A DNA stretch of 64,000 nt from Methanosaeta sp. PtaB.Bin018 (GTDB lineage Archaea; Halobacteriota; Methanosarcinia; Methanotrichales; Methanotrichaceae): positions 1-64,000 of the forward strand of contig MVQH01000101.1 of the NCBI GenBank assembly GCA_002067755.1, in the 5' to 3' direction. Both the position numbers and the translations under genes were made by a program. Below the pieces are notes generated by a model that saw nothing but the letters and a program-made list of their open reading frames with translations, ran no database searches and was not told the DNA's origin. Positions 1 to 64,000 of this stretch are shown piece after piece; position 1 is the stretch's first letter; every line of letters starts with the position of its first letter.

Positions 1-182
1 TGGTCTCTATCTCTCTTATCAGGCAGTAATCGATATCGGTTTTTTGGTGCAGTTTGTAGCCGAAATGGATCTCATATACGGCGAAATGGCGCCCATTCTA
101 TTAAATCAGATATCTGTAAGAGCCGGGACTTCTTTTGCTTTGCGCTGAGCCCTCGCAATGTCCAAGTAGTAAAAGAATCCAT
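1..182 (-). pseudogene. IS5-type transposase remnant, internally deleted, cut by window edge
   Basis: A minus-strand ATG at 182-180 opens 36 codons that resemble the N-terminus of IS5-group transposases (…ISDLIEWAPFRRI) and stop at TGA 74-72. Immediately after, a shifted frame reads YEIHFGYKLHQKTD…LIREIET, which resembles the DDE core of the same family (GYK-H and IRxIET motifs). The roughly one hundred residues that normally separate these parts are absent, so the gene carries an internal deletion and frameshift. The downstream part lies outside the window. Family assignment is from motif recall only. Confidence 0.55.
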
Positions 183-263
183 GGTATATAATAGTATTAT
201 TAGTATATAAACTTTTCCATACTGTTGTTACCAGTAGGTTTTTAGGAGTCCTCGGTCATACAG

Positions 264-446
264 GTGGATGAAAACATCAGGGACAGCTTGAGGCTCATGG
301 CCCGTCCAGGTGAGACAGATGATCTCGTCCTCCAGAGGCCGATTAGAAATATCTCGGAGGAGGACCTGGAAGAGATCATCGAGGCCATATGGGAGAGGCT
401 GCAGAGTGAGACGGGCGAATGTCCCTCTGGAAGAGGCCTGATTTGA
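264..446 (+). CDS. Small acidic protein of unknown function
   Basis: Sixty residues, acidic, predicted helical; no recognised family. The GTG at 264 is the first usable start in the frame, with a GGAG about 15 bases upstream and a TATA-like element (tatataaa) near 203-210, a plausible distance for an archaeal promoter. It lies between the transposase remnant and the left attachment repeat at 467, outside the integrated element as drawn here, so it may be chromosomal or a leftover of an older insertion. No partner gene is visible. Confidence 0.45.
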   Translation: MDENIRDSLRLMARPGETDDLVLQRPIRNISEEDLEEIIEAIWERLQSETGECPSGRGLI

Positions 447-466
447 TGATCATCAGGAAAAAAAAG

Positions 467-481
467 CGCTGAGGGTGAGAT
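467..481. repeat. Left attachment repeat (attL core) of the integrated element
   Basis: CGCTGAGGGTGAGAT is identical to 14725-14739, which is the 3' end (including G73) of the tRNA-Ser gene read on the minus strand. Similarity continues imperfectly for ten more bases (about 21 of 25). A direct repeat of a tRNA 3' end at the far side of an integrase gene is the classic signature of tyrosine-recombinase integration. The integrase gene begins 565 bases inside this repeat. Confidence 0.88.
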
Positions 482-493
482 ATTCACTCAATT

Positions 494-504
494 TTACAGG
501 TAAT
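494..504. repeat. Inner terminal repeat TTACAGGTAAT, left copy
   Basis: The 11-mer TTACAGGTAAT occurs 12 bases inside attL and again, in the same orientation, at 14710-14720 just inside attR. A close relative, TTACCAGGTAATTTT, lies at 2319-2333 in front of the winged-helix gene. The TTAC/GTAA arms form a short dyad. These could be arm-type binding sites for the integrase or for a directionality factor; this is inference. Confidence 0.55.
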
Positions 505-545
505 GTTTATATGCCTTCAGCACCCTACCACCATCAGGTGAGCAC

Positions 546-1058
546 GTGGTAAAACCCGACAGATCGCGATACATTTGGCTCTACTGCAAGTCAAAGGCGC
601 AAAAGGAGCAATGGCAGGCACTGGCAGAGAAGGCAAAGACGCCGCTATCTACATGGTGCGCTGCAATCATCGAGGAGAGGCTGGCCGAAGAGGAGAACGG
701 ATTTCGGCCACGGCATAAGATACTCAAAGACATGGAAGCCTTGAAGACCGAGAACAAGGCCCTTCGCGATGATCTCAGGCAGAAGGAGATCGTCTTAGAG
801 CGCTATGAGGCTGAACTGCGACGCTACCGAGCCGAACCCTTCCAGGCCGATCAATTCAAGGGAGTACGGAGCTACAGCAAAGAGCTTGTGGACATCCTCA
901 AGGCGCGCGGCCACGTGGGAAGCTATGAGATCCTGGAGCTGTTGGGCATTGGGCCGGGTGAAGCCGAGGCCATCAAGGCAGTGTCGAAGCAGTTGGAAGA
1001 GTTGGAGAAGTTCAACCTCATCAAGGCGGATGGCAAGGGTTGGCAATGGATAACCTGA
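546..1058 (+). CDS. Putative DNA-binding protein with coiled coil, coupled to the integrase
   Basis: 170 residues. The first about 50 residues look like a ribbon-helix-helix or similar dimerisation fold (alternating basic and hydrophobic residues, ending in IIEERLAEEE), residues 60-100 form a strongly charged coiled coil, and residues 105-170 look like a winged helix (…GIGPGEAEAIKAVSKQLEELEKF…). The GTG start at 546 follows a GGTGAG motif, and a TATA-like tttatat lies near 505-511. The 3' end overlaps the integrase start by 13 bases, so the pair is translationally coupled; a role in regulating or assisting recombination is inferred from that. No named family recognised. Confidence 0.7.
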   Translation: MVKPDRSRYIWLYCKSKAQKEQWQALAEKAKTPLSTWCAAIIEERLAEEENGFRPRHKILKDMEALKTENKALRDDLRQKEIVLERYEAELRRYRAEPFQADQFKGVRSYSKELVDILKARGHVGSYEILELLGIGPGEAEAIKAVSKQLEELEKFNLIKADGKGWQWIT

Positions 1059-1954
1059 TAGAAGACTTCCTCCAAGACCTTGAACTGAGTGGCAGGACAG
1101 AAGGGACCGCCAGGCATTATAGGAGCTGCTTATCAGTGTTCATGGAGTACCTGGATGGCAAGAATGCCCTTGATGTGGACAAAGAGACGTTGCGGGGATT
1201 CATCGGCCATTTGAAAGTTCAAGGGACGGCCACAAAGACGATTGAGAACTACTTCTCGGTGCTCTCCAGCTTCTACGAATATTTAGCCTATGAGGGAGTG
1301 ATGGCAGCAAACCCAGTCCTTGCAGTCAGGAAGCGATACCTCAGGCGCTACAAAGATAATGATGATGGCCAGGCTCGCAAGCTCATTTCTGTGGAGGATA
1401 TGGCCAACCTGATCAACTGCACTATGGACATCAGAGACAAGGCGGTAATCACCCTCCTGGCGAAGACCGGCATAAGAAGGCACGAACTGGTAGATCTGGA
1501 TGTCTCAGACGTGGACCTTGTGGAGCTGAGCATCAGGCTGAAGCCTACAGCCAAGAGGACGAACCGGACGGTATTCTTTGATGATGAATGCTCTTTCATC
1601 CTCAGGCGGTGGCTTGCGGTTCGCGATGGCGTGAATAAGAAGGGCATCCAGGCCCTATTCATCAATGCAGATGGAGAGAGGCTCAACCGGTCAGGAGTCT
1701 ATAATCTTGTGGTCGAGGCTGCCAGGCGGGCAGGCCTGCATGACCCCACATCGGATCGCCTGGAGGACCACTTTGGGCCGCACTGTTGCAGGCACTGGTT
1801 CTGTACTCACCTCTTCCGGGCCGGCATGAGGAGAGAGTTCATCAAGGAGCTGAGGGGCGATAGCAGGAAAGAGGCGTTTGACCTGTACAACCACATAGAC
1901 CTCAAGGAGCTGAAGGAAGCCTATCTGGCGTGCATACCGCAGTTGGGGATCTAA
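1046..1954 (+). CDS. Tyrosine recombinase (integrase)
   Basis: 302 residues, XerC/D-like. An N-terminal SAM-like core-binding domain (about 1-90) is followed by the catalytic domain. The first catalytic Arg lies in TGIRRHEL (about residue 143), the H-x-x-R box in GPHCCRHWF (about 246), and the nucleophilic Tyr in DLYNH (about 281). The position before the Tyr that is usually His/Trp reads LRGDS, which I recall from some archaeal integrases. A TTG six bases upstream is possible, but ATG 1046 matches the family start better. The gene sits just inside attL, fitting insertion of the 14.3-kb element at the tRNA-Ser gene. Its stop overlaps the convergent small gene by four bases. Confidence 0.92.
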   Translation: MDNLIEDFLQDLELSGRTEGTARHYRSCLSVFMEYLDGKNALDVDKETLRGFIGHLKVQGTATKTIENYFSVLSSFYEYLAYEGVMAANPVLAVRKRYLRRYKDNDDGQARKLISVEDMANLINCTMDIRDKAVITLLAKTGIRRHELVDLDVSDVDLVELSIRLKPTAKRTNRTVFFDDECSFILRRWLAVRDGVNKKGIQALFINADGERLNRSGVYNLVVEAARRAGLHDPTSDRLEDHFGPHCCRHWFCTHLFRAGMRREFIKELRGDSRKEAFDLYNHIDLKELKEAYLACIPQLGI

Positions 1955-2220
1955 TCTCCAAGAACTTCTTTGATTATCTTTTCGATTTCTGCCTTTTTCT
2001 GTGGATTCAAAGACACATGCAGCCCGTATCCAGTCTGTTTAGGTATCAACAGGCCTTCGGTGATCAGATCTTCGGCGGCGTCCTTGGCATCGCCCCTAAG
2101 GTGTTTAGGCATGCTCTTAGGGAGGTCGTCAAAGGCGGTATGGCTTGCACCCCAATTACCACGCCTACGAAGTTTTTTCAATATCTGCGCCTTCAAAGTT
2201 GGCATCATCTCTGCTACCAA
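1951..2220 (-). CDS. Small conserved archaeal protein, winged-helix-like
   Basis: 89 residues with a pattern I recall from archaeal small proteins: basic N-terminus, RRGNWGASH-like loop, KSMPKHLRGDAKDAAEDLITEGLLI helical stretch and a GYGLHVSLNP wing near the C-terminus. A winged-helix nucleic-acid-binding fold is likely. The TTG at 2220 is preceded at four bases by GAGGTGA; ATG 2208 is the alternative. It is convergent with the integrase and divergent from the regulator at 2377; the intergenic region is AT-rich with TATA-like elements for both directions. Possibly the excision or repression factor; this is inference from position. Confidence 0.68.
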   Translation of the reverse strand: MVAEMMPTLKAQILKKLRRRGNWGASHTAFDDLPKSMPKHLRGDAKDAAEDLITEGLLIPKQTGYGLHVSLNPQKKAEIEKIIKEVLGD

Positions 2221-2376
2221 CGATTCACCTCTGTATTGAGACGATTTTATTAATTATATTCGTGTATGCTTTTTAAAACAATATCGGTAAAGTATTTAAA
2301 CCTTGTTCATCTTCTAAGTTACCAGGTAATTTTCATCGACCACGCAGAGAGACCAATGAAAGAGGAGGTTAAATTA

Positions 2377-2811
2377 ATGGAAAATTCCTTGTTCATTAGA
2401 GAGCTTGGAATTAAGAGCCCGATGCTGAAAGTGCTGGACTTCTTTATGGACAACGAGTCCTTCGACTACTCAAAGACCGACATAGCAGAGGGCGCGGGGC
2501 TGAGCAGGGCCACATTATTCAAGGTGTGGCCCCGGCTGGAGGCGTTGGCACTCATCACGGCCACCCGCACTGTGGGGCAGGCCAAGATGTACCGACTCAA
2601 CAAACAGAATCCCATAGTCAAGAAGCTCATGGAGCTGGACGACGCGATCTCTGAACACTTCGCCCTGAAGCACCAGGAAGCCGATGAGCCGCAGAAGGTG
2701 ATCGAGGAGGTCATAGCTCCTGGCCGGAACCTGATCAATGCCATCGTGGATTATGAGAACGATCCACCAAGTGACAAAAGAGACCGGCCTGAAGAGCTGC
2801 TATTGGCCTGA
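2377..2811 (+). CDS. Winged-helix transcriptional regulator
   Basis: 144 residues from ATG 2377, which has a near-perfect Shine-Dalgarno (gaggaggt, 2363-2370); the longer upstream frame is ignored for that reason. Residues 10-85 form an archaeal winged helix: [12 protein letters not shown], then [21 protein letters not shown] as the helix-turn-helix, then QAKMYRLNK as the wing. The C-terminal 60 residues are acidic. A TATA-like element (agtatttaaa) lies at 2291-2300. It forms a two-gene operon with the basic 50-residue protein 23 bases downstream. I recall this gene pair from other methanogen genomes, often in accessory regions; the target is unknown. Confidence 0.78.
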
Positions 2812-2833
2812 AGAGCCACTGGCGGGATGGCTA

Positions 2834-2986
2834 ATGGCAAAGAAAGCATCGAGCGGCCTGTATCGGGCGGCCAGGACCGCCAGGGACATCGAAGTGCTGG
2901 CGAGCGGAGACCCGGAGAAGATCGTCCGAAGAGCCAAGAACAAGCTGCTAGGGCGGCTGCTGGCGAGGCTGAAGATATGGCGGTGA
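2834..2986 (+). CDS. Very basic 50-residue protein of a family recurrent in methanogens
   Basis: Starts [16 protein letters not shown], continues with [20 protein letters not shown] and ends in a Lys/Arg-rich helix ([10 protein letters not shown]). I recall this short pattern (ARxxxDxxxxxSGDPxKIxRRxKNKxxGR) as a conserved small protein of methanogenic and other archaea of unknown function. ATG 2834 is preceded by GGGATGG. It follows the winged-helix regulator by 23 bases and is probably co-transcribed. The charge suggests nucleic acid or membrane-surface binding; no further function can be assigned. Confidence 0.7.
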
Positions 2987-3043
2987 GCCCTCGCCAAACT
3001 TGAGAAGGAAGTAGCACAAAGCGAAATACTGAAGGACGAAAAA

Positions 3044-3057
3044 TTGCCAATTGGCAA
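3044..3057. other. Perfect 14-bp palindrome in intergenic space
   Basis: TTGCCAATTGGCAA reads identically on both strands. It lies 58 bases downstream of the small basic gene and about 130 bases beyond the 3' end of the convergent zinc-domain gene. An operator for a dimeric regulator is possible, but no start codon lies close by. Apart from this palindrome I see nothing functional in 2987-3184. Confidence 0.35.
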
Positions 3058-3184
3058 CGTACTATTAGAAGGAGCCTTGTGCAATCTGCTTTTCTGAAGC
3101 CACGAAAGACGCCCAACTTTGGTTGGAAGCAAAATGCAAAATATGCGCTGTGGACTGCTGGCACGCCGGAAGAGAAGCGGATGG

Positions 3185-3799
3185 CTATTTTGTCTCTCCG
3201 GGCAATTTCGCCAACTCGCCGTTCCAGCTCCTCACTCGCCCGTGGTCCCCTCCATAACGGTCCCCCCAAAAAGAATTGCCTCCGTAGTGCATAGTGAATT
3301 CGAAATCGCCCGAAGCCGCGCCCTCGTGCCACGTGCCGACCAAAGTGTCAATTTCTGTCTCCGACATCTTGCCCTCGATCGTTCCGCCAGGGTACGTGCC
3401 GACATATCTTATGCCCTCTTCCACAATCTCGAGCTGGCCGAACGTTGTTTTCCAAACACCTGCCCAGTTGGGTGCGATATATGTGTCTATTAGATAACCT
3501 ATCTTCATCTCTTTCGTCTTGAGATATGAATCAAGCTGGGATGTGAAATCATCACTCAGATGGTAGGCATCCGGCGCGCGTCCGGATTTTCCTGTAGGAT
3601 CTCTCGTTGTCTTCTGAAGGGCTCCTTTCAATTCCAGCTTGTCAATATGGTTTCGAACTGTCCTTTCGGCAGAGTCTTGTTTCGGTAGTAGCAGTCTTGC
3701 TTCTTGATGGCATTTCGGACATACTCGTTTTGAGTTAGCAGAAAGTGTGAAAATATGCCCGTTATCACAGGAATATTGATGCAGCAATGCGGAGGTCAA
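3185..3799 (-). CDS. Zinc-finger and winged-helix protein with a C-terminal beta-barrel-like repeat domain
   Basis: 204 residues from the TTG at 3799. Residues 10-32 contain a C-x6-H plus C-x2-C arrangement (CDNGH…CPKCH), a probable zinc finger. Residues 42-95 are winged-helix-like (SAERTVRNHIDKLELKGALQK). The C-terminal about 90 residues carry the GVWKTTFG-xn-GTYPGG-xn-GTWHEG pattern seen in small extracytoplasmic or ligand-binding beta-barrel proteins. The same frame stays open upstream to a stop at 3965-3967 and reads protein-like (VRPEDFIREKHDNK, then LNHLYLL) without any ATG, GTG or TTG; the true start may be a CTG at 3910-3908 or may have been lost. A TATA (cttatatatt) lies near 3941-3949. 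Confidence 0.62.
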   Translation of the reverse strand: MTSALLHQYSCDNGHIFTLSANSKRVCPKCHQEARLLLPKQDSAERTVRNHIDKLELKGALQKTTRDPTGKSGRAPDAYHLSDDFTSQLDSYLKTKEMKIGYLIDTYIAPNWAGVWKTTFGQLEIVEEGIRYVGTYPGGTIEGKMSETEIDTLVGTWHEGAASGDFEFTMHYGGNSFWGDRYGGDHGRVRSWNGELAKLPGETK

Positions 3800-4000
3800 T
3801 TCACGTGCTGACCGAGGGTCATGATTTCGGAGTAAGTAAAGATGATTGAGAATCGCGAAATCAACCTTGTTATCATGCTTCTCCCTGATAAAATCTTCCG
3901 GTCTAACCAGGATAACACCCTTTACTGCTAATTGTTGAAAATATATAAGCCTTCTTTTCAGAAATTAATTTAAATATGTGAATATTAATGGTTGGTGTTG

Positions 4001-4153
4001 GTGAGCACGATAATGAAGATTCGGTCAGTGAATGGCTCTCGTTATCTCGGGGTCCCCAAGGAGCTAGTGAAAAAATTACGGTCCGACTACATGACTGTGA
4101 GGGTTGATGATGCGGGTAGACTGATCTACACCCCCCTTCAGGAGGTTGCATGA
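4001..4153 (+). CDS. SpoVT/AbrB-type small DNA-binding protein
   Basis: 50 residues from GTG 4001 (or 46 from ATG 4013). The sequence IMKIRSVNGSRYLGVPKELV followed by MTVRVDDAGRLIYTPL is the swapped-hairpin AbrB pattern: short basic strand, a V-P-K-E-L helix start, then V-x-V-D-D-x-G-R-L-I. Such proteins are transcription factors or antitoxins. The TATA-like aatttaaata near 3967-3976 lies about 28 bases before the GTG, so the message may be leaderless. Its stop (TGA 4151-4153) overlaps the next ATG as ATGA, starting a chain of overlapping small genes that leads to the primase. Confidence 0.66.
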   Translation: MSTIMKIRSVNGSRYLGVPKELVKKLRSDYMTVRVDDAGRLIYTPLQEVA

Positions 4154-4242
4154 AAAATAGAATACGCTGCGAGTGTGGTAGCACTCGCAAGGCGGGCGGC
4201 TCTCCAGATCCAGCAACAGGAGTTACCGGTAATGTTCTATAA
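4150..4242 (+). CDS. Possible 30-residue peptide, coupled
   Basis: ATG 4150 overlaps the preceding stop (ATGA) and has a strong Shine-Dalgarno AGGAGGT about five bases upstream, the best ribosome site in this cluster. The reading frame is short, MKNRIRCECGSTRKAGG and so on, with a C-x-C near the start, and ends at TAA 4240-4242, overlapping the next gene by 11 bases. It may be a real microprotein or a translational-coupling leader for the gene at 4232. Confidence 0.35.
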   Translation: MKNRIRCECGSTRKAGGSPDPATGVTGNVL

Positions 4243-4501
4243 CTGCAATGAATTTAAGCCTATCTCAGATCCCGAACCCCACCATCCGCAAAACCTGGAT
4301 GAGGTGCGAGGAATTCCGCTCAGAGTCTATGTCAAAGATGGCTTCTGTATAGCGGTTTTTGCATGGGGCGCGATCTCACTGCCTTCGGAACTGGAGGCCA
4401 GGCTGCGCGAACTTGTGGGACATAACATCGCTTGCTTGCGATTTGACGGCAAATTCCACATTCGCGACCTCGATCAGGAGAGCGATGGCACTGCAAGATA
4501 G
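4232..4501 (+). CDS. Small protein of unknown function
   Basis: 89 residues from ATG 4232 (GGAG ten bases upstream). An earlier GTG at 4175 in the same frame has no ribosome site. The middle (IPLRVYVKDGFCIAVFAWGA) looks like a beta hairpin, followed by a helix (SELEARLRELVGHNIACLRF) and a terminal strand. No family recognised. It overlaps its neighbours on both sides (11 and 17 bases) and so belongs to the co-translated cluster upstream of the primase. Confidence 0.55.
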   Translation: MFYNCNEFKPISDPEPHHPQNLDEVRGIPLRVYVKDGFCIAVFAWGAISLPSELEARLRELVGHNIACLRFDGKFHIRDLDQESDGTAR

Positions 4502-4661
4502 CGACTGGCGCGAGTCCGAGACCTGTGCCAGAGCTTGCAGCGAGTGCGGCGGCTTCATTCGGCGATCATTGGATGAGGACTCCTTGAAATTCTTCAGCAG
4601 TGACACGCTTTGCCACTGCTGCAAATCGCGTTCGCCGTGGGCAGAAGGAGGGCGGTCCTGA
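4485..4661 (+). CDS. Small zinc-ribbon-like protein
   Basis: 58 residues. The Cys pattern C-x3-C-x2-C (ETCARACSECGG) and C-x2-C (LCHCCKS) is consistent with one zinc site. ATG 4485 has GGAG seven bases upstream and overlaps the previous gene by 17 bases; its TGA overlaps the next ATG as TGATG. Proteins of this type are common next to replication genes of archaeal viruses, often as regulators; the specific role is unknown. Confidence 0.55.
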   Translation: MALQDSDWRESETCARACSECGGFIRRSLDEDSLKFFSSDTLCHCCKSRSPWAEGGRS

Positions 4662-4798
4662 TGCGTGGCGAATGCCCCATTAGAGGAAAATGCATCGCGA
4701 AGCGGTGCCTGCCGTGGATCGCGAAGCAGTATGATGACTATCCCGGGGAGTGCATTCTCAACCGGCTCATAAGACTAATCCAGATCGGGAGGCTCTAG
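4661..4798 (+). CDS. Cysteine-containing 45-residue protein
   Basis: MRGECPIRGKCIAKRCLPW and so on, with four Cys (C5, C11, C16 and C31 approximately), enough for one zinc or metal site. ATG 4661 is in TGATG overlap with the preceding gene, and the TAG stop is immediately followed by the ATG of the next gene. Too short to classify. Confidence 0.5.
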   Translation: MRGECPIRGKCIAKRCLPWIAKQYDDYPGECILNRLIRLIQIGRL

Positions 4799-5080
4799 AT
4801 GCGACTCAGCGGCAATGAAAGGCCCGGCGAATGGCCGTTTGAGGGAGAACATAAGTGCATAGTCTGTGGAGGGGGACCTTCTGCGATTTGGCGAGGGCAC
4901 GGTATTCTCTACATCTGCCCACATTGCGCGAGGGATATTCTCCCACGGCTGATTGCTGATGCTTTGACTCCAGAGGATTCTGTATACGGGACAATTCTCG
5001 ATAATTTCCGAAGCCTGGAGACCCCATATTTGCAGGCAGCGTTATGTAGGGTAGCCGGGCCTGGAAGACGGAAGGAGTGA
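4799..5080 (+). CDS. Zinc-ribbon protein upstream of the primase
   Basis: 93 residues. Two CxxC knuckles (HKCIVCGG about 18-26; YICPHCARD about 38-46) give a canonical zinc ribbon; the remainder is helical. It starts directly after the previous stop and overlaps the primase start by four bases (ATGA). A DNA-binding or primase-accessory role is inferred from coupling and the zinc ribbon. Confidence 0.62.
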   Translation: MRLSGNERPGEWPFEGEHKCIVCGGGPSAIWRGHGILYICPHCARDILPRLIADALTPEDSVYGTILDNFRSLETPYLQAALCRVAGPGRRKE

Positions 5081-5553
5081 TGTTCTCTCCAGAGTCCATC
5101 CCATTTGAGCTTAAAGCCCTGGATCAGTGGTGCGTCTACCGGTTGGAAGAAATCAATGGCCAAAGGACAAAGGTTCCGTATCAGCTCAATGGACAGCGGG
5201 CGAGTTCGACCGATCCAAAGACTTGGACTTCATTCAATGCAGCTCTGGCAGCATACCAGGACCTTGAGGGCTATGATGGGATATGCGTCATGCTGACAGT
5301 GGAGAACGGTATCGTCTTCATCGATCTCGATGACAGCATGGAGGATGACGGCACTATCAAGCCGTGGGCTCTGGAGATCGTAAAAAATTTTAATTCCTAC
5401 ACCGAGCGGTCTCAAAGCGGCCGAGGCCTACATATCCTGATTAGGGCGACAAAACCAGGCCCTAGATGCCGATCATCCAAGTATCCACATCCTATCGAGA
5501 TCTACAGCCATTTTCGGCAGTGCTGCCTTACGGGTGATCTGGTGGTGTTCTGA
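5077..5553 (+). CDS. Primase-polymerase (prim-pol) N-terminal domain, ended by an in-frame TGA
   Basis: 158 residues. The start LKALDQWCVYRLEE, then KVPYQLNGQRASSTDPKTW, matches bifunctional primase-polymerases of plasmids and viruses (archaeo-eukaryotic primase fold). The metal-binding acidic motif is FIDLDD (about 82-87), followed by SGRGLHIL (about 114-121) and EIYSHFRQCCLTGD (about 139-152). In relatives this domain continues with a PATIE-type motif and a helical domain. Here that continuation (ATIEPRQEQLNVLYHEIFGE) is present in the same frame directly after TGA 5551-5553. The gene is therefore either split by a nonsense codon or read through. Synthesis of primers for element replication is the expected role. 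Confidence 0.8.
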   Translation: MMFSPESIPFELKALDQWCVYRLEEINGQRTKVPYQLNGQRASSTDPKTWTSFNAALAAYQDLEGYDGICVMLTVENGIVFIDLDDSMEDDGTIKPWALEIVKNFNSYTERSQSGRGLHILIRATKPGPRCRSSKYPHPIEIYSHFRQCCLTGDLVVF

Positions 5554-8500
5554 GTGGCCGCTACCATTGAACCACGCCAGGAGCAGCTTAACGTTCTCTA
5601 TCATGAGATCTTTGGCGAGGAGAAGCGGCAACAGACACGACCGCACACAAACAAATCTCATGTACTGTCAGATGATGCCTTGATCCTTAAAGCGACCCTG
5701 GCGAAGAATGGCACCGAGTTCAAGGCGCTGTGGGATGGCTCGATCCTCGGTTACAACGGCGATGACTCCGCCGCAGACATGGCCCTCATGAACATGCTGG
5801 CTTTTTGGACGGGCGGCGATGCTGTTCAAATGGAGAGGCTATTCTCCAGGTCGAATCTCGGACAGCGGGCCAAATGGTGGGACCGGGCCGACTACAGGGA
5901 GCGAACCATCCAGAAGGCGATCTCCAAGGCCAGGGAGTTTTACGAGCCTCCGAAAGATGATAACAACGGGGCGGCATCGAGCCACGAGAAGGCGGCCGGA
6001 CTGACCTCATCGGAGATCCTAGAAAAGGTCGAGGCTGACCCGAGGGCACTCAGAGATCCTGAGATCCTGGCGGGCCTGGCAGCACTGAAGAGAGGAGACC
6101 CGATAGAATATGACCTTCTCGTCGATGGCATCAAAAAGGCTCACAGAGGGCTCAGAGTTGACACCATCCACGCCTTGGTTGACAGGTATATCCAAGCGCA
6201 TGTGAAGGTCGCAGAGAAACCCACAGAGACACACGATGATATCAAAGCTAAGGCACTTGCCATCGCCGAACGAGGAGACCCAGTAAAATACCTGATATGG
6301 CAGGCTCAGAGAAACCACACCGGAGACATTGATTATCAGAAGGTGCTCATAGCGTCCATAGCCTCGGCGGCCAGCCAAACAAGCAACGGCATTCAGCCAG
6401 GGGGCACAGGTGAAAAGGGGAGCGGAAAAAGTGATGCTTGCACGGCGGTCTATCACCTGGTTCCTCCAGATCGCAGGCTCGACGGCTCATTATCGCCTAT
6501 GAGTTTGTTCTATCTGCAGGAGACTGGGCGGCTTAAGCCTGGTATGATCCTCTTTTCGGACGATGTGGAATACGAGCCGATAATTCCGATTTACAAAAGG
6601 TCGACGGCCAGGTTCCAGCACGGCATAACTCATTTTTCCGTGAGCGGCGGCAAAGACAGACACGGAATAGAGCTCAAAATTCCGCCCCGAATTGTTTGGT
6701 GGCTGACCTCAGTTGAGGGTGTGGCGAACGAGCAGGCGTTTGATAGGCAATACCCGATCAGCACCGACTCAAGCCCCGAGCATAAGAAGCGAGTGGCCCA
6801 CGAAATCTCCGCAAGGAGAGCCCGCAAAGAACTGAGGCTTGCGGACGATGAAGGTATCGAATTTGCGAGGGAGCTCATAGAGGACATTTTCGCAAACGGC
6901 CCATTCAAGGTGCTTATCCCACAGGCGGAGAGGGCGAAATGGCTGAAGGTATCCGACTTTCGAGGGCAGGAACAATTTTGGGATCTAGTGGATGCCTTGG
7001 TGATCCTGCGATGGAGGCAACATGAACGAGGCTCCGATGGATGGCTGATCGCAAAAGATGAAGACCTCATCGAAGCGAAGGGCATCCTGGCGCGCCACAA
7101 GGTGGCGCATTTTGCGGACCTCACAGAAGCGGAGGTTAAGGTCGTGGGGGCCATGTCTTCTGGGCTCCCCATGACCCAGAAGGATCTTACCGAAGCACTT
7201 GGGATCGCACAAAGCACCCTCTCAGAACGGCTACGATCCATTATGGCAAAGTCTGCTATCATCACAGAGGACCACGAGGGCGGCAAGAAGGTCTATACTC
7301 TCAATCCACAGATGCAACTAGGAAAAGAATACTGGCTAAACCTTGACCTCATAGACATAAAAACAGATATTAGTGAGACTTATTGTAGGCCGCAGATAGC
7401 GTTATCGGGCTGTTATCGGTATGTTATCGGTATACCTATCGGTATAATAATCAATAACAGTAATAGGATTCCTAATAGTTTATCGGTAGATAAGCAGGGG
7501 AGTATAGAGAAAGGATATCCCTGCGACGACTGTGGAAAGTGCCCTCTGAGAGAATACCATTCTATACTCTCTCCGCCGAAAAAGGCCGATAACGACCCAA
7601 ACCAGCAACAAGAGCCGTTATTTGACACCGATAACCTCGTCGATGATAGGACCGATAAGACCAATAACGCTATCAGTGAAAGCACCAATGTACAAATAAG
7701 ACAATCATCCGACGCTGTGGTTGGTGCGGATGGCGTAGAAAATCAGCCCGCTCTCGGCCCGCATCCACGCAGGGATGAGCCCACGCTCAAGGCGATCTAC
7801 CGGCCGGGAGGCTCTGCCCTGGAATACGCACCCTTTGCGTTGAATCTTCACCAAGGATGTTCTCACAACTGTGAATATTGCTATGCCAGAAGCCTCACCC
7901 GCAAATCCCGCGAGCAGTGGAAGAGCGATTGTAATATTCTCACAAAGAAGGCCACTCTGGCCAACATCGAGGCCGATTTGAAGGGCTGGCAGGGAGAGAG
8001 AAAGCCCGTTCACCTCACTTTCATGGGTGATCCCTACGACCTAGGCAGGCAGGAGAATAGCTACACGCGAACTGTTCTTGAGCTGTTCAAGAAGTATCAT
8101 CACCCCTTCCAAATCCTTAGCAAGGGCGGCATGAAGGCAGCACGGGACTTCGACCTGTACTTTGAAGGCTGTCGATTCGGGTGTACTCTGACTTTCAACA
8201 ACGATAAGGACTCTCTAGAGTGGGAGCCAGGTGCAGCACTTCCAGCCGATCGTATAGCAGCCTTGAAAGCTGCCCATGCAAAAGGAATCCAGACATGGGT
8301 GAGCCTGGAACCTGTGATAGCTCCAACTCAAACCCTGGCACTGATCGAAATGACTCATGAGTTCGTGGATCACTATGGCGTGGGCAAGTGGAACCATGAT
8401 GCCCGGGCCGACTCGATCGACTGGCCGAAGTTCAGAGCCGATGGTGAAGAGCTTTTAAAGAAATTTGGGAAGCACTACATGATAAAAGATGACCTGAAAA

Positions 8501-8787
8501 AAGCGGCACCGTGCACTGACCAGCACGAGCCCACACCAGGAGGTGAGACGGTGAAAAGACCATTTTGTTACTTAGCGAAGCTTCGAACTTTGGCGATGAT
8601 GGAATACGGTATGAACGGTTGGGTGAATCCCTCCAAGATCGCGCCCAAGTGCGGCCTTCTGGAGTGCCAGGCCTGTCGCGGGCTGTTGCATCTCGGATAC
8701 GTCCAGTACACGCGATCAGACGGCTCTATTGCCTACCGCCAGAAGCGGACAGATGAGTATCAACAACCCGGGAGGGCCGAGGCATGA
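5554..8787 (+). CDS. Primase C-terminal/helicase fused to a radical SAM (SplB-like) domain
   Basis: 1077 residues in one frame, starting at a GTG right after the TGA that ends the prim-pol ORF. Residues 1-130 continue the primase (TIEPRQEQL, then a primase C-terminal-type helical domain ending near KAREFYEPP). A P-loop lies at about 284-294 (GTGEKGSGKSD) with an acidic Walker-B-like DDVEYE near 335: a helicase/ATPase. A winged helix spans about 523-582. A variable linker follows with CDDCGKC (about 657-663). Residues about 735-985 are radical SAM: CxxxCxxC cysteines at 769, 773 and 776 (CSHNCEYC), then MGDPYD and LEPVIAP motifs of SplB/COG1533-type enzymes. The last 78 residues carry further cysteines (CGLLECQAC) and may also be made from GTG 8551. 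The fusion is unusual. Confidence 0.82.
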   Translation: MAATIEPRQEQLNVLYHEIFGEEKRQQTRPHTNKSHVLSDDALILKATLAKNGTEFKALWDGSILGYNGDDSAADMALMNMLAFWTGGDAVQMERLFSRSNLGQRAKWWDRADYRERTIQKAISKAREFYEPPKDDNNGAASSHEKAAGLTSSEILEKVEADPRALRDPEILAGLAALKRGDPIEYDLLVDGIKKAHRGLRVDTIHALVDRYIQAHVKVAEKPTETHDDIKAKALAIAERGDPVKYLIWQAQRNHTGDIDYQKVLIASIASAASQTSNGIQPGGTGEKGSGKSDACTAVYHLVPPDRRLDGSLSPMSLFYLQETGRLKPGMILFSDDVEYEPIIPIYKRSTARFQHGITHFSVSGGKDRHGIELKIPPRIVWWLTSVEGVANEQAFDRQYPISTDSSPEHKKRVAHEISARRARKELRLADDEGIEFARELIEDIFANGPFKVLIPQAERAKWLKVSDFRGQEQFWDLVDALVILRWRQHERGSDGWLIAKDEDLIEAKGILARHKVAHFADLTEAEVKVVGAMSSGLPMTQKDLTEALGIAQSTLSERLRSIMAKSAIITEDHEGGKKVYTLNPQMQLGKEYWLNLDLIDIKTDISETYCRPQIALSGCYRYVIGIPIGIIINNSNRIPNSLSVDKQGSIEKGYPCDDCGKCPLREYHSILSPPKKADNDPNQQQEPLFDTDNLVDDRTDKTNNAISESTNVQIRQSSDAVVGADGVENQPALGPHPRRDEPTLKAIYRPGGSALEYAPFALNLHQGCSHNCEYCYARSLTRKSREQWKSDCNILTKKATLANIEADLKGWQGERKPVHLTFMGDPYDLGRQENSYTRTVLELFKKYHHPFQILSKGGMKAARDFDLYFEGCRFGCTLTFNNDKDSLEWEPGAALPADRIAALKAAHAKGIQTWVSLEPVIAPTQTLALIEMTHEFVDHYGVGKWNHDARADSIDWPKFRADGEELLKKFGKHYMIKDDLKKAAPCTDQHEPTPGGETVKRPFCYLAKLRTLAMMEYGMNGWVNPSKIAPKCGLLECQACRGLLHLGYVQYTRSDGSIAYRQKRTDEYQQPGRAEA
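7401..7668. repeat. Iteron-like array: TTATCGGT repeats, then inverted ACCGATAA copies
   Basis: Plus-oriented copies (G)TTATCGG(T) start at 7401, 7412 and 7423 with exact 11-bp spacing, then CTATCGGT (7436-7443) and TTATCGGT (7480-7487). Inverted copies CCGATAAC (7586), ACCGATAAC (7627), ACCGATAAG (7651) and the variant ACCAATAAC (7660) follow. The array coincides with the poorly structured linker between helicase and radical SAM domains. Spacing of one helical turn and opposing arms are typical of initiator binding sites; an origin is inferred. Confidence 0.6.
8538..8551 (+). promoter_or_regulatory. Internal strong Shine-Dalgarno and in-frame GTG
   Basis: AGGAGGTGA (8538-8546) sits four bases before GTG 8551, which is in frame with the 1077-residue ORF (codon 1000). 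Initiation here would make a separate 78-residue cysteine-containing protein. It is among the best ribosome sites in the element, so either an internal product exists or the small gene was once separate and lost the stop in front of it. Confidence 0.5.
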
Positions 8788-8981
8788 CCTCTCTTCTTGA
8801 CTTCTGTGGGAGGCCTATTCTCAGGAGGCGGAGAGCCTGACAGAACCCGAAGCCCTGCATCAGGCGCCGCCAATTCCTATTGGAGCAACTATCAAAGGCA
8901 GCAGACGAGATCAGGAAAATAGACAAACGGCTGGCCTTCCTTTTGGGCGGCCGAAAGCCTGGAGCAGGAGGCGAGGCATGA
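8784..8981 (+). pseudogene. Small coupled ORF interrupted by in-frame TGA
   Basis: ATG 8784 overlaps the fusion gene stop (ATGA) and has GGGAGGGCC upstream. The frame reads MTSLLDFCGRPILRRRRA, then TGA 8838-8840, then continues open for 46 codons (QNPKPCIRRRQFLLEQLSKA… KIDKRLAFLLGGRK) to TGA 8979-8981, which overlaps the next ATG. The two halves together would give a basic, helical 65-codon protein with coupling at both ends. A TTG at about 8880 could allow independent translation of the second half. This is the second in-frame TGA in adjacent element genes. Confidence 0.4.
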
Positions 8982-9124
8982 AGGGCAAGAATCGAACGAG
9001 AATAGCCAGGCGCGATATCATGCGAAGCCTTGCGAAGAACGCCGTGAGGAAGGCCCGGCAGAGGGCAGCCTATGACCGGAGGCAGTATGACGGCCATGGT
9101 GAAACCCCGTCCGTGGAGGCCTGA
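8978..9124 (+). CDS. Small very basic protein
   Basis: 48 residues rich in Arg/Lys (RTRIARRD, NAVRKARQRAAYDRRQ). ATG 8978 is preceded by GGAGGCGAGGC and overlaps the upstream stop; its TGA is directly followed by the ATG of the next gene (TGAGATG). The charge suggests nucleic-acid binding. No family recognised. Confidence 0.5.
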   Translation: MKGKNRTRIARRDIMRSLAKNAVRKARQRAAYDRRQYDGHGETPSVEA

Positions 9125-9125
9125 G

Positions 9126-9638
9126 ATGGTCCGAGCATGTACGATCTGTGGAGATCCACAGCATGACGAAATCGATAGGCGGATCATTAGGGGCGATTCA
9201 ATCGCGGGAGTATCACGGGATTTCGCGGTATCCGAGGATGCCCTCGGAAGGCATGTAAAAGCAAACCACCACATCCGAGATGTGACGGCAATACCGACAT
9301 CAGCAGAGCTAGCAACGTCCGAAGATATCTACAAGGAAATAGAGAAGTGGCATGCCGAAGCTAAGGACCTTCAAAATATGGCAAAGTCGAACGGCGACAT
9401 TAAGACTGCTCTGTTTGGACTGGAAAAAGCTTTGAAATGCCTGGAGCTGCTGGCCAAGATCCACGGCCAGATTCGAGAGCAGAATGTCAACGTCAATCTC
9501 ACGCAAGTCAACATCTACAATTCTCCCGAGTGGCAGGCTGTGGGCTCGCTCCTGGCCAGGATCTTAGCCCCATATCCTGAGCTGAGGGCTGAGGTTGCCA
9601 GGGAGCTTCTTGCCCTGCAGGAGGCCCAACGGCCATGA
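9126..9638 (+). CDS. Small-terminase-like protein with zinc knuckle and HTH
   Basis: 170 residues from ATG 9126 (GGAGG about seven bases upstream); ATG 9072 and 9087 are in-frame alternatives without a better site. The N-terminus (RACTICGDPQHDEID) has a C-x2-C-x4-H knuckle, followed by a helix-turn-helix (RGDSIAGVSRDFAVSEDALGRHV). A long helix and coiled region follow (about 65-130), ending in a conserved-looking ARILAPYPELRAEVARELL. Its position directly before, and four-base overlap with, the terminase ATPase gene suggests that it recognises DNA for packaging. The assignment is by context and architecture, not by a named family. Confidence 0.66.
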   Translation: MVRACTICGDPQHDEIDRRIIRGDSIAGVSRDFAVSEDALGRHVKANHHIRDVTAIPTSAELATSEDIYKEIEKWHAEAKDLQNMAKSNGDIKTALFGLEKALKCLELLAKIHGQIREQNVNVNLTQVNIYNSPEWQAVGSLLARILAPYPELRAEVARELLALQEAQRP

Positions 9639-10405
9639 GCCTTCGAGATGCGGCATTCAAGCTCGATCCGGTGCTGTGGGCTAAGGCGGCCCTGGCCTAC
9701 CACCCGGACGAATGGGCTGTAAAAGTAATGATGAGCCCGGCCCGCTACGTCATCGAGAACGTGAGCAGACAGGCAGGGAAGAGCACTTGTGCGGCTGCTA
9801 TGGCCGTGCATGAGGCGGTATTCTTTCCTGGGTCTCTCGTGCTTGTGGTGAGCCCCACATTGAGGCAGTCTGGAGAGCTCCAACGCAAGTGTCTGAGGTT
9901 CTACGATCTGGTAGACCCTCAGCATAAAGGGCTGGCAGAGGATACAAAGCTGTCCATCCAGCTTGCCAATGGCTCGAGGATCATAGCTCTGCCCGGCCAG
10001 GAGGATAACCTGCGAGGCTACAGCGCACCATCGCTCATCATCGAGGATGAAGCTTCAAGGGTGAGCGATGACCTATATACGGCCATCCGGCCAATGCTGG
10101 CGACGAATCAAGGGCGGTTGATTCTTCTTTCAACCCCCAACGGCAAGACCGGTCATTTTTACAAGATCTGGACCGAGGGCGGCCCGGAATGGCTGAAGAT
10201 CAAGGTCACTGCTGACGAAATTCCGCGAATAACCAAGGAGTTCCTGGCCAATGAGCGGCTAAATATGACAGAAGGCCAATACCGTCAAGAGTATTTTGGT
10301 GAGTTCATGGAGGCGGAGGGCGCGGTCTTTAGCTCAGACCTGTTCCGGTCGCTTGCGAATTCCTCTATAAGTCCATTGAAATTACGAGGTGATGAATCGT
10401 GGTAA
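9635..10405 (+). CDS. Terminase large subunit, ATPase half
   Basis: 256 residues. The terminase-type P-loop is SRQAGKST (about residues 44-51), followed by VLVVSPTLRQS and a Walker B/catalytic LIIEDEAS (about 134-141). The coupling motif LLSTPNGKTGHF (about 165-176) is also typical of large terminases. The protein ends soon after the usual interdomain point (FMEAEGAVFSSDLFRSL) and lacks the nuclease domain, which is the next gene. Start ATG 9635 overlaps the small-terminase-like gene. This half would pump DNA during packaging. Confidence 0.85.
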   Translation: MSLRDAAFKLDPVLWAKAALAYHPDEWAVKVMMSPARYVIENVSRQAGKSTCAAAMAVHEAVFFPGSLVLVVSPTLRQSGELQRKCLRFYDLVDPQHKGLAEDTKLSIQLANGSRIIALPGQEDNLRGYSAPSLIIEDEASRVSDDLYTAIRPMLATNQGRLILLSTPNGKTGHFYKIWTEGGPEWLKIKVTADEIPRITKEFLANERLNMTEGQYRQEYFGEFMEAEGAVFSSDLFRSLANSSISPLKLRGDESW

Positions 10406-11097
10406 TGGTCATACCGGAAGTTAAAAGATACCTGATTGGCTGCGACCTGGCGAAGTCCTTAGATTTCACCAGCTTCGCAGTTATCGAGATGGTCTATGAG
10501 ACGAAGATCAAGGGCTTTGTCTACCATCTGAGGGCCCTGGACCGCATAAAGGGCGTGGACTATCCAAAGATCACTGAGCTCATAATAGCCACCCTGCAAA
10601 GGCTTCAGCAAGAGCCTGGCACAACTGACGGCCCGCACATCTGCATGGACGCATCGGGCCTTGGCGCTCCGATTCGGGATTATCTGCTGCAGTCGGGTGT
10701 GATCAATGGCCTGATAGGCCTATATCCTGTTGTTTTCACGGGCGGTGAAGCCGCGCGCTTTGATAAGGTGACCTTCAACTACAACATCAGCAAGAGCCTG
10801 ATTATATCGAATTTTCTGAGCCTGATGCAGCGCGGGCGGTTTGACTACAGCCCCGGCCTGGATGCATTGCCGCTGCTGCAGCAGGAGATCGCATCGTTCA
10901 AGTACCATCTGACGGCCTCGGGCCATACCGGCTTTGATGCCGAGGTCGGGGCCCATGATGATCTCATCTGCGCCATATGCATACCGCTGATCATCGGCGA
11001 GTGGCAGTTCCCGGTGCCGCCGGAGTATGAACGGGATGAGTCTCCAGACCTCTATGAGAGCATTCCTGACATAGGTGCCTACTTGGGCCCGTATTGA
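10399..11097 (+). CDS. Terminase large subunit, RNase H-like nuclease half
   Basis: 232 residues from GTG 10399, with its own Shine-Dalgarno GAGGTGAT (10387-10394) inside the end of the ATPase gene. The nuclease motifs are present: YLIGCDLAKSLDFT (first Asp, about residue 16), ICMDASGLGAP (second Asp, about 81) and GAHDDLICA (third Asp cluster, about 190). So the nuclease looks intact and independently translated rather than a random frameshift product, although the two halves are a single protein in most viruses. The seven-base overlap with the ATPase gene implies stoichiometric production. Confidence 0.84.
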   Translation: MVMVIPEVKRYLIGCDLAKSLDFTSFAVIEMVYETKIKGFVYHLRALDRIKGVDYPKITELIIATLQRLQQEPGTTDGPHICMDASGLGAPIRDYLLQSGVINGLIGLYPVVFTGGEAARFDKVTFNYNISKSLIISNFLSLMQRGRFDYSPGLDALPLLQQEIASFKYHLTASGHTGFDAEVGAHDDLICAICIPLIIGEWQFPVPPEYERDESPDLYESIPDIGAYLGPY

Positions 11098-11102
11098 GGC
11101 AG

Positions 11103-11264
11103 GTGAACGAATTGAATGGTAAAAAAAGGGAAACAATGCGAAAAGCTGGTGTAGAGTTCAGATTGAACGCGGATGAGGGCTGTGAGGGCTCAGAACCCCT
11201 ACAGGCGGAAAGTGGCTGGCATCTGGGGCAGGCGTGGACACTGAGGACTTGCTCGCCGCCCTAG
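11103..11264 (+). CDS. Possible 53-residue ORF
   Basis: GTG 11103 follows the terminase stop by five bases, with an AGGCAGGTG context. The frame reads MNELNGKKRETMRKAG and so on, to TAG 11262-11264. Composition is unremarkable and no family is recognised. It may be spurious. Confidence 0.25.
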   Translation: MNELNGKKRETMRKAGVEFRLNADEGCEGSEPLQAESGWHLGQAWTLRTCSPP

Positions 11265-11311
11265 CTTTTTTTGGAGCCCTGATGCTGCTCTTTTGGGCAT
11301 TTGGTCTATGA
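11234..11311 (+). CDS. Possible 25-residue single-span membrane peptide
   Basis: GTG 11234 opens MDTEDLLAALAFFGALMLLF followed by WAFGL and TGA: an acidic N-terminus and one hydrophobic span of about 18 residues. It overlaps the previous ORF in another frame and is the last plus-strand frame before the convergent secreted-protein gene. A holin-like role is conceivable from position after terminase but unsupported. The rest of 11312-11376 shows nothing. Confidence 0.3.
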   Translation: MDTEDLLAALAFFGALMLLFWAFGL

Positions 11312-11376
11312 CATTTTCATCAAGCCGGAAAAGAATGCAATAGAACTTTTTGGAGAAAAAAGGGGCGGCGGAGGAG

Positions 11377-12357
11377 TCAAACTCTGACTACCTCCTCTAT
11401 CCATTCATCTTTTACCGGAGCAAGATAACTGATTCCTTCGCCCACATATGTCCCATTGATGGTTTTGTAGATAATTAGGCCAGTATCCACATCTCTGAAT
11501 ACACTGCTACCCACCTCAACAATTTCGTCTTTGTGGCTATCCAGATAGGAAGTATTGGCACTCCCGATGATTTGACCTGCTTCTTGGTCGGTTATATTAT
11601 TACCTCGGACCTTTGTTATGTATCCAGCAAAAGGCGCTCTAGGCCCGCCAGGCCACATCGTTTCGGACTCTTTTACATAGTATAGCACCTCGCTTTCAAT
11701 TAGTTCTCGCGTTATATCTCCATAAGGATAGTATCGGATAAGATCATGTATATCGGCTGGCGAACTGTCTCCAGGAACAAATGTTATGGAGGTTTTCGCA
11801 GAGTGATATTTGCTATTAATAGCTTCAACGGAAATTGGATTATATATCTCAATTGATTTGAAAAACTTCGCAGTCGACTCATCCCAGTTAGAGTTAATGG
11901 CTATTATGAGCGTATCAAGACCATCAAGTCTCACCACTGCAAGGGTTGTATTAATGTCGTCAGTAGCTATGCCAGCATCGAGACCGGATATGATTCTGGA
12001 TGCTGAACGGTTGGCGGTTGTATTAAAGAGAGACATTGTATTTATCGCTCTCTTTTCCCAATCAGCATCATCTGCATTGAATTGATCACTGTTTATGTGA
12101 ATAAATATAAGGATGGTTTCATTGCTGTTGCTGGTATTTGCCAGTGTAAATGTATCCGTTTCTGAGTCCCCATTCAACATCTCGAATGTTTTATTGTACT
12201 GATAGAAAGTCAAGTTATCAAACTGATGTGTGAAATTGACTTGCGCATATGTATCTGGACATACCATGATGCTATAGTCCTTGGAAGCTATACCTATACC
12301 CACAGTTACACTGGCCACAAGACACAAGAGCAACAGGACTGGTGCTGCATTTTTCAT
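11377..12357 (-). CDS. Secreted protein of unknown function carried by the element
   Basis: 326 residues with a clear signal peptide (MKNAAPVLLLLCLVASVTV, cleavage near residue 25) and no membrane anchor at the C-terminus. The mature part has many N-x-S/T sequons (about a dozen), as expected of a glycosylated archaeal surface protein. Residues about 50-190 form an alpha/beta unit and 200-326 a second unit; no family recognised. ATG 12357 follows GTAGGGAGGG. Its leader contains a perfect inverted repeat at 12373-12396. As the only exported protein in the element it is a cargo candidate, for example in surface modification or exclusion; this is inference. Confidence 0.75.
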   Translation of the reverse strand: MKNAAPVLLLLCLVASVTVGIGIASKDYSIMVCPDTYAQVNFTHQFDNLTFYQYNKTFEMLNGDSETDTFTLANTSNSNETILIFIHINSDQFNADDADWEKRAINTMSLFNTTANRSASRIISGLDAGIATDDINTTLAVVRLDGLDTLIIAINSNWDESTAKFFKSIEIYNPISVEAINSKYHSAKTSITFVPGDSSPADIHDLIRYYPYGDITRELIESEVLYYVKESETMWPGGPRAPFAGYITKVRGNNITDQEAGQIIGSANTSYLDSHKDEIVEVGSSVFRDVDTGLIIYKTINGTYVGEGISYLAPVKDEWIEEVVRV

Positions 12358-12372
12358 TTTATCCCTCCCTAC

Positions 12373-12565
12373 TTAATAGTTCCGTGGAACTATTAACTAA
12401 TTTTCTCTTCTCTCCCTCAAAAGCCTGTTTGTGGTATATTGCTCTCTTTTCTTCCTCTTCCTCAAAGTAAGGCATATATGGAATTTGGCAATTTCACGCC
12501 AAATTCTTGCTTTGGAGCAACCTTTGAAGAGAGGAGCAAAATTAGTTAGTAGTTCCGTGGAACTA
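12373..12565. repeat. Pair of related palindromes and a hairpin flanking an intergenic region
   Basis: 12373-12396 is a perfect dyad with 11-bp arms (TTAATAGTTCC / GGAACTATTAA) around GT. 12550-12565 repeats its core (TAGTTCCGTGGAACTA). The flanks are also related in inverse orientation (ATTAGTTARTAGTTCC), so the two sites form a larger inverted repeat around 12397-12549. Between them GAATTTGGC/GCCAAATTC (12481-12489 and 12498-12506) forms a 9-bp hairpin. The right palindrome overlaps the last codons of the upstream gene. Likely operators for one dimeric regulator, or ends of a small insertion. Confidence 0.55.
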
Positions 12566-13007
12566 ATTCAGACTTTAATATAATAACTGAATTCCTCTTG
12601 TCTGAGTGCAAAGGCTTGGTCTCCACGAAACTACAAATCTTGAGTAACTCTGAGAACCGTTCCTTGGAAAGGTGCATCCTCTTCCTGGCATCCTTCGCCA
12701 GCATCTTGCCGCCGTCGGCCACCAGAAGAGCTCTGAGTACTTCGACCCGGTCCCTCTGTGTGGGCTGTGGCTTCTTCCTGGCCGCATCTCTCAACTCGTT
12801 GATTAGCCGGAGCTGGATGAGCTGATTTTCCGAAAGAGTGCTCTGTGTGGCGGCCAGGGCAGCACTTTCTTCCTTCTGACGGACATAATTATCCTCCAAG
12901 GCACAAACTCGAGCATGCAAAGGCTGGATGGCCTTCTCGACCGCGTAGCTCACAGCGTCCCGGAACTGACCTGCCGTCAGGGTTATGAGCTGGTCATCGT
13001 TGAGCAT
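12546..13007 (-). CDS. Coiled-coil and winged-helix protein
   Basis: 153 residues. The N-terminal half (about 5-75) is helical and likely coiled coil (AGQFRDAVSYAVEKAIQPL and on). The C-terminal half (about 85-153) resembles a winged helix (RDRVEVLRALLVADGGKMLA, then KERFSELLKICSFVETKPL). ATG 13007 follows GAGGTGGCCTGCC, the same translational coupler used elsewhere in this operon. Its last codons run into the palindrome at 12550-12565. A transcription factor of the element is the best guess. Confidence 0.65.
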   Translation of the reverse strand: MLNDDQLITLTAGQFRDAVSYAVEKAIQPLHARVCALEDNYVRQKEESAALAATQSTLSENQLIQLRLINELRDAARKKPQPTQRDRVEVLRALLVADGGKMLAKDARKRMHLSKERFSELLKICSFVETKPLHSDKRNSVIILKSELVPRNY

Positions 13008-13125
13008 GGCAGGCCACCTCTAAAAAAGTGAGAGCTGCCAGTATCCTGGCCTGTCTCCATCTCTTGGCCACGTGGCGGCGATGGCTGGCATCTCGGCGGG
13101 CCTTCTTGCAGTTCATCGAGTGCAT
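12994..13125 (-). CDS. Small basic 43-residue protein
   Basis: MHSMNCKKARRDASHRRHVA and so on; rich in Arg/Lys/His in the first 27 residues, then a short hydrophobic helix ending LEVACHAQR. ATG 13125 overlaps the preceding gene by 13 bases, and the 3' end overlaps the next start by 14. The codons for its LEVA segment double as the GAGGTGGCC ribosome site of the following gene, which supports translation through this frame. Confidence 0.45.
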   Translation of the reverse strand: MHSMNCKKARRDASHRRHVAKRWRQARILAALTFLEVACHAQR

Positions 13126-13403
13126 GACCTCAGCTCTTTTCTCAGGTCATAGCGATGGCCAGGACGCTGCACAACGATGCCTCTCTCCTTCCGCATATTG
13201 AGCCTACGCAGCACTGCTTTGTCAGACAGGTTGAATTCAAACTCCAGATCACTCCTTTTGGCGGGACCTGTACTCAGAAGGTAGTGGCGGATTGCATCAA
13301 GCTCATTCTCGGTAGTCCTTGAAATAGTTGGATTTTTCGGGGACGATTCGGACAGGATCTTGAGAAGGTCCGCAAGCGAGATCTGAATCACGGCTCTGGT
13401 CAT
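13113..13403 (-). CDS. Winged-helix DNA-binding protein
   Basis: 96 residues from ATG 13403, which has GAGGAGG seven bases upstream and lies one base after the preceding stop (TGAGATG). Longer upstream starts in this frame overlap another gene and lack ribosome sites. Residues about 35-96 form a winged helix (ENELDAIRHYLLSTGPAKRS, then LEFEFNLSDKAVLRRLNMRK and a GHRYDL wing). Part of a coupled row of regulatory-looking genes; target unknown. Confidence 0.65.
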   Translation of the reverse strand: MTRAVIQISLADLLKILSESSPKNPTISRTTENELDAIRHYLLSTGPAKRSDLEFEFNLSDKAVLRRLNMRKERGIVVQRPGHRYDLRKELRSCTR

Positions 13404-13404
13404 C

Positions 13405-13581
13405 TCAGGCCTCCTCGTTGCATCTGCCATACTCATTTCTGAGCTTGGTATCTGCATCCCGAAGCACCGCCAGGATCTCGTCCACGTTTGAACCGCTCGC
13501 ACTGATCTCCCAATTGTAATTGCGGCTCTTCTGCAGACTGATCTTAATGGGCTGCTTGTGGCTGTCGACTATGGCTTCCAT
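13405..13581 (-). CDS. Small protein of unknown function
   Basis: 58 residues: an N-terminal beta-rich part (DSHKQPIKISLQKSRNYNWE) with a possible strand-turn-strand and a C-terminal helix (VDEILAVLRDADTKLRNEYG). ATG 13581 has GAGGTGGCC upstream and is one base after the previous stop; its own end GAGGAGGCCTGA forms the ribosome site and stop for the next gene. The pattern resembles short phage accessory proteins, but no family is recognised. Confidence 0.58.
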   Translation of the reverse strand: MEAIVDSHKQPIKISLQKSRNYNWEISASGSNVDEILAVLRDADTKLRNEYGRCNEEA

Positions 13582-13582
13582 C

Positions 13583-13738
13583 TCAGGCCACCTCAGGGAA
13601 CATCTCTGCGAGCAAATTGCCAGTCTCGCGGCGGATGGTCTGCAAAAGGGCTATGGCCTGATCGAGCTTCGCCAGGCGGTCCTTCATGCTGGCGGCCATC
13701 TCACGTTCTCCGATGAAAAGAATAGACTGGGAGGCCAT
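13583..13738 (-). CDS. Small coiled-coil protein, paralogue of the next gene upstream
   Basis: 51 residues from ATG 13738. The helix LDQAIALLQTIRRETGNLLA and the end EMFPEVA closely match the C-terminus of the protein encoded at 13740-13970 (LLEAMRQETGSVLAEIFTHPEVA), and both begin MA-x-Q. So the pair arose by tandem duplication. The GAGGTGGCCTAGA before the ATG is the shared coupler. Function unknown; oligomerising helices are likely. Confidence 0.55.
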   Translation of the reverse strand: MASQSILFIGEREMAASMKDRLAKLDQAIALLQTIRRETGNLLAEMFPEVA

Positions 13739-13739
13739 T

Positions 13740-13970
13740 CTAGGCCACCTCCGGGTGCGTGAATATCTCAGCAAGGACAGAGCCGGTTTCTTGGCGCATA
13801 GCTTCCAATAGATCAATGGCCGCGTTGATCCCGTCCATGCGGTCCTGCAACTCTTCAAGGCTAGAGCTGGTCTCTTTGCGCATGGCTTCCAGGAGGCTAA
13901 GGGCAAAATCGATTCCCGTCAGGCGGCCCTTTGCCTCTGTAGCCATACAGGAGATAGGCTGGGCGGCCAT
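13740..13970 (-). CDS. Coiled-coil protein with an internally repeated helix
   Basis: 76 residues from ATG 13970 (GAGGTGGCCTAGG upstream). It contains two copies of one helical unit, GIDFALSLLEAMRKETSSSL and GINAAIDLLEAMRQETGSVL, the second of which matches its downstream paralogue. Three copies of the unit thus lie within 390 bases. No catalytic motif; a small scaffold or DNA-associated oligomer is plausible but unproven. Confidence 0.57.
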   Translation of the reverse strand: MAAQPISCMATEAKGRLTGIDFALSLLEAMRKETSSSLEELQDRMDGINAAIDLLEAMRQETGSVLAEIFTHPEVA

Positions 13971-13971
13971 C

Positions 13972-14325
13972 CTAGGCCACCTCCTCACCGGGCAGCAGGC
14001 TGAACGGCCTGAACCCTCGCATATCTGGCCGGATGCTGTCCACAGGCTCCGGTGTGGTCTTCGCGAGCTGTGGGTAGTAGGTCCTCTGGTGCTTGCACGG
14101 CTTGCCAGGATTGTACATGGCAGCTGGGCAGGAGCAGGCCCCTGGAGTGGTCACATAATATACGTCGCCCTTGTTGCTCTGCACCAAGACCATCTCCGCC
14201 GTGAGCCTGTAGAAGGGGGGCATTTCCTGCGGCTCATGGCCGTGGTTGTGGTATGCGATCAACGACTTTACAGCCTCGACCGTTTGGGTGGCGGGGCCGC
14301 TTGCTAAAATTGTTTTGTTCAACAC
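13972..14325 (-). CDS. SWIM-type zinc-finger protein
   Basis: 117 residues from GTG 14325. The motif CSCPAAMYNPGKPCKH (about 64-79) has the C-x-C-xn-C-x-H arrangement of SWIM zinc fingers, which bind DNA or proteins. The preceding strand segment (VLVQSNKGDVYYVTTPGA) fits the usual SWIM context. It is the first gene of the minus-strand operon. A perfect ATTTATAAAT TATA element at 14359-14368 lies about 35 bases upstream and also faces the divergent ribbon-helix-helix gene. The start region contains one arm of a 13-bp inverted repeat. Confidence 0.7.
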   Translation of the reverse strand: MLNKTILASGPATQTVEAVKSLIAYHNHGHEPQEMPPFYRLTAEMVLVQSNKGDVYYVTTPGACSCPAAMYNPGKPCKHQRTYYPQLAKTTPEPVDSIRPDMRGFRPFSLLPGEEVA

Positions 14326-14358
14326 GTCTTTCCACCATATACTAAGTGCACTTGACAG

Positions 14359-14368
14359 ATTTATAAAT
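14359..14368. promoter_or_regulatory. Palindromic TATA element shared by divergent genes
   Basis: ATTTATAAAT is its own reverse complement and lies 33 bases before the SWIM gene start on the minus strand and 36-57 bases before the candidate RHH starts on the plus strand, suitable for archaeal TBP binding in both directions. Confidence 0.5.
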
Positions 14369-14425
14369 GCTTTGGTTAACTGAGTAGGAAAAAGTATTTC
14401 AACAATGTGCGCGTTCTATTTTATT

Positions 14426-14605
14426 ATGGCGACAAAAAAAATCGGCGTCAGCCTTGATGAAAAGACATACGAAGCGATCAAGGCGGAAGTAGCGACAAAG
14501 GACTATAGAAACATAAGTCACTTCATGGAACGTGCGGCGGAATTGCTCTTAGAAAAAAGGTTGAAGGAGAAGGGCCAAGGCCCTTTTGAAGCCCTGGCCA
14601 TTTGA
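14426..14605 (+). CDS. Ribbon-helix-helix (CopG-like) regulator
   Basis: 59 residues from ATG 14426; ATG 14405 adds seven residues and cannot be excluded. The N-terminal strand and first helix, KKIGVSLDEKTYEAIKAEVA, followed by DYRNISHFMERAAELLLEKR, are typical of RHH dimers that act as transcription repressors or antitoxins. No toxin gene follows. It is the last gene of the element before the tRNA and sits between exact inverted repeats, suggesting autoregulation or control of the divergent operon. Confidence 0.75.
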   Translation: MATKKIGVSLDEKTYEAIKAEVATKDYRNISHFMERAAELLLEKRLKEKGQGPFEALAI

Positions 14606-14709
14606 GGCGTTCTTTTTGGTGGAAAGACGCGCTCAAGTCATTCTCTGCTCTGCATTGAATGACAGTGATGTGATCCGATCAGCTTAAATCGCTTTCTGGC
14701 GTCGCTCTA

Positions 14710-14720
14710 TTACAGGTAAT
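14710..14720. repeat. Inner terminal repeat TTACAGGTAAT, right copy
   Basis: Identical to 494-504 and located four bases inside the right attachment core. Same orientation as the left copy. The intervening 14630-14709 holds no gene. Confidence 0.55.
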
Positions 14721-14724
14721 TTTA

Positions 14725-14739
14725 CGCTGAGGGTGAGAT
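14725..14739. repeat. Right attachment repeat (attR core) within tRNA-Ser
   Basis: CGCTGAGGGTGAGAT, identical to 467-481. It spans the discriminator G73, the 3' acceptor strand and the start of the T arm of tRNA-Ser, so insertion kept the tRNA functional. Confidence 0.88.
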
Positions 14740-14842
14740 TTGAACTCACGAGGTGCTATGCACCACTGGTTGTCCCGTACCTGTCCCCTTTATGGAGCCA
14801 GGACCTCAAGACCAGCGCCGTAGGCCGCTTGGCTACCTCAGC
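14725..14842 (-). tRNA. tRNA-Ser (anticodon UGA) with a 33-nt intron
   Basis: Reading the minus strand from 14842: acceptor GCTGAGG/CCTCAGC, anticodon stem CTGGT/ACCAG, loop C-T-TGA-G-A with anticodon at 14808-14806, variable arm GGTGC-ATA-GCACC, T arm GTGAG-TTCAAAT-CTCAC and discriminator G73. Removal of 14772-14804 (33 nt, between positions 37 and 38, the canonical archaeal site) gives an 85-nt class II tRNA. G73 and the long variable arm indicate serine rather than leucine. CCA is not encoded. A TATA-like cttaaaag lies near 14871-14878, about 30 bases upstream. This gene is the integration target of the element. Confidence 0.9.
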
Positions 14843-14961
14843 TCATCACAACCCATGTTTTGCCCTGGCCCTTTTAAGCCTGGCGATTGGTTGTGGGTCG
14901 CTTGTAACTTTTGCCGCTCATCCGGATAATTTTTATACTTTTCTCATCACTTGGTTCAATC

Positions 14962-16200
14962 ATGCTCATCAAGGACGTCTCCCTTCTCCAATCTGGCCAT
15001 CTCCTGAAGGGGCGCGATATACTCATACAGGGAAACAGGATAGTCAAGATCGGTCGCGATCTCAAGGATGAGGACAAGTATGATACCATCCAAGGCCACG
15101 GCAAGCTAGCAATTCCGGGCCTTGTCAATGCTCATACCCACCTGGCTATGACCCTCTTCAGAGGTTATGCAGACGACATGGCCCTCATGCCCTGGCTGCA
15201 GGAGAAGATCTGGCCTCTTGAGGCGAAGCTTACGGCTGAGGACATCCACTGGGGCGTGAAGCTAGGCTGCCTGGAGATGATCCGCTTCGGCATAACCTGT
15301 TACAATGACATGTACTACTTCATGGACGAGACTGCCAAAGCTACCAAGCAAATGGGCCTTCGCGCTTTTCTGTCTGGCGTAGTCTTCGACTCCCGGCCGG
15401 AATTCAAAGCAGAGGCAGAGAGCTTCATCAAGCGGTGGAAGGGTGACGAACTGATCTGCCCTGCAGTGGGTCCGCATGCCATCTACACCTGTTCTGAGGA
15501 GACCCTCGCCTGGGCCAGGGATACGTCAGAGAAGAACGGCATAAAGATCCACATACACCTATCCGAGACGCGAGGAGAATTTGACGATTCGGTGAAAAAG
15601 CGTGGAAAAAGTCCTGTGCAATATCTGGATTCACTGGGGCTGCTCAGCAGCAGGCTCCTGGCAGCTCACTGCGTTTGGCTCACAGAGAACGACATAAGGC
15701 TGCTGGCCAATCGCCGTGTAAACGTGATCCATTGCCCTGTGAGCAATCTGAAGCTCGCCGCAGGCATTGCGCCTGTTGACAGGCTGATGGCAGCAGGCGT
15801 AAACGTATGCCTCGGGACGGACGGGGCATCGAGCAACAACAACCTGGACCTCTTCGAAGAGATGAAGATGGCTGCGATCCTCCAGAAGAATGCCTGCTCC
15901 CGCCCCGAGGCCATGACTGCGAAGGATATCTGGACGATTGCGACTGAGAACGGCTATCAAGCCACGGGCCTTGCCCTGGGTTTGGCTGAAGGAGCACTTG
16001 CCGATCTATCTCTAATCGACCTGAGAAAGCCCTGGCTGACTCCCTTTTCAAACATTCTGTCTCTCCTGGCCTACAGCATGGTCGATGGTGTGGACACGAC
16101 GATAGTCAACGGAAAAGTCCTCATGAAAGATGGAAAGATCCCCGGAGAGCCTGAGATCCTGGTTAGGGCTCAAGAGCGCTTCGAGCGCTTGACATCTTGA
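14962..16200 (+). CDS. dadD: S-adenosylhomocysteine / 5'-deoxyadenosine deaminase
   Basis: 412 residues from ATG 14962. Amidohydrolase metal-site motifs are all present: NAHTHLAM (about 53-60), HIHLSET (about 197-203), AAHCVWL (about 230) and GTDGASSNNN (about 285-294). Members of this methanogen family deaminate 5'-deoxyadenosine, SAH and MTA, recycling products of radical SAM and methyl-transfer reactions in the cytoplasm. A TATA (tttttatactt) at 14930-14940 sits about 27 bases before the ATG, so translation is probably leaderless; the extra upstream frame is not used. Single gene, convergent with the secreted protein that follows. Confidence 0.88.
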   Translation: MLIKDVSLLQSGHLLKGRDILIQGNRIVKIGRDLKDEDKYDTIQGHGKLAIPGLVNAHTHLAMTLFRGYADDMALMPWLQEKIWPLEAKLTAEDIHWGVKLGCLEMIRFGITCYNDMYYFMDETAKATKQMGLRAFLSGVVFDSRPEFKAEAESFIKRWKGDELICPAVGPHAIYTCSEETLAWARDTSEKNGIKIHIHLSETRGEFDDSVKKRGKSPVQYLDSLGLLSSRLLAAHCVWLTENDIRLLANRRVNVIHCPVSNLKLAAGIAPVDRLMAAGVNVCLGTDGASSNNNLDLFEEMKMAAILQKNACSRPEAMTAKDIWTIATENGYQATGLALGLAEGALADLSLIDLRKPWLTPFSNILSLLAYSMVDGVDTTIVNGKVLMKDGKIPGEPEILVRAQERFERLTS

Positions 16201-16201
16201 G

Positions 16202-17119
16202 CTATCTCAGTCTCCTGCGCAGTTTTCTCTTTGCTTGCAAAAACCGTTCTGCAAAGAGAATGCCTCCCGACAATACAATCAAAACCGCAGCAGGCACCAG
16301 CCAATATAATGGCGAATCATTCTGCACCAAAATTAGGACCGCGAGATCATCGCTTGGACCCTCTCCGTATACGATCTTGCATGGCAAGGGATAGTAACCA
16401 GGAGTGGTATTCTCATCTGTTTGAACCTTGATCCTCGCCGCTGATATGCCATCGGGATCGATTCGCATTGGATCAAAATCACCCTCAGCTTTGCTGAAGG
16501 GCGCCCGTGGGTGAGGCTCGACCCGAAGGCCGATGGCAGGCTCATCCCCATGGTTCGCCAAAAGAAGCTGCAACTCTGAATCCTCTCCTGGAGTTGCCAC
16601 GCCCTTCACCTCTTCAAGCCTGAGATCTGGGCCCTGAACCACACTGAATTGCAAAGGCATCTCTTGGGCGATGTCCTCGTATTGAAACACAACATCCGGA
16701 AGGCTCTCATCTCCACTGACCGCGATACCGGAGAGTCTGGAGAAGCTGATGTGAAGCTCCAATGGACAAATGCCCTTCTGCATGCCCTCAGCCAAGGCTG
16801 CGAACCTCACAGATCTGCTCATTCCTGGTGCAAGATCTCCCACTACCTGTGGTCCGGAGAGCACCTTGATCCTGTCGTCTGCGCATAAAAGCTCAGCCAC
16901 GATCCAGTGAGCGTTGGCCTTTTGCATTCCTAGCTCAGGTTCGGATGCGGCTGAGGCATTGTTTCGCAATTCGATTGTTAGCACAGACGGCCTGTCAAGC
17001 ACCAGCCTCCCAGAGGTCGAAGAGACCTCCAGATGAGGGCCATCCGCCTGGAGATCTTCTCCACTGCTTTGGGCTGTGAGGAGCAGGAGAATCGCAAGAG
17101 CTGCCAGAGGCTTCATCAA
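16202..17119 (-). CDS. Exported membrane-anchored protein with CARDB-like domains
   Basis: 305 residues: signal peptide (ALAILLLLTAQSSG, about 6-20), two beta-sandwich-like domains (about 28-140 and 145-260, with phrases such as VLTIELRNNASA and LQLLLANHGDEPAIGLRV), and a C-terminal membrane span (about 273-293) followed by a basic cytoplasmic tail (KRKLRRRLR). This is the architecture of archaeal surface proteins with CARDB/COG1361-type adhesion domains. It ends one base after the convergent deaminase gene. Specific role unknown. Confidence 0.72.
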   Translation of the reverse strand: MMKPLAALAILLLLTAQSSGEDLQADGPHLEVSSTSGRLVLDRPSVLTIELRNNASAASEPELGMQKANAHWIVAELLCADDRIKVLSGPQVVGDLAPGMSRSVRFAALAEGMQKGICPLELHISFSRLSGIAVSGDESLPDVVFQYEDIAQEMPLQFSVVQGPDLRLEEVKGVATPGEDSELQLLLANHGDEPAIGLRVEPHPRAPFSKAEGDFDPMRIDPDGISAARIKVQTDENTTPGYYPLPCKIVYGEGPSDDLAVLILVQNDSPLYWLVPAAVLIVLSGGILFAERFLQAKRKLRRRLR

Positions 17120-17205
17120 TGCTAAAGCGGACTGCTCCTTTTTATCTTTACCTCCAGAGGCGACGTTACGGCCTTATTGCAGGGGCGAGAGCAGAAAGCC
17201 ATACC

Positions 17206-18006
17206 TCATTGCTGCTCAAAAGTCAATATTGAGGCCTCCTCTGCCTTCAATCCTTTGTGAACCACGCCACAAATGCGGCGGACGATGAGCGCTGGATCAT
17301 CAGCCTGAAAGACATTCCTGCCGATGGCCACCCCTCTAGCACCTGCGTCTATTGCTCCTTCTATCATGCATAGTAGGTCAAGCTCTGAATTCACCTTGGG
17401 GCCTCCTGCGATGACAACAGGAACAGGGCAGCTCTCCACGACTCGCGCAAAGCTGTAATGATCTCCAGTATAATTCGTCTTGACGATATCAGCGCCAAGC
17501 TCTGCACCAACTCTGGCGGCGTGGGCGATATGCTCTTCGGCAAATTCATCCTTGATCTTTCTTCCGCGGGGATACATCATGGCCAACAGGGGCATGCCCC
17601 ACTCCTGACAGCTGCGAGAGACCTCGCCGAGGGTGGAGAGCATGCGCCCCTCGTCTTCAGCGCCTACGTTTACGTGAATGCTGACAGCATCCGCTCCGAT
17701 CTTAAGTGCCTCCTCTACGGATGCGACGAGAACCTTGTTGTTTGGATCAGGCCCAAGAGCAGTGGACGCGGAAAGATGGATGATCAGGCCCAGGTCCTTC
17801 CCATAGCCTCGGTGGCCGAAGGCCGCAGCACCCTTGTGAACCACAGCTGCATCTGCACCGCCAGAAGCTACAGCGTCGGCGATGGCTTTTACGCTCTTGA
17901 TGCCCTTGATGGGCCCGACGCTGACCCCGTGGTCCATGGGAATTATGACTGTGTTGCCTGTATTGCGGTTGATGATTCTCTCCATGCGGATCGATGTTCC
18001 TCTCAA
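17206..18006 (-). CDS. 2-amino-3,7-dideoxy-D-threo-hept-6-ulosonate (ADH) synthase
   Basis: 266 residues, class I aldolase of the DeoC/LacD superfamily. Motifs: [13 protein letters not shown] (about 20-32), [23 protein letters not shown], the Schiff-base region IVKTNYTGD (Lys about 175) and the phosphate-binding ends VIAGGPK and [10 protein letters not shown]. It performs the first step of the archaeal alternative route to 3-dehydroquinate, making ADH for aromatic amino acids. The TTG at 18006 gives [10 protein letters not shown], matching the conserved N-terminus; ATG 17985 is shorter. TATA-like ctaaataata lies about 25 bases upstream. The partner DHQ synthase II gene is not in the window. 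Confidence 0.88.
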
Positions 18007-18123
18007 TTTAATACCCCGTAATTAATGTATTATTTAGTACATCATAGTGCTTTTTATTACCATGATGAACAATTAGGGTGTATTTAAAATTTCCCTTTCA
18101 GATAAGCCTGAAATAGTGGCAAT

Positions 18124-19173
18124 ATGTCCATACCATTGGAGAGACTCGACATGGGCGGCTGTGTATGCTGCAACAGGAGGCTGTTTAGGGTATGGGGGAT
18201 AGCTCTCATGCTCTCCTTGATGGCAGCCATAAACATCAATTTTATACTTGGTACGGCAATAGCGGGAACGGAGAACGGTGAATTCTGTCCCACCTGCCCG
18301 GACTGGACTGATTTGGACGGCTGGCTGGTCAAGAAGGATGCCTATGAGAAGGCCCAGATAAACTCAATGCAGCACTACGGCCAGACTAACAGCAGCATCT
18401 CGACGGCAAGCGCTCAGACAAAAGAGCTTGCAAAAGGCTATCCATATCAGGGGCTTTTGTCATATGCCACAGCTTCAAGAGATGAAATGGTTGTCCTGGA
18501 TGTCCGGACGCCACAGGATTACAAGAGCGGTCACATTCCAGGCGCTCGCAGCCTCTACTGGAAAGGGCTGCAAAAGGATGGTACCCTGGATCCAGAGGTT
18601 GCTGAAAGCGCACTTCGGAGGGCGGGGGTAAACAACAGCGATCGCCTTCTGATTTACGGGGGGTCTGATGAGGGCCCAGCCTTCGTCTTCTGGGCTTTGA
18701 ATTATCTAGGCCAGAGGAACGTGAGCCTGCTTGATGGAGGCATAGATGCAGCCTGGAGCGCAGGCATTTTGCCGGACAGAACCGAAGTGTCTGCGCCCTT
18801 ATCGAATTACACCAAGCACACTGTGTCCTGGCTCCTCGTGACACCTTCCAACCTGGACAGCTTCCTCGCTATGGCGGATGTTCAGATTCTGGATGCAAGG
18901 GATTTTGCCGACTTCGGAATGAACAGGCTCACCAACGCTTCTATACCACTCACTGCGGAAAATCTCTACGACGACTCTAAGATAAGAGATGCTGCCACTT
19001 TGGAGGAATTGCTGAACCGGCGCAGCCTGGATAAAAAAGGCACCCAACTTGTCTACGGCACGCCTCAGGCCTACAGTCTCTTTTATGTGCTGCGGCTCAT
19101 GGGCTACAACGCCACGCTTCTGGAGGGAGACTGGTGGCAAGAGACGAGGTGGGCCGTGAGAAACGTCCGGTAG
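18124..19173 (+). CDS. Exported two-domain rhodanese homologue without catalytic cysteine
   Basis: 349 residues. A signal or anchor segment (VWGIALMLSLMAAININFIL, about 24-43) is followed by two rhodanese domains: the first with VVLDVRTPQDYKSGHIPGA (about 122-140), the second with ILDARDFADF (about 257). The sulfurtransferase loop in the second domain, normally starting with Cys, reads LVYGTPQAYS (about 309-318), so there is no persulfide-forming cysteine there. It is therefore unlikely to be an active thiosulfate sulfurtransferase and may bind a ligand or protein outside the membrane. Single gene, convergent with the epimerase. Confidence 0.78.
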   Translation: MSIPLERLDMGGCVCCNRRLFRVWGIALMLSLMAAININFILGTAIAGTENGEFCPTCPDWTDLDGWLVKKDAYEKAQINSMQHYGQTNSSISTASAQTKELAKGYPYQGLLSYATASRDEMVVLDVRTPQDYKSGHIPGARSLYWKGLQKDGTLDPEVAESALRRAGVNNSDRLLIYGGSDEGPAFVFWALNYLGQRNVSLLDGGIDAAWSAGILPDRTEVSAPLSNYTKHTVSWLLVTPSNLDSFLAMADVQILDARDFADFGMNRLTNASIPLTAENLYDDSKIRDAATLEELLNRRSLDKKGTQLVYGTPQAYSLFYVLRLMGYNATLLEGDWWQETRWAVRNVR

Positions 19174-19185
19174 AAACTGCCATCG

Positions 19186-20136
19186 TCAAGCCCCCAGCAG
19201 CGAGTCTACGGCAGTTTCAATCGCCCCAGCCGATCCGAGCTTTGGAGACCAGCCGATCCTCGCGATCTTCTCGATTGAGAGCAGCATGACCTTCACATCG
19301 CCCTTCCAGCCCCTGCCGTCGATTCCTCCTGTGTATCTGTACTTGACGCCGGAAAGTCCCATCTTACTCGTCACAATATCTGCGATTCCAGAAACGTCCA
19401 AGGCGTCAATGGATCCGATGTTGAAGATGTTTGTCTCGTCCCGAGAATTCTCGACGCAATGCACCATAGCATCCACGCAGTCCTTCACCTCCAGATAGGA
19501 CTTGCGCTGCTCTCCTGAGCCCAGGATCTCCAGCTCTCGAGGATTTTGCTGCAGCTTGCGAATGAAGTCCACCAAAACTCCATGCGTGCCGCGCTCGCCA
19601 ACGATATTTGCGAATCGAAAGATCCATGACTGCATATCGAAGGTGTGGCAGTAAGATGAGATCAAGGCCTCACATGAGAGTTTAGATGCGCCGTAAAGAG
19701 ATATCGGCATCAGCGGGCCATAATCTTCGGGAGTGGGCACGACCTTCGCCTCGCCGTAGACAGTAGACGTGGATGTGAAGGCGATGCGGCGAACGTTCGT
19801 CTTGCGCATGGCCTCCAGTACATTGTAGGTGGCGAGCACATTCTGCTCCAGGTGCACACGAGTGTTCTCTGCACCCAATTTTACATCGGGATTGGCAGCC
19901 AGGTGAAAGACCATATCCATTCCAATAAAGGCCCTCTCCAGTGCCCTGGCGTCGAGGAGATCTGCTTTTATGAGATGGAAATTCGGATTGCTCAGATGAT
20001 GCGCCACAAAATCCATCTTGCCGGAACTGAAGTTATCAAGGACAGTTACATCATTTTGCTCCAGCAGCCTGTCTACGAGGTGGCTGCCAATGAATCCTGC
20101 GCCGCCTGTAACGAGAATCGATCTAGACTTTGACAT
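19186..20136 (-). CDS. NAD-dependent nucleotide-sugar epimerase (UDP-glucose 4-epimerase-like)
   Basis: 316 residues, extended SDR family. The N-terminal dinucleotide motif is LVTGGAGFIGSHLVD (about 8-22), the Ser/Thr of the catalytic triad lies in FTSTSTVYGEA (about 121-131), and the Y-x3-K pair is LYGASK (about 147-152). Length and motifs fit GalE/WbpP-like epimerases that supply sugars for cell-surface glycans. ATG 20136; no operon partner. Exact substrate cannot be told from sequence. Confidence 0.83.
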   Translation of the reverse strand: MSKSRSILVTGGAGFIGSHLVDRLLEQNDVTVLDNFSSGKMDFVAHHLSNPNFHLIKADLLDARALERAFIGMDMVFHLAANPDVKLGAENTRVHLEQNVLATYNVLEAMRKTNVRRIAFTSTSTVYGEAKVVPTPEDYGPLMPISLYGASKLSCEALISSYCHTFDMQSWIFRFANIVGERGTHGVLVDFIRKLQQNPRELEILGSGEQRKSYLEVKDCVDAMVHCVENSRDETNIFNIGSIDALDVSGIADIVTSKMGLSGVKYRYTGGIDGRGWKGDVKVMLLSIEKIARIGWSPKLGSAGAIETAVDSLLGA

Positions 20137-20268
20137 CCATTCCCGTCATTAAGCTACATTAAGATATAACTCCTTCCTACGAGCTCCCATCCAGTCGTCC
20201 TTGGATAAGCTGATACGTCTACGTAAGTTTTTTATTGTAAGCAATACTGCTCAATAGGGGATCAATTC

Positions 20269-21189
20269 ATGAGTTGGAAAATCTTGAACCAATTTTTGCT
20301 GCTTGTGACTGTGGCAGCCGTTTGTTTCTTATCCGGAGCTGCAAATGACAGCACTCTGAAGATAGCCACAACCAGCAGCCTTTACGACACAGGACTTCTG
20401 GAGCTGCTGGCCCAGAATTTCTCTGAGGAGTACAATGTCACTGTGCAGATTCCTACGCATAGCGGAACTGGGATCGCAATCTCCGATGGCGAGCGCGGCA
20501 ATGTGGATATGCTCATAATTCACGATAAAAAAAGGGAGCTCAAGTTCGTCCAGGACGGCCACGGACTGGAGAGACGGTGTTTGGCTTACAATTACTTCTA
20601 TCTGGTAGGCCCAAAAGAGGACCCTGCTGGTGTAAAGGGCATGAATGTCACTGAGGCTTTGAAGACCATCAGGGAAAAGGGCATGGCGGACCATGAAAAG
20701 GTCAAATTCGTATCCAGGGGCGACGAATCCGGAACGCATTCCAAGGAAAAGAGCCTGTGGCAGAGCGCCGGTTACAATTATTCCGAGATCAACAACTCCG
20801 GCCAATGGTACATCGATGCAGGGAGTCCAATGGGTGCGACATTGGTCATGGCCAATGAAAAATCGGCCTACGCTCTTGCAGACATGTCCACATTCATGGC
20901 ATTCAAGAGCAAGCTGGACCTTGTGCCTTTCGTTGAGGGCGGAAGCGATATGCTAAATGTCTATGTGGCAATAGCCTTGAATCCAGAGAAGCATCCCGGC
21001 GTCAATTGCGATCTGGCAGTTAAGTTCATCAACTTCCTGGTGTCAGACGAAGGCCAAAGGCTCATCGCAGACTATGGCAGAGCGCAATTTGGCCAGCCGA
21101 TCTTCTTTGCTGCCAGGGGCAACTGCAGCTTGATCGGCTGCCAGGCGGAGGAGTGTGCAGTTCCTGCAGCAGCTACCTGCATAGATTGA
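20269..21189 (+). CDS. tupA: Tungstate ABC transporter substrate-binding protein
   Basis: 306 residues with signal peptide (FLLLVTVAAVCFLSGAA). The mature start KIATTSSLYDTGLLELLA (T-T-S-x-x-D-x-G-L-L) and the later FVSRGDESGTH and AGSPMGATLVMANE segments are characteristic of TupA. Upstream of the permease and ATPase genes in a three-gene operon. Tungstate is required for formylmethanofuran dehydrogenase isoenzymes and aldehyde ferredoxin oxidoreductases in methanogens. Two extra Cys near the C-terminus (GCQAEEC) are unusual. Molybdate is the main alternative ligand. Confidence 0.86.
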   Translation: MSWKILNQFLLLVTVAAVCFLSGAANDSTLKIATTSSLYDTGLLELLAQNFSEEYNVTVQIPTHSGTGIAISDGERGNVDMLIIHDKKRELKFVQDGHGLERRCLAYNYFYLVGPKEDPAGVKGMNVTEALKTIREKGMADHEKVKFVSRGDESGTHSKEKSLWQSAGYNYSEINNSGQWYIDAGSPMGATLVMANEKSAYALADMSTFMAFKSKLDLVPFVEGGSDMLNVYVAIALNPEKHPGVNCDLAVKFINFLVSDEGQRLIADYGRAQFGQPIFFAARGNCSLIGCQAEECAVPAAATCID

Positions 21190-21205
21190 AAAGAGGTCAT
21201 TTGGC

Positions 21206-21892
21206 TTGGAGGAGATTTGGAGCGGCCTTTTGCAGGCATTTGAGCTCATAATAACCCTCGATCCTGAGGTGGTGGGCATAACGGCTCGCTCCCTTTACAT
21301 CTCTTTGGCCTCTGTTTTTCTCTCGTCACTCATAGACATCCCACTTGGTGCCATGATCGAGTCCAGGGAATTTTGGGGAAAGCGCGGCATCATCAGCCTG
21401 ATTCACACCCTCTACAGCCTTCCCACAGTCACCGTGGGCCTGCTGGTCTACCTGATTTTATCTCGCAACGGCCCTTTAGGTTCCCTGGAGATCCTCTATA
21501 CACCAGCAGGAATGATTCTGGGACAGATGATCCTCATCACGCCCATCATGATTGGGCTCACGATCTCTGCTCTTGGGGAGGTGAGCCCGCAGGTAAAAGA
21601 TACTGCAAAATCCCTGGGTGCTAGCGAGCTGCAGATTATGATCACTACTATAAATGAGGTTCGTTCTGCGATGCTGGCCGCGGTGCTCCTTGGCTTTGGC
21701 AGGGCCCTCTCGGAGGTGGGCGTGGCCATGATGATCGGGGGAAACATTCGAGGCTACACGCGCGTGCTCACCACTGCCATCTCTTTGGAGACATCCATGG
21801 GCAATCTAGAGCTCTCCATGGCACTTGGAATAATATTATTATCAATATCTCTCCTTGTGAACCTGGCAATGAATAGATTACAGGGGCGGTGA
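21206..21892 (+). CDS. tupB: Tungstate ABC transporter permease
   Basis: 228 residues with about five membrane spans. The EAA loop that contacts the ATPase is clear: DTAKSLGASELQIMITTINEVR (about 132-150). The TTG at 21206 is preceded by a weak ribosome site (AGAGGT 12 bases upstream). It lies 16 bases after tupA and three bases before tupC, so the three are one operon. Confidence 0.84.
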   Translation: MEEIWSGLLQAFELIITLDPEVVGITARSLYISLASVFLSSLIDIPLGAMIESREFWGKRGIISLIHTLYSLPTVTVGLLVYLILSRNGPLGSLEILYTPAGMILGQMILITPIMIGLTISALGEVSPQVKDTAKSLGASELQIMITTINEVRSAMLAAVLLGFGRALSEVGVAMMIGGNIRGYTRVLTTAISLETSMGNLELSMALGIILLSISLLVNLAMNRLQGR

Positions 21893-21895
21893 TAA

Positions 21896-22603
21896 ATGTC
21901 CTTTTTAGAGCTGGAGGCATTGGGCAAGGCATACGGAGGCGTTGATGTTCTGCAGGGCATCAGCATCAATTTGTCTCGGGGCGAGATTTTAGGCATCATT
22001 GGGCCTACGGGATCGGGAAAGACGACATTGCTCCGTCTGGTGAACCTGCTGGAGGCGCCCAGCAGTGGAAGCATCCGCCTCGATGGCATCGCTCTCAACG
22101 ACCTGCCAGAGAAGGAGAAGCTTTCGGCACGCCGCCGCATGGCCATGGTCTTTCAAAAGCCAGTGATGTTCAAGGGGAGCGTGCAGGAGAACGTATCTTA
22201 TGGCCTGAAAATAAGAGGCAAAAAAGACCAAAAGATCGTCAGATCTGCCCTGGAGGCTGTGAATCTCTCCGGATATCAGTCCAGGGATGCCAGTAGCCTC
22301 TCAGGCGGCGAGATTCAGAGGGTCGCACTGGCCAGGGCTCTGGTGCTGCAGCCGGAGATACTTCTGCTGGACGAGCCCACTGCAAACTTGGACCCAAAGA
22401 GTGCGGCAGCCATCGACAGTATCATTCAGAGCCTTGCAGGGCAAAGTACGTTGGTGATCCTGGCGACCCACAATATGCTCCAGTGCAAGAGGCTAGCCAG
22501 TCGAGTGGCAGTGCTGATGAAAGGGAGGATGGTCGCAGTTGGCGAGCCTGAGGAGGTCTTCGATCTTGGACAGGAGCAGCTCGATATTGCCGTGCCCTGG
22601 TGA
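21896..22603 (+). CDS. tupC: Tungstate ABC transporter ATP-binding protein
   Basis: 235 residues. Walker A GPTGSGKTT (about 36-44), Q-loop MVFQKPVMF (about 83-91), signature LSGGEIQR (about 129-136), Walker B ILLLDEPTANLDP (about 150-162) and the H-loop TH (about 186). Energises tungstate import with TupAB. ATG 21896 follows GGGGCGGTGATAA. Confidence 0.88.
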   Translation: MSFLELEALGKAYGGVDVLQGISINLSRGEILGIIGPTGSGKTTLLRLVNLLEAPSSGSIRLDGIALNDLPEKEKLSARRRMAMVFQKPVMFKGSVQENVSYGLKIRGKKDQKIVRSALEAVNLSGYQSRDASSLSGGEIQRVALARALVLQPEILLLDEPTANLDPKSAAAIDSIIQSLAGQSTLVILATHNMLQCKRLASRVAVLMKGRMVAVGEPEEVFDLGQEQLDIAVPW

Positions 22604-22625
22604 TTCATGGGATTGAAGACATCTA

Positions 22626-24893
22626 TCATTTTCTTTCCAGAGCGGTCTTCCCAAGGCCCAGCCTCTTGGCAAGCTCTCTTAAATCCTTTTTCTGGGCCTT
22701 GCATTGCGAATCCTTATTTCGCAGCTGCCGCTTCTCTTGCGACCCCCACTCTGCCATCTTCGCCTTGATCAATTCCCTGCCCTTTCCGGCATCGACGGAT
22801 ATCATCTCATCCTTGACCCAGTCTGGGAGATACTGGTTGACGCCACCTGGCCAATTGCCGAATCTGCGATCGCAGAATAGAAGAACCCCCCTCTCGGACT
22901 CAGAACGTATAACCCTTCCAGCTGCTTGCAACCCTCTGTTTATGGCAGGCAAAGTGTAGGCGATGAGCATGCCTTTGGATTTTCCGTATTTGCGAATGTA
23001 GTAGTCGTTGATCTCTTTTTGGATCTCGTCGTAAGCTGCCAGAGGCAGCCCAACCACAGCCACGCCGTTCAGCGCATCTCCCTTGTAGTCGATTCCCTCG
23101 GCCAGCTTTCCGCCGCAGACCCCCATAAGAACGCCTCCCCCGCGCTTTGCAAGGCCGAAGAATTCATCGAGAACATCAGGAACGTCTTCGGCGCTTCTTG
23201 GCTCCAGGCAAACCTCCTTTCCGGATCTCCTTGCCGATGCCTGGCAGGTCCCTTTGTAATTGTTCATCATGGGATAAGATGTGAAAAAGACTGCCACATT
23301 TCCCGGAATCTCCTCGATGATCGATCTGATATGTCCAGAGATCTCTTCTCTATTGTCTGAATCGTCCCTGTTTTCAAGCTGCGTTGTGGCCTTCTTCGAG
23401 ACCAGCAAAAGCCTGTTCTCCCTGGGAAATGGATTTGGTATGCTGAGCTTTTGCGCCCTATTCTCCTCTGCCAGGCAGTACAGCTCGTATGCTTCCAGAG
23501 GCGAAAAGGTCCCTGAAAGCATCACCGTGGCATTGATGTTGTCGGTGATGCGCCGAATGCTGCTCGAGGGATCTATGTTATTTACCTCCAGGCGAACATG
23601 CTTTCTGCCGCCCGACCCCGTCACCACAACCTTTCTTTGAAATGACTCGTCCTCTTCTGCCCTCTCAACATCCCTCAAAAATAGGAGCACAAGGGCAAGG
23701 CTCGGCTGGAGGTCACCTTGTAGGTTCTCCCTGTCTCCCTCAGCCAGATTCAGATCAGCAACTGCGACGGCTACATCAGAGAAATTGTCCAGAGCCTCAT
23801 CGATATCGTCGATCTCGTTGTAGATGAACGAGCGAAAGAGATCAGCATCTAGGAGAGCTTCTCCCTCTTGCATCCGGTCCTGCTTGCTCTGCAAAAATCT
23901 CCTCAATCTTGGAAGAAGGATGCGAATGACCCGGATTCCTTCACGCCTCCACGAGGCTCTTTCTCGCGTCTCATCCAGCCTCGCTTGGCCAAGTGTCCCT
24001 TCGAACTTCTCCACCTCACGTTCTGCAAGATCGATCATGCGTGCCGTGAGCAGCCTCGAGTTCATGGCCCTGACCGCATCGCCTAGGTTATGCGCCTCGT
24101 CCACGATCAGAGTCACCTTCTCACTGTCCATATCTAGCCATTGAAATATGACATCCTGAAAGTCAGGGCTGAAGAGATGGGAGTAGTTCATGATCACCAT
24201 GTCGCTGTTCTGGGCATAAAGGCTCATTATCTCGTAAGGGCAGATGCCCTGGCAGGAATCATGCAGGTTGGCTGGCGGTGTAACCTTCTCTTTTAGCCCC
24301 TCCACAATGCCCAGAGCACGCTGAGAATGCCGGAAATGAACTTTTCCATTCAGCTCAAAAGCCTCCCTGCTCCTCAGGTAATGCGGACAAAAAGTCCTGT
24401 AGCCGGGCTCCTCCTCGGGCATGCTGTATGCTGTCGGATCCCAGATGCTTTGATTGCTCTTGTTCATCCTCGAAGCAATAAGATTTTTTGTCTGCTCTCT
24501 CAGCCTTGAGCAGCCTGCATATACGCTCTCGTTCTTGAACTCTTTTTCCAGGGGACAGATCTTCTGCTTGCCGACCATGTAGGCGATCTCCGGCTTGTGG
24601 CGGGTCCTGTCCCAGATCTTTTTGACCTCATCGATGTAGATATCGATCTGAGACACAGTCCGCACGGCTACTATTATCTTTCCTGGGGCGGCGGCAAGGG
24701 CTGCGCTAATGCAACTGGTCTTGCCAGTTCCAGTTGGTGCGTCTATCATCAGCACAGCATGCTCCCCTTTGCGCACGACTTCATAAACAGCGTCCAGCAT
24801 CCGATCCTGGTTGGGCCTGAGGGACTTGTAAGGGAAGTAGTCCAGGTACACGAAATGCCATTTATGTCCTGGTGAGAGATAAATGCTATCCAC
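22626..24893 (-). CDS. XPD/Rad3-type iron-sulfur DNA helicase
   Basis: 755 residues, superfamily 2. Walker A APTGTGKTS (about 51-59), DEAH box VDEAHNLGD (about 264-272), and the four FeS-cluster Cys of the XPD insert: KQKICPLEK (about 112), YAGCSRL (about 127), RTFCPHY (about 168) and CQGICPYE (about 214-219). C-terminal helicase motifs include GVCGGKLAEGIDYKG and QAAGRVIRSESERG (motif VI). A 5'-3' helicase in repair or genome maintenance. The GTG start gives VDSIYLSPGHKW; N-terminal length matches the family. Convergent with tupC. Confidence 0.87.
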   Translation of the reverse strand: MDSIYLSPGHKWHFVYLDYFPYKSLRPNQDRMLDAVYEVVRKGEHAVLMIDAPTGTGKTSCISAALAAAPGKIIVAVRTVSQIDIYIDEVKKIWDRTRHKPEIAYMVGKQKICPLEKEFKNESVYAGCSRLREQTKNLIASRMNKSNQSIWDPTAYSMPEEEPGYRTFCPHYLRSREAFELNGKVHFRHSQRALGIVEGLKEKVTPPANLHDSCQGICPYEIMSLYAQNSDMVIMNYSHLFSPDFQDVIFQWLDMDSEKVTLIVDEAHNLGDAVRAMNSRLLTARMIDLAEREVEKFEGTLGQARLDETRERASWRREGIRVIRILLPRLRRFLQSKQDRMQEGEALLDADLFRSFIYNEIDDIDEALDNFSDVAVAVADLNLAEGDRENLQGDLQPSLALVLLFLRDVERAEEDESFQRKVVVTGSGGRKHVRLEVNNIDPSSSIRRITDNINATVMLSGTFSPLEAYELYCLAEENRAQKLSIPNPFPRENRLLLVSKKATTQLENRDDSDNREEISGHIRSIIEEIPGNVAVFFTSYPMMNNYKGTCQASARRSGKEVCLEPRSAEDVPDVLDEFFGLAKRGGGVLMGVCGGKLAEGIDYKGDALNGVAVVGLPLAAYDEIQKEINDYYIRKYGKSKGMLIAYTLPAINRGLQAAGRVIRSESERGVLLFCDRRFGNWPGGVNQYLPDWVKDEMISVDAGKGRELIKAKMAEWGSQEKRQLRNKDSQCKAQKKDLRELAKRLGLGKTALERK

Positions 24894-24965
24894 AGGACTT
24901 TGGATACGCAGCAGCGAAATAGAAAAGTTAAAATTGTATTGAGAGCATCTAAGAATTAGATAGCA

Positions 24966-25385
24966 TTGAAGGTGGGGATCGTGAAGGCGGCAATATCAGT
25001 TCTGCTTTTGCTTATGGCAGCTGTCACCATTGGTGCAGACGCAAAGAAGGTCGAGGATAAGATGGCAGATGCCCTGAGTGGGCTAAACTCATGGAGAATC
25101 GCCCATGAAGGCTACAGGAATGTTACTGGCGCATTCAATGCCTCTCTCAACAATTCGACAAATATTGCCACTGGAAACTCCTCAATCAGCAGTTCATCGA
25201 TCGCCAATGCAACCCCGCTCAATCATTCTGGCGTGGGCACAAGCACCAGGACGAGCTTTAATGGCTATTTTGGGATGACTGCATCCAGGCATGAGATTGG
25301 CAAGAGCGACATTAAGTCCAGCATGTTCCTTCGTGGCGGCTTTGAGGTCGACAAATCGGTCCAGTTCCAGGACAGGGGCTTTTAA
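24966..25385 (+). CDS. Small secreted protein
   Basis: 139 residues with a signal peptide (ISVLLLLMAAVTIGADA). The mature part is Asn/Ser/Thr-rich with many sequons (NVTG, NASLNNSTN, NSSI, NATPLNHS), suggesting heavy glycosylation. TTG 24966 is the longest start; GTG 24981 has a better-spaced GGTGGGG. Its end lies 17 bases upstream of the next secreted protein start, with which it may form an operon. No family recognised. Confidence 0.6.
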   Translation: MKVGIVKAAISVLLLLMAAVTIGADAKKVEDKMADALSGLNSWRIAHEGYRNVTGAFNASLNNSTNIATGNSSISSSSIANATPLNHSGVGTSTRTSFNGYFGMTASRHEIGKSDIKSSMFLRGGFEVDKSVQFQDRGF

Positions 25386-25401
25386 AGTCCAGGTGGCTGC
25401 A

Positions 25402-26616
25402 GTGAGATCGATATTTCTGATCTTCTTTCTGCTTATGGCTTCAGCTGCCACTCAGGATGTCGGCCCCAAAGAAGTATGGAGCAAGACATTCGGAGGGCCA
25501 CACGGAGATGGATTTTGGTCTCTGCAGAAGACCCGCGATGGTGGCTATATCTTGACAGGCTACACCTCTGCTCAAGGCCAGGGCAGTGACTTGTGGCTGG
25601 TCAAGGTGGACTCCGACGGAGGTCTTCTTTGGGATAGGGCCTACGGCGGTTCGGGCGAAGATGTTGGATATTTTGTCAAAGAGACTCAGGACGGCGGATA
25701 TGTTGTAGCTGGAAGCACAGGATCTTATGGAATGGGTGAAGAGCGGCTCTGGATCTTGAAGACCGATATTGACGGCAACAAACAGTGGGACTGTATCTTA
25801 GGAGGGTTCGTCTCGTCTTTGGGAGACGGCGGTTGGTCGGTCGATGTGACCTACGACGGAGGATACATCGTAACCGGATATACCCGATCCTTTGGCACAG
25901 GCAAAAAGGACCTTTGGCTCGTAAAGACAGACTCCGAAGGGAATCTGCTATGGGATAAGACCTTCGGAGGTCTGGAAGATGATGTCGGAATGTCCGTGGT
26001 GCGTGTAGCCGACGGCGGATATGTCGTGGCAGGACGGACTGCATCATTTGGCGCGGGTGGGGATGACATCTGGCTCTTAAAGGTCGACGATGATGGTGAA
26101 GAGGTTTGGAACACGACCTTTGGGGGGGTGAGAGACGAGGCTGCGTTCCAGGTGATAGAGCAAAAGGACGGATTTGCCCTTGTCGGTAGGACTGAATCGG
26201 GCTCTGAGAGCAGGAGGATAGTGCTCATCAAGGTCGACCAGGAGGGCAGAGAGCTGTGGGAGCGAAATTATAGTGGGAGCTCTGGATCCTCTTTGCAGCC
26301 CACGGCAGACGGAGGTCTCCTCATCGCAGGACGCAAAGACAGCGAGGATTCTGGAAGAGATGCCCTGCTGATCAAGACGGACTCCTCTGGATGGGAGCAG
26401 TGGTCCGAGGAGATGGTGGCAGAGGGGGACTGCATCGCAACTTCGGCGATTTTGGACAGCGAAAGGTATTTTGTCATTGCAGGCATAAGCAGCCCTTCAA
26501 GGCCGTGTGCAGAGGACGCCTGGCTGGCGAAATTCGCAGTAGTCGACGAGGGCACTGGCAGAAATATGTCCTATATTGAAAAAATTTTTAAAGATAGGCT
26601 GAGATTAGGCGTCTGA
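25402..26616 (+). CDS. Secreted beta-propeller-like repeat protein
   Basis: 404 residues from GTG 25402 (AGGTGG five bases upstream); the longer frame overlaps the previous gene. After a signal peptide (IFLIFFLLMASAATQ) come about seven repeats of roughly 50 residues: W-x-K-T-F-G-G, then TRDGGYILTGYT, SxGxGxxDxWLxKxDxxG. Such repeats fold as beta-propellers and are common in methanogen surface or secreted proteins. The stop overlaps the ATG of the Cas4-like gene (TGATG), an odd pairing of exported and nuclease proteins. Confidence 0.78.
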   Translation: MRSIFLIFFLLMASAATQDVGPKEVWSKTFGGPHGDGFWSLQKTRDGGYILTGYTSAQGQGSDLWLVKVDSDGGLLWDRAYGGSGEDVGYFVKETQDGGYVVAGSTGSYGMGEERLWILKTDIDGNKQWDCILGGFVSSLGDGGWSVDVTYDGGYIVTGYTRSFGTGKKDLWLVKTDSEGNLLWDKTFGGLEDDVGMSVVRVADGGYVVAGRTASFGAGGDDIWLLKVDDDGEEVWNTTFGGVRDEAAFQVIEQKDGFALVGRTESGSESRRIVLIKVDQEGRELWERNYSGSSGSSLQPTADGGLLIAGRKDSEDSGRDALLIKTDSSGWEQWSEEMVAEGDCIATSAILDSERYFVIAGISSPSRPCAEDAWLAKFAVVDEGTGRNMSYIEKIFKDRLRLGV

Positions 26617-27332
26617 TGCCATCTCAGATCAGAATCTCGGACATTGGCCTTTACCTGCGCTGTCCCAGGCTGGTTTACTTCGATGCGATGGGAAGACTAT
26701 CACACAAGAGCAACCCGATGCATCTTCTCTTGAGAAGCTTGATGCTCGCGATCGTCTGCGAGGAGGATCTGGAAGGTCAGCTCAAAGGATCTTTGACAAG
26801 GCTTGAGCGGGAGCTGCCATTGATCTACGACATCGAGCCTGATGAGATCAATTCAGCCTGCAGGGAACTGGAAGGGAAGATCTCTGAGATCTCCAATGGC
26901 CTTTCGCCTTATATTGACATGCTCGTCCCTTGCGATGTGGAGGTCGATCTGCGCTCAGAGAAGCTTGGCCTCTCCGGCAGGCTGGACCGCCTTGCTCCGG
27001 GAGGCATACCTTCGCTCATCAGATCAGGCAAGATGCCGGGGGAGGGCGTCTGGAAGCGGGACAGGCTGATGCTTGCGGGCTACAGCTTATTGTTGGGCGA
27101 GAAATACGGCAAAAAATTGGGCCATGGACTTGTGGAGTACCCACTCTCCGGCCAGGTTCGCAAAGTTCAGATCTACAGCGTGGACAGGGCCAGAGTGCTG
27201 CGCATTCGCGATCGAGTGCGCCAGATCAGGGGTGGCCAGCTCCCTGACAGGCCAGACGATGCTCGCTGCGCAGAGTGCGAGGCACTGAAGAGCTGCGAAA
27301 CAAGGGTCTCACTGGCTTCGAGATTCTTTTGA
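26616..27332 (+). CDS. Cas4-like / Dna2-type PD-(D/E)xK nuclease
   Basis: 238 residues. One N-terminal Cys (LYLRCPRLVYFD, about residue 16) and three C-terminal Cys (ARCAECEALKSCE, about 215-225) form the FeS-cluster pattern of Cas4. The nuclease core is GRLDRL (about 124-129), then SLIRSGKMP (about 134-142) and RDRLMLAGYSLLLGE (about 148-162). In canonical Cas4 the last motif begins with Gln (QxxxY); here Arg replaces it, and the acidic-x-Lys pair is weak, so activity is uncertain. No CRISPR array or other cas genes are in the window; a repair role is more likely. Confidence 0.75.
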   Translation: MPSQIRISDIGLYLRCPRLVYFDAMGRLSHKSNPMHLLLRSLMLAIVCEEDLEGQLKGSLTRLERELPLIYDIEPDEINSACRELEGKISEISNGLSPYIDMLVPCDVEVDLRSEKLGLSGRLDRLAPGGIPSLIRSGKMPGEGVWKRDRLMLAGYSLLLGEKYGKKLGHGLVEYPLSGQVRKVQIYSVDRARVLRIRDRVRQIRGGQLPDRPDDARCAECEALKSCETRVSLASRFF

Positions 27333-27343
27333 CTCATAGGATT

Positions 27344-27372
27344 GCGAAGGGCAGAAGCTGCCCCTCCTTCGC
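27344..27372. terminator. Hairpin after the Cas4-like gene
   Basis: GCGAAGG (27344-27350) pairs with CCTTCGC (27366-27372), and GGCAG with CTGCC inside, giving a long stem followed by a T-rich run. It begins 12 bases after the stop codon. The rest of 27373-27663 holds no convincing gene; a TATA-like cctataaata lies at 27481-27490 without an obvious product. Confidence 0.45.
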
Positions 27373-27663
27373 TTTCTGTTGATGGTCTCTCTGACTGCGA
27401 CCAGGGACGAAGGGTCAGCCGCCGAATGATAGCGGAGACCTTTGCCCTGATTACTTTCGCTCCGCGCGGCCAAGCTATTCATACCTATAAATAGTAGTAT
27501 AGCCTGGAGCCGCCCGATACCCCAACTTCTTTTGCTACTCCCTCCGGGCGGATTCATCCCCTTAATGCGACCTTGTAGTGTGAGCTGCTCGTGGAACCTT
27601 GTTCAAAGTGTGGTTGGTGCGGCTTTGCACGCAAAGTCCATTCTTCATGTAAAGGTGTCCCAT

Positions 27664-28242
27664 TTAGAGCTGCGTATTCACCGATTCGAGGATCTTCTCT
27701 GTGGTCTCCCATGGGAAATCGGAGCCAATTATACAAATTATCGATCCGTAGCGGTCCTTTTCATCAGGACTGTATGCCGCGATATATAGTGGACCTGGCT
27801 CTCCTGTATCGACTGTCAGCAAGATTCCATCATGGCCGTCGATTGTATATGATTTAGTCTGGTAATCAGCACGACGGGGCATGATATTTGATTGTTCTAT
27901 GCAATGTTCAAATACTGAGGCTGCATCTTTGCTTTTACTTGAGATTTGTTCATCAAGTGGTTCTGATGCGCTCATCTTATGGACCTCGATCATCACCTGA
28001 TTGGATGTACCATCAAAGGTTATTGTGGCAGGGTAGATCGAATACTGGAAATTTGAGATCTTGGGGTCATAGTTATGCTCCAATTCAGAACTTTCTCCCA
28101 TTTCGACTGTATGAGATCCTGCGCTCGCCAGATCCAAAGATACAGTTACAGGCCCGATCTCAACATCCTCCCCGAAAGCTGGCGCTGATGCTATCGTAAA
28201 GCCAATGAGGCAAAGTACAACCAACAAATTGAGTCTCGTCAT
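27664..28242 (-). CDS. Secreted protein of unknown function
   Basis: 192 residues from ATG 28242 (MTRLNLLVVLCLIGFTIASA, a signal peptide); an earlier in-frame start adds eight residues. The mature protein has a beta-rich first half (VTVSLDLASAGSHTVEMGES) and a second half with SYTIDGHDGILLTVDTGE and a C-terminal ETTEKILESV helix. This resembles small archaeal lipocalin/PsbP-like extracellular proteins, in which the last helix follows a TIDG-x-x-G motif. No conserved neighbours. Confidence 0.65.
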   Translation of the reverse strand: MTRLNLLVVLCLIGFTIASAPAFGEDVEIGPVTVSLDLASAGSHTVEMGESSELEHNYDPKISNFQYSIYPATITFDGTSNQVMIEVHKMSASEPLDEQISSKSKDAASVFEHCIEQSNIMPRRADYQTKSYTIDGHDGILLTVDTGEPGPLYIAAYSPDEKDRYGSIICIIGSDFPWETTEKILESVNTQL

Positions 28243-28320
28243 TTCACATTTCGCTCCATGAATCACGATCGCATATTACTGCAACCTGACGCTCCTCTCG
28301 AACGATTGATAAATGCTATA

Positions 28321-28340
28321 CCGAACGAACCCGAACGAAC
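28321..28340. repeat. Tandem 10-bp repeat CCGAACGAAC x2
   Basis: Two exact copies followed by a partial GCGAA, in the intergenic space between the secreted-protein gene and the DRG GTPase gene. The region 28243-28543 otherwise contains only weak promoter-like AT stretches, including cttataaagg (28509-28518) in front of the GTPase gene. Confidence 0.4.
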
Positions 28341-28543
28341 GCGAAATTGATCGGGAGGGTACAACTGCTGGAAAACAAATATGGCGGTTCGTGAACGTTT
28401 TATTTTTGATGAGAGCCAATTGGAAGGTTCAATCAAGGAACTCATGTTTTATGGATCTTTATTGGTAGATGACCAAGAATCTGATCGCCAAAGGCAGCAA
28501 ACCCATATCTTATAAAGGGGTAGACATCCATCTAGGATGATAA

Positions 28544-29647
28544 ATGGCAACCATCGAGGAGCAGATCAAGGCGCTGGAAGAGGAGATCCTCAATACTCAA
28601 AAGAACAAAGCCACTGAGCACCATCTAGGCAAGATCAAGGCCAAGATCGCGAAGCTGAGGGCGCAGCAAGAGCTTCAGAAGATCAAGGGTGGAGGCCAGG
28701 GCAGAAGATATTACATCAAGAAGTCAGGCGATGCTACAGTGGCCTTGGTGGGGTTCCCGTCCGTCGGCAAATCCAGCCTGCTCAACTACCTGACAGGTTC
28801 AAAGTCTGAGGTTGCAGCATACCAGTTCACCACCCTTGAGGTAATTCCAGGGGTTATGAAGTACAAGGGCGCTGAGATCCAGATACTGGACATGCCTGGC
28901 ATCATCAAGGGCGCTGCACGTGGCAAGGGTCGAGGCAGAGAGGTGATAACGGCTGCCAGAGCAGCAGACATCATATTACTACTAGGTGACGTCTTCAACT
29001 ACAGACTGGACATCCTTGAGCGCGAGCTGTATGATGCAGGAATTAGGCTTGACAAGCAGCCGCCAAACATCCACATCACTCAGGAGAAGAGGGGCGGCAT
29101 AATCGTACGCAGCACTGTGCAGCTCACCAAAATGAGCGAGTTCGAGATCGCTGAGATCATCCGTGCCTATGGCATTGTGAATGCGAGTGTCACCATTCGC
29201 GAAGACATTGATACTGACAGCCTGGTGGACTTCCTGGCAGGAAACAGGGTTTACATCCCAAGCGTTGTGGCGATAAACAAGTTCGACCTAAGGTACGGAG
29301 GCGTTGAGAATAAGATCCGCGATGAGCTGGGAAGGGACTTTTTGCCCATCTCATGCGCGACAACTGATGGACTTGAGGCCCTGAAGGATCTGATCTATGA
29401 GCGTTTGGGATTCATACGGGTGTACCTCAAGCCGAAAGGGGGAAAGGCCGACATGCAAGAGCCCCTTGTGCTCCTGGACGGAAGCACTGTAAAGTCGGTG
29501 TGCGAGCACCTTCACCGCGACTTCGTGAATCTTTTCCGCTATGCCCTGGTATGGGGAAAGAGCGCCAAGTTTCCTGGCCAGTCCGTGGGTCTGGACCACG
29601 AGCTCAAGGACTCAGATGTGCTCTCAATCGTCACCAAGAGAAGGTAG
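28544..29647 (+). CDS. DRG-family GTP-binding protein with TGS domain
   Basis: 367 residues. N-terminal coiled coil (TIEEQIKALEEEI), G1 GFPSVGKSS (about 68-76), G3 DMPG (about 114-117), G4 NKFD (about 246-249), and a C-terminal TGS domain (about 290-367; GSTVKSVCEHLHRDFVNLF and LKDSDVLSIV). The S5D2L insert between G3 and G4 is present. DRG proteins are ribosome-associated translational GTPases conserved in archaea and eukaryotes. The TATA tcttataaag lies about 30 bases before ATG 28544, so the leader is very short. Confidence 0.92.
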   Translation: MATIEEQIKALEEEILNTQKNKATEHHLGKIKAKIAKLRAQQELQKIKGGGQGRRYYIKKSGDATVALVGFPSVGKSSLLNYLTGSKSEVAAYQFTTLEVIPGVMKYKGAEIQILDMPGIIKGAARGKGRGREVITAARAADIILLLGDVFNYRLDILERELYDAGIRLDKQPPNIHITQEKRGGIIVRSTVQLTKMSEFEIAEIIRAYGIVNASVTIREDIDTDSLVDFLAGNRVYIPSVVAINKFDLRYGGVENKIRDELGRDFLPISCATTDGLEALKDLIYERLGFIRVYLKPKGGKADMQEPLVLLDGSTVKSVCEHLHRDFVNLFRYALVWGKSAKFPGQSVGLDHELKDSDVLSIVTKRR

Positions 29648-29671
29648 CGAACTTGAGAAATTAACCAGGAG

Positions 29672-29814
29672 GGATGGCAGGAGCCGGACATCATTCTTGC
29701 TCCTGCCCAGGCGGAAGGATAAGTCCCCACTCTCCTATCCCGCCAAAAAAATCGATTATCAGGGAAGCTAATAACCCTTTTTTTCATGTAGAGGTTATGT
29801 AGGTCTTATCTAGG
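29672..29814. repeat. Intergenic module copy A (related to 31442-31633)
   Basis: Three blocks match copy B in order: GGATGGCAGGAGCC (29672-29685), CCACTCTCCTATCCCGC (29727-29743) and a 35-base block with TTTTTCAT and CTTATCTAGGT (29780-29814). Within it GGCAGGAGC/GCTCCTGCC (29676-29684, 29699-29707) form a 9-bp hairpin, and GGCG-GGATA/TATCC-CGCC (29710-29744) a second, followed by an A run. It lies directly after the DRG gene. Confidence 0.6.
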
Positions 29815-29830
29815 TCGTTTATGAGTAATA

Positions 29831-29866
29831 TATGCTAAATTTGATTCGTATGCTAAGTTTGATTCG
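29831..29866. repeat. Tandem 18-bp repeat upstream of the secreted-protein gene
   Basis: TATGCTAAATTTGATTCG (29831-29848) is followed immediately by TATGCTAAGTTTGATTCG (one difference). A second short repeat, GCAGTCCATCG, occurs at 29886-29896 and 29942-29952, the latter inside the coding start. The position, 70-100 bases before the ATG, suits regulator binding upstream of the promoter. Confidence 0.5.
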
Positions 29867-29932
29867 ATAATCGGACTCCGTTCATGCAGTCCATCGAATG
29901 GTTTTTCTACAGTTATGTAAATATGCAGAAGT

Positions 29933-31471
29933 ATGAGAGTTGCAGTCCATCGCTTGCTACGATATTTATCTCTAAGTCTGCTATTGTTTTTTGTAATTTT
30001 GTGGACGATGAAGGCATCCGCGCTGACTGAATTGGATTACCATCTCGGCCAGTCAAAATACGGAGATTCATCCATCTCAGAGGACGAGAGCTTTCATGGC
30101 ACCTCCTCGGCATTGCTTTCAGTTGACCGCAACGGGAATTATATCCGGATTTCCGTCACTATGGACGAGCCACTTTCACTGGGAGATTTGAATCAGTTGA
30201 GCATGTGGTTGAATCCTCAATCTGGCAATGGAAATTTGCAGCTCGAGCTATTTTTGGACGGCGATGGTGATGGTGATTGGGATAGCGACAACTCCAAGGA
30301 CGCCAGGCTTCGCTCAGTGAGAGAATCATGGTCTGAATTGAAAATGTCCCCCTCCAGGTGGAATGAGCTTGACGGATTCGATCTGATTTACGAGAAATAC
30401 GGCGACAAAGCATTCCCCGCAGGGAGCCTGGACGAATGCCGAGAACGCCTGAATGGCAAGAGCATAGTCAGGCTGTATATCACCATCTACAAGGATGGGA
30501 ATGTGCCGCGGACCTCTGTCTATATAGATTACATCAAATTGGGGGATCAGATAATCAGCTTCGAGCCCCTTGAAGATGAGGACATAAAAAAGGGGCCCAA
30601 GTCCGTCAGTCCCGGGGGTCAGATCACTTATACCATAACATATGGAAATAACAACCTATTGCCCACTGATGTGGTTGTGAGCGAAGAATATGATCCGCGC
30701 ACACTTTTCCTAGAAGCGAATCCGGCGCCTGACTCTGGGACCAACAACGTTTGGACCTTTCACCAGTTGCCACCCGGGGCCCACGGCCAGATAATAGTAA
30801 AGGTAAAGACGAGAAGACATGCCTGTAAAGCAAATATAAGAGGCAAGGTATATGGCAGTGGATACGCATTTGCGAGCGGGACGCTGTCCACCAACTTCGA
30901 TAGCTATCCAGTTACAAACAGCGTTACCATCGCCGCAGGAGAGTTCAAATTCAGTGCATCTGCCACAACCACTGTAAGGGAGATAGAGGGGTCCATTCTG
31001 GAATACAGCGAGCACGGATCTGGGCTGTACAGCTGCAGGGACACTCTGTCTTATTCTCCCTCAAGCATCTCTGTTTATCGGGATATCAACGGCTCATTTG
31101 CTGCCGTCAGTCTCCTGCAGGACTCGATCTATGTACAAGGCGCCTGGTTTGCCAGCCTGAGAGGGGAGAACGAAGTTCGGGACATTCACTGGTTTGACAG
31201 ATACTATCAGGGCAGATTCCTAAATCTCAGCTCTCGCCTTCAGCTGGCCAAATCCCAATCATTCCTTGAGACTTATGCTCACTTCGCTGGCAGTGCAGAT
31301 AGGACATCCAAGTGGAGCAATGTTATAGCAGACCAGCGCCTTTCTGGCGAGTTTACCCTCACGAACGAGGCCCGAGCAAAGTGGTCAAATAAAAGCATCC
31401 GATCGCAGGATGATGGTCTGGATTGCTGCCCTCTGATCCAAGGATGGCAGGAGCCAAGATCAGAGGAATGA
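29933..31471 (+). CDS. Secreted protein with DUF11/CARDB-type domain
   Basis: 512 residues. Signal or anchor segment about 9-30 (LRYLSLSLLLFFVILWTM), then a beta-sandwich ligand-like domain (about 33-205) containing an Asp-rich DGDGDGDWDSDN loop (about 109-120, calcium-like), a DUF11-like domain (about 213-290; ITYTITYGNNNLLPTDVVVS) and a C-terminal beta-rich region. The last about 15 residues (LIQGWQEPRSEE) are encoded by the repeated intergenic block that also follows the DRG gene, so the stop has been supplied by, or eroded into, that module. A Methanothrix-type surface protein; function unknown. Confidence 0.72.
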   Translation: MRVAVHRLLRYLSLSLLLFFVILWTMKASALTELDYHLGQSKYGDSSISEDESFHGTSSALLSVDRNGNYIRISVTMDEPLSLGDLNQLSMWLNPQSGNGNLQLELFLDGDGDGDWDSDNSKDARLRSVRESWSELKMSPSRWNELDGFDLIYEKYGDKAFPAGSLDECRERLNGKSIVRLYITIYKDGNVPRTSVYIDYIKLGDQIISFEPLEDEDIKKGPKSVSPGGQITYTITYGNNNLLPTDVVVSEEYDPRTLFLEANPAPDSGTNNVWTFHQLPPGAHGQIIVKVKTRRHACKANIRGKVYGSGYAFASGTLSTNFDSYPVTNSVTIAAGEFKFSASATTTVREIEGSILEYSEHGSGLYSCRDTLSYSPSSISVYRDINGSFAAVSLLQDSIYVQGAWFASLRGENEVRDIHWFDRYYQGRFLNLSSRLQLAKSQSFLETYAHFAGSADRTSKWSNVIADQRLSGEFTLTNEARAKWSNKSIRSQDDGLDCCPLIQGWQEPRSEE

Positions 31472-31633
31472 ACGAGAGTGGCATTTCATTGGTGTCGGGA
31501 GGGCCGGAGGGAGCCCTCCCAAGAGGAGGTCTTAAGCGGTGAGGCCACTCTCCTAATCCCGCTAACATACACTTGTCAGTTATCGCTTAAATTCTTATTT
31601 TTCATCTGCAGGTCATATTGAACTTATCTAGAT
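31442..31633. repeat. Intergenic module copy B with a branched hairpin structure
   Basis: Blocks matching copy A lie at 31442-31455, 31545-31562 and 31597-31633. The central part can fold as a branched RNA: an outer 9-bp stem GAGAGTGGC (31474-31482) with GCCACTCTC (31544-31552), an inner 8-bp hairpin GGGAGGGC (31497-31504) with GCCCTCCC (31513-31520), and a small AAGA/TCTT hairpin. It lies after the secreted-protein gene and before guaAB; it could be a terminator, an untranslated regulatory RNA or a mobile repeat. Confidence 0.55.
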
Positions 31634-31635
31634 GC

Positions 31636-31667
31636 ATAACCGCAAGCCTAAATAACCGCAAGCCTAA
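31636..31667. repeat. Exact 16-bp tandem duplication before guaAB
   Basis: ATAACCGCAAGCCTAA occurs twice in direct succession (31636-31651, 31652-31667), ending 25 bases before ATG 31693. Identity of the copies suggests a recent duplication in the 5' leader or promoter. Confidence 0.6.
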
Positions 31668-31692
31668 AATCCTGGAAATTGGCCTTTCCACT

Positions 31693-32607
31693 ATGGTCAT
31701 GAATGCGGAACGTTTTATTCAAGATGCAATAGCTGAGATCAGGCGCGAAGTAAAGGGTCGCGCAATCATTGGCCTGTCAGGCGGCGTGGATAGCTCCGTT
31801 TGCGCCATGCTGGCCTATCGTGCTCTGGGAGAGCGGCTGGTTCCGGTTTACGTGGACTCTGGACTTATGAGGCAGTTCGAGTCGGACCGGATAGAGCATC
31901 TCTTCAAGGACATAGGCCTTGTGCGCGTCAATGCCCATGATAGGTTCCTGGAGGCCCTAAAAGGCGTCACAGACCCTGAAGAGAAGAGAAAGATCGTTGG
32001 CGAGACGTTCATCCGGGTATTCGAAGAGGAGGCACGCAAGATTGGTGGAGACTGCCTCATTCAGGGCACAATATACCCAGACAGAATAGAGTCCGAAGGG
32101 GGCATCAAGTCTCATCACAACGTGGGAGGTCTGCCGAGCCGTATGGAGTTCAAGTGCCTTGTTGAGCCACTGCGAGATCTGTACAAGGATGAGGTGCGCG
32201 AGGTGGCAAGGGCCCTCGACCTGCCCCAGGAGATCAGCGAGAGGATGCCATACCCAGGCCCTGGCCTCTCAGTGCGAATCGTTGGCGAGGTCACAAAAGA
32301 GAAGCTAGATGTCGTCCGCAAGGCCAATGCCATTGTGGAGGAGGAGGTGATGAAATTCTGCCCGTGGCAGGCCTTTGCCGCACTCCTTGGAAAGGCAACA
32401 GGCGTCAAGGGCGACAACCGCGTCTACGGTTGGGTTGTGGCTGTTCGTTCAGTCTCTTCTCGAGATGCCATGACTGCAGATGTGATGGAGCTGCCCTGGG
32501 ATGTATTGAGGCGAATCTCCAGCCGAATTACCGGCGAGATCCCAACGGTTGCGCGGGTTGTCTACGACCTGACACCAAAGCCTCCGGGAACGATCGAGTT
32601 TGAGTGA
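31693..32607 (+). CDS. guaAB: GMP synthase (glutamine-hydrolysing), subunit B
   Basis: 304 residues from ATG 31693 (ATG 31699 also possible). The PP-loop is [12 protein letters not shown] (about 25-36), followed by VYVDSGLMR, the [12 protein letters not shown] and SHHNVGGLP motifs, and the C-terminal dimerisation domain ([15 protein letters not shown] … [12 protein letters not shown]). Archaea encode the ATP-pyrophosphatase separately from the glutaminase; subunit A is not nearby. It aminates XMP to GMP. The leader contains a 16-bp tandem duplication and the branched repeat. Confidence 0.93.
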
Positions 32608-32700
32608 TTCACTCACATGCTCCAAACGGAGCAGAGCTTCCTGATTCGTGGAACGCCTTCTGGGACAGGCTTGATGATGCAGATATTCTTCAAGCACTCT

Positions 32701-33249
32701 TCAAGCCGCAGCTTTGTTGGCAGTAGCATTGCCTTTTAGAGCGAGCCTGTCGCCCTCATAAAGCTCGTAGCTACCTTCTAAAGTGTCGTTGACAAGCGTC
32801 AGATCCAGCCTATAATCCTTCTCTTCCCGGCTTAACTTGACCTCCAGGCTTACTGCGTCCTTTGATATGATACCAGTTGCTGTGGCAGGGATCCCAGATC
32901 CTCTATCGGCTAGCGTCCCGTAGCCTTGAAGTCGATCGTTCGACTGAATCAGTATCAGATCGAGAGTGCTTTCCAGGTCAGATTGAAGCTTAAACCTCCA
33001 TTTTCCAGCTATATCGATGGCGTTCGCCTTCTCCTCTGCTGATGTGGCATTGTCTTCATCATTATTCGTCTTGCCAGCGACGTTTGCTGTGGTGCTGTGT
33101 CCTGTAGACTCCTCAACAGCTTCGTCGAACAGAGGATCCTTCAGGTAATCTGTGTTTTCGCGAACTACCCACCTGCCACATCCAGCAGATGCCTGAAACG
33201 TGAGCAAAGCCGCGATCATCACGATCAATAATGCTATCTTGGTCTTCAA
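32701..33249 (-). CDS. Secreted protein, Methanothrix-type lipocalin-like family
   Basis: 182 residues with signal peptide (IALLIVMIAALLTFQASA). The mature start CGRWVVRENTDYLKDPLFDE is distinctive. Residues about 80-175 form a repeat domain beginning GKWRFKLQSD and running LDLILIQSNDRLQGYGTL, TATGIISKD, VSLEVKL and LEGSYELYEGD, which recurs in the C-terminus of the neighbouring gene at 33273-34445. Probably a small beta-barrel outside the cell. The two genes are tandem on the same strand with 23 bases between them. Confidence 0.7.
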   Translation of the reverse strand: MKTKIALLIVMIAALLTFQASAGCGRWVVRENTDYLKDPLFDEAVEESTGHSTTANVAGKTNNDEDNATSAEEKANAIDIAGKWRFKLQSDLESTLDLILIQSNDRLQGYGTLADRGSGIPATATGIISKDAVSLEVKLSREEKDYRLDLTLVNDTLEGSYELYEGDRLALKGNATANKAAA

Positions 33250-33272
33250 TTACAGCTCCCCCATTTTCCAAG

Positions 33273-34445
33273 CTACGATGCAAATCTGCTCGCTGTAGCA
33301 TTCCCTTTGCCTGTCAAGTCCTCACCTGAGTAGGCCTGATAGTTTCCAGAGATCGTTCTATCAGACTTTACCAAATTGAGCTGGAAACGTTTGTCTATCT
33401 TGTTCACATATTCGCCTACCACGGTCTTCACATCAAGGGTCATGGAACTCTCAGATGCAGTTCCTGTGGCGATGAGTGGTAGCTTGGTGTTCTGCTCGTT
33501 GAGATTTCCCCAGCCTGAGACCCTCTCGCCCGTCTGAATGAGAATGAGGTCCATGGAGCTGCCCGCATCGTCCAGCCTCACTGTCCATTTGCCGTCAACC
33601 TGCATGACCTCACGCTCAGAGGGCTCATTGTAGGTCTCTGGCTGCTGCACCTCTTGGGGGCTCTCGGTGCTGCTCTCTGCAGTGGCCTTCGGTGAAGGAT
33701 CTGGCATCTTCATGTTAGGTCCCGAGATATCATCGTTGGTGGTCTGGGTGCTGCCTCTCTCATCGGGTGCGAGCTTCGTGCCAATTGAAACGGCGGTCTT
33801 CGAGACAGGATGGGCCTCTATCTCAGTCTTCACCGCACCTGAGCCGAATGCTGTCGTTTCACTGGACGGGGTTGCAGATGCTATCACATAGCTTTCTGTT
33901 TTACTTGCAATGATATCCTTGGAGCTGGCGTGCTTGATCCGGACTTCAATTTGGTTTTCTCCAGCATCAGCATCAGTGGTATTCCATCTCCAGGAGCTCT
34001 CCCCTGTCCATCCGGTCTCATCTGCAAGCAGGCCCCCAGTAGAGGGTCCCTTCAGCAAGAAATCGTAGAGCAGCGGCTCTTCTTCAGGATTGCTCGCCTT
34101 TGCAGTCCACACTATCGAGGTGCCTGGAGCTTGTGGGCTGACCTTGTCCGGGGTCAGGCTTTGAATCTCGGCAGTCTGGCTGGCTTTAGAGACAGCCGTG
34201 CCCAGTGTCACCGCAGGCTTTTTTGTTGATGTTGCACCAGATGTGCTCGTCCCAGATGTGCCCATATCTGAAGATGATCCTAAATTCTGGTTTTTGCTTA
34301 CATAAAAATCGGTATCGCCTGATGTATCTCCCATCCAGTTGGTGCCACATCCAGACCCTGCAAATGCCACAGCAGACAATGTATAGAGCATAGCTGTGAA
34401 GCATAAGAGCAATGCCACGGAGGGCAACAACACCTTGTACTTCAT
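33273..34445 (-). CDS. Secreted multidomain protein with the same C-terminal beta domain
   Basis: 390 residues. Signal peptide (VALLLCFTAMLYTLSAVAFA), then CGTNWMGDTSGDTDFYV (a start pattern like the 32701 protein), a Ser/Thr-rich linker, a central domain (about 97-195; SLTPDKVSPQAPGTSIVW, DFLLKGPSTGG, SSWRWNTTDADAG, an Ig-like fold), a second low-complexity linker (about 195-285) and the C-terminal domain GKWTVRLDDAGSSMDLILIQ … GKGNATASRFA shared with its neighbour. Likely a cell-surface or sheath-associated protein. Confidence 0.7.
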   Translation of the reverse strand: MKYKVLLPSVALLLCFTAMLYTLSAVAFAGSGCGTNWMGDTSGDTDFYVSKNQNLGSSSDMGTSGTSTSGATSTKKPAVTLGTAVSKASQTAEIQSLTPDKVSPQAPGTSIVWTAKASNPEEEPLLYDFLLKGPSTGGLLADETGWTGESSWRWNTTDADAGENQIEVRIKHASSKDIIASKTESYVIASATPSSETTAFGSGAVKTEIEAHPVSKTAVSIGTKLAPDERGSTQTTNDDISGPNMKMPDPSPKATAESSTESPQEVQQPETYNEPSEREVMQVDGKWTVRLDDAGSSMDLILIQTGERVSGWGNLNEQNTKLPLIATGTASESSMTLDVKTVVGEYVNKIDKRFQLNLVKSDRTISGNYQAYSGEDLTGKGNATASRFAS

Positions 34446-34561
34446 CTAACCGAAACCTCCACCATGCTCATGGGCTTCGGCTCTTAACGGGTTTAAAGCT
34501 TCCCCTCGGAACGTCATTCGACGATATTGGACAGGTATGGTCCGGAAGAAAAGTGGTTGGA

Positions 34562-34780
34562 TCAGTGGTGCGCGCCGTGAGCATCCCCGTGCGCGCCGTG
34601 GGGCGCAGCATTTGTTCCTGCCTTTATGACCAGGAAATCCCTGTCGAGATAAGCCTGATGGGCCAGGTCCAGGCATTCCTTGCAGATATTGTAATTCTCA
34701 AATATGGGGCCATGAATGGTAGCTACATTGAGCTTGACTGGAACCGTCTCTTTGTCAACAAGACACAGCGCGCACTTCAT
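34562..34780 (-). CDS. Small zinc-ribbon protein with His-rich tail
   Basis: 72 residues. Two CxxC pairs (MKCALCLVD about 3-6; NICKECLDL about 32-35) form a treble-clef or ribbon zinc site. The C-terminus HGAHGDAHGAHH is strongly His-rich and may bind or buffer metal. The start codon is ten bases from the stop of the UbiX gene, so the two are probably co-transcribed (ubiX first). Confidence 0.68.
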   Translation of the reverse strand: MKCALCLVDKETVPVKLNVATIHGPIFENYNICKECLDLAHQAYLDRDFLVIKAGTNAAPHGAHGDAHGAHH

Positions 34781-34790
34781 CTAGTACACC

Positions 34791-35381
34791 TCACATTCCT
34801 TCGTTCTGATTCAAACGGTTATAAGCATTTCCTTCCCACCTAGGGTATCGATCGTTCTCCAGTCCGAGAAGATCCAGCACGCGGCCCACAAGCACATCCA
34901 CGAGGTCATCCACATTCTTCGGCCTGGAATAAAAGGCAGGAGAGGCTGGCAGGACCACGGCCCCGGCTTCTGCAACTGCAACCATGTTGCGCAGTTGCAC
35001 CAGGCTCAAGGGCGTCTCCCTTGGAACCAGGATGAGCCGCCTCTTCTCCTTGAGACAGACGTCCGCAGCCCTGGCGATGAGAGTGTCCGAGGAGCCACAG
35101 GCGATTGCTGAGAGGGTTCCCATGCTACAGGGGATCACGACCATGGCGTCGAAGAGATGCGATCCGCTGGCTATGGGCGCGGCAAAATCGTTTGGCGCAT
35201 AAACGCGGCATGCAAGCCCATCTATCTCAGCTGGCATAAAATCGGCCTCAATCTCTGCAATCTTGCGGGCTGAGTCGGTCACCACCAAATGCACAAAGCA
35301 GCCCTTCTCCTTCAATAACTGCAAGAGCCGAACGCCGTACTGCACTCCCGACGCCCCGCTGATGCCCACCACTATCTCCAA
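34791..35381 (-). CDS. ubiX: Flavin prenyltransferase (UbiX family)
   Basis: 196 residues from TTG 35381, which is eight bases after GGGAGG; TTG 35390 would abut the ribosome site. FMN-binding motif VGISGASGVQYGVRLL (about 4-19), the conserved IPCSMGTLSAIACGSSDTL (about 82-100) and RRLILVPRETPLSLVQLRNM (about 114-133). It makes the prenylated FMN cofactor used by UbiD-type decarboxylases, in archaea for the mevalonate variant pathway (anhydromevalonate phosphate decarboxylase) among others. No UbiD gene lies in the window. Confidence 0.9.
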   Translation of the reverse strand: MEIVVGISGASGVQYGVRLLQLLKEKGCFVHLVVTDSARKIAEIEADFMPAEIDGLACRVYAPNDFAAPIASGSHLFDAMVVIPCSMGTLSAIACGSSDTLIARAADVCLKEKRRLILVPRETPLSLVQLRNMVAVAEAGAVVLPASPAFYSRPKNVDDLVDVLVGRVLDLLGLENDRYPRWEGNAYNRLNQNEGM

Positions 35382-35420
35382 ATAGCACAACCTCCCTCTT
35401 CAATCAACCTTTTATGACTG

Positions 35421-35711
35421 TCATGGTCTATCTCTGAATTTCTCAACAAATCTGATGATCCGAGATCTCCAGTCCAGGTTCCTGAATTGCGATATCATAT
35501 GCCTGCCCATGATCAGAACAGCGATCCAGAACGACGCTTCTCCAAGAATTACAAGAGCAGATGATAATATGATCTTGACTTCAGCAGAAAAAGAGGCAAA
35601 TGGAACCAGCAGAAGGCCTCCATAAAATGCAAAGGACAGGATTATCATGAGATAACCCAGATCTTTCTTGAGGCTTTCTAGCCTTGGTTTATCCATTCTA
35701 TGCCAAACCAT
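35421..35711 (-). CDS. Two-span small membrane protein (transporter-suffix-like)
   Basis: 96 residues with two hydrophobic spans (about 20-41 LMIILSFAFYGGLLLVPFAS; about 47-68 IILSSALVILGEASFWIAVL) flanked by basic segments. I recall this layout from the transporter suffix family, small proteins or C-terminal extensions of transporters. ATG 35711, with ATG 35696 as alternative. Located between ubiX and the deoxyhypusine synthase gene on the same strand; role unknown. Confidence 0.6.
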   Translation of the reverse strand: MVWHRMDKPRLESLKKDLGYLMIILSFAFYGGLLLVPFASFSAEVKIILSSALVILGEASFWIAVLIMGRHMISQFRNLDWRSRIIRFVEKFRDRP

Positions 35712-35734
35712 ATTATCGAATGAATAGTAGATAA

Positions 35735-36700
35735 CTAATATTTAGAACCATCTCCGGCAGCCTCGCGGACTTTGAAGCAACCCTTCTTTAGCCTCTCCAT
35801 CGTTGCTGCTACCATCATCGGGAATGTGATGGTCGCGTCGCCGTAGACTGTGACATACCTTGCATCCGCTGAGATCTTTCCCCAAGAGACAGCCTCGGAG
35901 AGCGTCGCTCCGGAGAGCCCGCCGTTCTCGGGCGTATCTGTGGTAAGCTGAATCGCCAGATCGAAGCTCTTCGGAGTAACAAGCATGGACTGCAAGGCGA
36001 AGTTCTTGGGCACACCCCCACCTACTATCACTATCCCTGATCTTTTCGCCTCATAGCAGATGTCAACAATCTCCTTGACATCTGCAAAGGCATCGACTGA
36101 TAGCTTTTTTGTTTGAGCATGAAGCCAGGCTTGCAGCCCGATCATGGAATCCGGAAGTGCGGGGCAGAAGACAGGCACATCGAGGTCGCAGGCCGAGCGA
36201 AGGATAGATCGTTTGTCCTCGATCTGAGCGCCCAGGAGCCTCATCATCTCCCTTCCTGATATTGTCTCGGCCCTGTCTGGCAAGATCCGTTGCATCAGCT
36301 CCTCAAAGCCTATGAAGTCCTCATCACGCAAGAATACATCATAAATTCTGCTCATCCCCAGGCTGCGCAGTGCGGCATCGTCAGACTCAGGCGTGCCCAG
36401 GCAGTGGCATCCGAATGACTCGATGATGTCGTGCACTAAATTGGCGCCAGTGATGACGAGGACGTCCACATGCTCCTTCCTGATCAGGTCCGAGACTATG
36501 TTCCTCATGCCCGCGGGCACCATCGCGCCGGACAGGGTTAGAAACTTGGTGAAATCGCCGGAGAGCATGGTTTCGTAGATTGCCACAGCCTCGGCCAGCC
36601 TTCGGGCCCCAAAACCACAGTGAGACATCCCGCTGAGGAGGGCACTCACGCTCATTCCCGGCTCTATTTCCAGTTGACGCACTATTTGCATTCTGTTCAC
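35735..36700 (-). CDS. Deoxyhypusine synthase family protein
   Basis: 321 residues. Family motifs: TLSGAMVPAGMRNIVSDLI (about 55-73), VITGANLVHDIIES (about 82-95), VFCPALPDSMIGLQ (about 175-188), the active-site Lys region IVIVGGGVPKNFALQ (about 222-236) and TTDTPENGGLSGATLSEA (about 254-271). These support NAD-dependent spermidine transfer to aIF5A. Some homologues act as agmatine- or homospermidine-forming enzymes, so the exact substrate is not certain. Divergent from the fpo operon. Confidence 0.85.
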   Translation of the reverse strand: MNRMQIVRQLEIEPGMSVSALLSGMSHCGFGARRLAEAVAIYETMLSGDFTKFLTLSGAMVPAGMRNIVSDLIRKEHVDVLVITGANLVHDIIESFGCHCLGTPESDDAALRSLGMSRIYDVFLRDEDFIGFEELMQRILPDRAETISGREMMRLLGAQIEDKRSILRSACDLDVPVFCPALPDSMIGLQAWLHAQTKKLSVDAFADVKEIVDICYEAKRSGIVIVGGGVPKNFALQSMLVTPKSFDLAIQLTTDTPENGGLSGATLSEAVSWGKISADARYVTVYGDATITFPMMVAATMERLKKGCFKVREAAGDGSKY

Positions 36701-36781
36701 CTTAATGATGATAATATCCGATCGATATTTCAGGAAAATTGCAATTGAACTTGGGCAATGCGAAATTTTTTCTCATAAACC

Positions 36782-36790
36782 TTTTATACC
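36782..36790 (+). promoter_or_regulatory. TATA box of the fpo operon
   Basis: TTTTATACC lies about 38 bases before the fpoA ATG. With an archaeal TATA-to-start distance of about 25 bases, transcription would begin near 36810 and leave room for the ribosome site ACGGAGGA at 36810-36817. Confidence 0.55.
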
Positions 36791-36824
36791 AGGCCTTATG
36801 TTTAGCTTTTACGGAGGATAAACA

Positions 36825-37229
36825 ATGGCCGGCGAACCGATGGCAGTGGATTATTATATACCACTTATTATATTTCTGATAGTGGGAGCTATCGTGCCCA
36901 TTGCGGCTCTGGCAGCTATAAAAATTATAGCACCTAACAGGCCAACCCGCCAAAAGCGGTCGATATACGAAGGAGGGCTGAGGCCCATCCGCGACGCCAA
37001 GATCCAGTACAGCGTTCAATACTACCTTTTCGCAATAGTCTTTGTTATATTTGATGTTGAGGTTCTATTCTTATACCCCTGGATCTATGTCTACGCGAAT
37101 CGTGCCATGCAAAATTTCATGGCCTTCGGGCTTATGAATTACGCCGTTTTCGAAATGCTCCTATTCATTCTGGTACTGCTGATAGGACTTATCTATGCTA
37201 TTAAAAAGGAGGCTTTGCGTTGGGTATAA
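36825..37229 (+). CDS. fpoA: Fpo complex subunit A
   Basis: 134 residues, three membrane spans (about 8-30, 69-90 and 102-127). NuoA/ND3-type motif KRSIYEGGLRPI (about 45-56) corresponds to the conserved loop with E-x-G at the quinone-site junction; FDVEVLFLYPW (about 79-89) is also diagnostic. First gene of an eleven-gene operon encoding the membrane-bound, proton- or sodium-translocating Fpo complex that reduces methanophenazine. TGA/TAA overlaps fpoB by ten bases. Confidence 0.92.
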   Translation: MAGEPMAVDYYIPLIIFLIVGAIVPIAALAAIKIIAPNRPTRQKRSIYEGGLRPIRDAKIQYSVQYYLFAIVFVIFDVEVLFLYPWIYVYANRAMQNFMAFGLMNYAVFEMLLFILVLLIGLIYAIKKEALRWV

Positions 37230-37792
37230 GCGATGTAATACCCGTGCCCGTGGCGATCGATGACGAGATTGAGAAATGGACCATCTTCGGCCAGCCTGTG
37301 GCAGAGGTCTGGTTCACCACGACCGAGAAGATCCATCAGATCATAGAGATGGGGCCCATAAAGAACATCTTCAACTGGGGTAGAAAAAATTCGGTGTACT
37401 TTTTGATGCAGCCCATGGGCTGTTGCGGCGTGGAGATGTTCGTCTTCGGAGCTGCTCCTTACGACAGCGACAGGTTTGGGTGCATCCCTAGAAACACACC
37501 GCGTCAAACTGATGTCATGATCATGTCTGGCTACATCACCAGGAAGTATCTGCCGGTCTTCAAAAATCTCTGGGAGGAGATGCCTGAGCCAAAGTGGTGC
37601 ATAGCCATTGGCGAGTGTGCCATCTCAGGGGGACCTTTCTACGACTCCTACAACATAATTCAAAACACCGCCGACTACTTCCCCATCGATGTATTCATCC
37701 CCGGCTGTCCGCCAAGGCCTGAGCAGTTCCTAGAGGGCTTGATAAATCTCCAGGAAAAGATCAAGCAGCGTAAGGACAAGCGGGACTATTAA
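37220..37792 (+). CDS. fpoB: Fpo complex subunit B (N2 cluster protein)
   Basis: 190 residues from TTG 37220 (AGGAGG eight bases before). NuoB-type [4Fe-4S] ligands are present: the CC pair in QPMGCCGVEM (about 66-67), GECAISGG (about 133) and PGCPPRPEQ (about 163). This peripheral-arm subunit passes electrons to the lipid-soluble carrier methanophenazine. The N-terminal about 35 residues are an archaeal extension. Overlaps fpoA and ends 15 bases before fpoCD. Confidence 0.93.
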   Translation: MGISDVIPVPVAIDDEIEKWTIFGQPVAEVWFTTTEKIHQIIEMGPIKNIFNWGRKNSVYFLMQPMGCCGVEMFVFGAAPYDSDRFGCIPRNTPRQTDVMIMSGYITRKYLPVFKNLWEEMPEPKWCIAIGECAISGGPFYDSYNIIQNTADYFPIDVFIPGCPPRPEQFLEGLINLQEKIKQRKDKRDY

Positions 37793-37807
37793 AGGAGGGA
37801 TCTTTTC

Positions 37808-39520
37808 TTGACTAATGCAAGCGAGGTCCTGAGTTCCATCCAGTCCGCCTTTCCCGGAGCCGTCCTGGACTCCAGAGTGGAGTCGGACCGGAGGCTTTGG
37901 GCCACGATCGACTCCAAGAAGATCTTGGACGTATGCAAGCATCTGACAAACAAGCTGAACTTCGACCACTATTCAGGCAGCGCAGGCGTTGACTGGATCG
38001 CCAGGAATGAGATGGAGGTCGTGGAGATCATGGCCAGCCATGGAGCACATAAGGTTGTGGCCATGCTCAAGGTCAAAACGCCACGAGAAAATCCGTCTGT
38101 AAAATCCCTTGCCAACCTTTACTGGAACGCCAACTGGTATGAGCGAGAGATCTGGGAGATGTTCGGCATCAATTTTGAGGGACATCCAGGGCTGTATCCT
38201 CTGCTCCTATCCGACCAACTGATTGGATCATGGCCCTGGAGAAAGGACTTCAAAGGTTACCCGGATCTCACCACCGGCGAGAGGGCTGTGGCGATCACAA
38301 CCCCCGAGGGTTATACTGAATACCGCTTTCCTCCGACGCCCGCAGAGGTTGAGGCAGGCGCGGTTGTGGCAGAGCGGCCCAAGTATCCCACCTTCCGGGA
38401 ACGAGAAGAGCGTGAGATCAAGTCCGACTCAGAGATGATAATGCACCTGGGTCCACAGCATGCGATGGTACCAGGGCCGTTCCTGCTGGATGTGCTGGTC
38501 GAAGGGGAGCGCGTGAAGAAGGGTTTCCTCGATGTAGGCTACATCCACAAGGGCATAGAGAAGATCATGGAGAATAGGACGTGGCTGCAGGGCATAGTGT
38601 ACACCGACAGGATGTGCTACGTGGCCTCCCTCTCGAACAACGAGTGCTACTGCGGGGCAGTTGAGAAGATCCTGGGCTTGGAGGTTCCCGAGAGGGCACA
38701 GTACATCCGAGTTATACTTGAGGAGCTCTCCAGGATACAAAGCCATCTCATCGGAACAGGGGAGTTCCTGACGCTCGTTGCGGGTGTCGGATATGCGCCC
38801 TGGCAGTACATGATCATAGACAGAGAGCGCATCATATCCCTGATCGAGAGCGTCACTGGTGCAAGGCTCACCCATACCTTCGTTCGCTTCGGAGGTGTGC
38901 GCAACGACCTGCCCGATGACTTTGCTGAGAAGTGCAAGAGCACATTGCCGTACATCAAGTCAAGGATCAACGAGTTCATCGAACTGTTCGCGCAGGATGC
39001 CATCTACCAGAAGAGGATGGAAAATGTAGGCGTCCTCTCTGCCGAGGATGCCAAGAGAGTCGGCATCGCAGGGCCAGCTCTGAGGGCCTCAGGCGTTGCC
39101 TACGACATGAGGGTGGAGGATCCCATCCTGGTCTATCCTGACCTCGACTTCAAGGTGATAGTCGGAACAAAGGGCGATTGTGCTGACAGGGTCGATTGCA
39201 GGCTGAGGGAGATCTTGGAGAGCATCTACATCATAGAGCAGTGTCTTGACAGGATTCCTGCAGGGCCCATCAAGCCCGAGGCCAAGATCCCCAAGAAGGT
39301 CCCGGCTGGAGAGGCTTACTACAGGGTCGAGGACCCCAGGGGAGAGATGGGAATGTATGTTATCAGCGATGGTGGCGACAAGCCCTACAGGGTGAAGGTG
39401 AGGGGCCCCTTCTATGCCACACTGCAGACTTTGCCCCCTCTCTTGGAGGGCGTATACATTGCAGATGTGGTGGCCATCGCGGGCAGCATGGACGGTTGTC
39501 CATCTGAGGCAGACAGGTAG
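37808..39520 (+). CDS. fpoCD: Fpo complex fused subunits C and D
   Basis: 570 residues from TTG 37808 (AGGAGGG upstream). Residues 1-175 are FpoC/NuoC-like (NWYEREIWEMFGINFEGHPG and LLLSDQLIGSWPWRKDF); residues about 205-570 are FpoD/NuoD-like (MHLGPQHAMVPGP, VGYIHKGIEKIMENRT, GGVRNDLP and the C-terminal AIAGSMDGCPSEADR). C and D are separate in Methanosarcina; the fusion is a trait I associate with Methanothrix and some bacteria. These subunits form the carrier-binding cavity next to FpoB and FpoH. Confidence 0.93.
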   Translation: MTNASEVLSSIQSAFPGAVLDSRVESDRRLWATIDSKKILDVCKHLTNKLNFDHYSGSAGVDWIARNEMEVVEIMASHGAHKVVAMLKVKTPRENPSVKSLANLYWNANWYEREIWEMFGINFEGHPGLYPLLLSDQLIGSWPWRKDFKGYPDLTTGERAVAITTPEGYTEYRFPPTPAEVEAGAVVAERPKYPTFREREEREIKSDSEMIMHLGPQHAMVPGPFLLDVLVEGERVKKGFLDVGYIHKGIEKIMENRTWLQGIVYTDRMCYVASLSNNECYCGAVEKILGLEVPERAQYIRVILEELSRIQSHLIGTGEFLTLVAGVGYAPWQYMIIDRERIISLIESVTGARLTHTFVRFGGVRNDLPDDFAEKCKSTLPYIKSRINEFIELFAQDAIYQKRMENVGVLSAEDAKRVGIAGPALRASGVAYDMRVEDPILVYPDLDFKVIVGTKGDCADRVDCRLREILESIYIIEQCLDRIPAGPIKPEAKIPKKVPAGEAYYRVEDPRGEMGMYVISDGGDKPYRVKVRGPFYATLQTLPPLLEGVYIADVVAIAGSMDGCPSEADR

Positions 39521-39532
39521 GAGGGAGAGGAT

Positions 39533-40582
39533 TTGGACATAATCGATAGTATCAGTCAATTCGCTACCCAGGAGCCTGCATTATTCGCTCTGATCATAGG
39601 CATCATAGGTGCGGCAGTGATCTCAGGCGTGGTCAACGTCGGTGCCATGCTTGTGATCTGGGGCGAGAGGAAGGTCCTGAGCGATTTCTGCAACAGGTTC
39701 GGCCCGAATCGTGTGGGCGGGAGGTGGGGTATACTCCAGCTCGGTGCCGATGCCATCAAGCTCTTCACAAAGGAGGACATAATTCCAGGCGATGCAGACA
39801 AGGGCGTCTATGTCTGGGCGCCGATCGTGGCATCCATGGCAACTATGCTGGTGGCCGCAGCAATTCCCTTCGGAGCATTGCACATCGGCGGCAAGGATTA
39901 TCCGCTCGTTGTGGCTAACATGGACATCAGTGCTTTTTATGTGGAGGCTGCCTTGAGCCTGATGGCCATCGCCGTATTCATGGCAGGCTACAGCTCAAAT
40001 AACAAGTACTCGATCCTCGGAGCCTTCAGGGGCATCGCCAGGATGATCGCATATGAGGTGCCAATGGGCGTATGCGTGATCGCCGTGGCTGTCATGGCCC
40101 ACAGTCTCAACTTGGTAGAGATAGTGCAGAGCCAGACCCTCTGGTACGCCTTCGCCCAGCCGCTCGGATTTGTAATTTTCGTCATCGCTCTGATAACGGA
40201 CCTGGGAAGGATTCCCTTTGATCAGTCAGAGGCTGAAGAGGAGATCATCTCTGGCTATAACACCGAGTATAGCGGCATCAGATGGGGGCTTCTCTACTTC
40301 CAGGAGTACAACAATGCGCTTTTGGGCTCCATACTGCTCTCGCTCTTGTTCCTGGGCGGCTGGCAGGGCCCGATCATACCAATACCCATCTTGGACATCA
40401 TCTCGCCTTTGATCTGGCTGTTCATGAAGGTAGTAATCGTACTCTGGTGCTTGATCTGGGTCAGAGCCTCGCTCTTCCGTCTGAGGATCGATCAGGTAAC
40501 GGACCTAGGATGGAAGTGGATGCTACCGCTGTCCCTGTTGAACCTCGGTTGGGCTGCAGTGGTTGGATCCTACTTTGCATGA
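39533..40582 (+). CDS. fpoH: Fpo complex subunit H
   Basis: 349 residues, NuoH/ND1 family, about eight membrane spans. Signature stretches: ERKVLSDFCNRFGPNRVGG (about 43-61, the conserved amphipathic loop), AYEVPMGVCV (about 175) and FDQSEAEEEIISGYNTEYSG (about 225-244), the acidic loop that couples carrier reduction to ion pumping. TTG start with GGAGGG upstream. Confidence 0.93.
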   Translation: MDIIDSISQFATQEPALFALIIGIIGAAVISGVVNVGAMLVIWGERKVLSDFCNRFGPNRVGGRWGILQLGADAIKLFTKEDIIPGDADKGVYVWAPIVASMATMLVAAAIPFGALHIGGKDYPLVVANMDISAFYVEAALSLMAIAVFMAGYSSNNKYSILGAFRGIARMIAYEVPMGVCVIAVAVMAHSLNLVEIVQSQTLWYAFAQPLGFVIFVIALITDLGRIPFDQSEAEEEIISGYNTEYSGIRWGLLYFQEYNNALLGSILLSLLFLGGWQGPIIPIPILDIISPLIWLFMKVVIVLWCLIWVRASLFRLRIDQVTDLGWKWMLPLSLLNLGWAAVVGSYFA

Positions 40583-40594
40583 GGTGGCAATAAG

Positions 40595-41161
40595 ATGTTG
40601 AAGAGAAAGATGATAAAGAACTTCGGCTGGCCTTTGAAGACCGCCATGCGGGAGATCGAGGTCACAAGGCTCTATCCCGAGGTGATGATGGAGCTGCCGG
40701 AGAATGAGCGCGGCATTCACGAGCTGGATGCTACTACATGCATCGGGTGTGCATCTTGTGCAAGGGTTTGTCCCAATAGCTGCATTGAGATGGTCCATTT
40801 CAAATATGGAAATCCTCTCAAGAACAAGAAGATGCAGTTTCCTCAGGTTGATTATGGAAGGTGCATGTTTTGTGGCCTGTGTGTGGATGAATGCCCTGTA
40901 GAATGTCTCAAAATGGGCAAGAAGGTTACAATGGCAGGCTGGGAGAGAGAGGACATCATAAAAGGCCCAGATTTCCTGGCAACCAAGAGATTCTCAGCCA
41001 AAGAGGTGGCAGACCTGGAGGCAGAGGCCAAGAGGATTGCAGCAGAGAAAGCTGCTGCCAAGAAGGCTGCGGCCAAAGAGAAGCCTGCAAAAGAAGGCAC
41101 TGCCGCTGGCAACGCCAAGAAGAAGGCTGATGCCAAGCCCAAAGAAGGAGGTGCTGCATAA
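40595..41161 (+). CDS. fpoI: Fpo complex subunit I (2x[4Fe-4S]) with lysine/alanine-rich tail
   Basis: 188 residues. Two ferredoxin motifs, CIGCASCARVCP (about 49-60) and CMFCGLCVDECP (about 90-101), carry the two [4Fe-4S] clusters of NuoI. The last about 50 residues are almost only Lys, Ala and Glu (AEAKRIAAEKAAAKKAAAKE and on), a feature absent from standard NuoI. With no FpoF (F420 input module) gene in the operon, the positive tail may dock reduced ferredoxin; this is inference. Overlaps fpoJ by one base (TAATG). Confidence 0.92.
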   Translation: MLKRKMIKNFGWPLKTAMREIEVTRLYPEVMMELPENERGIHELDATTCIGCASCARVCPNSCIEMVHFKYGNPLKNKKMQFPQVDYGRCMFCGLCVDECPVECLKMGKKVTMAGWEREDIIKGPDFLATKRFSAKEVADLEAEAKRIAAEKAAAKKAAAKEKPAKEGTAAGNAKKKADAKPKEGGAA

Positions 41162-41589
41162 TGGCGGAAAAGTCGGGCGTAAACGTTGTTAGGGCGATCT
41201 TTGAGTTGCTGGTGCTGCTCCTGGCATTGGGCGTGATCTTCGGAGGCCTTGCAGTTATAGTATTACTATCGCCCTGGTCCCAAACGATCCTAAATAAGCT
41301 GATGGCCTATGATGTCAGGTTTGCAATAGAGCTCTTGAGCTTCCTGGCAATTGCTGCTATCATAGTGCTTCTCTCAGCCCTGACGGTTTACTCCAGAAAT
41401 ATAGTGCACAGTGCCCTATACCTTCTCGGAACCTTTGCAGGCGTAGCTGCCCTGTACATATTCTTGAACGCTCCCTTCGTTGGCGTGGCTCAGATTCTGG
41501 TGTACATTGGGGCCGTCGGTGTTCTGATACTCTTCGCTGTGATGCTCACGAGGAAGACTATTATGGAGGAGTCCCATGGTGAAATATAA
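41161..41589 (+). CDS. fpoJ: Fpo complex subunit J, N-terminal part
   Basis: 142 residues with about four spans. The segment SRNIVHSALYLLGTFAGVAAL and then YIGAVGVLILFAVMLT matches NuoJ/ND6 transmembrane helices 2-4 (the pi-bulge helix region). In methanogens NuoJ is split in two; the second half follows with a 14-base overlap. Confidence 0.88.
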   Translation: MAEKSGVNVVRAIFELLVLLLALGVIFGGLAVIVLLSPWSQTILNKLMAYDVRFAIELLSFLAIAAIIVLLSALTVYSRNIVHSALYLLGTFAGVAALYIFLNAPFVGVAQILVYIGAVGVLILFAVMLTRKTIMEESHGEI

Positions 41590-41839
41590 GATCATCATCT
41601 TGACCCTGGCCTTTCTGGCCGCTCTCTTTGCATCGCTCTCCGTTACGAACTGGGGGGCAGGCGAAAAACAGCCAATGGGCTATGAGCCTCAAGAAGGATT
41701 GAGGCTGCCGGAAAGCGGCATTGGAGACGTCGGGATGGAGATCTTCACATCTTACGTCTTCCCGTTCGAGATTTTAGCTCTGGTTTTGACGGCTGCCCTG
41801 GTCGGAGCGGTTTGGGTCGCACGAAAGGAGGCTGCCTGA
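41576..41839 (+). CDS. fpoJ: Fpo complex subunit J, C-terminal part
   Basis: 87 residues: a membrane span (about 4-23), an exposed loop with LPESGIGDVGMEIFTSYVFP (the NuoJ region before the last helix) and a final span (LALVLTAALVGAVWVA) ending ARKEAA. It completes the NuoJ fold begun by the preceding gene. ATG overlap ensures equal synthesis. Confidence 0.85.
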   Translation: MVKYKIIILTLAFLAALFASLSVTNWGAGEKQPMGYEPQEGLRLPESGIGDVGMEIFTSYVFPFEILALVLTAALVGAVWVARKEAA

Positions 41840-41878
41840 CGGAGGGCGACGAAAGATGACAAGGAGGGAAAATTACCG

Positions 41879-42181
41879 ATGATACCGTTGGAGCTTAACA
41901 TATTGCTGGCATCCACGATGTTCACCATCGGCTTGTATGGCCTCGTTACCCAAAAGAACGGAGTCAAGCTGATGATGTGCATCGAGCTCTTGCTCAATAG
42001 CGCCAACATCAATCTCGTTGCCTTCTCAGCCTACCAGCCGAATGTGAACGGCCAGGTCTTTGCCCTGTTCTCCATTGCGCTGGCAGCGGCTGAGGCAGGC
42101 GTTGGATTTGCCATAATGATTGCGCTGTACAGGCTGTACGGAACCATTGACCTGGACAACATCAGAGCCATGAGGTGGTAA
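41879..42181 (+). CDS. fpoK: Fpo complex subunit K
   Basis: 100 residues, three spans. NuoK/ND4L pattern: [26 protein letters not shown] with the membrane Glu (about 40) and a second Glu in [19 protein letters not shown] (about 75), both part of the proton path. AAGGAGGG lies eight bases before ATG 41879. Confidence 0.92.
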
Positions 42182-42184
42182 CGA

Positions 42185-44206
42185 ATGTATGCCGATTATG
42201 CATATCTGATAGTAGGGTTGCCAGTATTGGCTTTCTTGTTATGCCTCTTTTTAGGCTGGCATCTGCCGAGGGGCGGAGGTTTCATCACAGTTCTGGCGAC
42301 CTTTGGCGGACTGATAATCTCACTGGGGATCTTCAATGAGATTTATCCCGATAAGATCGTTCATCAGTCGATGCCATGGTTTGCCAACTTCAATGTGGGC
42401 ATTCTAATCGATCCTCTGGCGCTTGTGATGCTTCTGATGGTAACCTTCGTGGTTACACTGATTCATATCTATGGCAATGGCTACATGAATGGCGATCCAG
42501 GCGCTGCAAGATACTTTGCTGAAGCTGCATTGTTCAGCGCAGCCATGCTAGGCCTGGTTTATTCCGATAACCTCCTTCAGCTCTTCATATTCTGGGAGCT
42601 TGTGGGGCTGTGCTCCTATCTCTTGATAGGATTTTGGTATCGGAAGCCTTCTGCTGCTGCTGCTGCCAAGAAAGCCTTCTTGACAACGCGCGTGGGCGAC
42701 GTTCTATTCCTGGCAGGGATAATTTTGCTCTACAATAACCTTGCCAGCCTGAACATCGCTCTCAAGCCAGGCGAGTTTCTCTTGCAGTTCCCTGTGATCT
42801 ATGCCCACATCGCAGAGATACCACCGGCCCAACTAACGCTGATCGCCCTTGGACTGTTGGGCGGAGCAGTTGGCAAGTCCGGTCAGTTCCCCTTGCATGT
42901 CTGGCTTCCCGATGCCATGGAGGGCCCGACGACAGTCTCGGCCATGATCCATGCTGCAACGATGGTTACAGCCGGCGTCTACCTGGTCGCTCGCATGTTC
43001 CCACTCTTCTATGCCGCACCCCATGCTCTGACGGCTGTTGCGGCAGTGGGTGCATTCACAGCGCTTTTCGCTGCCACAATGGGGCTTACAGCATTCGATA
43101 TCAAGAGAGTGCTGGCATTCTCGACAGTCTCTCAGCTTGGCTTTATGATGGCAGGCCTCGGAGTTGGGGCGGCTGTTGGAGCCATGGCAGTGGGCGTGTC
43201 CATCTTCCACCTCATCGGCCACTCATTCTTCAAGGCCCTGCTCTTCCTATGTGCGGGCTCGGTAATTCATGCCGTCAACACCAATGATCTGCGGGAGATG
43301 GGCGGCGTTGGGAGGTACATGAAGTGGACCATGTACACCATGCTCATAGGCTCGCTGTCGCTGGCTGGTTTCCCATTCTTCACGGGATTCTTCTCCAAGG
43401 ACGAGATCATAGTAATAGCCTATGAATACGGCACGATGATCAACTTCCTGCCATACATATTCCTGGTATTGGCGGCAGTCCTGACAGCCATTTACACCTT
43501 CAGGATGTGGTTCTCCGTCTTCACAGGCAAGGAGAGATCGGACTATGGTAAGCATGAGTCGCCCTGGATCATGCTTGGGCCGCTCGTAATCCTGGCGGTA
43601 TTCGCCTTTGGATTTGGCATAGCATCTCAGGATAGCTTCTACAGCTATCTCGACAGCAACTTCGAGCACTATGGAGTGAATTTCCAGGAGCTCGGAATCA
43701 TCGGTGGCCATGTGCTAGAAGGCGAGCATGGCGCTCCTGAAGCTGCTGGCGGAGAACACGTTGCATCCGAGGCCGAACATGGTGAGAATGAGGCTCATGG
43801 GGAGCCCTGGTACATCCAGATACTGCCCATCATAATTGCGCTCGGTGGCATTCTCATAGCCGGGCTGTTCTACTGGGACAAAATCAAGAGGTTCGATCCA
43901 AGCCAGGTTACAGGCGACACAGACCCCATCCGCAAGATGCTGCTGAAGGGATACTATCAGCATGAGATCTTGACAGCCTGGTTCGCAGAAGGCGTTGTCT
44001 ATGGCACTGCCTTGATCTGCAATATGATCGACATCAAACTTGTGGACGGCTGGCTGAACTGGCTGAGCGCCTGGGTCATGGGATTCGCAAAGAACATAAG
44101 AAAGGTTCAGACAGGTGTGGTGCAAAACTATGTGACAGCTCTCGTGCTGGGGATAGTGGTACTGGTGGTTGTCATTTCTCTTGCCAAGGAGGTGGGACTG
44201 GTATGA
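42185..44206 (+). CDS. fpoL: Fpo complex subunit L with His/Glu-rich insertion
   Basis: 673 residues, NuoL/ND5 antiporter-like subunit with about 14-16 spans and the long lateral helix region near the C-terminus. Conserved parts: [17 protein letters not shown] (about 137-153), [21 protein letters not shown]-like segment (here [18 protein letters not shown], about 243-260) and [16 protein letters not shown] (about 303). Residues about 508-542 form a loop rich in His, Glu and Gly ([17 protein letters not shown] and on), longer than in typical NuoL. Overlaps fpoM by four bases. Confidence 0.93.
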   Translation: [673 protein letters not shown]

Positions 44207-45705
44207 TCTCGAATGCGATCTCGTTGATGATCGCCGTTCCTCTTATCGGAGCGTTGATCTCCTTCTTTGCGGGATCCAAGGCCAAATTCGTGGCCCTGAT
44301 TGCCTCGTTTGTACCTCTGGTCCTCTCCCTGCAAATGTACATGGAGTTCGATAAGACCTCGAAGATAATGCAGTTCGTGGAGAGCTATAACTGGGTTCCA
44401 TCATTAGGAGTAAAATACACCGTGGGCGTCGACGGCATAGGATTTCCGCTAGTGCTTCTGTCAACGATAGTGTCCATACTGGTGATAATATACTCTTGGG
44501 GAGAGAGCAAGAAGCCCAACCAGTACTTTGCACTTCTTCTCTTAAATGAAGTGGGAGTCCTTGGAGTCTTCACTGCCCTCGACTTCTTCCTCTTCTACAT
44601 ATTCTGGGAGGTTGTGCTCATCCCCATGTTCTTCCTCATCGGAGCCTGGGGCGGGCCGAGGAAGGACTACGCAGCCATCAAGTTCTTCATCTACACCCAT
44701 GTGGCAAGCCTGGTGATGCTGCTGGCCATCTTCGCCCTGTATTTCACCTACCAGTTGCCAGACGGGACAAGAACCTTCGATATGCTGACATTGCTCCAGG
44801 CAACGGCAGACAAGACTGTGTTCCCCACAGGCCTGCTAAACATCATCTTCGCAGGGCTGCTGCTGGGATTCCTGGTCAAGATGCCTGCCTTCCCATTCCA
44901 CACATGGCTTCCGGATGCCCACGTCGAGGCTCCGACAGCCGGATCTGTGGTGCTGGCAGCTCTGCTGCTCAAAATGGGTGGCTACGGCATATTCAGGATC
45001 ATTCTGCCGATGCTGCCGCATGTCGACAAGGCCTTTGTGACGCTCATCGCCATAATTGCGGTGATCTCAATAGTCTACGGAGCCTTCTTGGCGCTGGCTC
45101 AAAAGGACATCAAGAAGCTGGTGGCATACTCGTCCGTCAGCCACATGGGCTTCGTAACACTGGGGGCAGTGGCCTTTACCTGGATGTCCATCCAGGGCGC
45201 CATGTTCCAGCAGTTTTCCCACGGCATCATAACCTGTGTCCTGTTCATGTCTGCCGGAACCATCCAGCACGTCGTCGGGACCAGGATCATCGCAGACCTC
45301 GGAGGCCTGGCCGATCGGATGCCCAAGTTCGCAGTCCTGATGATGGCTGGCTTCATGGCGTCCTTGGGGTTGCCGGGCATGAGCGGATTCGTGGCAGAGT
45401 TCATGGTTCTGACAGGATCCTTTGCGACGCTGCCGACCTACACCATGATAGTTGTGTTCTTGAGCGTGGCCACGACCGCAGCCTATCATCTCTGGGCCAT
45501 GCAGAAGGCGATGTTCGGACCGATACTAAAGAAGTATATGGATGTTCATGACCCACACGCCTACGAGTTATTCTCAATGAGCGTGATCATCTTGCTGAGC
45601 TTGCTCTTCGGAATTCAGCCTGGGCTGATGACGGATATCATGGGAACTGCTGCAACGCAGGTCATGCAGCCGGTCGTGACTCTTTCCCAGATGGGGGTGA
45701 TCTGA
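44203..45705 (+). CDS. fpoM: Fpo complex subunit M
   Basis: 500 residues, NuoM/ND4 antiporter-like subunit with about 14 spans. Diagnostic segments: FFLFYIFWEVVLIPMFFLIG (with the pumping Glu, about 134), FPFHTWLPDAHVEAPTAGSV (about 230-249) and KKLVAYSSVSHMGFV (about 304-318). One of three putative ion-pumping channels. Confidence 0.94.
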   Translation: MISNAISLMIAVPLIGALISFFAGSKAKFVALIASFVPLVLSLQMYMEFDKTSKIMQFVESYNWVPSLGVKYTVGVDGIGFPLVLLSTIVSILVIIYSWGESKKPNQYFALLLLNEVGVLGVFTALDFFLFYIFWEVVLIPMFFLIGAWGGPRKDYAAIKFFIYTHVASLVMLLAIFALYFTYQLPDGTRTFDMLTLLQATADKTVFPTGLLNIIFAGLLLGFLVKMPAFPFHTWLPDAHVEAPTAGSVVLAALLLKMGGYGIFRIILPMLPHVDKAFVTLIAIIAVISIVYGAFLALAQKDIKKLVAYSSVSHMGFVTLGAVAFTWMSIQGAMFQQFSHGIITCVLFMSAGTIQHVVGTRIIADLGGLADRMPKFAVLMMAGFMASLGLPGMSGFVAEFMVLTGSFATLPTYTMIVVFLSVATTAAYHLWAMQKAMFGPILKKYMDVHDPHAYELFSMSVIILLSLLFGIQPGLMTDIMGTAATQVMQPVVTLSQMGVI

Positions 45706-45706
45706 A

Positions 45707-47206
45707 GTGGAATTCGCTCACTATGCGCCCCTCTGGGCAGAGGCGCTTTTAACGCTCCTGGCATTGATAATAGTGCTGCTGGGCTCCCTCATGAAGAACA
45801 GTGGCAAGCTCATGGGAGGCTTGAGCGCAGCCGGACTTGTGGCTGCGCTGGGCCTTGTGTCCAGCAATCTGACGATCTCCAAGCCTGCGCTGTTCTTCTT
45901 CGACACCATATCGGTCGACGGCCTCTCTCAGTTCTTCAAGGCAGTCTTCCTGGTGGTATCGCTGCTGGTAGTGATTGCTTCCCTGTCGAAGTACACCGGA
46001 AAGGGGGCAGACGAGTACTATGCTCTATTGCTCCTTGCAACTGTTGGCATGATGGTGGTTGCCAGTTCCATTGATCTGGTGACCCTCTTCGTGGGATTCG
46101 AGCTGGCCAGCCTGTCCACCTATGCCCTGGCGGCATTTGACAAGAGCCGAAAGAACCTGGAAGCTGCCATGAAGTACTTCATCTTCGGGTCAGTCTCCTC
46201 CGCCTTGATGCTCTTCGGCTTCTCGCTGCTCTACGGCATGGCAGGATCTACCAGGCTCGCAGATATCGCTGCAGCATCTTTGGCCAATTTCGGGCCTGCA
46301 ACGCTGGTTGCCCTGATATTCGTGATCGCAGGATTTGGCTTCAAGATGGCTCTGGTGCCATTCCATATGTGGGCGCCCGATACCTACGAGGGAGCACCGG
46401 CTGTCGTCTCGGCCTTGCTCGCAGCGGGCTCCAAAAAGATGGGATTTGCTGCAGCCTTCAGGGTTCTGCTATTAGCCCTCATCGCCCTGCGTCTTGAGTG
46501 GTATCTGGCGTTTGCCATCCTCGCAGCCCTGACAATGACACTGGGCAACCTGGCCGCGTGCTGGCAGAACAATGTCCGGCGCATACTGGCTTACTCGTCC
46601 ATCGCTCAGGCTGGATACATTGCTATCGGCTTTGTGGTAGTAGGAGCGGCTTATGGTGCAGCCCCGGTTTTGGCCTTTAGCGGCATTGTCGTCCCGGCAG
46701 CACAGCTCGGCATAGCTGGCGCGCTGCTGCTCATCCTGGGACATGCCCTCATGAAGACTGGAGCCTTCATCGGCACCTCTCAGGTAGCATCGATGGTTGC
46801 AGCAGGAAGCGATGGCGATCCGGATGACATATCAAATTATGCAGGTCTGGCACGGAGGGCACCCATCACTGCGTTTTGCATGCTGATCTTCATGTTCGCA
46901 CTGGCTGGCATTCCACCAACTGCGGGATACATAGGCAAGTTCGTGCTCTTCAGCTCGGCCATTTATTCCGGCCTCGTCTGGCTTGCGGTGCTTGCCATCC
47001 TCAACAGCGCTCTGTCGCTGGTCTACTACCTGAGGATCATCAGCTACATGTATCTGAAGGAGCCAGCTGGGCCCAAGATGGCAGAGCAAAAAGGATATGT
47101 GGTGGCTCTGGTCCTGACGACGATTGCAGTCGTCTGGATAGGCGTCTTCCCGCAAAGTTTCATAGACTGGGCACTGCAGGCAGCAGCAGTTCTGCTGCCT
47201 CAGTAA
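45707..47206 (+). CDS. fpoN: Fpo complex subunit N
   Basis: 499 residues, NuoN/ND2 antiporter-like subunit with about 14 spans. Motifs: VGFELASLSTYALAAFDKS (about 125-143), MWAPDTYEGAPAVVSALLA (about 222-240) and RRILAYSSIAQAGY (about 286-299). Starts at GTG 45707, one base after fpoM. Last gene of the operon; fpoO and fpoF, present in Methanosarcina, do not follow. Confidence 0.93.
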   Translation: MEFAHYAPLWAEALLTLLALIIVLLGSLMKNSGKLMGGLSAAGLVAALGLVSSNLTISKPALFFFDTISVDGLSQFFKAVFLVVSLLVVIASLSKYTGKGADEYYALLLLATVGMMVVASSIDLVTLFVGFELASLSTYALAAFDKSRKNLEAAMKYFIFGSVSSALMLFGFSLLYGMAGSTRLADIAAASLANFGPATLVALIFVIAGFGFKMALVPFHMWAPDTYEGAPAVVSALLAAGSKKMGFAAAFRVLLLALIALRLEWYLAFAILAALTMTLGNLAACWQNNVRRILAYSSIAQAGYIAIGFVVVGAAYGAAPVLAFSGIVVPAAQLGIAGALLLILGHALMKTGAFIGTSQVASMVAAGSDGDPDDISNYAGLARRAPITAFCMLIFMFALAGIPPTAGYIGKFVLFSSAIYSGLVWLAVLAILNSALSLVYYLRIISYMYLKEPAGPKMAEQKGYVVALVLTTIAVVWIGVFPQSFIDWALQAAAVLLPQ

Positions 47207-47496
47207 CATATTTTTTTACTCTTAACATCATATCAAGCTTTGGCTTCGACAGCTGAAGTGTGGAGTCCCGAAATTATTTCGCCTATGATCTAGGAATAGA
47301 TATAATACCCCTCTCCTAAACATCATTTTTATAGTGGCTTGATTTGAGCTTATTTTGTGTTTATCAGCATAAATAGCCGAAAATTCTTGATTAAACTATT
47401 TGGATTCACTGTATTCAAAATATGCACATCTATCGAAAGAATTAAGTAATTTGGATGCATAATACCAGTTTGGTCAAACAAAGGAGAGTCCAAATT

Positions 47497-47700
47497 ATGT
47501 TATCTCCCTTAATTCCTGATATTAAGCATCCAAAGTGGAATGTCGTCGTTAAATTACTTGAACTTATCGCTTTACCAAGGGCCCATAAAATTGCAGGCAG
47601 ACTTAAAATATCTGATGTAAATAATTTCTTAACATCGATAAAAGTATTAATTCTGGCGGATCTTTCAGAAGAGCTTTTCAGGTCACTGTCGCAATCTTGA
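47497..47700 (+). pseudogene. Probable transposase N-terminal remnant
   Basis: 67 codons from ATG 47497 with HTH-like content (LIPDIKHPKWNVVVKLLELI, then ALPRAHKIAGRLKISDVNNF) resembling the N-terminus of archaeal IS transposases, truncated at TGA 47698-47700. The remainder of 47207-47973 has no gene; it is AT-rich, with a GC hairpin GGGGCT…AGCCCC at about 47764-47789 and, at 47808-47847, a repeat also found after the methyltransferase gene. IS family not determined. Confidence 0.4.
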
Positions 47701-47807
47701 GCCTGTATGCATGCATGGCTGCATGCGCAGCCGAGGAAGGAGTGAATGGAATGATTCTTTTTTGGGGCTTGCCTTTTGCGGCTAGCCCCTTCAGCATTTT
47801 TGGGCAC

Positions 47808-48807
47808 GAAAAACACCTATGACTGTAGATCACCCATGTGAATGAGATGCCTCAAGAAAGCTCCTGGCAAAAGGGGCGATGTCAAAGACTGCGAATGGAA
47901 TCGCATCGTTCCTGCGCTGTGGTTTGACTCTCGTTAGGGATTTGAATGCAGGCCTTAAAAGTTGAATTGAGCAATGCGCCTGAAAGAAAAACTCTGGGGT
48001 GTTGTGCCCGATGAGATGCTGTGCAAAATCCCAGAGCACTTCCAGCTAATCGGAGATGTGGCAGTCCTCTCTCTGCCTGTCGAATTGCATGAGTACAGTA
48101 CGGCGATAGCGGAGGCTGTGCTTTCTGGAGCAAAGAACATTCGCATGGTCTTGAATAAAACTTCCAAACTCGAAGGCGATATGCGCTTGGCAAGTTTCGA
48201 AGTGCTGGCCGGCTCTGGTAATTCAGTTACGCTGCACAGGGAGTTTGGATTTATCTTTCGGCTCGACGTAACCAGGGTCTTCTTCAACAGTCGCCTTGGC
48301 TACGAGAGGATGAGAGTGGCAAGACAAGTGCAATCAGGCGAGCGGGTTTTGGTGCCTTTTGCGGGAGTGGGGCCATTTGTCGTGCCCATGGCAGCACGTG
48401 GTGCCACTGTACTCGCTGTCGAGAAAAATCGCGATGCATGCATGTGGCTGGCCGAGAATGCCCTGCTGAATCGGGTTGACGGGAGGACGGAGATCATCAA
48501 TGCTGATGTCTTTCAGATTTTGCAGATCCTGAAAATGGATTTTGACAGAGCCGTCGTTCCGACTCCTTACGGGATGGACAGTATTTTGGAGGCTGTATCT
48601 TCAAGGGTGAAGAAGGGCGGAATGGTGCACTTCTACACCTTCAAAAAACGCCAGCAGATTGAGGGGCTTGTTCAAAGCTACAGCGATATGGGCTTTGAGG
48701 TTGAAGCCTTCCGAAGATGCGGAAATGTTGCCCCATGCGTGAGCCGATGGGCCTTCGATCTGAGGAAAAAACGCCCATGACCCAAGGTCACCCATGTGGA
48801 TGAAAAT
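47808..48807. repeat. About 40-bp direct repeat flanking the methyltransferase gene
   Basis: 47808-47847 (GAAAAACACCTATGAC…TCACCCATGTGAATGA) and 48764-48803 (GGAAAAAACGCCCATGAC…TCACCCATGTGGATGA) match at about 31 of 38 positions. The second copy overlaps the last codons and stop of the methyltransferase gene. Only the two terminal segments are repeats; the interval is the gene. Confidence 0.5.
47974..48780 (+). CDS. tRNA methyltransferase of the Trm5/Taw2 family
   Basis: 268 residues. N-terminal FQLIGDVAVLSLP (about 23-35) is the D1/D2 feature of Trm5-like enzymes. The Met10+ core follows: FRLDVTRVFFNSRLGYERMRVA (about 93-114), the SAM loop VLVPFAGVGPFVVPMA (about 125-140), VEKNRDACMWLAENALLN and the catalytic VVPTPYG (about 190). 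Trm5 makes m1G37; Taw2 transfers the aminocarboxypropyl group in wyosine formation. The PTPYG in place of NxP motifs makes the choice uncertain. ATG 47974. Confidence 0.8.
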   Translation: MRLKEKLWGVVPDEMLCKIPEHFQLIGDVAVLSLPVELHEYSTAIAEAVLSGAKNIRMVLNKTSKLEGDMRLASFEVLAGSGNSVTLHREFGFIFRLDVTRVFFNSRLGYERMRVARQVQSGERVLVPFAGVGPFVVPMAARGATVLAVEKNRDACMWLAENALLNRVDGRTEIINADVFQILQILKMDFDRAVVPTPYGMDSILEAVSSRVKKGGMVHFYTFKKRQQIEGLVQSYSDMGFEVEAFRRCGNVAPCVSRWAFDLRKKRP

Positions 48808-48997
48808 GGATCTTTGCGATATAACCATTTTCATGCCAACTGCCCCTCTGAAGTCACTGAAGTCCAGGATTAGCAGTCTTTTTGTGGTATATAGACTACA
48901 TACCACATTGGCCTATAAGAGAAATACGAATTGATGTATATTTTATTTTGATCAGCTTTACATATCATCTATTCATACGTCTCGCCGGTGAATTTCG

Positions 48998-49822
48998 TTG
49001 AGGAGACTAATGGTCGCATTATCGATGGCCTTGATCATAGGGGCAGTCGGTGCCTCTGTCGTCATGGCTAAAGAGACGGTTAGCGTCTCAGGATCGACAA
49101 CAGTTCTGCCATTGGCAGAAGCCGGTGCAGAGTCATTTAATGGCGCGCAGTCTGATTATCAGGTTCTTGTGACCGGTGGCGGCACTGGCGTTGGCATCAA
49201 GAATATTGCTGAAGGCACCTCTAATATCGCCATGGCTTCCCGAGAGGTAACATCCGACGAGAAGAGTAAGTTCGGTGACAAATTCCGGGAGAATATGGTT
49301 GCCTATGACGGAATAGTCATAGCTGTTAGCAAGCAGATCTACGATGCAGGCATAACATCTCTCACCAAGGAGCAGGTCAAGAGGATCTATTCTGGTGAGA
49401 TCACCAACTGGAAGGAACTGGGAGGCCCGGACAAAGAGATGCTGGTAGTTGCCAGGGAGCAGGGCTCTGGAACGAGGGACACATTCATGGAGGAGATCAT
49501 GGGCAGCAAGACTGCCGAGACTCCTGGCGCAAATACAGTGACCAGCAGCAATGCGGAGGTCAGGACTGCTTTGATCGGCAGCGAAGTGGCCATAGGGTAC
49601 CTTGGATTCAGCTATGTCCAGGACGGCTCAGTGGGCGCGATCGCCCTTGACGGCGTCAAGCCAACCGTCGAGACCATCAAGGACGGCAGCTATGAGCTCA
49701 GTCGCAAGCTATACTTCTACACATTTGGCGATGCCAGTCCTGGAGCAGAGGCATTCATAAAATTCATGACCGGACCCGAGGGGCAGAAGATCGCCGAGGA
49801 GAATGGCTTCATACCTCTTTGA
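48998..49822 (+). CDS. pstS: Phosphate-binding protein, PstS family (solitary)
   Basis: 274 residues. Signal peptide (LMVALSMALIIGAVGASVVMA). Ligand loops of PstS are visible: SVSGSTTVLPLAEA (about 30-43), VTGGGTGVGIKNI, MASREVTSDE and AREQGSGTRDTF (about 148-159). TTG 48998 supplies an n-region RR; ATG 49010 has GAGGAG closer. No pstCAB genes are adjacent, so it either serves a transporter elsewhere or acts in sensing. Confidence 0.85.
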   Translation: MRRLMVALSMALIIGAVGASVVMAKETVSVSGSTTVLPLAEAGAESFNGAQSDYQVLVTGGGTGVGIKNIAEGTSNIAMASREVTSDEKSKFGDKFRENMVAYDGIVIAVSKQIYDAGITSLTKEQVKRIYSGEITNWKELGGPDKEMLVVAREQGSGTRDTFMEEIMGSKTAETPGANTVTSSNAEVRTALIGSEVAIGYLGFSYVQDGSVGAIALDGVKPTVETIKDGSYELSRKLYFYTFGDASPGAEAFIKFMTGPEGQKIAEENGFIPL

Positions 49823-49896
49823 TGTGTCTCTCAACAGATTTTTGTGCAGGGTGCAGGACCCTCCCACTTTTTTCTAGCTAATTTGTGAGTTCAACA

Positions 49897-50730
49897 TCAA
49901 TCGACCAGTGTCCTTTCGGTCCCGAGCTGCTTCTCGGGCCAGGCGTCGTTCTTGAGCGCCACATCCCTGGGAAGGACCATCCTCGCCTCGCCGATATTCC
50001 TGACGGCACACACGTCCCTGTAGATATCATTCAGGACCGCCTCTGTGATTACGTTGTGAGGTGAGCCCTCCTTGAGAATGCAGTTGTCCTTCATCACCAC
50101 AACCTTATCGCAAAACCAGCTGACATGGTTGGGGTCATGGCTGCATGCGAGGATCGTCACGCCCCGTTTTGCAACCATCTGCATTATCCTCCAGATGCGG
50201 ATCTGGTTGCTGAAGTCGAGCGCTGAGGTCGGCTCGTCCAGAAACATGAGGGGTGTCTCCTGGGCGATGGCCCGGGCCATGAGCACCATCTGGCGCTGCC
50301 CGCCGGAGAGCTGATTGTAGGGACGGTCGGCAATCTCTGTTAGCCCCAGCAGATCGAGGGCGTCTGATGCTTTCTCTTTGTCAGCCTTGCTGATTTTGAA
50401 AATGCCCTTTAAGCGGGGAGTTCTGCCCATCAGCACCACCTCCCGTGTCAGATAGGGAAAGGGGGGCTTATGCTCTTGAGGCACATAGGCCACGATCTTG
50501 GCCATGCTCTCCACCCCAAGATCCTTTATATCCTTTCCGTCCATCGTCACTGTGCCTTTGTGGAACTTCAGGAAATTCAGGCAGCATTTGAAAAGAGTTG
50601 TCTTTCCACAGCCGTTGGGGCCGAACAGCCCGCACAGCTCCCCTTCCTCCACCTCGAATGAGACGCCACCCAGGATCGGCGTCCTGCCATAATTGAAATG
50701 AAGATCCCTGACTGCCAGCATTGGGGTCAT
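49897..50730 (-). CDS. ABC transporter ATP-binding protein (iron/siderophore/cobalamin type)
   Basis: 277 residues. Walker A GPNGCGKTTL (about 36-45), Q-loop VPQEHK (about 84), signature LSGGQRQMV (about 141-149), Walker B LMFLDEPTSALDF (about 160-172), H-loop SHD. The BtuD/FepC-like family imports iron complexes, hemes or corrinoids. It overlaps the permease gene by four bases. No substrate-binding protein gene is next to it, so the ligand is open. Confidence 0.86.
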   Translation of the reverse strand: MTPMLAVRDLHFNYGRTPILGGVSFEVEEGELCGLFGPNGCGKTTLFKCCLNFLKFHKGTVTMDGKDIKDLGVESMAKIVAYVPQEHKPPFPYLTREVVLMGRTPRLKGIFKISKADKEKASDALDLLGLTEIADRPYNQLSGGQRQMVLMARAIAQETPLMFLDEPTSALDFSNQIRIWRIMQMVAKRGVTILACSHDPNHVSWFCDKVVVMKDNCILKEGSPHNVITEAVLNDIYRDVCAVRNIGEARMVLPRDVALKNDAWPEKQLGTERTLVD

Positions 50731-51809
50731 CCTAGTATCGCGCTCCCTCGGGTTCTGAGAAGATAGAACAGGTATGGTGCTCCCAGAATGGATGTGATGA
50801 TTCCCACAGGTATCTCTGCGCTGGTGAGAGTGCGGGCCAATGTGTCGCAGACCAGCAGATAGGAGCCTCCGAGCATGGCTGCTGCCGGAATCACATAGCG
50901 GTGATCTGGGCCCAGAATCATGCGCGTGGCATGGGGCATCATCAAGCCCACCCAGGCGATTATTCCCACGGTGGAGACCGCCAGCGAGGTGATGAGCGTG
51001 GCCAGGACTATCAAGACAAGTTTGTACTTCTCCGGATTGACTCCCAGGGCTCTGGCCTCCTCATCTCCCATGGAGAGGATGTTGAGCTTCCAGCCCAAGG
51101 CCCACATGATCAGGAAGCTGGGGGCGATTATCGGCACCAACAGGTAGACATCGTTCCAGGTGGCGTAGTAAAAGCCGCCCATCAGCCAGAAGACGATCTC
51201 CCGCAAAGCGGCATCTGAAGCAGTGTATTTGAGGATGGAGACCATGGCCTCGAAGATGGAGCCTATGACAACTCCTGACAGGATGAGGGTGACGATTGGC
51301 GTCTCATTCCTGACATGAGCCAGGAAATAGGCCATGGCGACTGCCAGTGATCCAAAGAGGAAGGCAGAGAACTGAATGGATAAAAAGAGATCCACGAAGA
51401 CAATGCCCAGAGCGGCTCCGAAGGCCGCACCCGAAGATACGCCCAGGATGAATGGCTCGACCAGCGGATTTCGAAAGCATCCCTGAAAGACTGCCCCTGC
51501 CGTGGCCAGAGCCGTTCCCACTAGCACAGCCAAGAGCACGCGAGGGATTCGGAGCTCCCAGACGATGGTGTTGTGCAGCCTTGTGATACCAGAGAGGTCC
51601 CCAAATGGGGAGACATGGGCCATCACAATCCCGTAGACGTCGAAGACAGAGATGTTGTAGGCCCCGAAGGTTATGGCCACGCCCACAGTGATGGCCAGCA
51701 ATGCAAGCAGAGCCAGGAGGATCAGGATTTTGTGAATCTCTGAAAATCCAAATTCCTGGTCGAAGCCCAGCCGCTCCCAGAGATCTGTTTTTCCAGTCAG
51801 CTCTGTCAT
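50727..51809 (-). CDS. ABC transporter permease, FecCD/BtuC family
   Basis: 360 residues, about nine or ten spans. FecCD-type segments: RIPRVLLAVLVGTALATAGAVFQGCFRNPLVEPFILGVSSGAA (conserved helix pair, about 97-137), ALGVNPEKYK (the coupling helix, about 252) and IAWVGLMMPHATRMILGPDHR (about 283-303). Forms the membrane part for the ATPase encoded downstream. N-terminal about 25 residues precede the first span. Confidence 0.87.
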   Translation of the reverse strand: MTELTGKTDLWERLGFDQEFGFSEIHKILILLALLALLAITVGVAITFGAYNISVFDVYGIVMAHVSPFGDLSGITRLHNTIVWELRIPRVLLAVLVGTALATAGAVFQGCFRNPLVEPFILGVSSGAAFGAALGIVFVDLFLSIQFSAFLFGSLAVAMAYFLAHVRNETPIVTLILSGVVIGSIFEAMVSILKYTASDAALREIVFWLMGGFYYATWNDVYLLVPIIAPSFLIMWALGWKLNILSMGDEEARALGVNPEKYKLVLIVLATLITSLAVSTVGIIAWVGLMMPHATRMILGPDHRYVIPAAAMLGGSYLLVCDTLARTLTSAEIPVGIITSILGAPYLFYLLRTRGSAILG

Positions 51810-52139
51810 TGATAGCTCACCGCCGAATTTTTTTGTATTTTGCCATGATCATACAGCAGTGAATTAACAATCGATATTACCATTAAATTCATTCATGGCA
51901 AAAGTTACTCATAACTGGTAAATAGTTATCGCCAGATGGAAGTTGACAGTAATCCTCTCCTCGTTGTTTGTTATGGGTGAACTTGGACCAGCTGCTGTCT
52001 TGAGTCATTCTGGTTTGGGCCTGAGGTCGGGTGTTCAATGCTCGGGTAATGTTTTCGTGCCCTGCCCCTGGGCCTCTCAATTGCCTGAGCGTACCACCAT
52101 TTTTATAAGTGCGACGGAGAATAACCTCTTCGACGATAG

Positions 52140-52544
52140 ATGAAAGCTCATTTGATCGCAATCATCCTCTGTATGGCATGCATCCAGGCCGTCCAATGCT
52201 ACCAGAATGTCGGTGGGGAATTTGGGATATCCTGGCTGGAGCAGCATGCAACAAAGCCCGTCTCAGTCGTCGAGGCTCAGAACAACCTTTGGAACTGGGG
52301 TAGTACCCCAAAAGGCTATACGATCTATAATAACACTCTGTATCCACCTGGTTATGGGCCTAAATGGTTCTATCCAGCAATCTTGACCAGTGCCGCACCA
52401 GTTGTTGTTAACAGCACTGAGGCAAACGACTATCTATCCCAAAGCCTGTTGCCAGATGCCCCGTACACAGATCCTTGGCTGCTGGCCCAAATGCTGGGAC
52501 GGCCAGTCTCATACGTCAATGTACCTAGCGGTTCTCTATTCTAA
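52140..52544 (+). CDS. Small secreted protein
   Basis: 134 residues with signal peptide (LIAIILCMACIQAVQC) and a Tyr/Trp/Pro-rich mature part (TLYPPGYGPKWFYP). TATA tttttataag at 52099-52108 lies about 35 bases before ATG 52140, so the leader is about ten bases. No family recognised. Followed 44 bases later by the asparagine-synthase-like gene. Confidence 0.6.
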   Translation: MKAHLIAIILCMACIQAVQCYQNVGGEFGISWLEQHATKPVSVVEAQNNLWNWGSTPKGYTIYNNTLYPPGYGPKWFYPAILTSAAPVVVNSTEANDYLSQSLLPDAPYTDPWLLAQMLGRPVSYVNVPSGSLF

Positions 52545-52588
52545 ATGTTCCATATTTTTATCTATTTTCACATTTACAGACTTTCTCT

Positions 52589-53614
52589 ATGCCCATAGTG
52601 CATGTTAAGGGATGGGTTGAGCTGGACTCAAATCGCCTCACTTCGAGCCAGGTTGAGGCTGTGCTATCGGACGATCTGAGCGGAGCATCGAGGTTTGGCG
52701 GCGAATTTCTCATCGAATGGAATGGCTGCAAGGCGCGCGACCACTTCGGGATCATGGCTGGAGACTGCCCTCCGGGCACTGTGCTCTGCAATGGCAAGGA
52801 GGTGGAGAAGGTCGACCCTGCCTATCCCCTCATGGATTTGGGAGAGGCCATTGAGATTGCCGTTGGGCTGAGAAGCGATGAAGGCGTAGTTGCGCTCTCA
52901 GGAGGGGTGGATTCTGCGCTTGTGGCAAAGCTTGCTGGAAGGGAGTGCGTTGTAGTGGGTGCATCAGGTTCGCACGACATCTCGCGTGCAAAGCAGGTAG
53001 CCAGAGAGCTCTGCCTGCCTCTTGATCAGATACTGATCGATTCAGAGGCGATCGAAGATGCCATGAGAAGCGTCTTGAAGGTCATTCCGAAGATCGATCC
53101 TGTAAATGTTTCGATCGCAACAACCCTTTATTTCGTGGCCGAATGGGCAGAGGAGCATGGCCATCGGCGCATCCTGGCCGGTCAGGGAGCAGATGAGTTG
53201 TTCGGGGGTTATATGCGATACTTGCAGACGGAAAACCTTGCAGAGGACCTGGAGAGGGATTTTCAGGGACTTGCCCTGCAGCTTGCCAGAGACCAGGCGG
53301 TGGCGGCACTTCACGGTGCTTACTTCTCATTGCCTTACATGGATGTGAGGGTTGTGCGTGCGGCCCGATCCATTCCGCCTGAGATGAAGGTGCATGGTAA
53401 TATACGCAAGCGTCCTCTGCGAGATGTCGCAGAGAAGTATTTGCCCGCATCTGTAGCCCTCTATGAGAAGAAGGCCATGCAATATGGCAGCGGCGTGATG
53501 AAGGAGATACAGAGGTTGGCAAAGAGGAGTGGCTACAGGAGATCGGTTCAGTGCTACGTGGAGAAGATCGCGCAAGAGGAAGGAAGAAATGCGAGGGAGC
53601 CTGAGCCCCACTGA
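52589..53614 (+). CDS. Asparagine synthase-like amidotransferase without glutaminase catalytic Cys
   Basis: 341 residues. The synthetase domain has the PP-loop VALSGGVDSALVAK (about 101-114) and GQGADELFGGYMRY (about 199-212), with the C-terminal DVRVVRAARSIPPEMK segment of AsnB. The N-terminal about 80 residues resemble a reduced class II glutaminase (FGGEFLIEWNG, DHFGIMAGDCPPG) but there is no Cys at position 2, so it probably uses ammonia or another amine donor. I recall such short AsnB-like proteins as archaeal conserved genes; product uncertain. Confidence 0.78.
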   Translation: MPIVHVKGWVELDSNRLTSSQVEAVLSDDLSGASRFGGEFLIEWNGCKARDHFGIMAGDCPPGTVLCNGKEVEKVDPAYPLMDLGEAIEIAVGLRSDEGVVALSGGVDSALVAKLAGRECVVVGASGSHDISRAKQVARELCLPLDQILIDSEAIEDAMRSVLKVIPKIDPVNVSIATTLYFVAEWAEEHGHRRILAGQGADELFGGYMRYLQTENLAEDLERDFQGLALQLARDQAVAALHGAYFSLPYMDVRVVRAARSIPPEMKVHGNIRKRPLRDVAEKYLPASVALYEKKAMQYGSGVMKEIQRLAKRSGYRRSVQCYVEKIAQEEGRNAREPEPH

Positions 53615-53661
53615 GGCGATGGCTCGATCATTGATCCTACAATCCGCACTTTCAGCCCACA

Positions 53662-53925
53662 TCACATAATAATTTTCGGTAGTGTGGCCAGAATTGCTGT
53701 AATTTGCACTAGCCCTGTATCCCATCCCCCGTGAATGGTCTGGAGTTTTCGCTCTCTTATGCCATTGCGGTGTGCTTTTCTTCTGCCGCTGCTTTCGTAG
53801 GGCAGGGCTTGGATCTGCTGGGTTGCCTCATGCTGCATTACCTCATTCAGTAGCGATTCGGTCAGGCTCCGCATTCCTTCTTTCTTACCGGAAAGATAAT
53901 CTTCTGCAAATTCGGATATATTCAT
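53662..53925 (-). pseudogene. IS256-family (Mutator-type) transposase, N-terminal fragment
   Basis: From ATG 53925: MNISEFAEDYLSGKKEG, then LNEVMQHEATQQIQALPYE and SSGRRKAHRNGIRERKLQTI. This matches the N-terminus of IS256-group transposases (the HRNG-x-R-x-R-x-L-x-T motif). After about 66 codons the sequence switches to the left terminal region of the element, so the DDE core is deleted. Confidence 0.7.
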
Positions 53926-54082
53926 GGCTCTGTGTACCTCCTACAAGTTTCGAAGAACTTGGGGATACATGGCTAATTATTATATCCTGTAATGAAATAC
54001 TTGATGTCCGGATCACGATGGCAAGACTCGTAACGTCAAAGAATACTACTACTATTTTACATCAAAACTGACACACTACCGA
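53676..54082 (-). mobile_element. IS256-type element, internally deleted, both ends kept
   Basis: The left end TCGGTAGTGTG (53676-53686) is repeated inverted at the right end (CACACTACCGA, 54072-54082), and similarity extends inwards (CAGAATTGCTGTAA against CAGTTTTGATGTAA). Between them only the first part of an IS256-type transposase remains. Total length 407 bp instead of about 1.3 kb. With intact ends it could still be moved by a full-length relative, like a MITE. No clear target-site duplication. Confidence 0.65.
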
Positions 54083-54490
54083 TTATGGTGTTGCGGAAGT
54101 GACTGTCGAGATAGGAAGAAAGAGCCATCGGGAGATTGCAAACCTATTCGCTGATGATCGTCATTAGAATTCTTGGAAATGAGTGCGAAAAATATTATGG
54201 CATGGAGGAATAACTCCGGGATGTCAGATGTAGGAACCCATTGTTGCATGCTAGCGTTTTTTAGTAGTCCACGTATTCGACCAGGGATGTTGAGCAGTCT
54301 CAAGTACCTTTGTTATGTCACATTTAGCTATCGAAATCGTATCAAAACACATATATATCAATGTCGCACACACATAAGTCCAGGATAGATCAATTTGGAC
54401 TGATGCTTGCCTTATTTGATCTATTCTTTCCCCTAATTATAGCATGTCTTCATTGGCTGTAGCATTTTTGTAATTATTCTGCTAACCGGT

Positions 54491-54640
54491 CAATCCTCAA
54501 TATTTCATCTGAGACTTCATGAATCCGAAGTTCCGCACTTCTATTTCAGAATCAAGATCAGACACAGAGCTAAAGTTGCGGTTGTTGCTCTGGCAAGAAA
54601 GGTCGTCTGCATACACCATCACCTGATTGTTAATCGGGAA
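54491..54640 (+). pseudogene. Possible IS110-type transposase C-terminal remnant
   Basis: In the frame through 54524 the sequence reads SEVPHFYFRIKIRHRAKVAV and then VALARKVVCIHHHLIVNRED before TGA; after a +1 shift it continues KMFEDEATNKSKRTKPD. The RIKxRxxxKVAVVALARK pattern and following hydrophobic helix resemble the C-terminus of IS110/IS1111 transposases. No start, no upstream catalytic region. The remaining parts of 54083-54490 and 54641-54928 show no gene I can support. Confidence 0.4.
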
Positions 54641-54928
54641 GATGTTCGAGGATGAGGCAACGAACAAGTCCAAGCGAACCAAGCCTGACAGATCTCCCTC
54701 ATCTCCTGGGCAGATCATCTCTGATGCTATTCAGATTCTCGTCAGAGCGGGGCATGTGGTCCAAAAAAAGATCCGAACAGGAAGGAGGATAGGCTGCCAC
54801 ATCCTCCTTTATCGGATTGCTTTCATGGTAAGAAGTACACTCCGAAGTATATCGAAAATGTATTGAGGGCTGGCGGCATTATGCGATCGATCAGGCCTCG
54901 ACCATCTCTTTTAGGTGTGGCTATCTGA

Positions 54929-55735
54929 TCACTGTGTTAAGCCCACGCGCCACTTGAGCATTCTCTCCTCCACTATGTAGCGGAATGACCTGTCGATGAG
55001 CAGGCCCAGCAGCCCCAGGACGATCATGTACAGTAGGACATAATCCATCTTGTGCAGGTAGTAGTATGACCAGATCTTATAGCCCAAACCGCTCGTGCTC
55101 ACCCCAAACATCTCTGCAGCAACAAGGCACATCCAGGCGATTCCCATGGCTATCCGCACTCCCCCTGCGATCGAGGGCAGGGCGTTCGGGAAAGCGATAT
55201 ACCTGATCAAATCGGCGTCTTTTGTTGCGCCCAGCACCTTTGCTGATTCCACGTAGACCTTTGGAAGGTTTCGAAAGCCCACATAGGTGTTGATGAGTAT
55301 TGGAAAGACCGACCCGACGAAGACGATGAAGCCTGCTGCCTCATTTGTCAGGCCAAACCAAACTATAGCAAAAGGTATCCATGCCAGAGGAGGTATGGGC
55401 CGAACGATCTCGACTATGGGGTCCGTGATCTGGTCGAATGCCTTGAACCACCCCATGGACATTCCTACAGGCAGAGCCACGATCAATCCTGCCGTCATGC
55501 CAAGAACAAAATGAATCAAGCTGGTGGGAAGATCTTCGACCAAGATCATCTGCCAGCTCAATAGCAAGGCATTCGAGACCTGTAGAAAGCTTGGCAGGAT
55601 GAGGGTGTCGTTCACAGCAATGGCTACCATCTGCCACACGACGATAAATCCCAAAAGCGAAAGGATTGTAGCCCCTTGATCGCGAACCGCTCTCGCCTTC
55701 AAAATCCTGCCAGTCATATTCCTGCCAGCTCTCAT
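54929..55735 (-). CDS. ABC transporter permease, nitrate/sulfonate/taurine type
   Basis: 268 residues with six spans. SsuC/TauC-like features: IVEIVRPIPPLAWIPFAIVWFGL (about 107-129) and the EAA loop ESAKVLGATKDADLIRYIAFPNALPSI (about 162-188). It lies five bases downstream of the binding lipoprotein gene in the same operon, but no ATPase gene follows. The location beside coenzyme M biosynthesis genes suggests a sulfonate, perhaps coenzyme M itself, as substrate; this is inference. Confidence 0.83.
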   Translation of the reverse strand: MRAGRNMTGRILKARAVRDQGATILSLLGFIVVWQMVAIAVNDTLILPSFLQVSNALLLSWQMILVEDLPTSLIHFVLGMTAGLIVALPVGMSMGWFKAFDQITDPIVEIVRPIPPLAWIPFAIVWFGLTNEAAGFIVFVGSVFPILINTYVGFRNLPKVYVESAKVLGATKDADLIRYIAFPNALPSIAGGVRIAMGIAWMCLVAAEMFGVSTSGLGYKIWSYYYLHKMDYVLLYMIVLGLLGLLIDRSFRYIVEERMLKWRVGLTQ

Positions 55736-55740
55736 TTATC

Positions 55741-56739
55741 TCAACCGGATCTTACCCTATCATAGAGGCTGGTGTCGAAGAGATCCTTCTCGTCCAGCTC
55801 CTTCTGGGTGTAGTTCATCTCGTAGTCGATCCTCGCGTACTCCACAGTTGAAGGAATCTGCATGTGAGGATCGCTGATCCACTTGCCGTCCCAGGTCTTT
55901 ATGGAGTGCTCCACCATATTCAAATCCTGATGAGTCCTGTTGGAGTAGATTTTCGCTGCCTCTTCTGGGTGAGCATTGACGTAGTTGGTCGCATTTATGT
56001 GAGTTTTGATTATCTGCTCGACCAGCTCGGGATACTCCTTAATCAACTTGCCACTCACGACAAGGCTGCAACAGGCATGGTTGGGCCACATCTCTCCTGA
56101 ATGGACGACGGACTTGCCCTTTGCATCAAGCTCTACTATGGTGGGAGATGGATGCGGTAAAAAGGCGCCATCGATCTTTCCGGCCTCTAGGGCTGTCACT
56201 GCATCTCCAGGGCCCATGGGAAGGATCTTCACCTTGGATATATCGACCCCATTATCATTGAGCCATTTCTTCATGACTGTGTCCTGGATTGAGCCTGGTG
56301 GGAAGGTCCCAATGCTCAGGCCAATCAGAGATTGGGGTCCGCTGTATGATACATCGTTCTTGAAGACGAGATCAGAGCCATTGATGTTCACGCCTGCCAC
56401 TATCTTGGCATCCAATCCTTGGGATATGGCAGATATGGGCGGAGCTGTTCCTACATATGCAACGTCCAGGTCGCCAGCAAGCATGGCCTGCATCTCAGGA
56501 GGTCCCGAGGGAAACTCGAACTCTTTTATATCAGTGACGCCAAAAGGCTTCAGGTCCTCGGCCCACCAGCCCTTCTCAGCAGCTACCATCTCTGCTATCT
56601 GGTGAGTGCTGGGCTGATACCCAATCTTAAGAGTTGCGATCTTCTCAGTGGGCTTCTTCTCCGGGGACGAGATGCATCCAAGAGCTATCAGTACAACCGC
56701 CGCTATTGTAAAAAAAACCAACTTCTTCATAGTGGTCAC
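55741..56739 (-). CDS. ABC transporter substrate-binding lipoprotein, sulfonate/taurine type
   Basis: 332 residues. Lipobox VLIALGCISS (Cys about 22) after a short signal peptide. The NMT1/SsuA-like fold shows in LKIGYQPSTHQIAEMVAAEKGWW, the LAGDLDVAYVGTAPPISAIS loop (about 92-111) and LPMGPGDAVTALEAGKIDGAFLPHP (about 174-198). First gene of the two-gene transporter operon; ligand unproven. Confidence 0.83.
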   Translation of the reverse strand: MTTMKKLVFFTIAAVVLIALGCISSPEKKPTEKIATLKIGYQPSTHQIAEMVAAEKGWWAEDLKPFGVTDIKEFEFPSGPPEMQAMLAGDLDVAYVGTAPPISAISQGLDAKIVAGVNINGSDLVFKNDVSYSGPQSLIGLSIGTFPPGSIQDTVMKKWLNDNGVDISKVKILPMGPGDAVTALEAGKIDGAFLPHPSPTIVELDAKGKSVVHSGEMWPNHACCSLVVSGKLIKEYPELVEQIIKTHINATNYVNAHPEEAAKIYSNRTHQDLNMVEHSIKTWDGKWISDPHMQIPSTVEYARIDYEMNYTQKELDEKDLFDTSLYDRVRSG

Positions 56740-56895
56740 CAGGGTAGTTTTGCCCTAAAAGATCGTGTGCCATATAAAGCACTTTCCCGTCGAGGACGTA
56801 ATCAATCCTTAATGGGTTAATTCCAAAGATGATTTATACAATAGTGATAGTAGAAGAGGAGAGGTTTCGTCTCAAATGCTCCTCAGGAGAATATA

Positions 56896-58179
56896 ATGCC
56901 GCGTTCATTCTCAGAGATTCAGAGAAGGATTAAGCAGGGCAATGCGGTCGTCTTGACCTCCCAGGAGGTCTGCGATCTGGTGGCATTGGGAGGTGCATCC
57001 AGGCTCAAGGATGTGGATGTCGTCACAACTGCCACTCGGGCGGTGATGAGCGGCACATACGCTGTTTTATCCTTCCGTGTGGCAGAGCCAGGGGCGTTCT
57101 CGAGGGCCGAGAGGGTTTGGATAAACGGTGTCGCCGCACAGGTAGGGCCATGCCCAAATGAGAATTTGGGTGTGGTGGACCTGATAGTCTTCGGAACAGC
57201 ACGCAGCCGTGACCGGCGAGACTGGGGTGGAGGCCATCTCTTCCGCGACCTGGTGGAAAGAAAGGTCGCACTTGTAGAGGTTGAGACCGATGATAAAAAG
57301 ACCTTTCAGGCTGAGGTGGGGCTGGACGAGATGCCTTTTGCGCGCCTCAATGGATCGCGCCATGCCTTCATGAATTACTCTGCCTTTATAAATCCTGGTG
57401 AAAAACCCTTATCCACGATCTTTCATGCCCGCCCATTTGAGCCGCACTGTCGTGGTGCGACCTTCTCAGGCTGCGGCCAGATAAATCCCATCAAGAACGA
57501 TCCGCTCTTGGAGACGATCGGCGTCGGAACGCGCATTCTTCTCAATGGCGCTGAAGGTTTCGTGCTCGGCACGGGCACTCGCTCCTCTCCTCAAAAGCCG
57601 AACCTCTCTGGCTTTGCAGACATGCATCACATGAAGCCGGAGTACATGGGCGGCTTCGCGACGTCCGCTGGGCCTGAGTGCATCTGCTCCTGGGCAGTGC
57701 CAATACCTGTGACGAGCAAGGCCATTCTTCAGGAGATCGCCCGGCTTGATAGGGAGATCGCGCTGCCTGTCATGGATGTGAACACTCGCGAGGCCCTTGG
57801 CCAGGCCAGCTACGCAGACGTCTGGGAGGGCGTTGACCTGGATGTGGAGTTCGACCCTGATAAATGCAGAGGTTGTGCCAGCTGCCAAGCTCAGATATCG
57901 TGCCCAACGAGGGCGATCCACTTCGATGGCCAGGCAGCGAAACGCGATGAGATGCTGTGCTTTCACTGCGGACTGTGCTCAGTAGACTGCCCTTCTGGGG
58001 CATTTGAGTGCAACCTTGGATCCATCCGGCTGAAGAGAGCCGAGGGCACAGAAATTGCCATACCAGTAGTGCTTCGCCAGTCGGATAAGCTCAGGGCGCT
58101 TATGCTGGCCGAGGATCTGAAAGATAGGATACTCGATGGCTCCTTTATGATCTCTCAGCCTGTTGAGCGGATTTCATGA
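56896..58179 (+). CDS. DUF39 and ferredoxin-domain protein, likely coenzyme M-forming sulfur transfer
   Basis: 427 residues. Residues 1-320 are the DUF39 (HcyBio) domain with conserved Cys in AQVGPCPNENLG, FSGCGQINP and GPECICSW; residues about 320-385 carry ferredoxin motifs CRGCASCQAQISCP and CFHCGLCSVDCP for two [4Fe-4S] clusters. Paralogues in methanogens incorporate sulfide into aspartate semialdehyde (homocysteine); a related group beside comDE is proposed to turn sulfoacetaldehyde into coenzyme M. The convergent comE-comD genes next door (35-base 3' overlap) favour the coenzyme M role. Confidence 0.78.
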   Translation: MPRSFSEIQRRIKQGNAVVLTSQEVCDLVALGGASRLKDVDVVTTATRAVMSGTYAVLSFRVAEPGAFSRAERVWINGVAAQVGPCPNENLGVVDLIVFGTARSRDRRDWGGGHLFRDLVERKVALVEVETDDKKTFQAEVGLDEMPFARLNGSRHAFMNYSAFINPGEKPLSTIFHARPFEPHCRGATFSGCGQINPIKNDPLLETIGVGTRILLNGAEGFVLGTGTRSSPQKPNLSGFADMHHMKPEYMGGFATSAGPECICSWAVPIPVTSKAILQEIARLDREIALPVMDVNTREALGQASYADVWEGVDLDVEFDPDKCRGCASCQAQISCPTRAIHFDGQAAKRDEMLCFHCGLCSVDCPSGAFECNLGSIRLKRAEGTEIAIPVVLRQSDKLRALMLAEDLKDRILDGSFMISQPVERIS

Positions 58180-58705
58180 ACCGCTCGATTATTTTTTCAG
58201 GAAACAGGGGGATTATGGGAACATCAGCATTGCCAATTTCCACTTTGGCAACCACTATCCCATCGCCTGCAAGGGCCGAACGCAGGCCCTCGGCATTTGC
58301 CACAGTTCTAACGCTCTCCGCTCCAGCACCCCTGGCAATAGCTTCAAGATCTGTTCCAAAATGGGTGCACGTGGGCTGAGAGCCTGTGGAGCCAAAGCAG
58401 CAGTTGTCCAAGATCACCAGTAAATAATTCCTGGGCGCATTATGGGCAATGGTTGCAAGAGTTCCCAGGTTCATGAGCACAGCGCCGTCGCCGTCCAGCA
58501 CGATCACTCTGCGTTTTGGAAGGACGAGTGCCAGGCCAAGCCCAATTGAGGATGCAAGGCCCATCGAGCCGAGCATGTAGAAGTTCTCGCTGCGATCCAT
58601 TAGAGCGTAAAGCTCACGGCTAGGAAAGCCGATGTTGCACACAACAAGAGCCTCTTGAGCCTCTGCTGCCTCAGCTGCAAGGGCGATGGCCTCGATTCGC
58701 TTCAT
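58145..58705 (-). CDS. comE: Sulfopyruvate decarboxylase, beta subunit
   Basis: 186 residues, thiamine-diphosphate-binding half. The ThDP/Mg motif is VIVLDGDGAVLMNLGTLATI followed by NYLLVILDN (about 67-99), preceded by YMLGSMGLASSIGLGLAL. With ComD it converts sulfopyruvate to sulfoacetaldehyde in coenzyme M biosynthesis. ATG 58705 overlaps the comD stop by four bases. In some Methanosarcina the two subunits are fused. Confidence 0.9.
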   Translation of the reverse strand: MKRIEAIALAAEAAEAQEALVVCNIGFPSRELYALMDRSENFYMLGSMGLASSIGLGLALVLPKRRVIVLDGDGAVLMNLGTLATIAHNAPRNYLLVILDNCCFGSTGSQPTCTHFGTDLEAIARGAGAESVRTVANAEGLRSALAGDGIVVAKVEIGNADVPIIPLFPEKIIERFMKSAQQAERS

Positions 58706-59220
58706 TTTGCCCTCCAGAACTGCAGATCCAATAGCACAGCCACAGGACTGCGCCTCTCTTCTGCCAGGCTCCAGGCTTGGGCCACAACATCCTCGGCCTG
58801 GTCTGGCGACGGGGAGAGCCTCGGGATCTGCATTGCATCCAGCAGCTTTGGCGTGAGCTTTCCCATTGGTACCTGGCCGATGATCTGCTCGCCCTCGCAG
58901 CCTCTATGACTTATGATCATGAGGAGGGGAACTTTGAAGAGCAAGTCCAGGGAGGCCAGAGCATTGATGCTGTTGCCAAGCCCGGAGTTTTGCATGAGCA
59001 GCGCGGGCTTTCGTCCTCCCATCCAGGCTCCACAGCAAATGCCCACCCCCTCCTCCTCGCGCGTGACAGGCAGGTGCATGATCTCTGGGTCTTCGCCTAC
59101 CAGGCGCAGCAGTTGCTGCAAATTGACACAGGGCACTGAGGCTGCGAAGTTTATGCCTGCCCGCTTCACTCCTCGATAGACGGCGAGGCTGGGATTCATC
59201 TGTTGTTTGTTACGATCCAA
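58702..59220 (-). CDS. comD: Sulfopyruvate decarboxylase, alpha subunit
   Basis: 172 residues from TTG 59220 (AAGGA about ten bases before); ATG 59199 gives the common family start MNPSLAVYRG. Pyrimidine-binding domain with the catalytic Glu in PVTREEEGVG (about 52-61), LLMQNSGLGNSINALASL (about 73-90) and LLMIISHRGCEG. Upstream of comE in the same operon. Confidence 0.9.
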   Translation of the reverse strand: MDRNKQQMNPSLAVYRGVKRAGINFAASVPCVNLQQLLRLVGEDPEIMHLPVTREEEGVGICCGAWMGGRKPALLMQNSGLGNSINALASLDLLFKVPLLMIISHRGCEGEQIIGQVPMGKLTPKLLDAMQIPRLSPSPDQAEDVVAQAWSLAEERRSPVAVLLDLQFWRAK

Positions 59221-59269
59221 TGCTCAAAAATCCTTTCCTTGAGAATTTTGAAAAGTGCTGAATTGATCG

Positions 59270-60817
59270 CTAATTCATTGCCTTCTTTCTCAGCAATCGG
59301 CTGTAGGCAATTGCAAATCTGTGGGCCTCGTCCCTGATCTCTTGAATGAAGAGCGAGGCTTTCTCATCCTTTTTCAGTGGAAGCGGCTGAGAGCTGCCTG
59401 GCACATAGATCTCCTCTTCATCCTTTGCTATGGATATGACAGGTATTCTAAGTCTTAGTTCTCGTAGCTGCACTTGTGCAGAGGAGAGTTGACCTCGTCC
59501 GCCGTCGACGATGATGAGGTCAGGAAGCTCCTGGCCTTCATCTTTGAGGCGAGCGTAACGCCTGCGTACGACCTCGGCTATTGATGCATAGTCGTCGATG
59601 CCTTCCACACTTCTGATCTTGAAGCGCCTGTAGTTGCTCTTATCCGGTCGACCACCCCGGAACTGCACCATCGACCCGACAGTTGAGGTGCCTGCCAGGT
59701 GTGAAATATCGAAGCACTCGATGACCTCCGGGCGCTTGGGCAGGCTGAGCGCATCCTGCAGTGCGTCGAGCTTCATTCTGTCGCAAAAGAAGCATATCTC
59801 AATGTTCTTCTTGGCCAGATCCAAGAGCTCCTTTTTCTCCCCCTGTTTTGGAACGGTTACCCTGACCTTCCTTCCCGAGACATGAGATAGAAACTCCACC
59901 AGGGCACCGTCCAGCTTCTCGCCTGTTATCAGCTCTTCGGGGGGCTCATTCTCTGAGTAATATTGGACAAGAAATTCCTCGAGGAAGTCATCGTTATGGG
60001 CAAAGACGAACTCCTCTTTTCCTTCAAGAGTGCCCTTGTAGACCTTGAAAAGCATTAGAAAGACATTTCCTCCTTCTACATGGTAGCTGAGCACATCCTG
60101 GTCGATCTTCCGCTGGCGCTCTACGCTCTGCCGCTCACATAGCCGCTTCAGGGCAGAGATCTCGTCTCGCAGTTCCAGCGCCCTCTCAAACTCCTGCCTG
60201 GAAGCAAGGTCCCTCATCTCCGATTGCATGGACTCCATCAGCTCGTCTATGTCGCCCTTCAATGCGCTCTTCGCTCGCTGCACCCTTTCATTATAATCTG
60301 CCTCTGTGATCCTTCCGATGCAGGGCCCAGTGCAGTGTCCCAGATGATAGCGCAGGCATGCTCTCTTTGGGAGTTTCCTGCAGGTGCGCAGCCCGAAGGT
60401 CTTTCGGACGATTTGGAAGATGTAAGTCCTCTCCCTGGCCCGGGTGAATGGGCCGAAGAATGCGCCCGGCCCGGCAGCCCTCCGGGAGATCCTGATCCTT
60501 GGGAACTTCTCCTCGGTGATCTGGATGCATGCGTATCTCGATGAGTCCTTGAGCTTGATGTTGTACCGAGGCTGGTGCTTCTTGATGAGTGTGTTCTCCA
60601 GCAAAAGAGCCTCCACCTCGGTGTTGGTGACGATGAAGTCCAGGCTTTTCGTAGCTACAACCAGGGCCTCTGTCCTGGGACCATGGCCCTGTTTCTGGAA
60701 ATAATTGCTGACACGCTTCTTCAGATCTCGGGCTTTGCCTACATAGAGGATGGCACCTTCAGAATCCAAGAAGAGGTAGCATCCGGGAAGATGAGGAAGA
60801 GATTCAAGGGAGATCAT
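59270..60817 (-). CDS. uvrC: UvrC nuclease subunit of UvrABC, short form
   Basis: 515 residues. GIY-YIG domain (LPGCYLFLDSEGAILYVGKA, about 9-28), Cys-rich linker (GLRTCRKLPKRACLRYHLGHCTGPC, four Cys), UvrB-binding UVR motif (about 200-235) and the RNase H-like endonuclease domain (ECFDISHLAGT, about 374; IIVDGGRGQL, about 443; DEAHRFAI, about 497). The C-terminal helix-hairpin-helix domain of about 60-90 residues found in most UvrC is missing; the protein ends LLRKKAMN. uvrA and uvrB are not in the window. Nucleotide-excision repair in archaea is usually acquired from bacteria. Confidence 0.92.
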   Translation of the reverse strand: MISLESLPHLPGCYLFLDSEGAILYVGKARDLKKRVSNYFQKQGHGPRTEALVVATKSLDFIVTNTEVEALLLENTLIKKHQPRYNIKLKDSSRYACIQITEEKFPRIRISRRAAGPGAFFGPFTRARERTYIFQIVRKTFGLRTCRKLPKRACLRYHLGHCTGPCIGRITEADYNERVQRAKSALKGDIDELMESMQSEMRDLASRQEFERALELRDEISALKRLCERQSVERQRKIDQDVLSYHVEGGNVFLMLFKVYKGTLEGKEEFVFAHNDDFLEEFLVQYYSENEPPEELITGEKLDGALVEFLSHVSGRKVRVTVPKQGEKKELLDLAKKNIEICFFCDRMKLDALQDALSLPKRPEVIECFDISHLAGTSTVGSMVQFRGGRPDKSNYRRFKIRSVEGIDDYASIAEVVRRRYARLKDEGQELPDLIIVDGGRGQLSSAQVQLRELRLRIPVISIAKDEEEIYVPGSSQPLPLKKDEKASLFIQEIRDEAHRFAIAYSRLLRKKAMN

Positions 60818-60853
60818 ACGCCAAAACTACTCTAGAGCTTAAGTATTTTCAAA

Positions 60854-61170
60854 TGGCGGGCACGCCGGCGGTTGCCAGCAAGCCTCGCGCGCCAGTTAAT
60901 CCCGATGCGTCCTCCTCCCCCAAAAACCTGCAAGCGACAGTTACCCGCAGTGGGTTTGCTCCCTTCCGGGCCTGAACCGATGCCTGCAATTGTGGTACAC
61001 AGACCTTCCTTCAGGAAGGCCCGCGGACCGGTGCCATCCCTACAGGACGGAGAATCATTGTCTGCAACTGGCCTGAGCACGCAAAGCTCAAAGTCTCCCG
61101 TCAGCTTCGCCCCCCGCTTATCGACGATTTCGGGTCACAGGTGACGCCGAACCACCCGGACTGCCCGCCA
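60854..61170 (-). ncRNA. Signal recognition particle RNA (7S RNA)
   Basis: About 317 nt. The ends pair (TGGCGGGCA with TGCCCGCCA, 61170-61162 and 60862-60854) as archaeal helix 1. The 5' part has the Alu-domain GGGTGGTTCGGCGTCACC, and the S domain contains the universally conserved helix 8 element GGCCCGGAAGGGAGCA (about 60958-60973). A TATA box at 61193-61200 lies about 27 bases upstream of the predicted 5' end and is shared with the divergent small regulator gene. Confidence 0.92.
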
Positions 61171-61192
61171 CTTTTAACATTGAGTTGAGTAG

Positions 61193-61200
61193 CTATAAAG
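61193..61200. promoter_or_regulatory. Shared TATA element between SRP RNA and a regulator gene
   Basis: CTATAAAG reads CTTTATAG on the minus strand. It is about 27 bases from the SRP RNA 5' end (minus) and about 28 from ATG 61226 (plus), correct spacing for both start sites. No second TATA-like element is visible in 61171-61225. Confidence 0.55.
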
Positions 61201-61225
61201 CTAACGCAAAAAGGGGACGAGCATT

Positions 61226-61480
61226 ATGGCAGAAGACTTAGCTGGTAGTATGGGCTTCATCATGGGAAACAAACAGCGCGAGCGGATTGTTCAGATACTG
61301 GGCTCAAAGGGCAAGATGACTGCAGAAAAGGTCGCAAAGGTGGAGCACATTCCAGGGCCTGCTGTGAAGAAGATTCTCGCGGAGCTGGCAGAGAGGTCGA
61401 TCGCAATTGAGAATGACGGCGTGTGGTCCCTCACAGATGAGGGCAGGGATATCGAGAAGGAGATGAAAAAAAGGGCATAA
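61226..61480 (+). CDS. Small winged-helix protein conserved in methanogens
   Basis: 84 residues: an N-terminal helix, then a winged helix (ERIVQILGSKGKMTAEKVA, KVEHIPGPAVKKILAELAER and the wing SIAIENDGVWSLTDEG). Likely DNA-binding regulator; target unknown. The TATA box shared with the SRP RNA gene lies close enough that the message has almost no leader before the weak AGGGGACG ribosome site. Confidence 0.75.
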   Translation: MAEDLAGSMGFIMGNKQRERIVQILGSKGKMTAEKVAKVEHIPGPAVKKILAELAERSIAIENDGVWSLTDEGRDIEKEMKKRA

Positions 61481-61530
61481 ATCCCTGAAAATTATTTTCG
61501 AGTTTGAGCTCAGATCATCGGGGCAGGGAT

Positions 61531-62499
61531 CTACCCGTTGCATCCCATGAGATGCTGCAGCTTCTCCAGGCAGCTCCAGGTCAGGATTAGCTGAGACACG
61601 CCGATGGCATTCACGTATTCTTCCTTTCGGTCGCTTATCACTGCATAAGTTCCCAGAGTGTCTCCCAGTTTTTTCTCCAGCTCTGCGATCATCGACTGAT
61701 GGATCTCGCCATCGATGGTCATGATTCCAACCTTTTTGCCATAGTAATCGTCGCGCTGAAACTCTATGGAGAACTCATGCTCACTGGTTCGCAAAATCTT
61801 GCTCAAATCGATAGCCAGATCCACCTCAGGAACTGGATGTTCAAGCATCTGCTGGATCAATCTAACCGAGTATAGCTCGGGCTTTTTCCCATTATCCAGT
61901 AGAGATGGATGGAACCTGGAGTCCTGAACCTTGACCACGATCTCAGCATAGATCTTCTGAACATCGATGTAGAGCTTATAATCCGGCTCGCGCTGCAAAA
62001 TCTCAGCCTTTACCTGCTCCGGATTGTAACCTCGCTCGCCAACATCCCTGCGCACCTTCCAGAGCCGCTTCACTGAGCGGGAGGGATCTACGAAGATTTT
62101 GAAGTCGATGAGACTGCGCAGCCGCTCAGTGTAAAGCGGATGCAACCCCTCCACGATGATCACTGGCGCCGGACCGAAGGGCACAGCCCCACAGATCTCG
62201 CCCTTGCTGTGATCGTAGACGGGTTTGTCGATGCCTTCACCGCGGCGCAATCTCTCCAGATGGTCTGCTAAAAGATCGAGATGATTGGCTGCAGGGTGAA
62301 GAGGCGTGATGCCACGCTCTTTGCGCTGGTTTCTATCTAGGCTGTGGTAGTCGTCCATAGAGAAGGATGCCACCATATCCTCGCCAAGTATCCTCTTTAT
62401 GCCACGAGAGATGGTGGTCTTGCCAGATCCACTATCGCCCGCAATCCCGAAGACGAAGACTCTGCGAGATTTGATGATCCTATCCATGAGTGATTTCAT
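61531..62499 (-). CDS. Phosphoribulokinase
   Basis: 322 residues. P-loop GIAGDSGSGKTTISR (about 18-32), SMDDYHSLDRNQRKERG (the catalytic Asp region, about 46-62), PVYDHSKGE (about 97-105) and IIVEGLHPLY (about 113-122). The class II-like archaeal enzyme makes ribulose 1,5-bisphosphate for the reductive hexulose-phosphate pathway described in some methanogens with form III RuBisCO. No RuBisCO gene is in the window. ATG 62499, ATG 62487 as alternative. Confidence 0.87.
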   Translation of the reverse strand: MKSLMDRIIKSRRVFVFGIAGDSGSGKTTISRGIKRILGEDMVASFSMDDYHSLDRNQRKERGITPLHPAANHLDLLADHLERLRRGEGIDKPVYDHSKGEICGAVPFGPAPVIIVEGLHPLYTERLRSLIDFKIFVDPSRSVKRLWKVRRDVGERGYNPEQVKAEILQREPDYKLYIDVQKIYAEIVVKVQDSRFHPSLLDNGKKPELYSVRLIQQMLEHPVPEVDLAIDLSKILRTSEHEFSIEFQRDDYYGKKVGIMTIDGEIHQSMIAELEKKLGDTLGTYAVISDRKEEYVNAIGVSQLILTWSCLEKLQHLMGCNG

Positions 62500-62558
62500 A
62501 AGCTTGCGAAGCCTTGAAGAAATTTAGCTGTTTGCCCAAGGTGACCATTCCAAGGTGA

Positions 62559-63488
62559 CTATTTATTCTGCTTTTCTCTGACCAGGCTCTCAAATTCACG
62601 GGTCTGATCTATCGTCTCTAGCTCTCTTCTCTCTATGATGGCAGTCTCCTCTATGCACTCCAGCTTTGTTACGCCGTCCACTATCACCGCCGACTTCGTT
62701 TTGGCTACCGCGGAAAGGCTGCTCATGAGCTTGGCCTTTTTGAGCATGCTCTGAGAAAACTTGGAGACGCCCGTCAGCACGACAAGGTCATCGTCCCTGG
62801 TTATGGCATTGAAGGGTGCCTGCGCCGTGGGAACTACCTCAAAGCCGATCTCCAGGAGCAGCCTCAATATCTTGTCAGTGACCTCTCCTTGCACGTCATC
62901 TATGTTTGCTGTGTGGAAGGGGTCCACAGGCTGGATCAGCTCCTGCATAAAGATCTCCTCAAGCTTCAAAGCCACATCCACCGAGGTATCCATGCTCTCA
63001 GTCTCATACTTGCTTATGGTTCTGCGGGACACGCCCAATTCCGACGCCAGCGCGCCCAGTGATATGCCGCGTTCGAGCCTTATCTGCCGCATCTTTGTCC
63101 CGTCGATGTGCACATAAAGCCCTCCGTGGGCTGCATAGGCCAGGGGCAGCGCCTCCTCCAGGAGACAGTCCGCCAGGGTGAAAAGGCTGAGCGTTGGAAT
63201 GCCGTAGCGGAAGTAGACCGCACCCCTTTCCAGGTACTGATCACGGGTCTTCTCGCCCACTAGAAGCGGGCTGGCAAAAAGGTGCTTGGCCAGGCGGCGG
63301 ACCTCCATGGCAGTCTGCTCGTTAAGGCCGTCGATGTTGGAGAGGATCTTCAGCAGTAGGAATAGATCTCCTTTTCTGGCAGCGAGATCGAAGCTCCTGG
63401 GACGGAAGTAGCAGCGATCCGAGGTGGAGAACCCGGCCTGCTCAAGAACCTCTTCCACGCGCCTGGCGAGAAGTTCCTTATCCATCAT
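62559..63488 (-). CDS. Archaeal HTH-type transcriptional regulator (Xre-like HTH, large form)
   Basis: 309 residues. The N-terminal about 110 residues resemble a restriction-endonuclease-like or sensor domain (SFDLAARKGDLFLLLKILSN); a cro/C1 HTH spans about 130-185 (MRQIRLERGISLGALASELGVSRRTISKYE); the C-terminal domain (about 195-309) has FEVVPTAQAPFNAI and SKFSQSMLKKAKLM. This is a conserved euryarchaeal regulator type. TATA cttatatagc at 63510-63519 is about 25 bases upstream of ATG 63488, so translation is leaderless. Confidence 0.84.
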   Translation of the reverse strand: MMDKELLARRVEEVLEQAGFSTSDRCYFRPRSFDLAARKGDLFLLLKILSNIDGLNEQTAMEVRRLAKHLFASPLLVGEKTRDQYLERGAVYFRYGIPTLSLFTLADCLLEEALPLAYAAHGGLYVHIDGTKMRQIRLERGISLGALASELGVSRRTISKYETESMDTSVDVALKLEEIFMQELIQPVDPFHTANIDDVQGEVTDKILRLLLEIGFEVVPTAQAPFNAITRDDDLVVLTGVSKFSQSMLKKAKLMSSLSAVAKTKSAVIVDGVTKLECIEETAIIERRELETIDQTREFESLVREKQNK

Positions 63489-63524
63489 TATATATCATCG
63501 TTTGACCGCTATATAAGGTTGACC

Positions 63525-64000
63525 ATGTTCATTGGAATAGATGATACCGATTCGGAGAGGGGCCTGTGCACAACTTACCTGGCCGCTGTGCTCATGGAGA
63601 GGCTCAGGCCTTATGGCAAGATCAGTGGCTTGCCCAGGCTTATCCGGCTTAACCCTTGCGCGCGCTTCAAGACACGCGGCAATGCAGCGCTGGCATTTGC
63701 TCTTGAGAGCGATCGCCCCCAGAAGGTAAAGGAGATAGCTCTGAAGGCGGTTTTGGAGCTGTCTGACTTCTCAGGTGTGAACACCAATCCAGGACTTGTG
63801 ATAGCCGATGATGTGACGCCACGAATGACTGCCTTTTATCGTCGCGCAGTCACACAAATTCTGCAGATCGATGATGCTAGGGCGCTTCTGGATGATGAGG
63901 GGATCTGGTACAGAGGATTCAAGAAGGGCAGGGGTCTGATCGGTGCACTGGCTGCCATTGGAGCCGATCTCACTGACTTCACCTATGAGCTGATCGCGTA
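63525..64000 (+). CDS. tiaS: tRNA(Ile2) 2-agmatinylcytidine synthetase, 5' part
   Basis: The frame from ATG 63525 is open to the end of the window (158 codons seen of about 420). It begins MFIGIDDTDSERGLCTTYLA, the N-terminal signature of TiaS (IGIDDTDS), followed by RLIRLNPCARFKTRGNAALA and, further on, NTNPGLVIADDV and FKKGRGLIGALAAIGADL. TiaS attaches agmatine to C34 of tRNA-Ile2 so that it reads AUA, essential in archaea. Divergent from the regulator gene; TATA-like ttatatatca lies at 63488-63497. Confidence 0.9.
   Translation, partial: MFIGIDDTDSERGLCTTYLAAVLMERLRPYGKISGLPRLIRLNPCARFKTRGNAALAFALESDRPQKVKEIALKAVLELSDFSGVNTNPGLVIADDVTPRMTAFYRRAVTQILQIDDARALLDDEGIWYRGFKKGRGLIGALAAIGADLTDFTYELIA

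Follow-up and report, generated by a model that had tools for sequence, protein, structure and literature searches.

A 1077-aa protein encoded at positions 5554-8787 of the window (the whole stretch of 64,000 nucleotides analysed, from contig MVQH01000101.1 of Methanosaeta sp. PtaB.Bin018) supplies the helicase of what is read here as the replication initiator of a small element integrated in Methanothrix, and it carries a complete radical SAM domain behind what is probably a replication origin lying within the coding sequence. Each of these parts is of a known kind; what is new is their combination, its recurrence and the place of the radical SAM domain beside an in-gene origin. No radical SAM domain in a primase-helicase was described in the literature searched, whose coverage left out most subscription papers. 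This agrees with the earlier note on this DNA, whose author knew of no account of such a fusion. The gene and the region directly upstream are organized as follows (window positions, with the strand where one applies):

5077-5553, + strand: Prim-Pol (archaeo-eukaryotic primase) domain, a separate 158-aa ORF in the frame of the main ORF (PHROG DNA primase/helicase, E 2.7e-40)
5551-5553, + strand: in-frame TGA, with GTG directly next to it, between the Prim-Pol and the HBD-helicase (sequence)
5554-8787, + strand: 1077-aa protein with HBD, MCM-like AAA+ motor, winged helix, linker with the candidate in-gene origin, radical SAM domain and winged-helix tail (GTG start, no interrupting stop)
5767-5949, + strand: NrS-1-type helicase-binding domain, HBD (aa 72-132; PF22763, 72.5 bits against a cut-off of 27.9, E 2.5e-20)
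6241-7068, + strand: AAA+ motor of MCM-like fold (about aa 230-505; model, and Foldseek against the PDB)
6400-6432, + strand: Walker A, GGTGEKGSGKS
6547-6564, + strand: Walker B, ILFSDD
7117-7287, + strand: winged helix behind the motor (aa 522-578), candidate iteron binder (sub-threshold MarR_2 and HTH_metalloreg matches; MarR structures)
7395-7674: candidate in-gene origin (iterons, and an AT-rich stretch between inverted sets)
7522-7542, + strand: CxxCxxC linker motif CDDCGKC (CNDCGRC in the homologue L033)
7777-7784, + strand: left GAGCCCAC direct repeat, insert boundary (sequence comparison)
7786-8520, + strand: radical SAM domain (aa 745-989), with CxxxCxxC (aa 769-776) at 7858-7881 (sequence, alignment and model)
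8527-8534, + strand: right GAGCCCAC direct repeat, in frame with the left copy at a distance of exactly 750 bp (sequence comparison)
8563-8748, + strand: C-terminal winged-helix tail (aa 1004-1065), common to L034, L027 and L037, primase-helicases without radical SAM

The single 1077-codon frame and the parts that had been assigned to it in the earlier note were borne out by the ORF check, Pfam and structural models. The HBD links the protein to the NrS-1 PrimPol and to PDB 7ola, which we take to be the SaPI5 Rep; PDB 6a9w was matched as well. The motor region was modelled (aa 151-615, pLDDT 82.7), and the best PDB matches of this model were subunits of MCM2-7/MCM (Foldseek, E 2.9e-9, TM about 0.45). 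Walker A and B, the predicted fold and the winged helix behind it point to an MCM-like motor, which is not called a true MCM because the TM is only about 0.45. The motor and winged helix are 83% identical between this protein and its nearest homologue, L033, in which Prim-Pol, HBD, motor and winged helix form one continuous protein. In the window, the Prim-Pol ORF is separated by the TGA, and its match to the Pfam family PF09250 was only sub-threshold. The earlier note makes no mention of this ORF, nor of the iteron cluster, the 8-bp repeats or the tRNA-integrated element that are treated below.

The gene is part of an integrated element, about 14.3 kb long, that spans positions 467-14748 approximately. 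Its bounds were drawn from a 24-nt direct repeat, whose right copy is the 3'-terminal part of a tRNA gene, and from the presence of a tyrosine integrase. The following features mark the element outside the initiator gene:

467-490: attL-like copy of the tRNA gene 3' end, 24 nt, 88% to 14725-14748 (direct repeat)
1040-1954, + strand: tyrosine integrase (PF00589, E 3.2e-26; PHROG integrase, E 1.8e-37)
9072-9638, + strand: putative small terminase subunit, TerS (position; weak similarity to its counterpart in L033 and L034)
9635-10405, + strand: terminase large subunit, TerL, ATPase half (PF03237, E 2.3e-15; 44-82% to L033, L034 and L119)
10399-11097, + strand: putative TerL nuclease half, a separate ORF (phrog_27743)
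14725-14842, - strand: intron-containing tRNA gene, with the attR copy as its 3' end (14725-14748; Rfam RF00005, 43.2 bits; ARAGORN with introns)

Related elements of other Methanothrix genomes have a core in common with this one, consisting of the protein at 546-1058, the integrase, the protein at 4175-4501, the primase-helicase, the putative TerS and the split TerL. L033, L034 and L119 likewise have TerL in two ORFs, one for the ATPase and one for the putative nuclease, and provirus decay was discarded as the cause of the split for that reason. Profile searches (PHROG and Pfam) recognised no capsid or portal gene in the element, where divergent ones could escape such profiles and several ORFs have no assignment. 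A tRNA att site, an integrase, a primase-helicase and TerL are present in the element, which resembles a phage satellite (PICI/SaPI-like). In view of the TGA in the primase and the absence of capsid genes, the element may be partly decayed.

The DNA of the stretch that the earlier note called a Cys-linker is probably a replication origin within the coding sequence. It contains GTTATCGG at 7401, 7412 and 7423 (11-bp spacing, 7401-7430) and TTATCGG at 7480, followed by the inverted form CCGATAA(C) at 7586, 7628 and 7652, and half of the TTATCGG sites of the window (7 of 14) are found inside 257 bp of the linker. When the linker was recoded with synonymous codons in 2000 random trials, the mean was 0.73 iterons and the maximum 4, against the 7 observed. 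Synonymous codons of the window gene and L033 are 81% identical in the linker and 61% over the motor (p=0.0035), and the GC content in the origin region drops to 0.37. The linker of L033 has the same iterons as the window gene, and iterons of other sequence, with the same inverted layout and in the same place, were observed in the primase-helicases L034, L037, L027, L005 and L010. Two further proteins with a fused radical SAM domain (see below) also have repeats in the linker, which are clear iterons in L040 and degenerate TGCCCAnCA-type repeats, recognised by eye, in L035. The iterons are thus clustered at the initiator gene, as in iteron-binding, self-loading initiators. The winged helix behind the motor is the likely iteron binder, since the window gene and L033 share the iterons and the winged helix, and not the tail. 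Binding by the tail is unlikely, because the window gene has its tail, and not its iterons, in common with L034, L027 and L037; given that tail type and iteron sequence do not co-vary, the tail was set aside as the iteron-binding domain. The in-gene iterons of several unrelated primase-helicases offer a simple way to find the origins of archaeal elements.

Comparison at the sequence level with L034, a DUF927-type primase-helicase, identifies the radical SAM domain as a 750-bp in-frame insert relative to an empty tail. The tail of L034 reads GPHPRKDEPTPG...FVCHLAKLR..., and the radical SAM domain of the window protein stands within this motif. The 8-bp repeats at the ends of the insert could be a target-site duplication or the trace of microhomology recombination. 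L033 has the same motor, no radical SAM domain and a different tail; the two proteins are alike up to the origin and entirely different from there on. One tail type was found behind different motors and iterons.

The claim that the radical SAM core is complete was confirmed by an alignment of 51 relatives, in which the window protein keeps each of the 15 invariant positions and 29 of the 30 near-invariant ones; besides CxxxCxxC it has the GDP and LEPV motifs, and the three cluster cysteines are kept in all 51 relatives. Over the whole ORF, PF04055 scored 28.7 bits, just under its cut-off of 29.5, which is exceeded in L040, L035, L041 and L007. The phage family phrog_13321 matched aa 749-977 (E 3.3e-19; PHROG has no curated cut-off). 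The best NCBIfam matches of the domain were of the PA0069 and Rv2578c types, and the scores of all named families lay under the curated cut-offs (PA0069, 59.5 against 360; Rv2578c, 48.4 against 430; rSAM_mob_pairB, 28.1 against 410), as did that of DUF5131 (23.5 against 28.9). The profile match to spore photoproduct lyase (SPL) was weak (E 0.03), and the SPL fold (4fhc; TM 0.53, E 2.5e-6) was matched beside SuiB, PFL-AE and lipoyl synthase. The AACTSD motif of SPL aligns with cFxxD of the family, and the column of the catalytic cysteine holds Phe in 49 of 51 rows, that of the window protein included. Membership in the spore photoproduct lyases was rejected on account of this replacement. Hence, the "SplB-like" label given in the earlier note holds in the broad sense of COG1533-like proteins, and fails in the narrower one, with a weak profile match, no catalytic Cys and named families far under cut-off. 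According to another study, it is doubtful whether the related Rv2578c family is rightly annotated as SplB (PMC12924846).

Some 40 relatives are free-standing, many of them viral. The most frequent neighbours in 43 free-standing loci were genes for ParB-like proteins (16 loci), SAM-MTase-like proteins (9, read by eye from a motif, with no Pfam hit) and C5-MTases (7), and also terminases and integrases; MTase and ParB PHROGs likewise stood high in the neighbour tally. No replication or viral context was present at the loci of the host-chromosomal L007 and L036. We know of no substrate for the radical SAM enzymes of the phage family phrog_13321, and none is given for enzymes of this type in the papers searched.

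The fusion recurs in other proteins. Two were found in Candidatus Methanocrinis natronophilus Mx, namely L040, a 1360-aa Prim-Pol/AAA+ protein, and L035, a 1365-aa P4/D5-type primase, both with a C-terminal radical SAM domain followed by a similar short tail. In both, as in the window gene, the domain sits behind the candidate in-gene origin and ahead of the C-tail. In L041, from another Methanotrichaceae genome, it stands N-terminal to a chromosomal RecQ-like helicase. The fused copies keep the cluster cysteines and all 15 invariant positions, together with 26-29 of the 30 near-invariant ones. In the tree, the window domain groups with the free-standing chromosomal L007 and L036 (100/96) and L040 is sister to them (94/95), with L035 placed elsewhere. 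The fusion probably arose more than once, since free-standing genes nest among fused ones in this sequence tree, in which some forks are weak and L041 is on a long branch. The search for fusions outside Halobacteriota was made through IMG/VR, genome contigs, phages and plasmids. None of the 31 IMG/VR relatives carries the fusion; in the phylum-wide sample and these 31 viral contigs, fused frames were confined to Methanotrichaceae and only free-standing copies occurred elsewhere. Neither the whole 1077-aa ORF nor the radical SAM domain plus tail of L035 gave a useful match in IMG/VR, and the plasmid search returned distant PA0069-type matches and nothing closer. The helicase alignment was too diverse for a pattern search.

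An assembly chimera, or a strain-specific accident that joined two genes, would be another explanation of the frame. The earlier note had pointed in this direction by naming, as the sign of a sequencing error or a strain-specific stop loss, homologues in which helicase and radical SAM are always two genes, parted by a stop near the 7400-7700 linker. No stop codon is present between 7400 and 7700 in the window gene, and homologues do not follow the two-gene pattern, because L033 carries no radical SAM domain and two primase-helicases of another genus are single-frame fusions. Methanosaeta sp. PtaU1.Bin060, also a Methanothrix genome, has the identical frame and the same TGA between Prim-Pol and helicase. 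Over 9,820 aligned bp the two genomes differ at a single position, 2875, which does not lie in the gene. PtaB.Bin018 and PtaU1.Bin060 may not be fully independent, as the samples are perhaps related, and the contig of the element is broken in the latter; a short repeat at the insert boundary is, moreover, a typical join site. Against these points stand the near-identity over 9,820 bp, the exact in-frame 750-bp module and the similar fusions elsewhere with different motors, so that we consider such an accident very improbable. The second genome and the parallel fusions show that the fusion is real, and a strain-specific stop loss or chimera is largely refuted by them.

As to the role of the protein, we tentatively favour, at nearly even confidence, a replication initiator into which a phage-family radical SAM domain was inserted C-terminally and in which origin or fork DNA would be the target of this domain. 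The winged helix would bind the iterons of the gene that encodes it; hexamers would be loaded head to head at the two inverted sets and open the AT-rich DNA between them; the Prim-Pol would prime synthesis. With less certainty, the tethered radical SAM domain, by means of its 4Fe-4S cluster and SAM, might work on DNA there. The rarity of the fusion and the context of L007 and L036 count against this reading, as does the possible partial decay of the element. The domain could also be a passenger, because C-tails are shuffled between primases: the region behind the origin would then be a hotspot of C-terminal module exchange, where the radical SAM domain was captured without functional coupling and works as it does when free-standing. 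The abrupt divergence of the window protein from L033 behind the origin, the single tail type behind different motors and iterons, the 8-bp repeats, which suggest a recombination or insertion event, and the free-standing, chromosomal nature of the nearest radical SAM relatives (L007 and L036) all speak for a passenger. This is the chief rival reading, yet we regard it as less likely than not, in view of the same position in three primase-helicases with different motors, the additional RecQ fusion, the preservation of catalytic residues and frame, and a tree that nests free-standing among fused genes and probably requires more than one fusion.

The earlier note had suggested that the protein could couple fork passage to base modification or to the repair of lesions, and this may be so. 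Within the initiator reading we prefer modification, of either the nascent or the parental DNA of the element, to repair, since genes for ParB-like proteins or DNA methyltransferases are often neighbours of free-standing viral relatives. In replication-coupled lesion repair, a photoproduct or other lesion would be reversed in the manner of SPL and the fork would pass. SPL is the best full-length fold match among DNA enzymes (TM 0.53) and shows profile similarity to the domain. For Methanothrix, whose habitat is dark, selection by UV lesions is unlikely. The Phe in the catalytic Cys column (49 of 51 members) and the low scores of the named SplB-like families also argue against repair, as does the doubtful SplB annotation of the Rv2578c family (PMC12924846). 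SplB-type proteins are linked to the SOS response in bacteria (PMC3765255, PMC8565304), which counts in its favour, and on the whole we judge repair improbable. That fusion to replication motors recurs is a hint that origin or fork DNA may be the substrate; should the domain modify DNA, the result would be a DNA modification system of new make-up, coupled to replication. More generally, and somewhat doubtfully, archaeal elements may have a class of initiators with their own radical-SAM chemistry beside an in-gene origin, in which DNA modification is physically coupled to origin firing or fork movement and which several unrelated primase-helicases acquired independently. Candidatus Methanocrinis natronophilus Mx, with its two fusions, makes the idea testable in a named strain.

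Among known systems, phrog_13321 and the PA0069/Rv2578c-type proteins have the core family, CxxxCxxC, DPY and SLEPV in common with the window domain, which is fused whereas they are free-standing. SPL (COG1533) shares the radical SAM core and CxxxCxxC, and its fold may be compatible (moderate match, TM 0.53), but the window domain lacks its catalytic Cys, which in the Geobacillus enzyme of solved structure is C140 and precedes a conserved Asp. In the O gene of phage lambda the origin also lies within the coding sequence, with iterons inside the initiator gene in a linker between domains; in the window, the iterons form two inverted sets, the initiator is itself a helicase and the host is archaeal. 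The mobile-element initiators of the NrS-1 PrimPol and 7ola type have, like the window, an HBD, a primase with an AAA+ helicase, an iteron origin (a candidate in the window) and a satellite-like element with integrase and terminase. SaPI origins have been described (PMC7581432). Compared with the NrS-1/SaPI type, the window motor is MCM-like instead of D5-like, the candidate origin lies within the gene instead of directly downstream, the Prim-Pol is split off by a TGA and a radical SAM domain is inserted.

A single TGA (window 5551-5553), followed immediately by GTG, parts the Prim-Pol from the helicase without a change of frame. This TGA is the same in the second genome (Methanosaeta sp. PtaU1.Bin060) and is not present in L033, the nearest homologue, and it may represent a split gene, coupled re-initiation or read-through.

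Iteron clusters lie inside the primase-helicase ORFs of the archaeal loci L034, L037, L027, L005, L010, L042 and L040, in the C-terminal linker. They are mostly inverted sets whose sequence differs from element to element, and the primase-helicases that bear them are unrelated. In-gene iteron clusters offer a general means to find the origins of these archaeal elements.

On a host chromosome, in L041, a radical SAM domain of the same family is joined to a RecQ-like helicase; this fusion protein also has a C-terminal GntX-like match. Of the 43 free-standing loci, 9 encode a SAM-methyltransferase-like protein of about 190 aa (recognised by motif only; no Pfam hit) close to their radical SAM gene.

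L041 4517-7453 (-): fusion of same-family radical SAM and RecQ-like helicase
L057 5078-5656: SAM-methyltransferase-like protein (motif only)
L112 3330-3899: SAM-methyltransferase-like protein (motif only)

In the viral contig L113 (1962-4754) the genes for another radical SAM protein and for a PAPS-reductase-like protein (identified by eye; Pfam gave no hit) come after the radical SAM gene. This group may be a cluster for modifying DNA or nucleotides.

The terminase large subunit is encoded by two ORFs, an ATPase and a putative nuclease (phrog_27743), in all four related elements.

Window 9635-11097: split terminase large subunit
L033 7830-9268: split terminase large subunit
L034 91-1457: split terminase large subunit
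L119 6914-8363: split terminase large subunit

The final 55 aa encoded by window 12549-13007 (-) are identical to those of an incomplete gene with which L033 ends; DNA that the elements have in common is probably why contigs of the second genome are broken. The integrated Methanothrix elements of roughly 13-15 kb (window 467-14748, L033 and L119) form a family; they combine an integrase, a primase-helicase and the split terminase, and no capsid or portal genes were recognised in them. These elements are candidate archaeal phage satellites.
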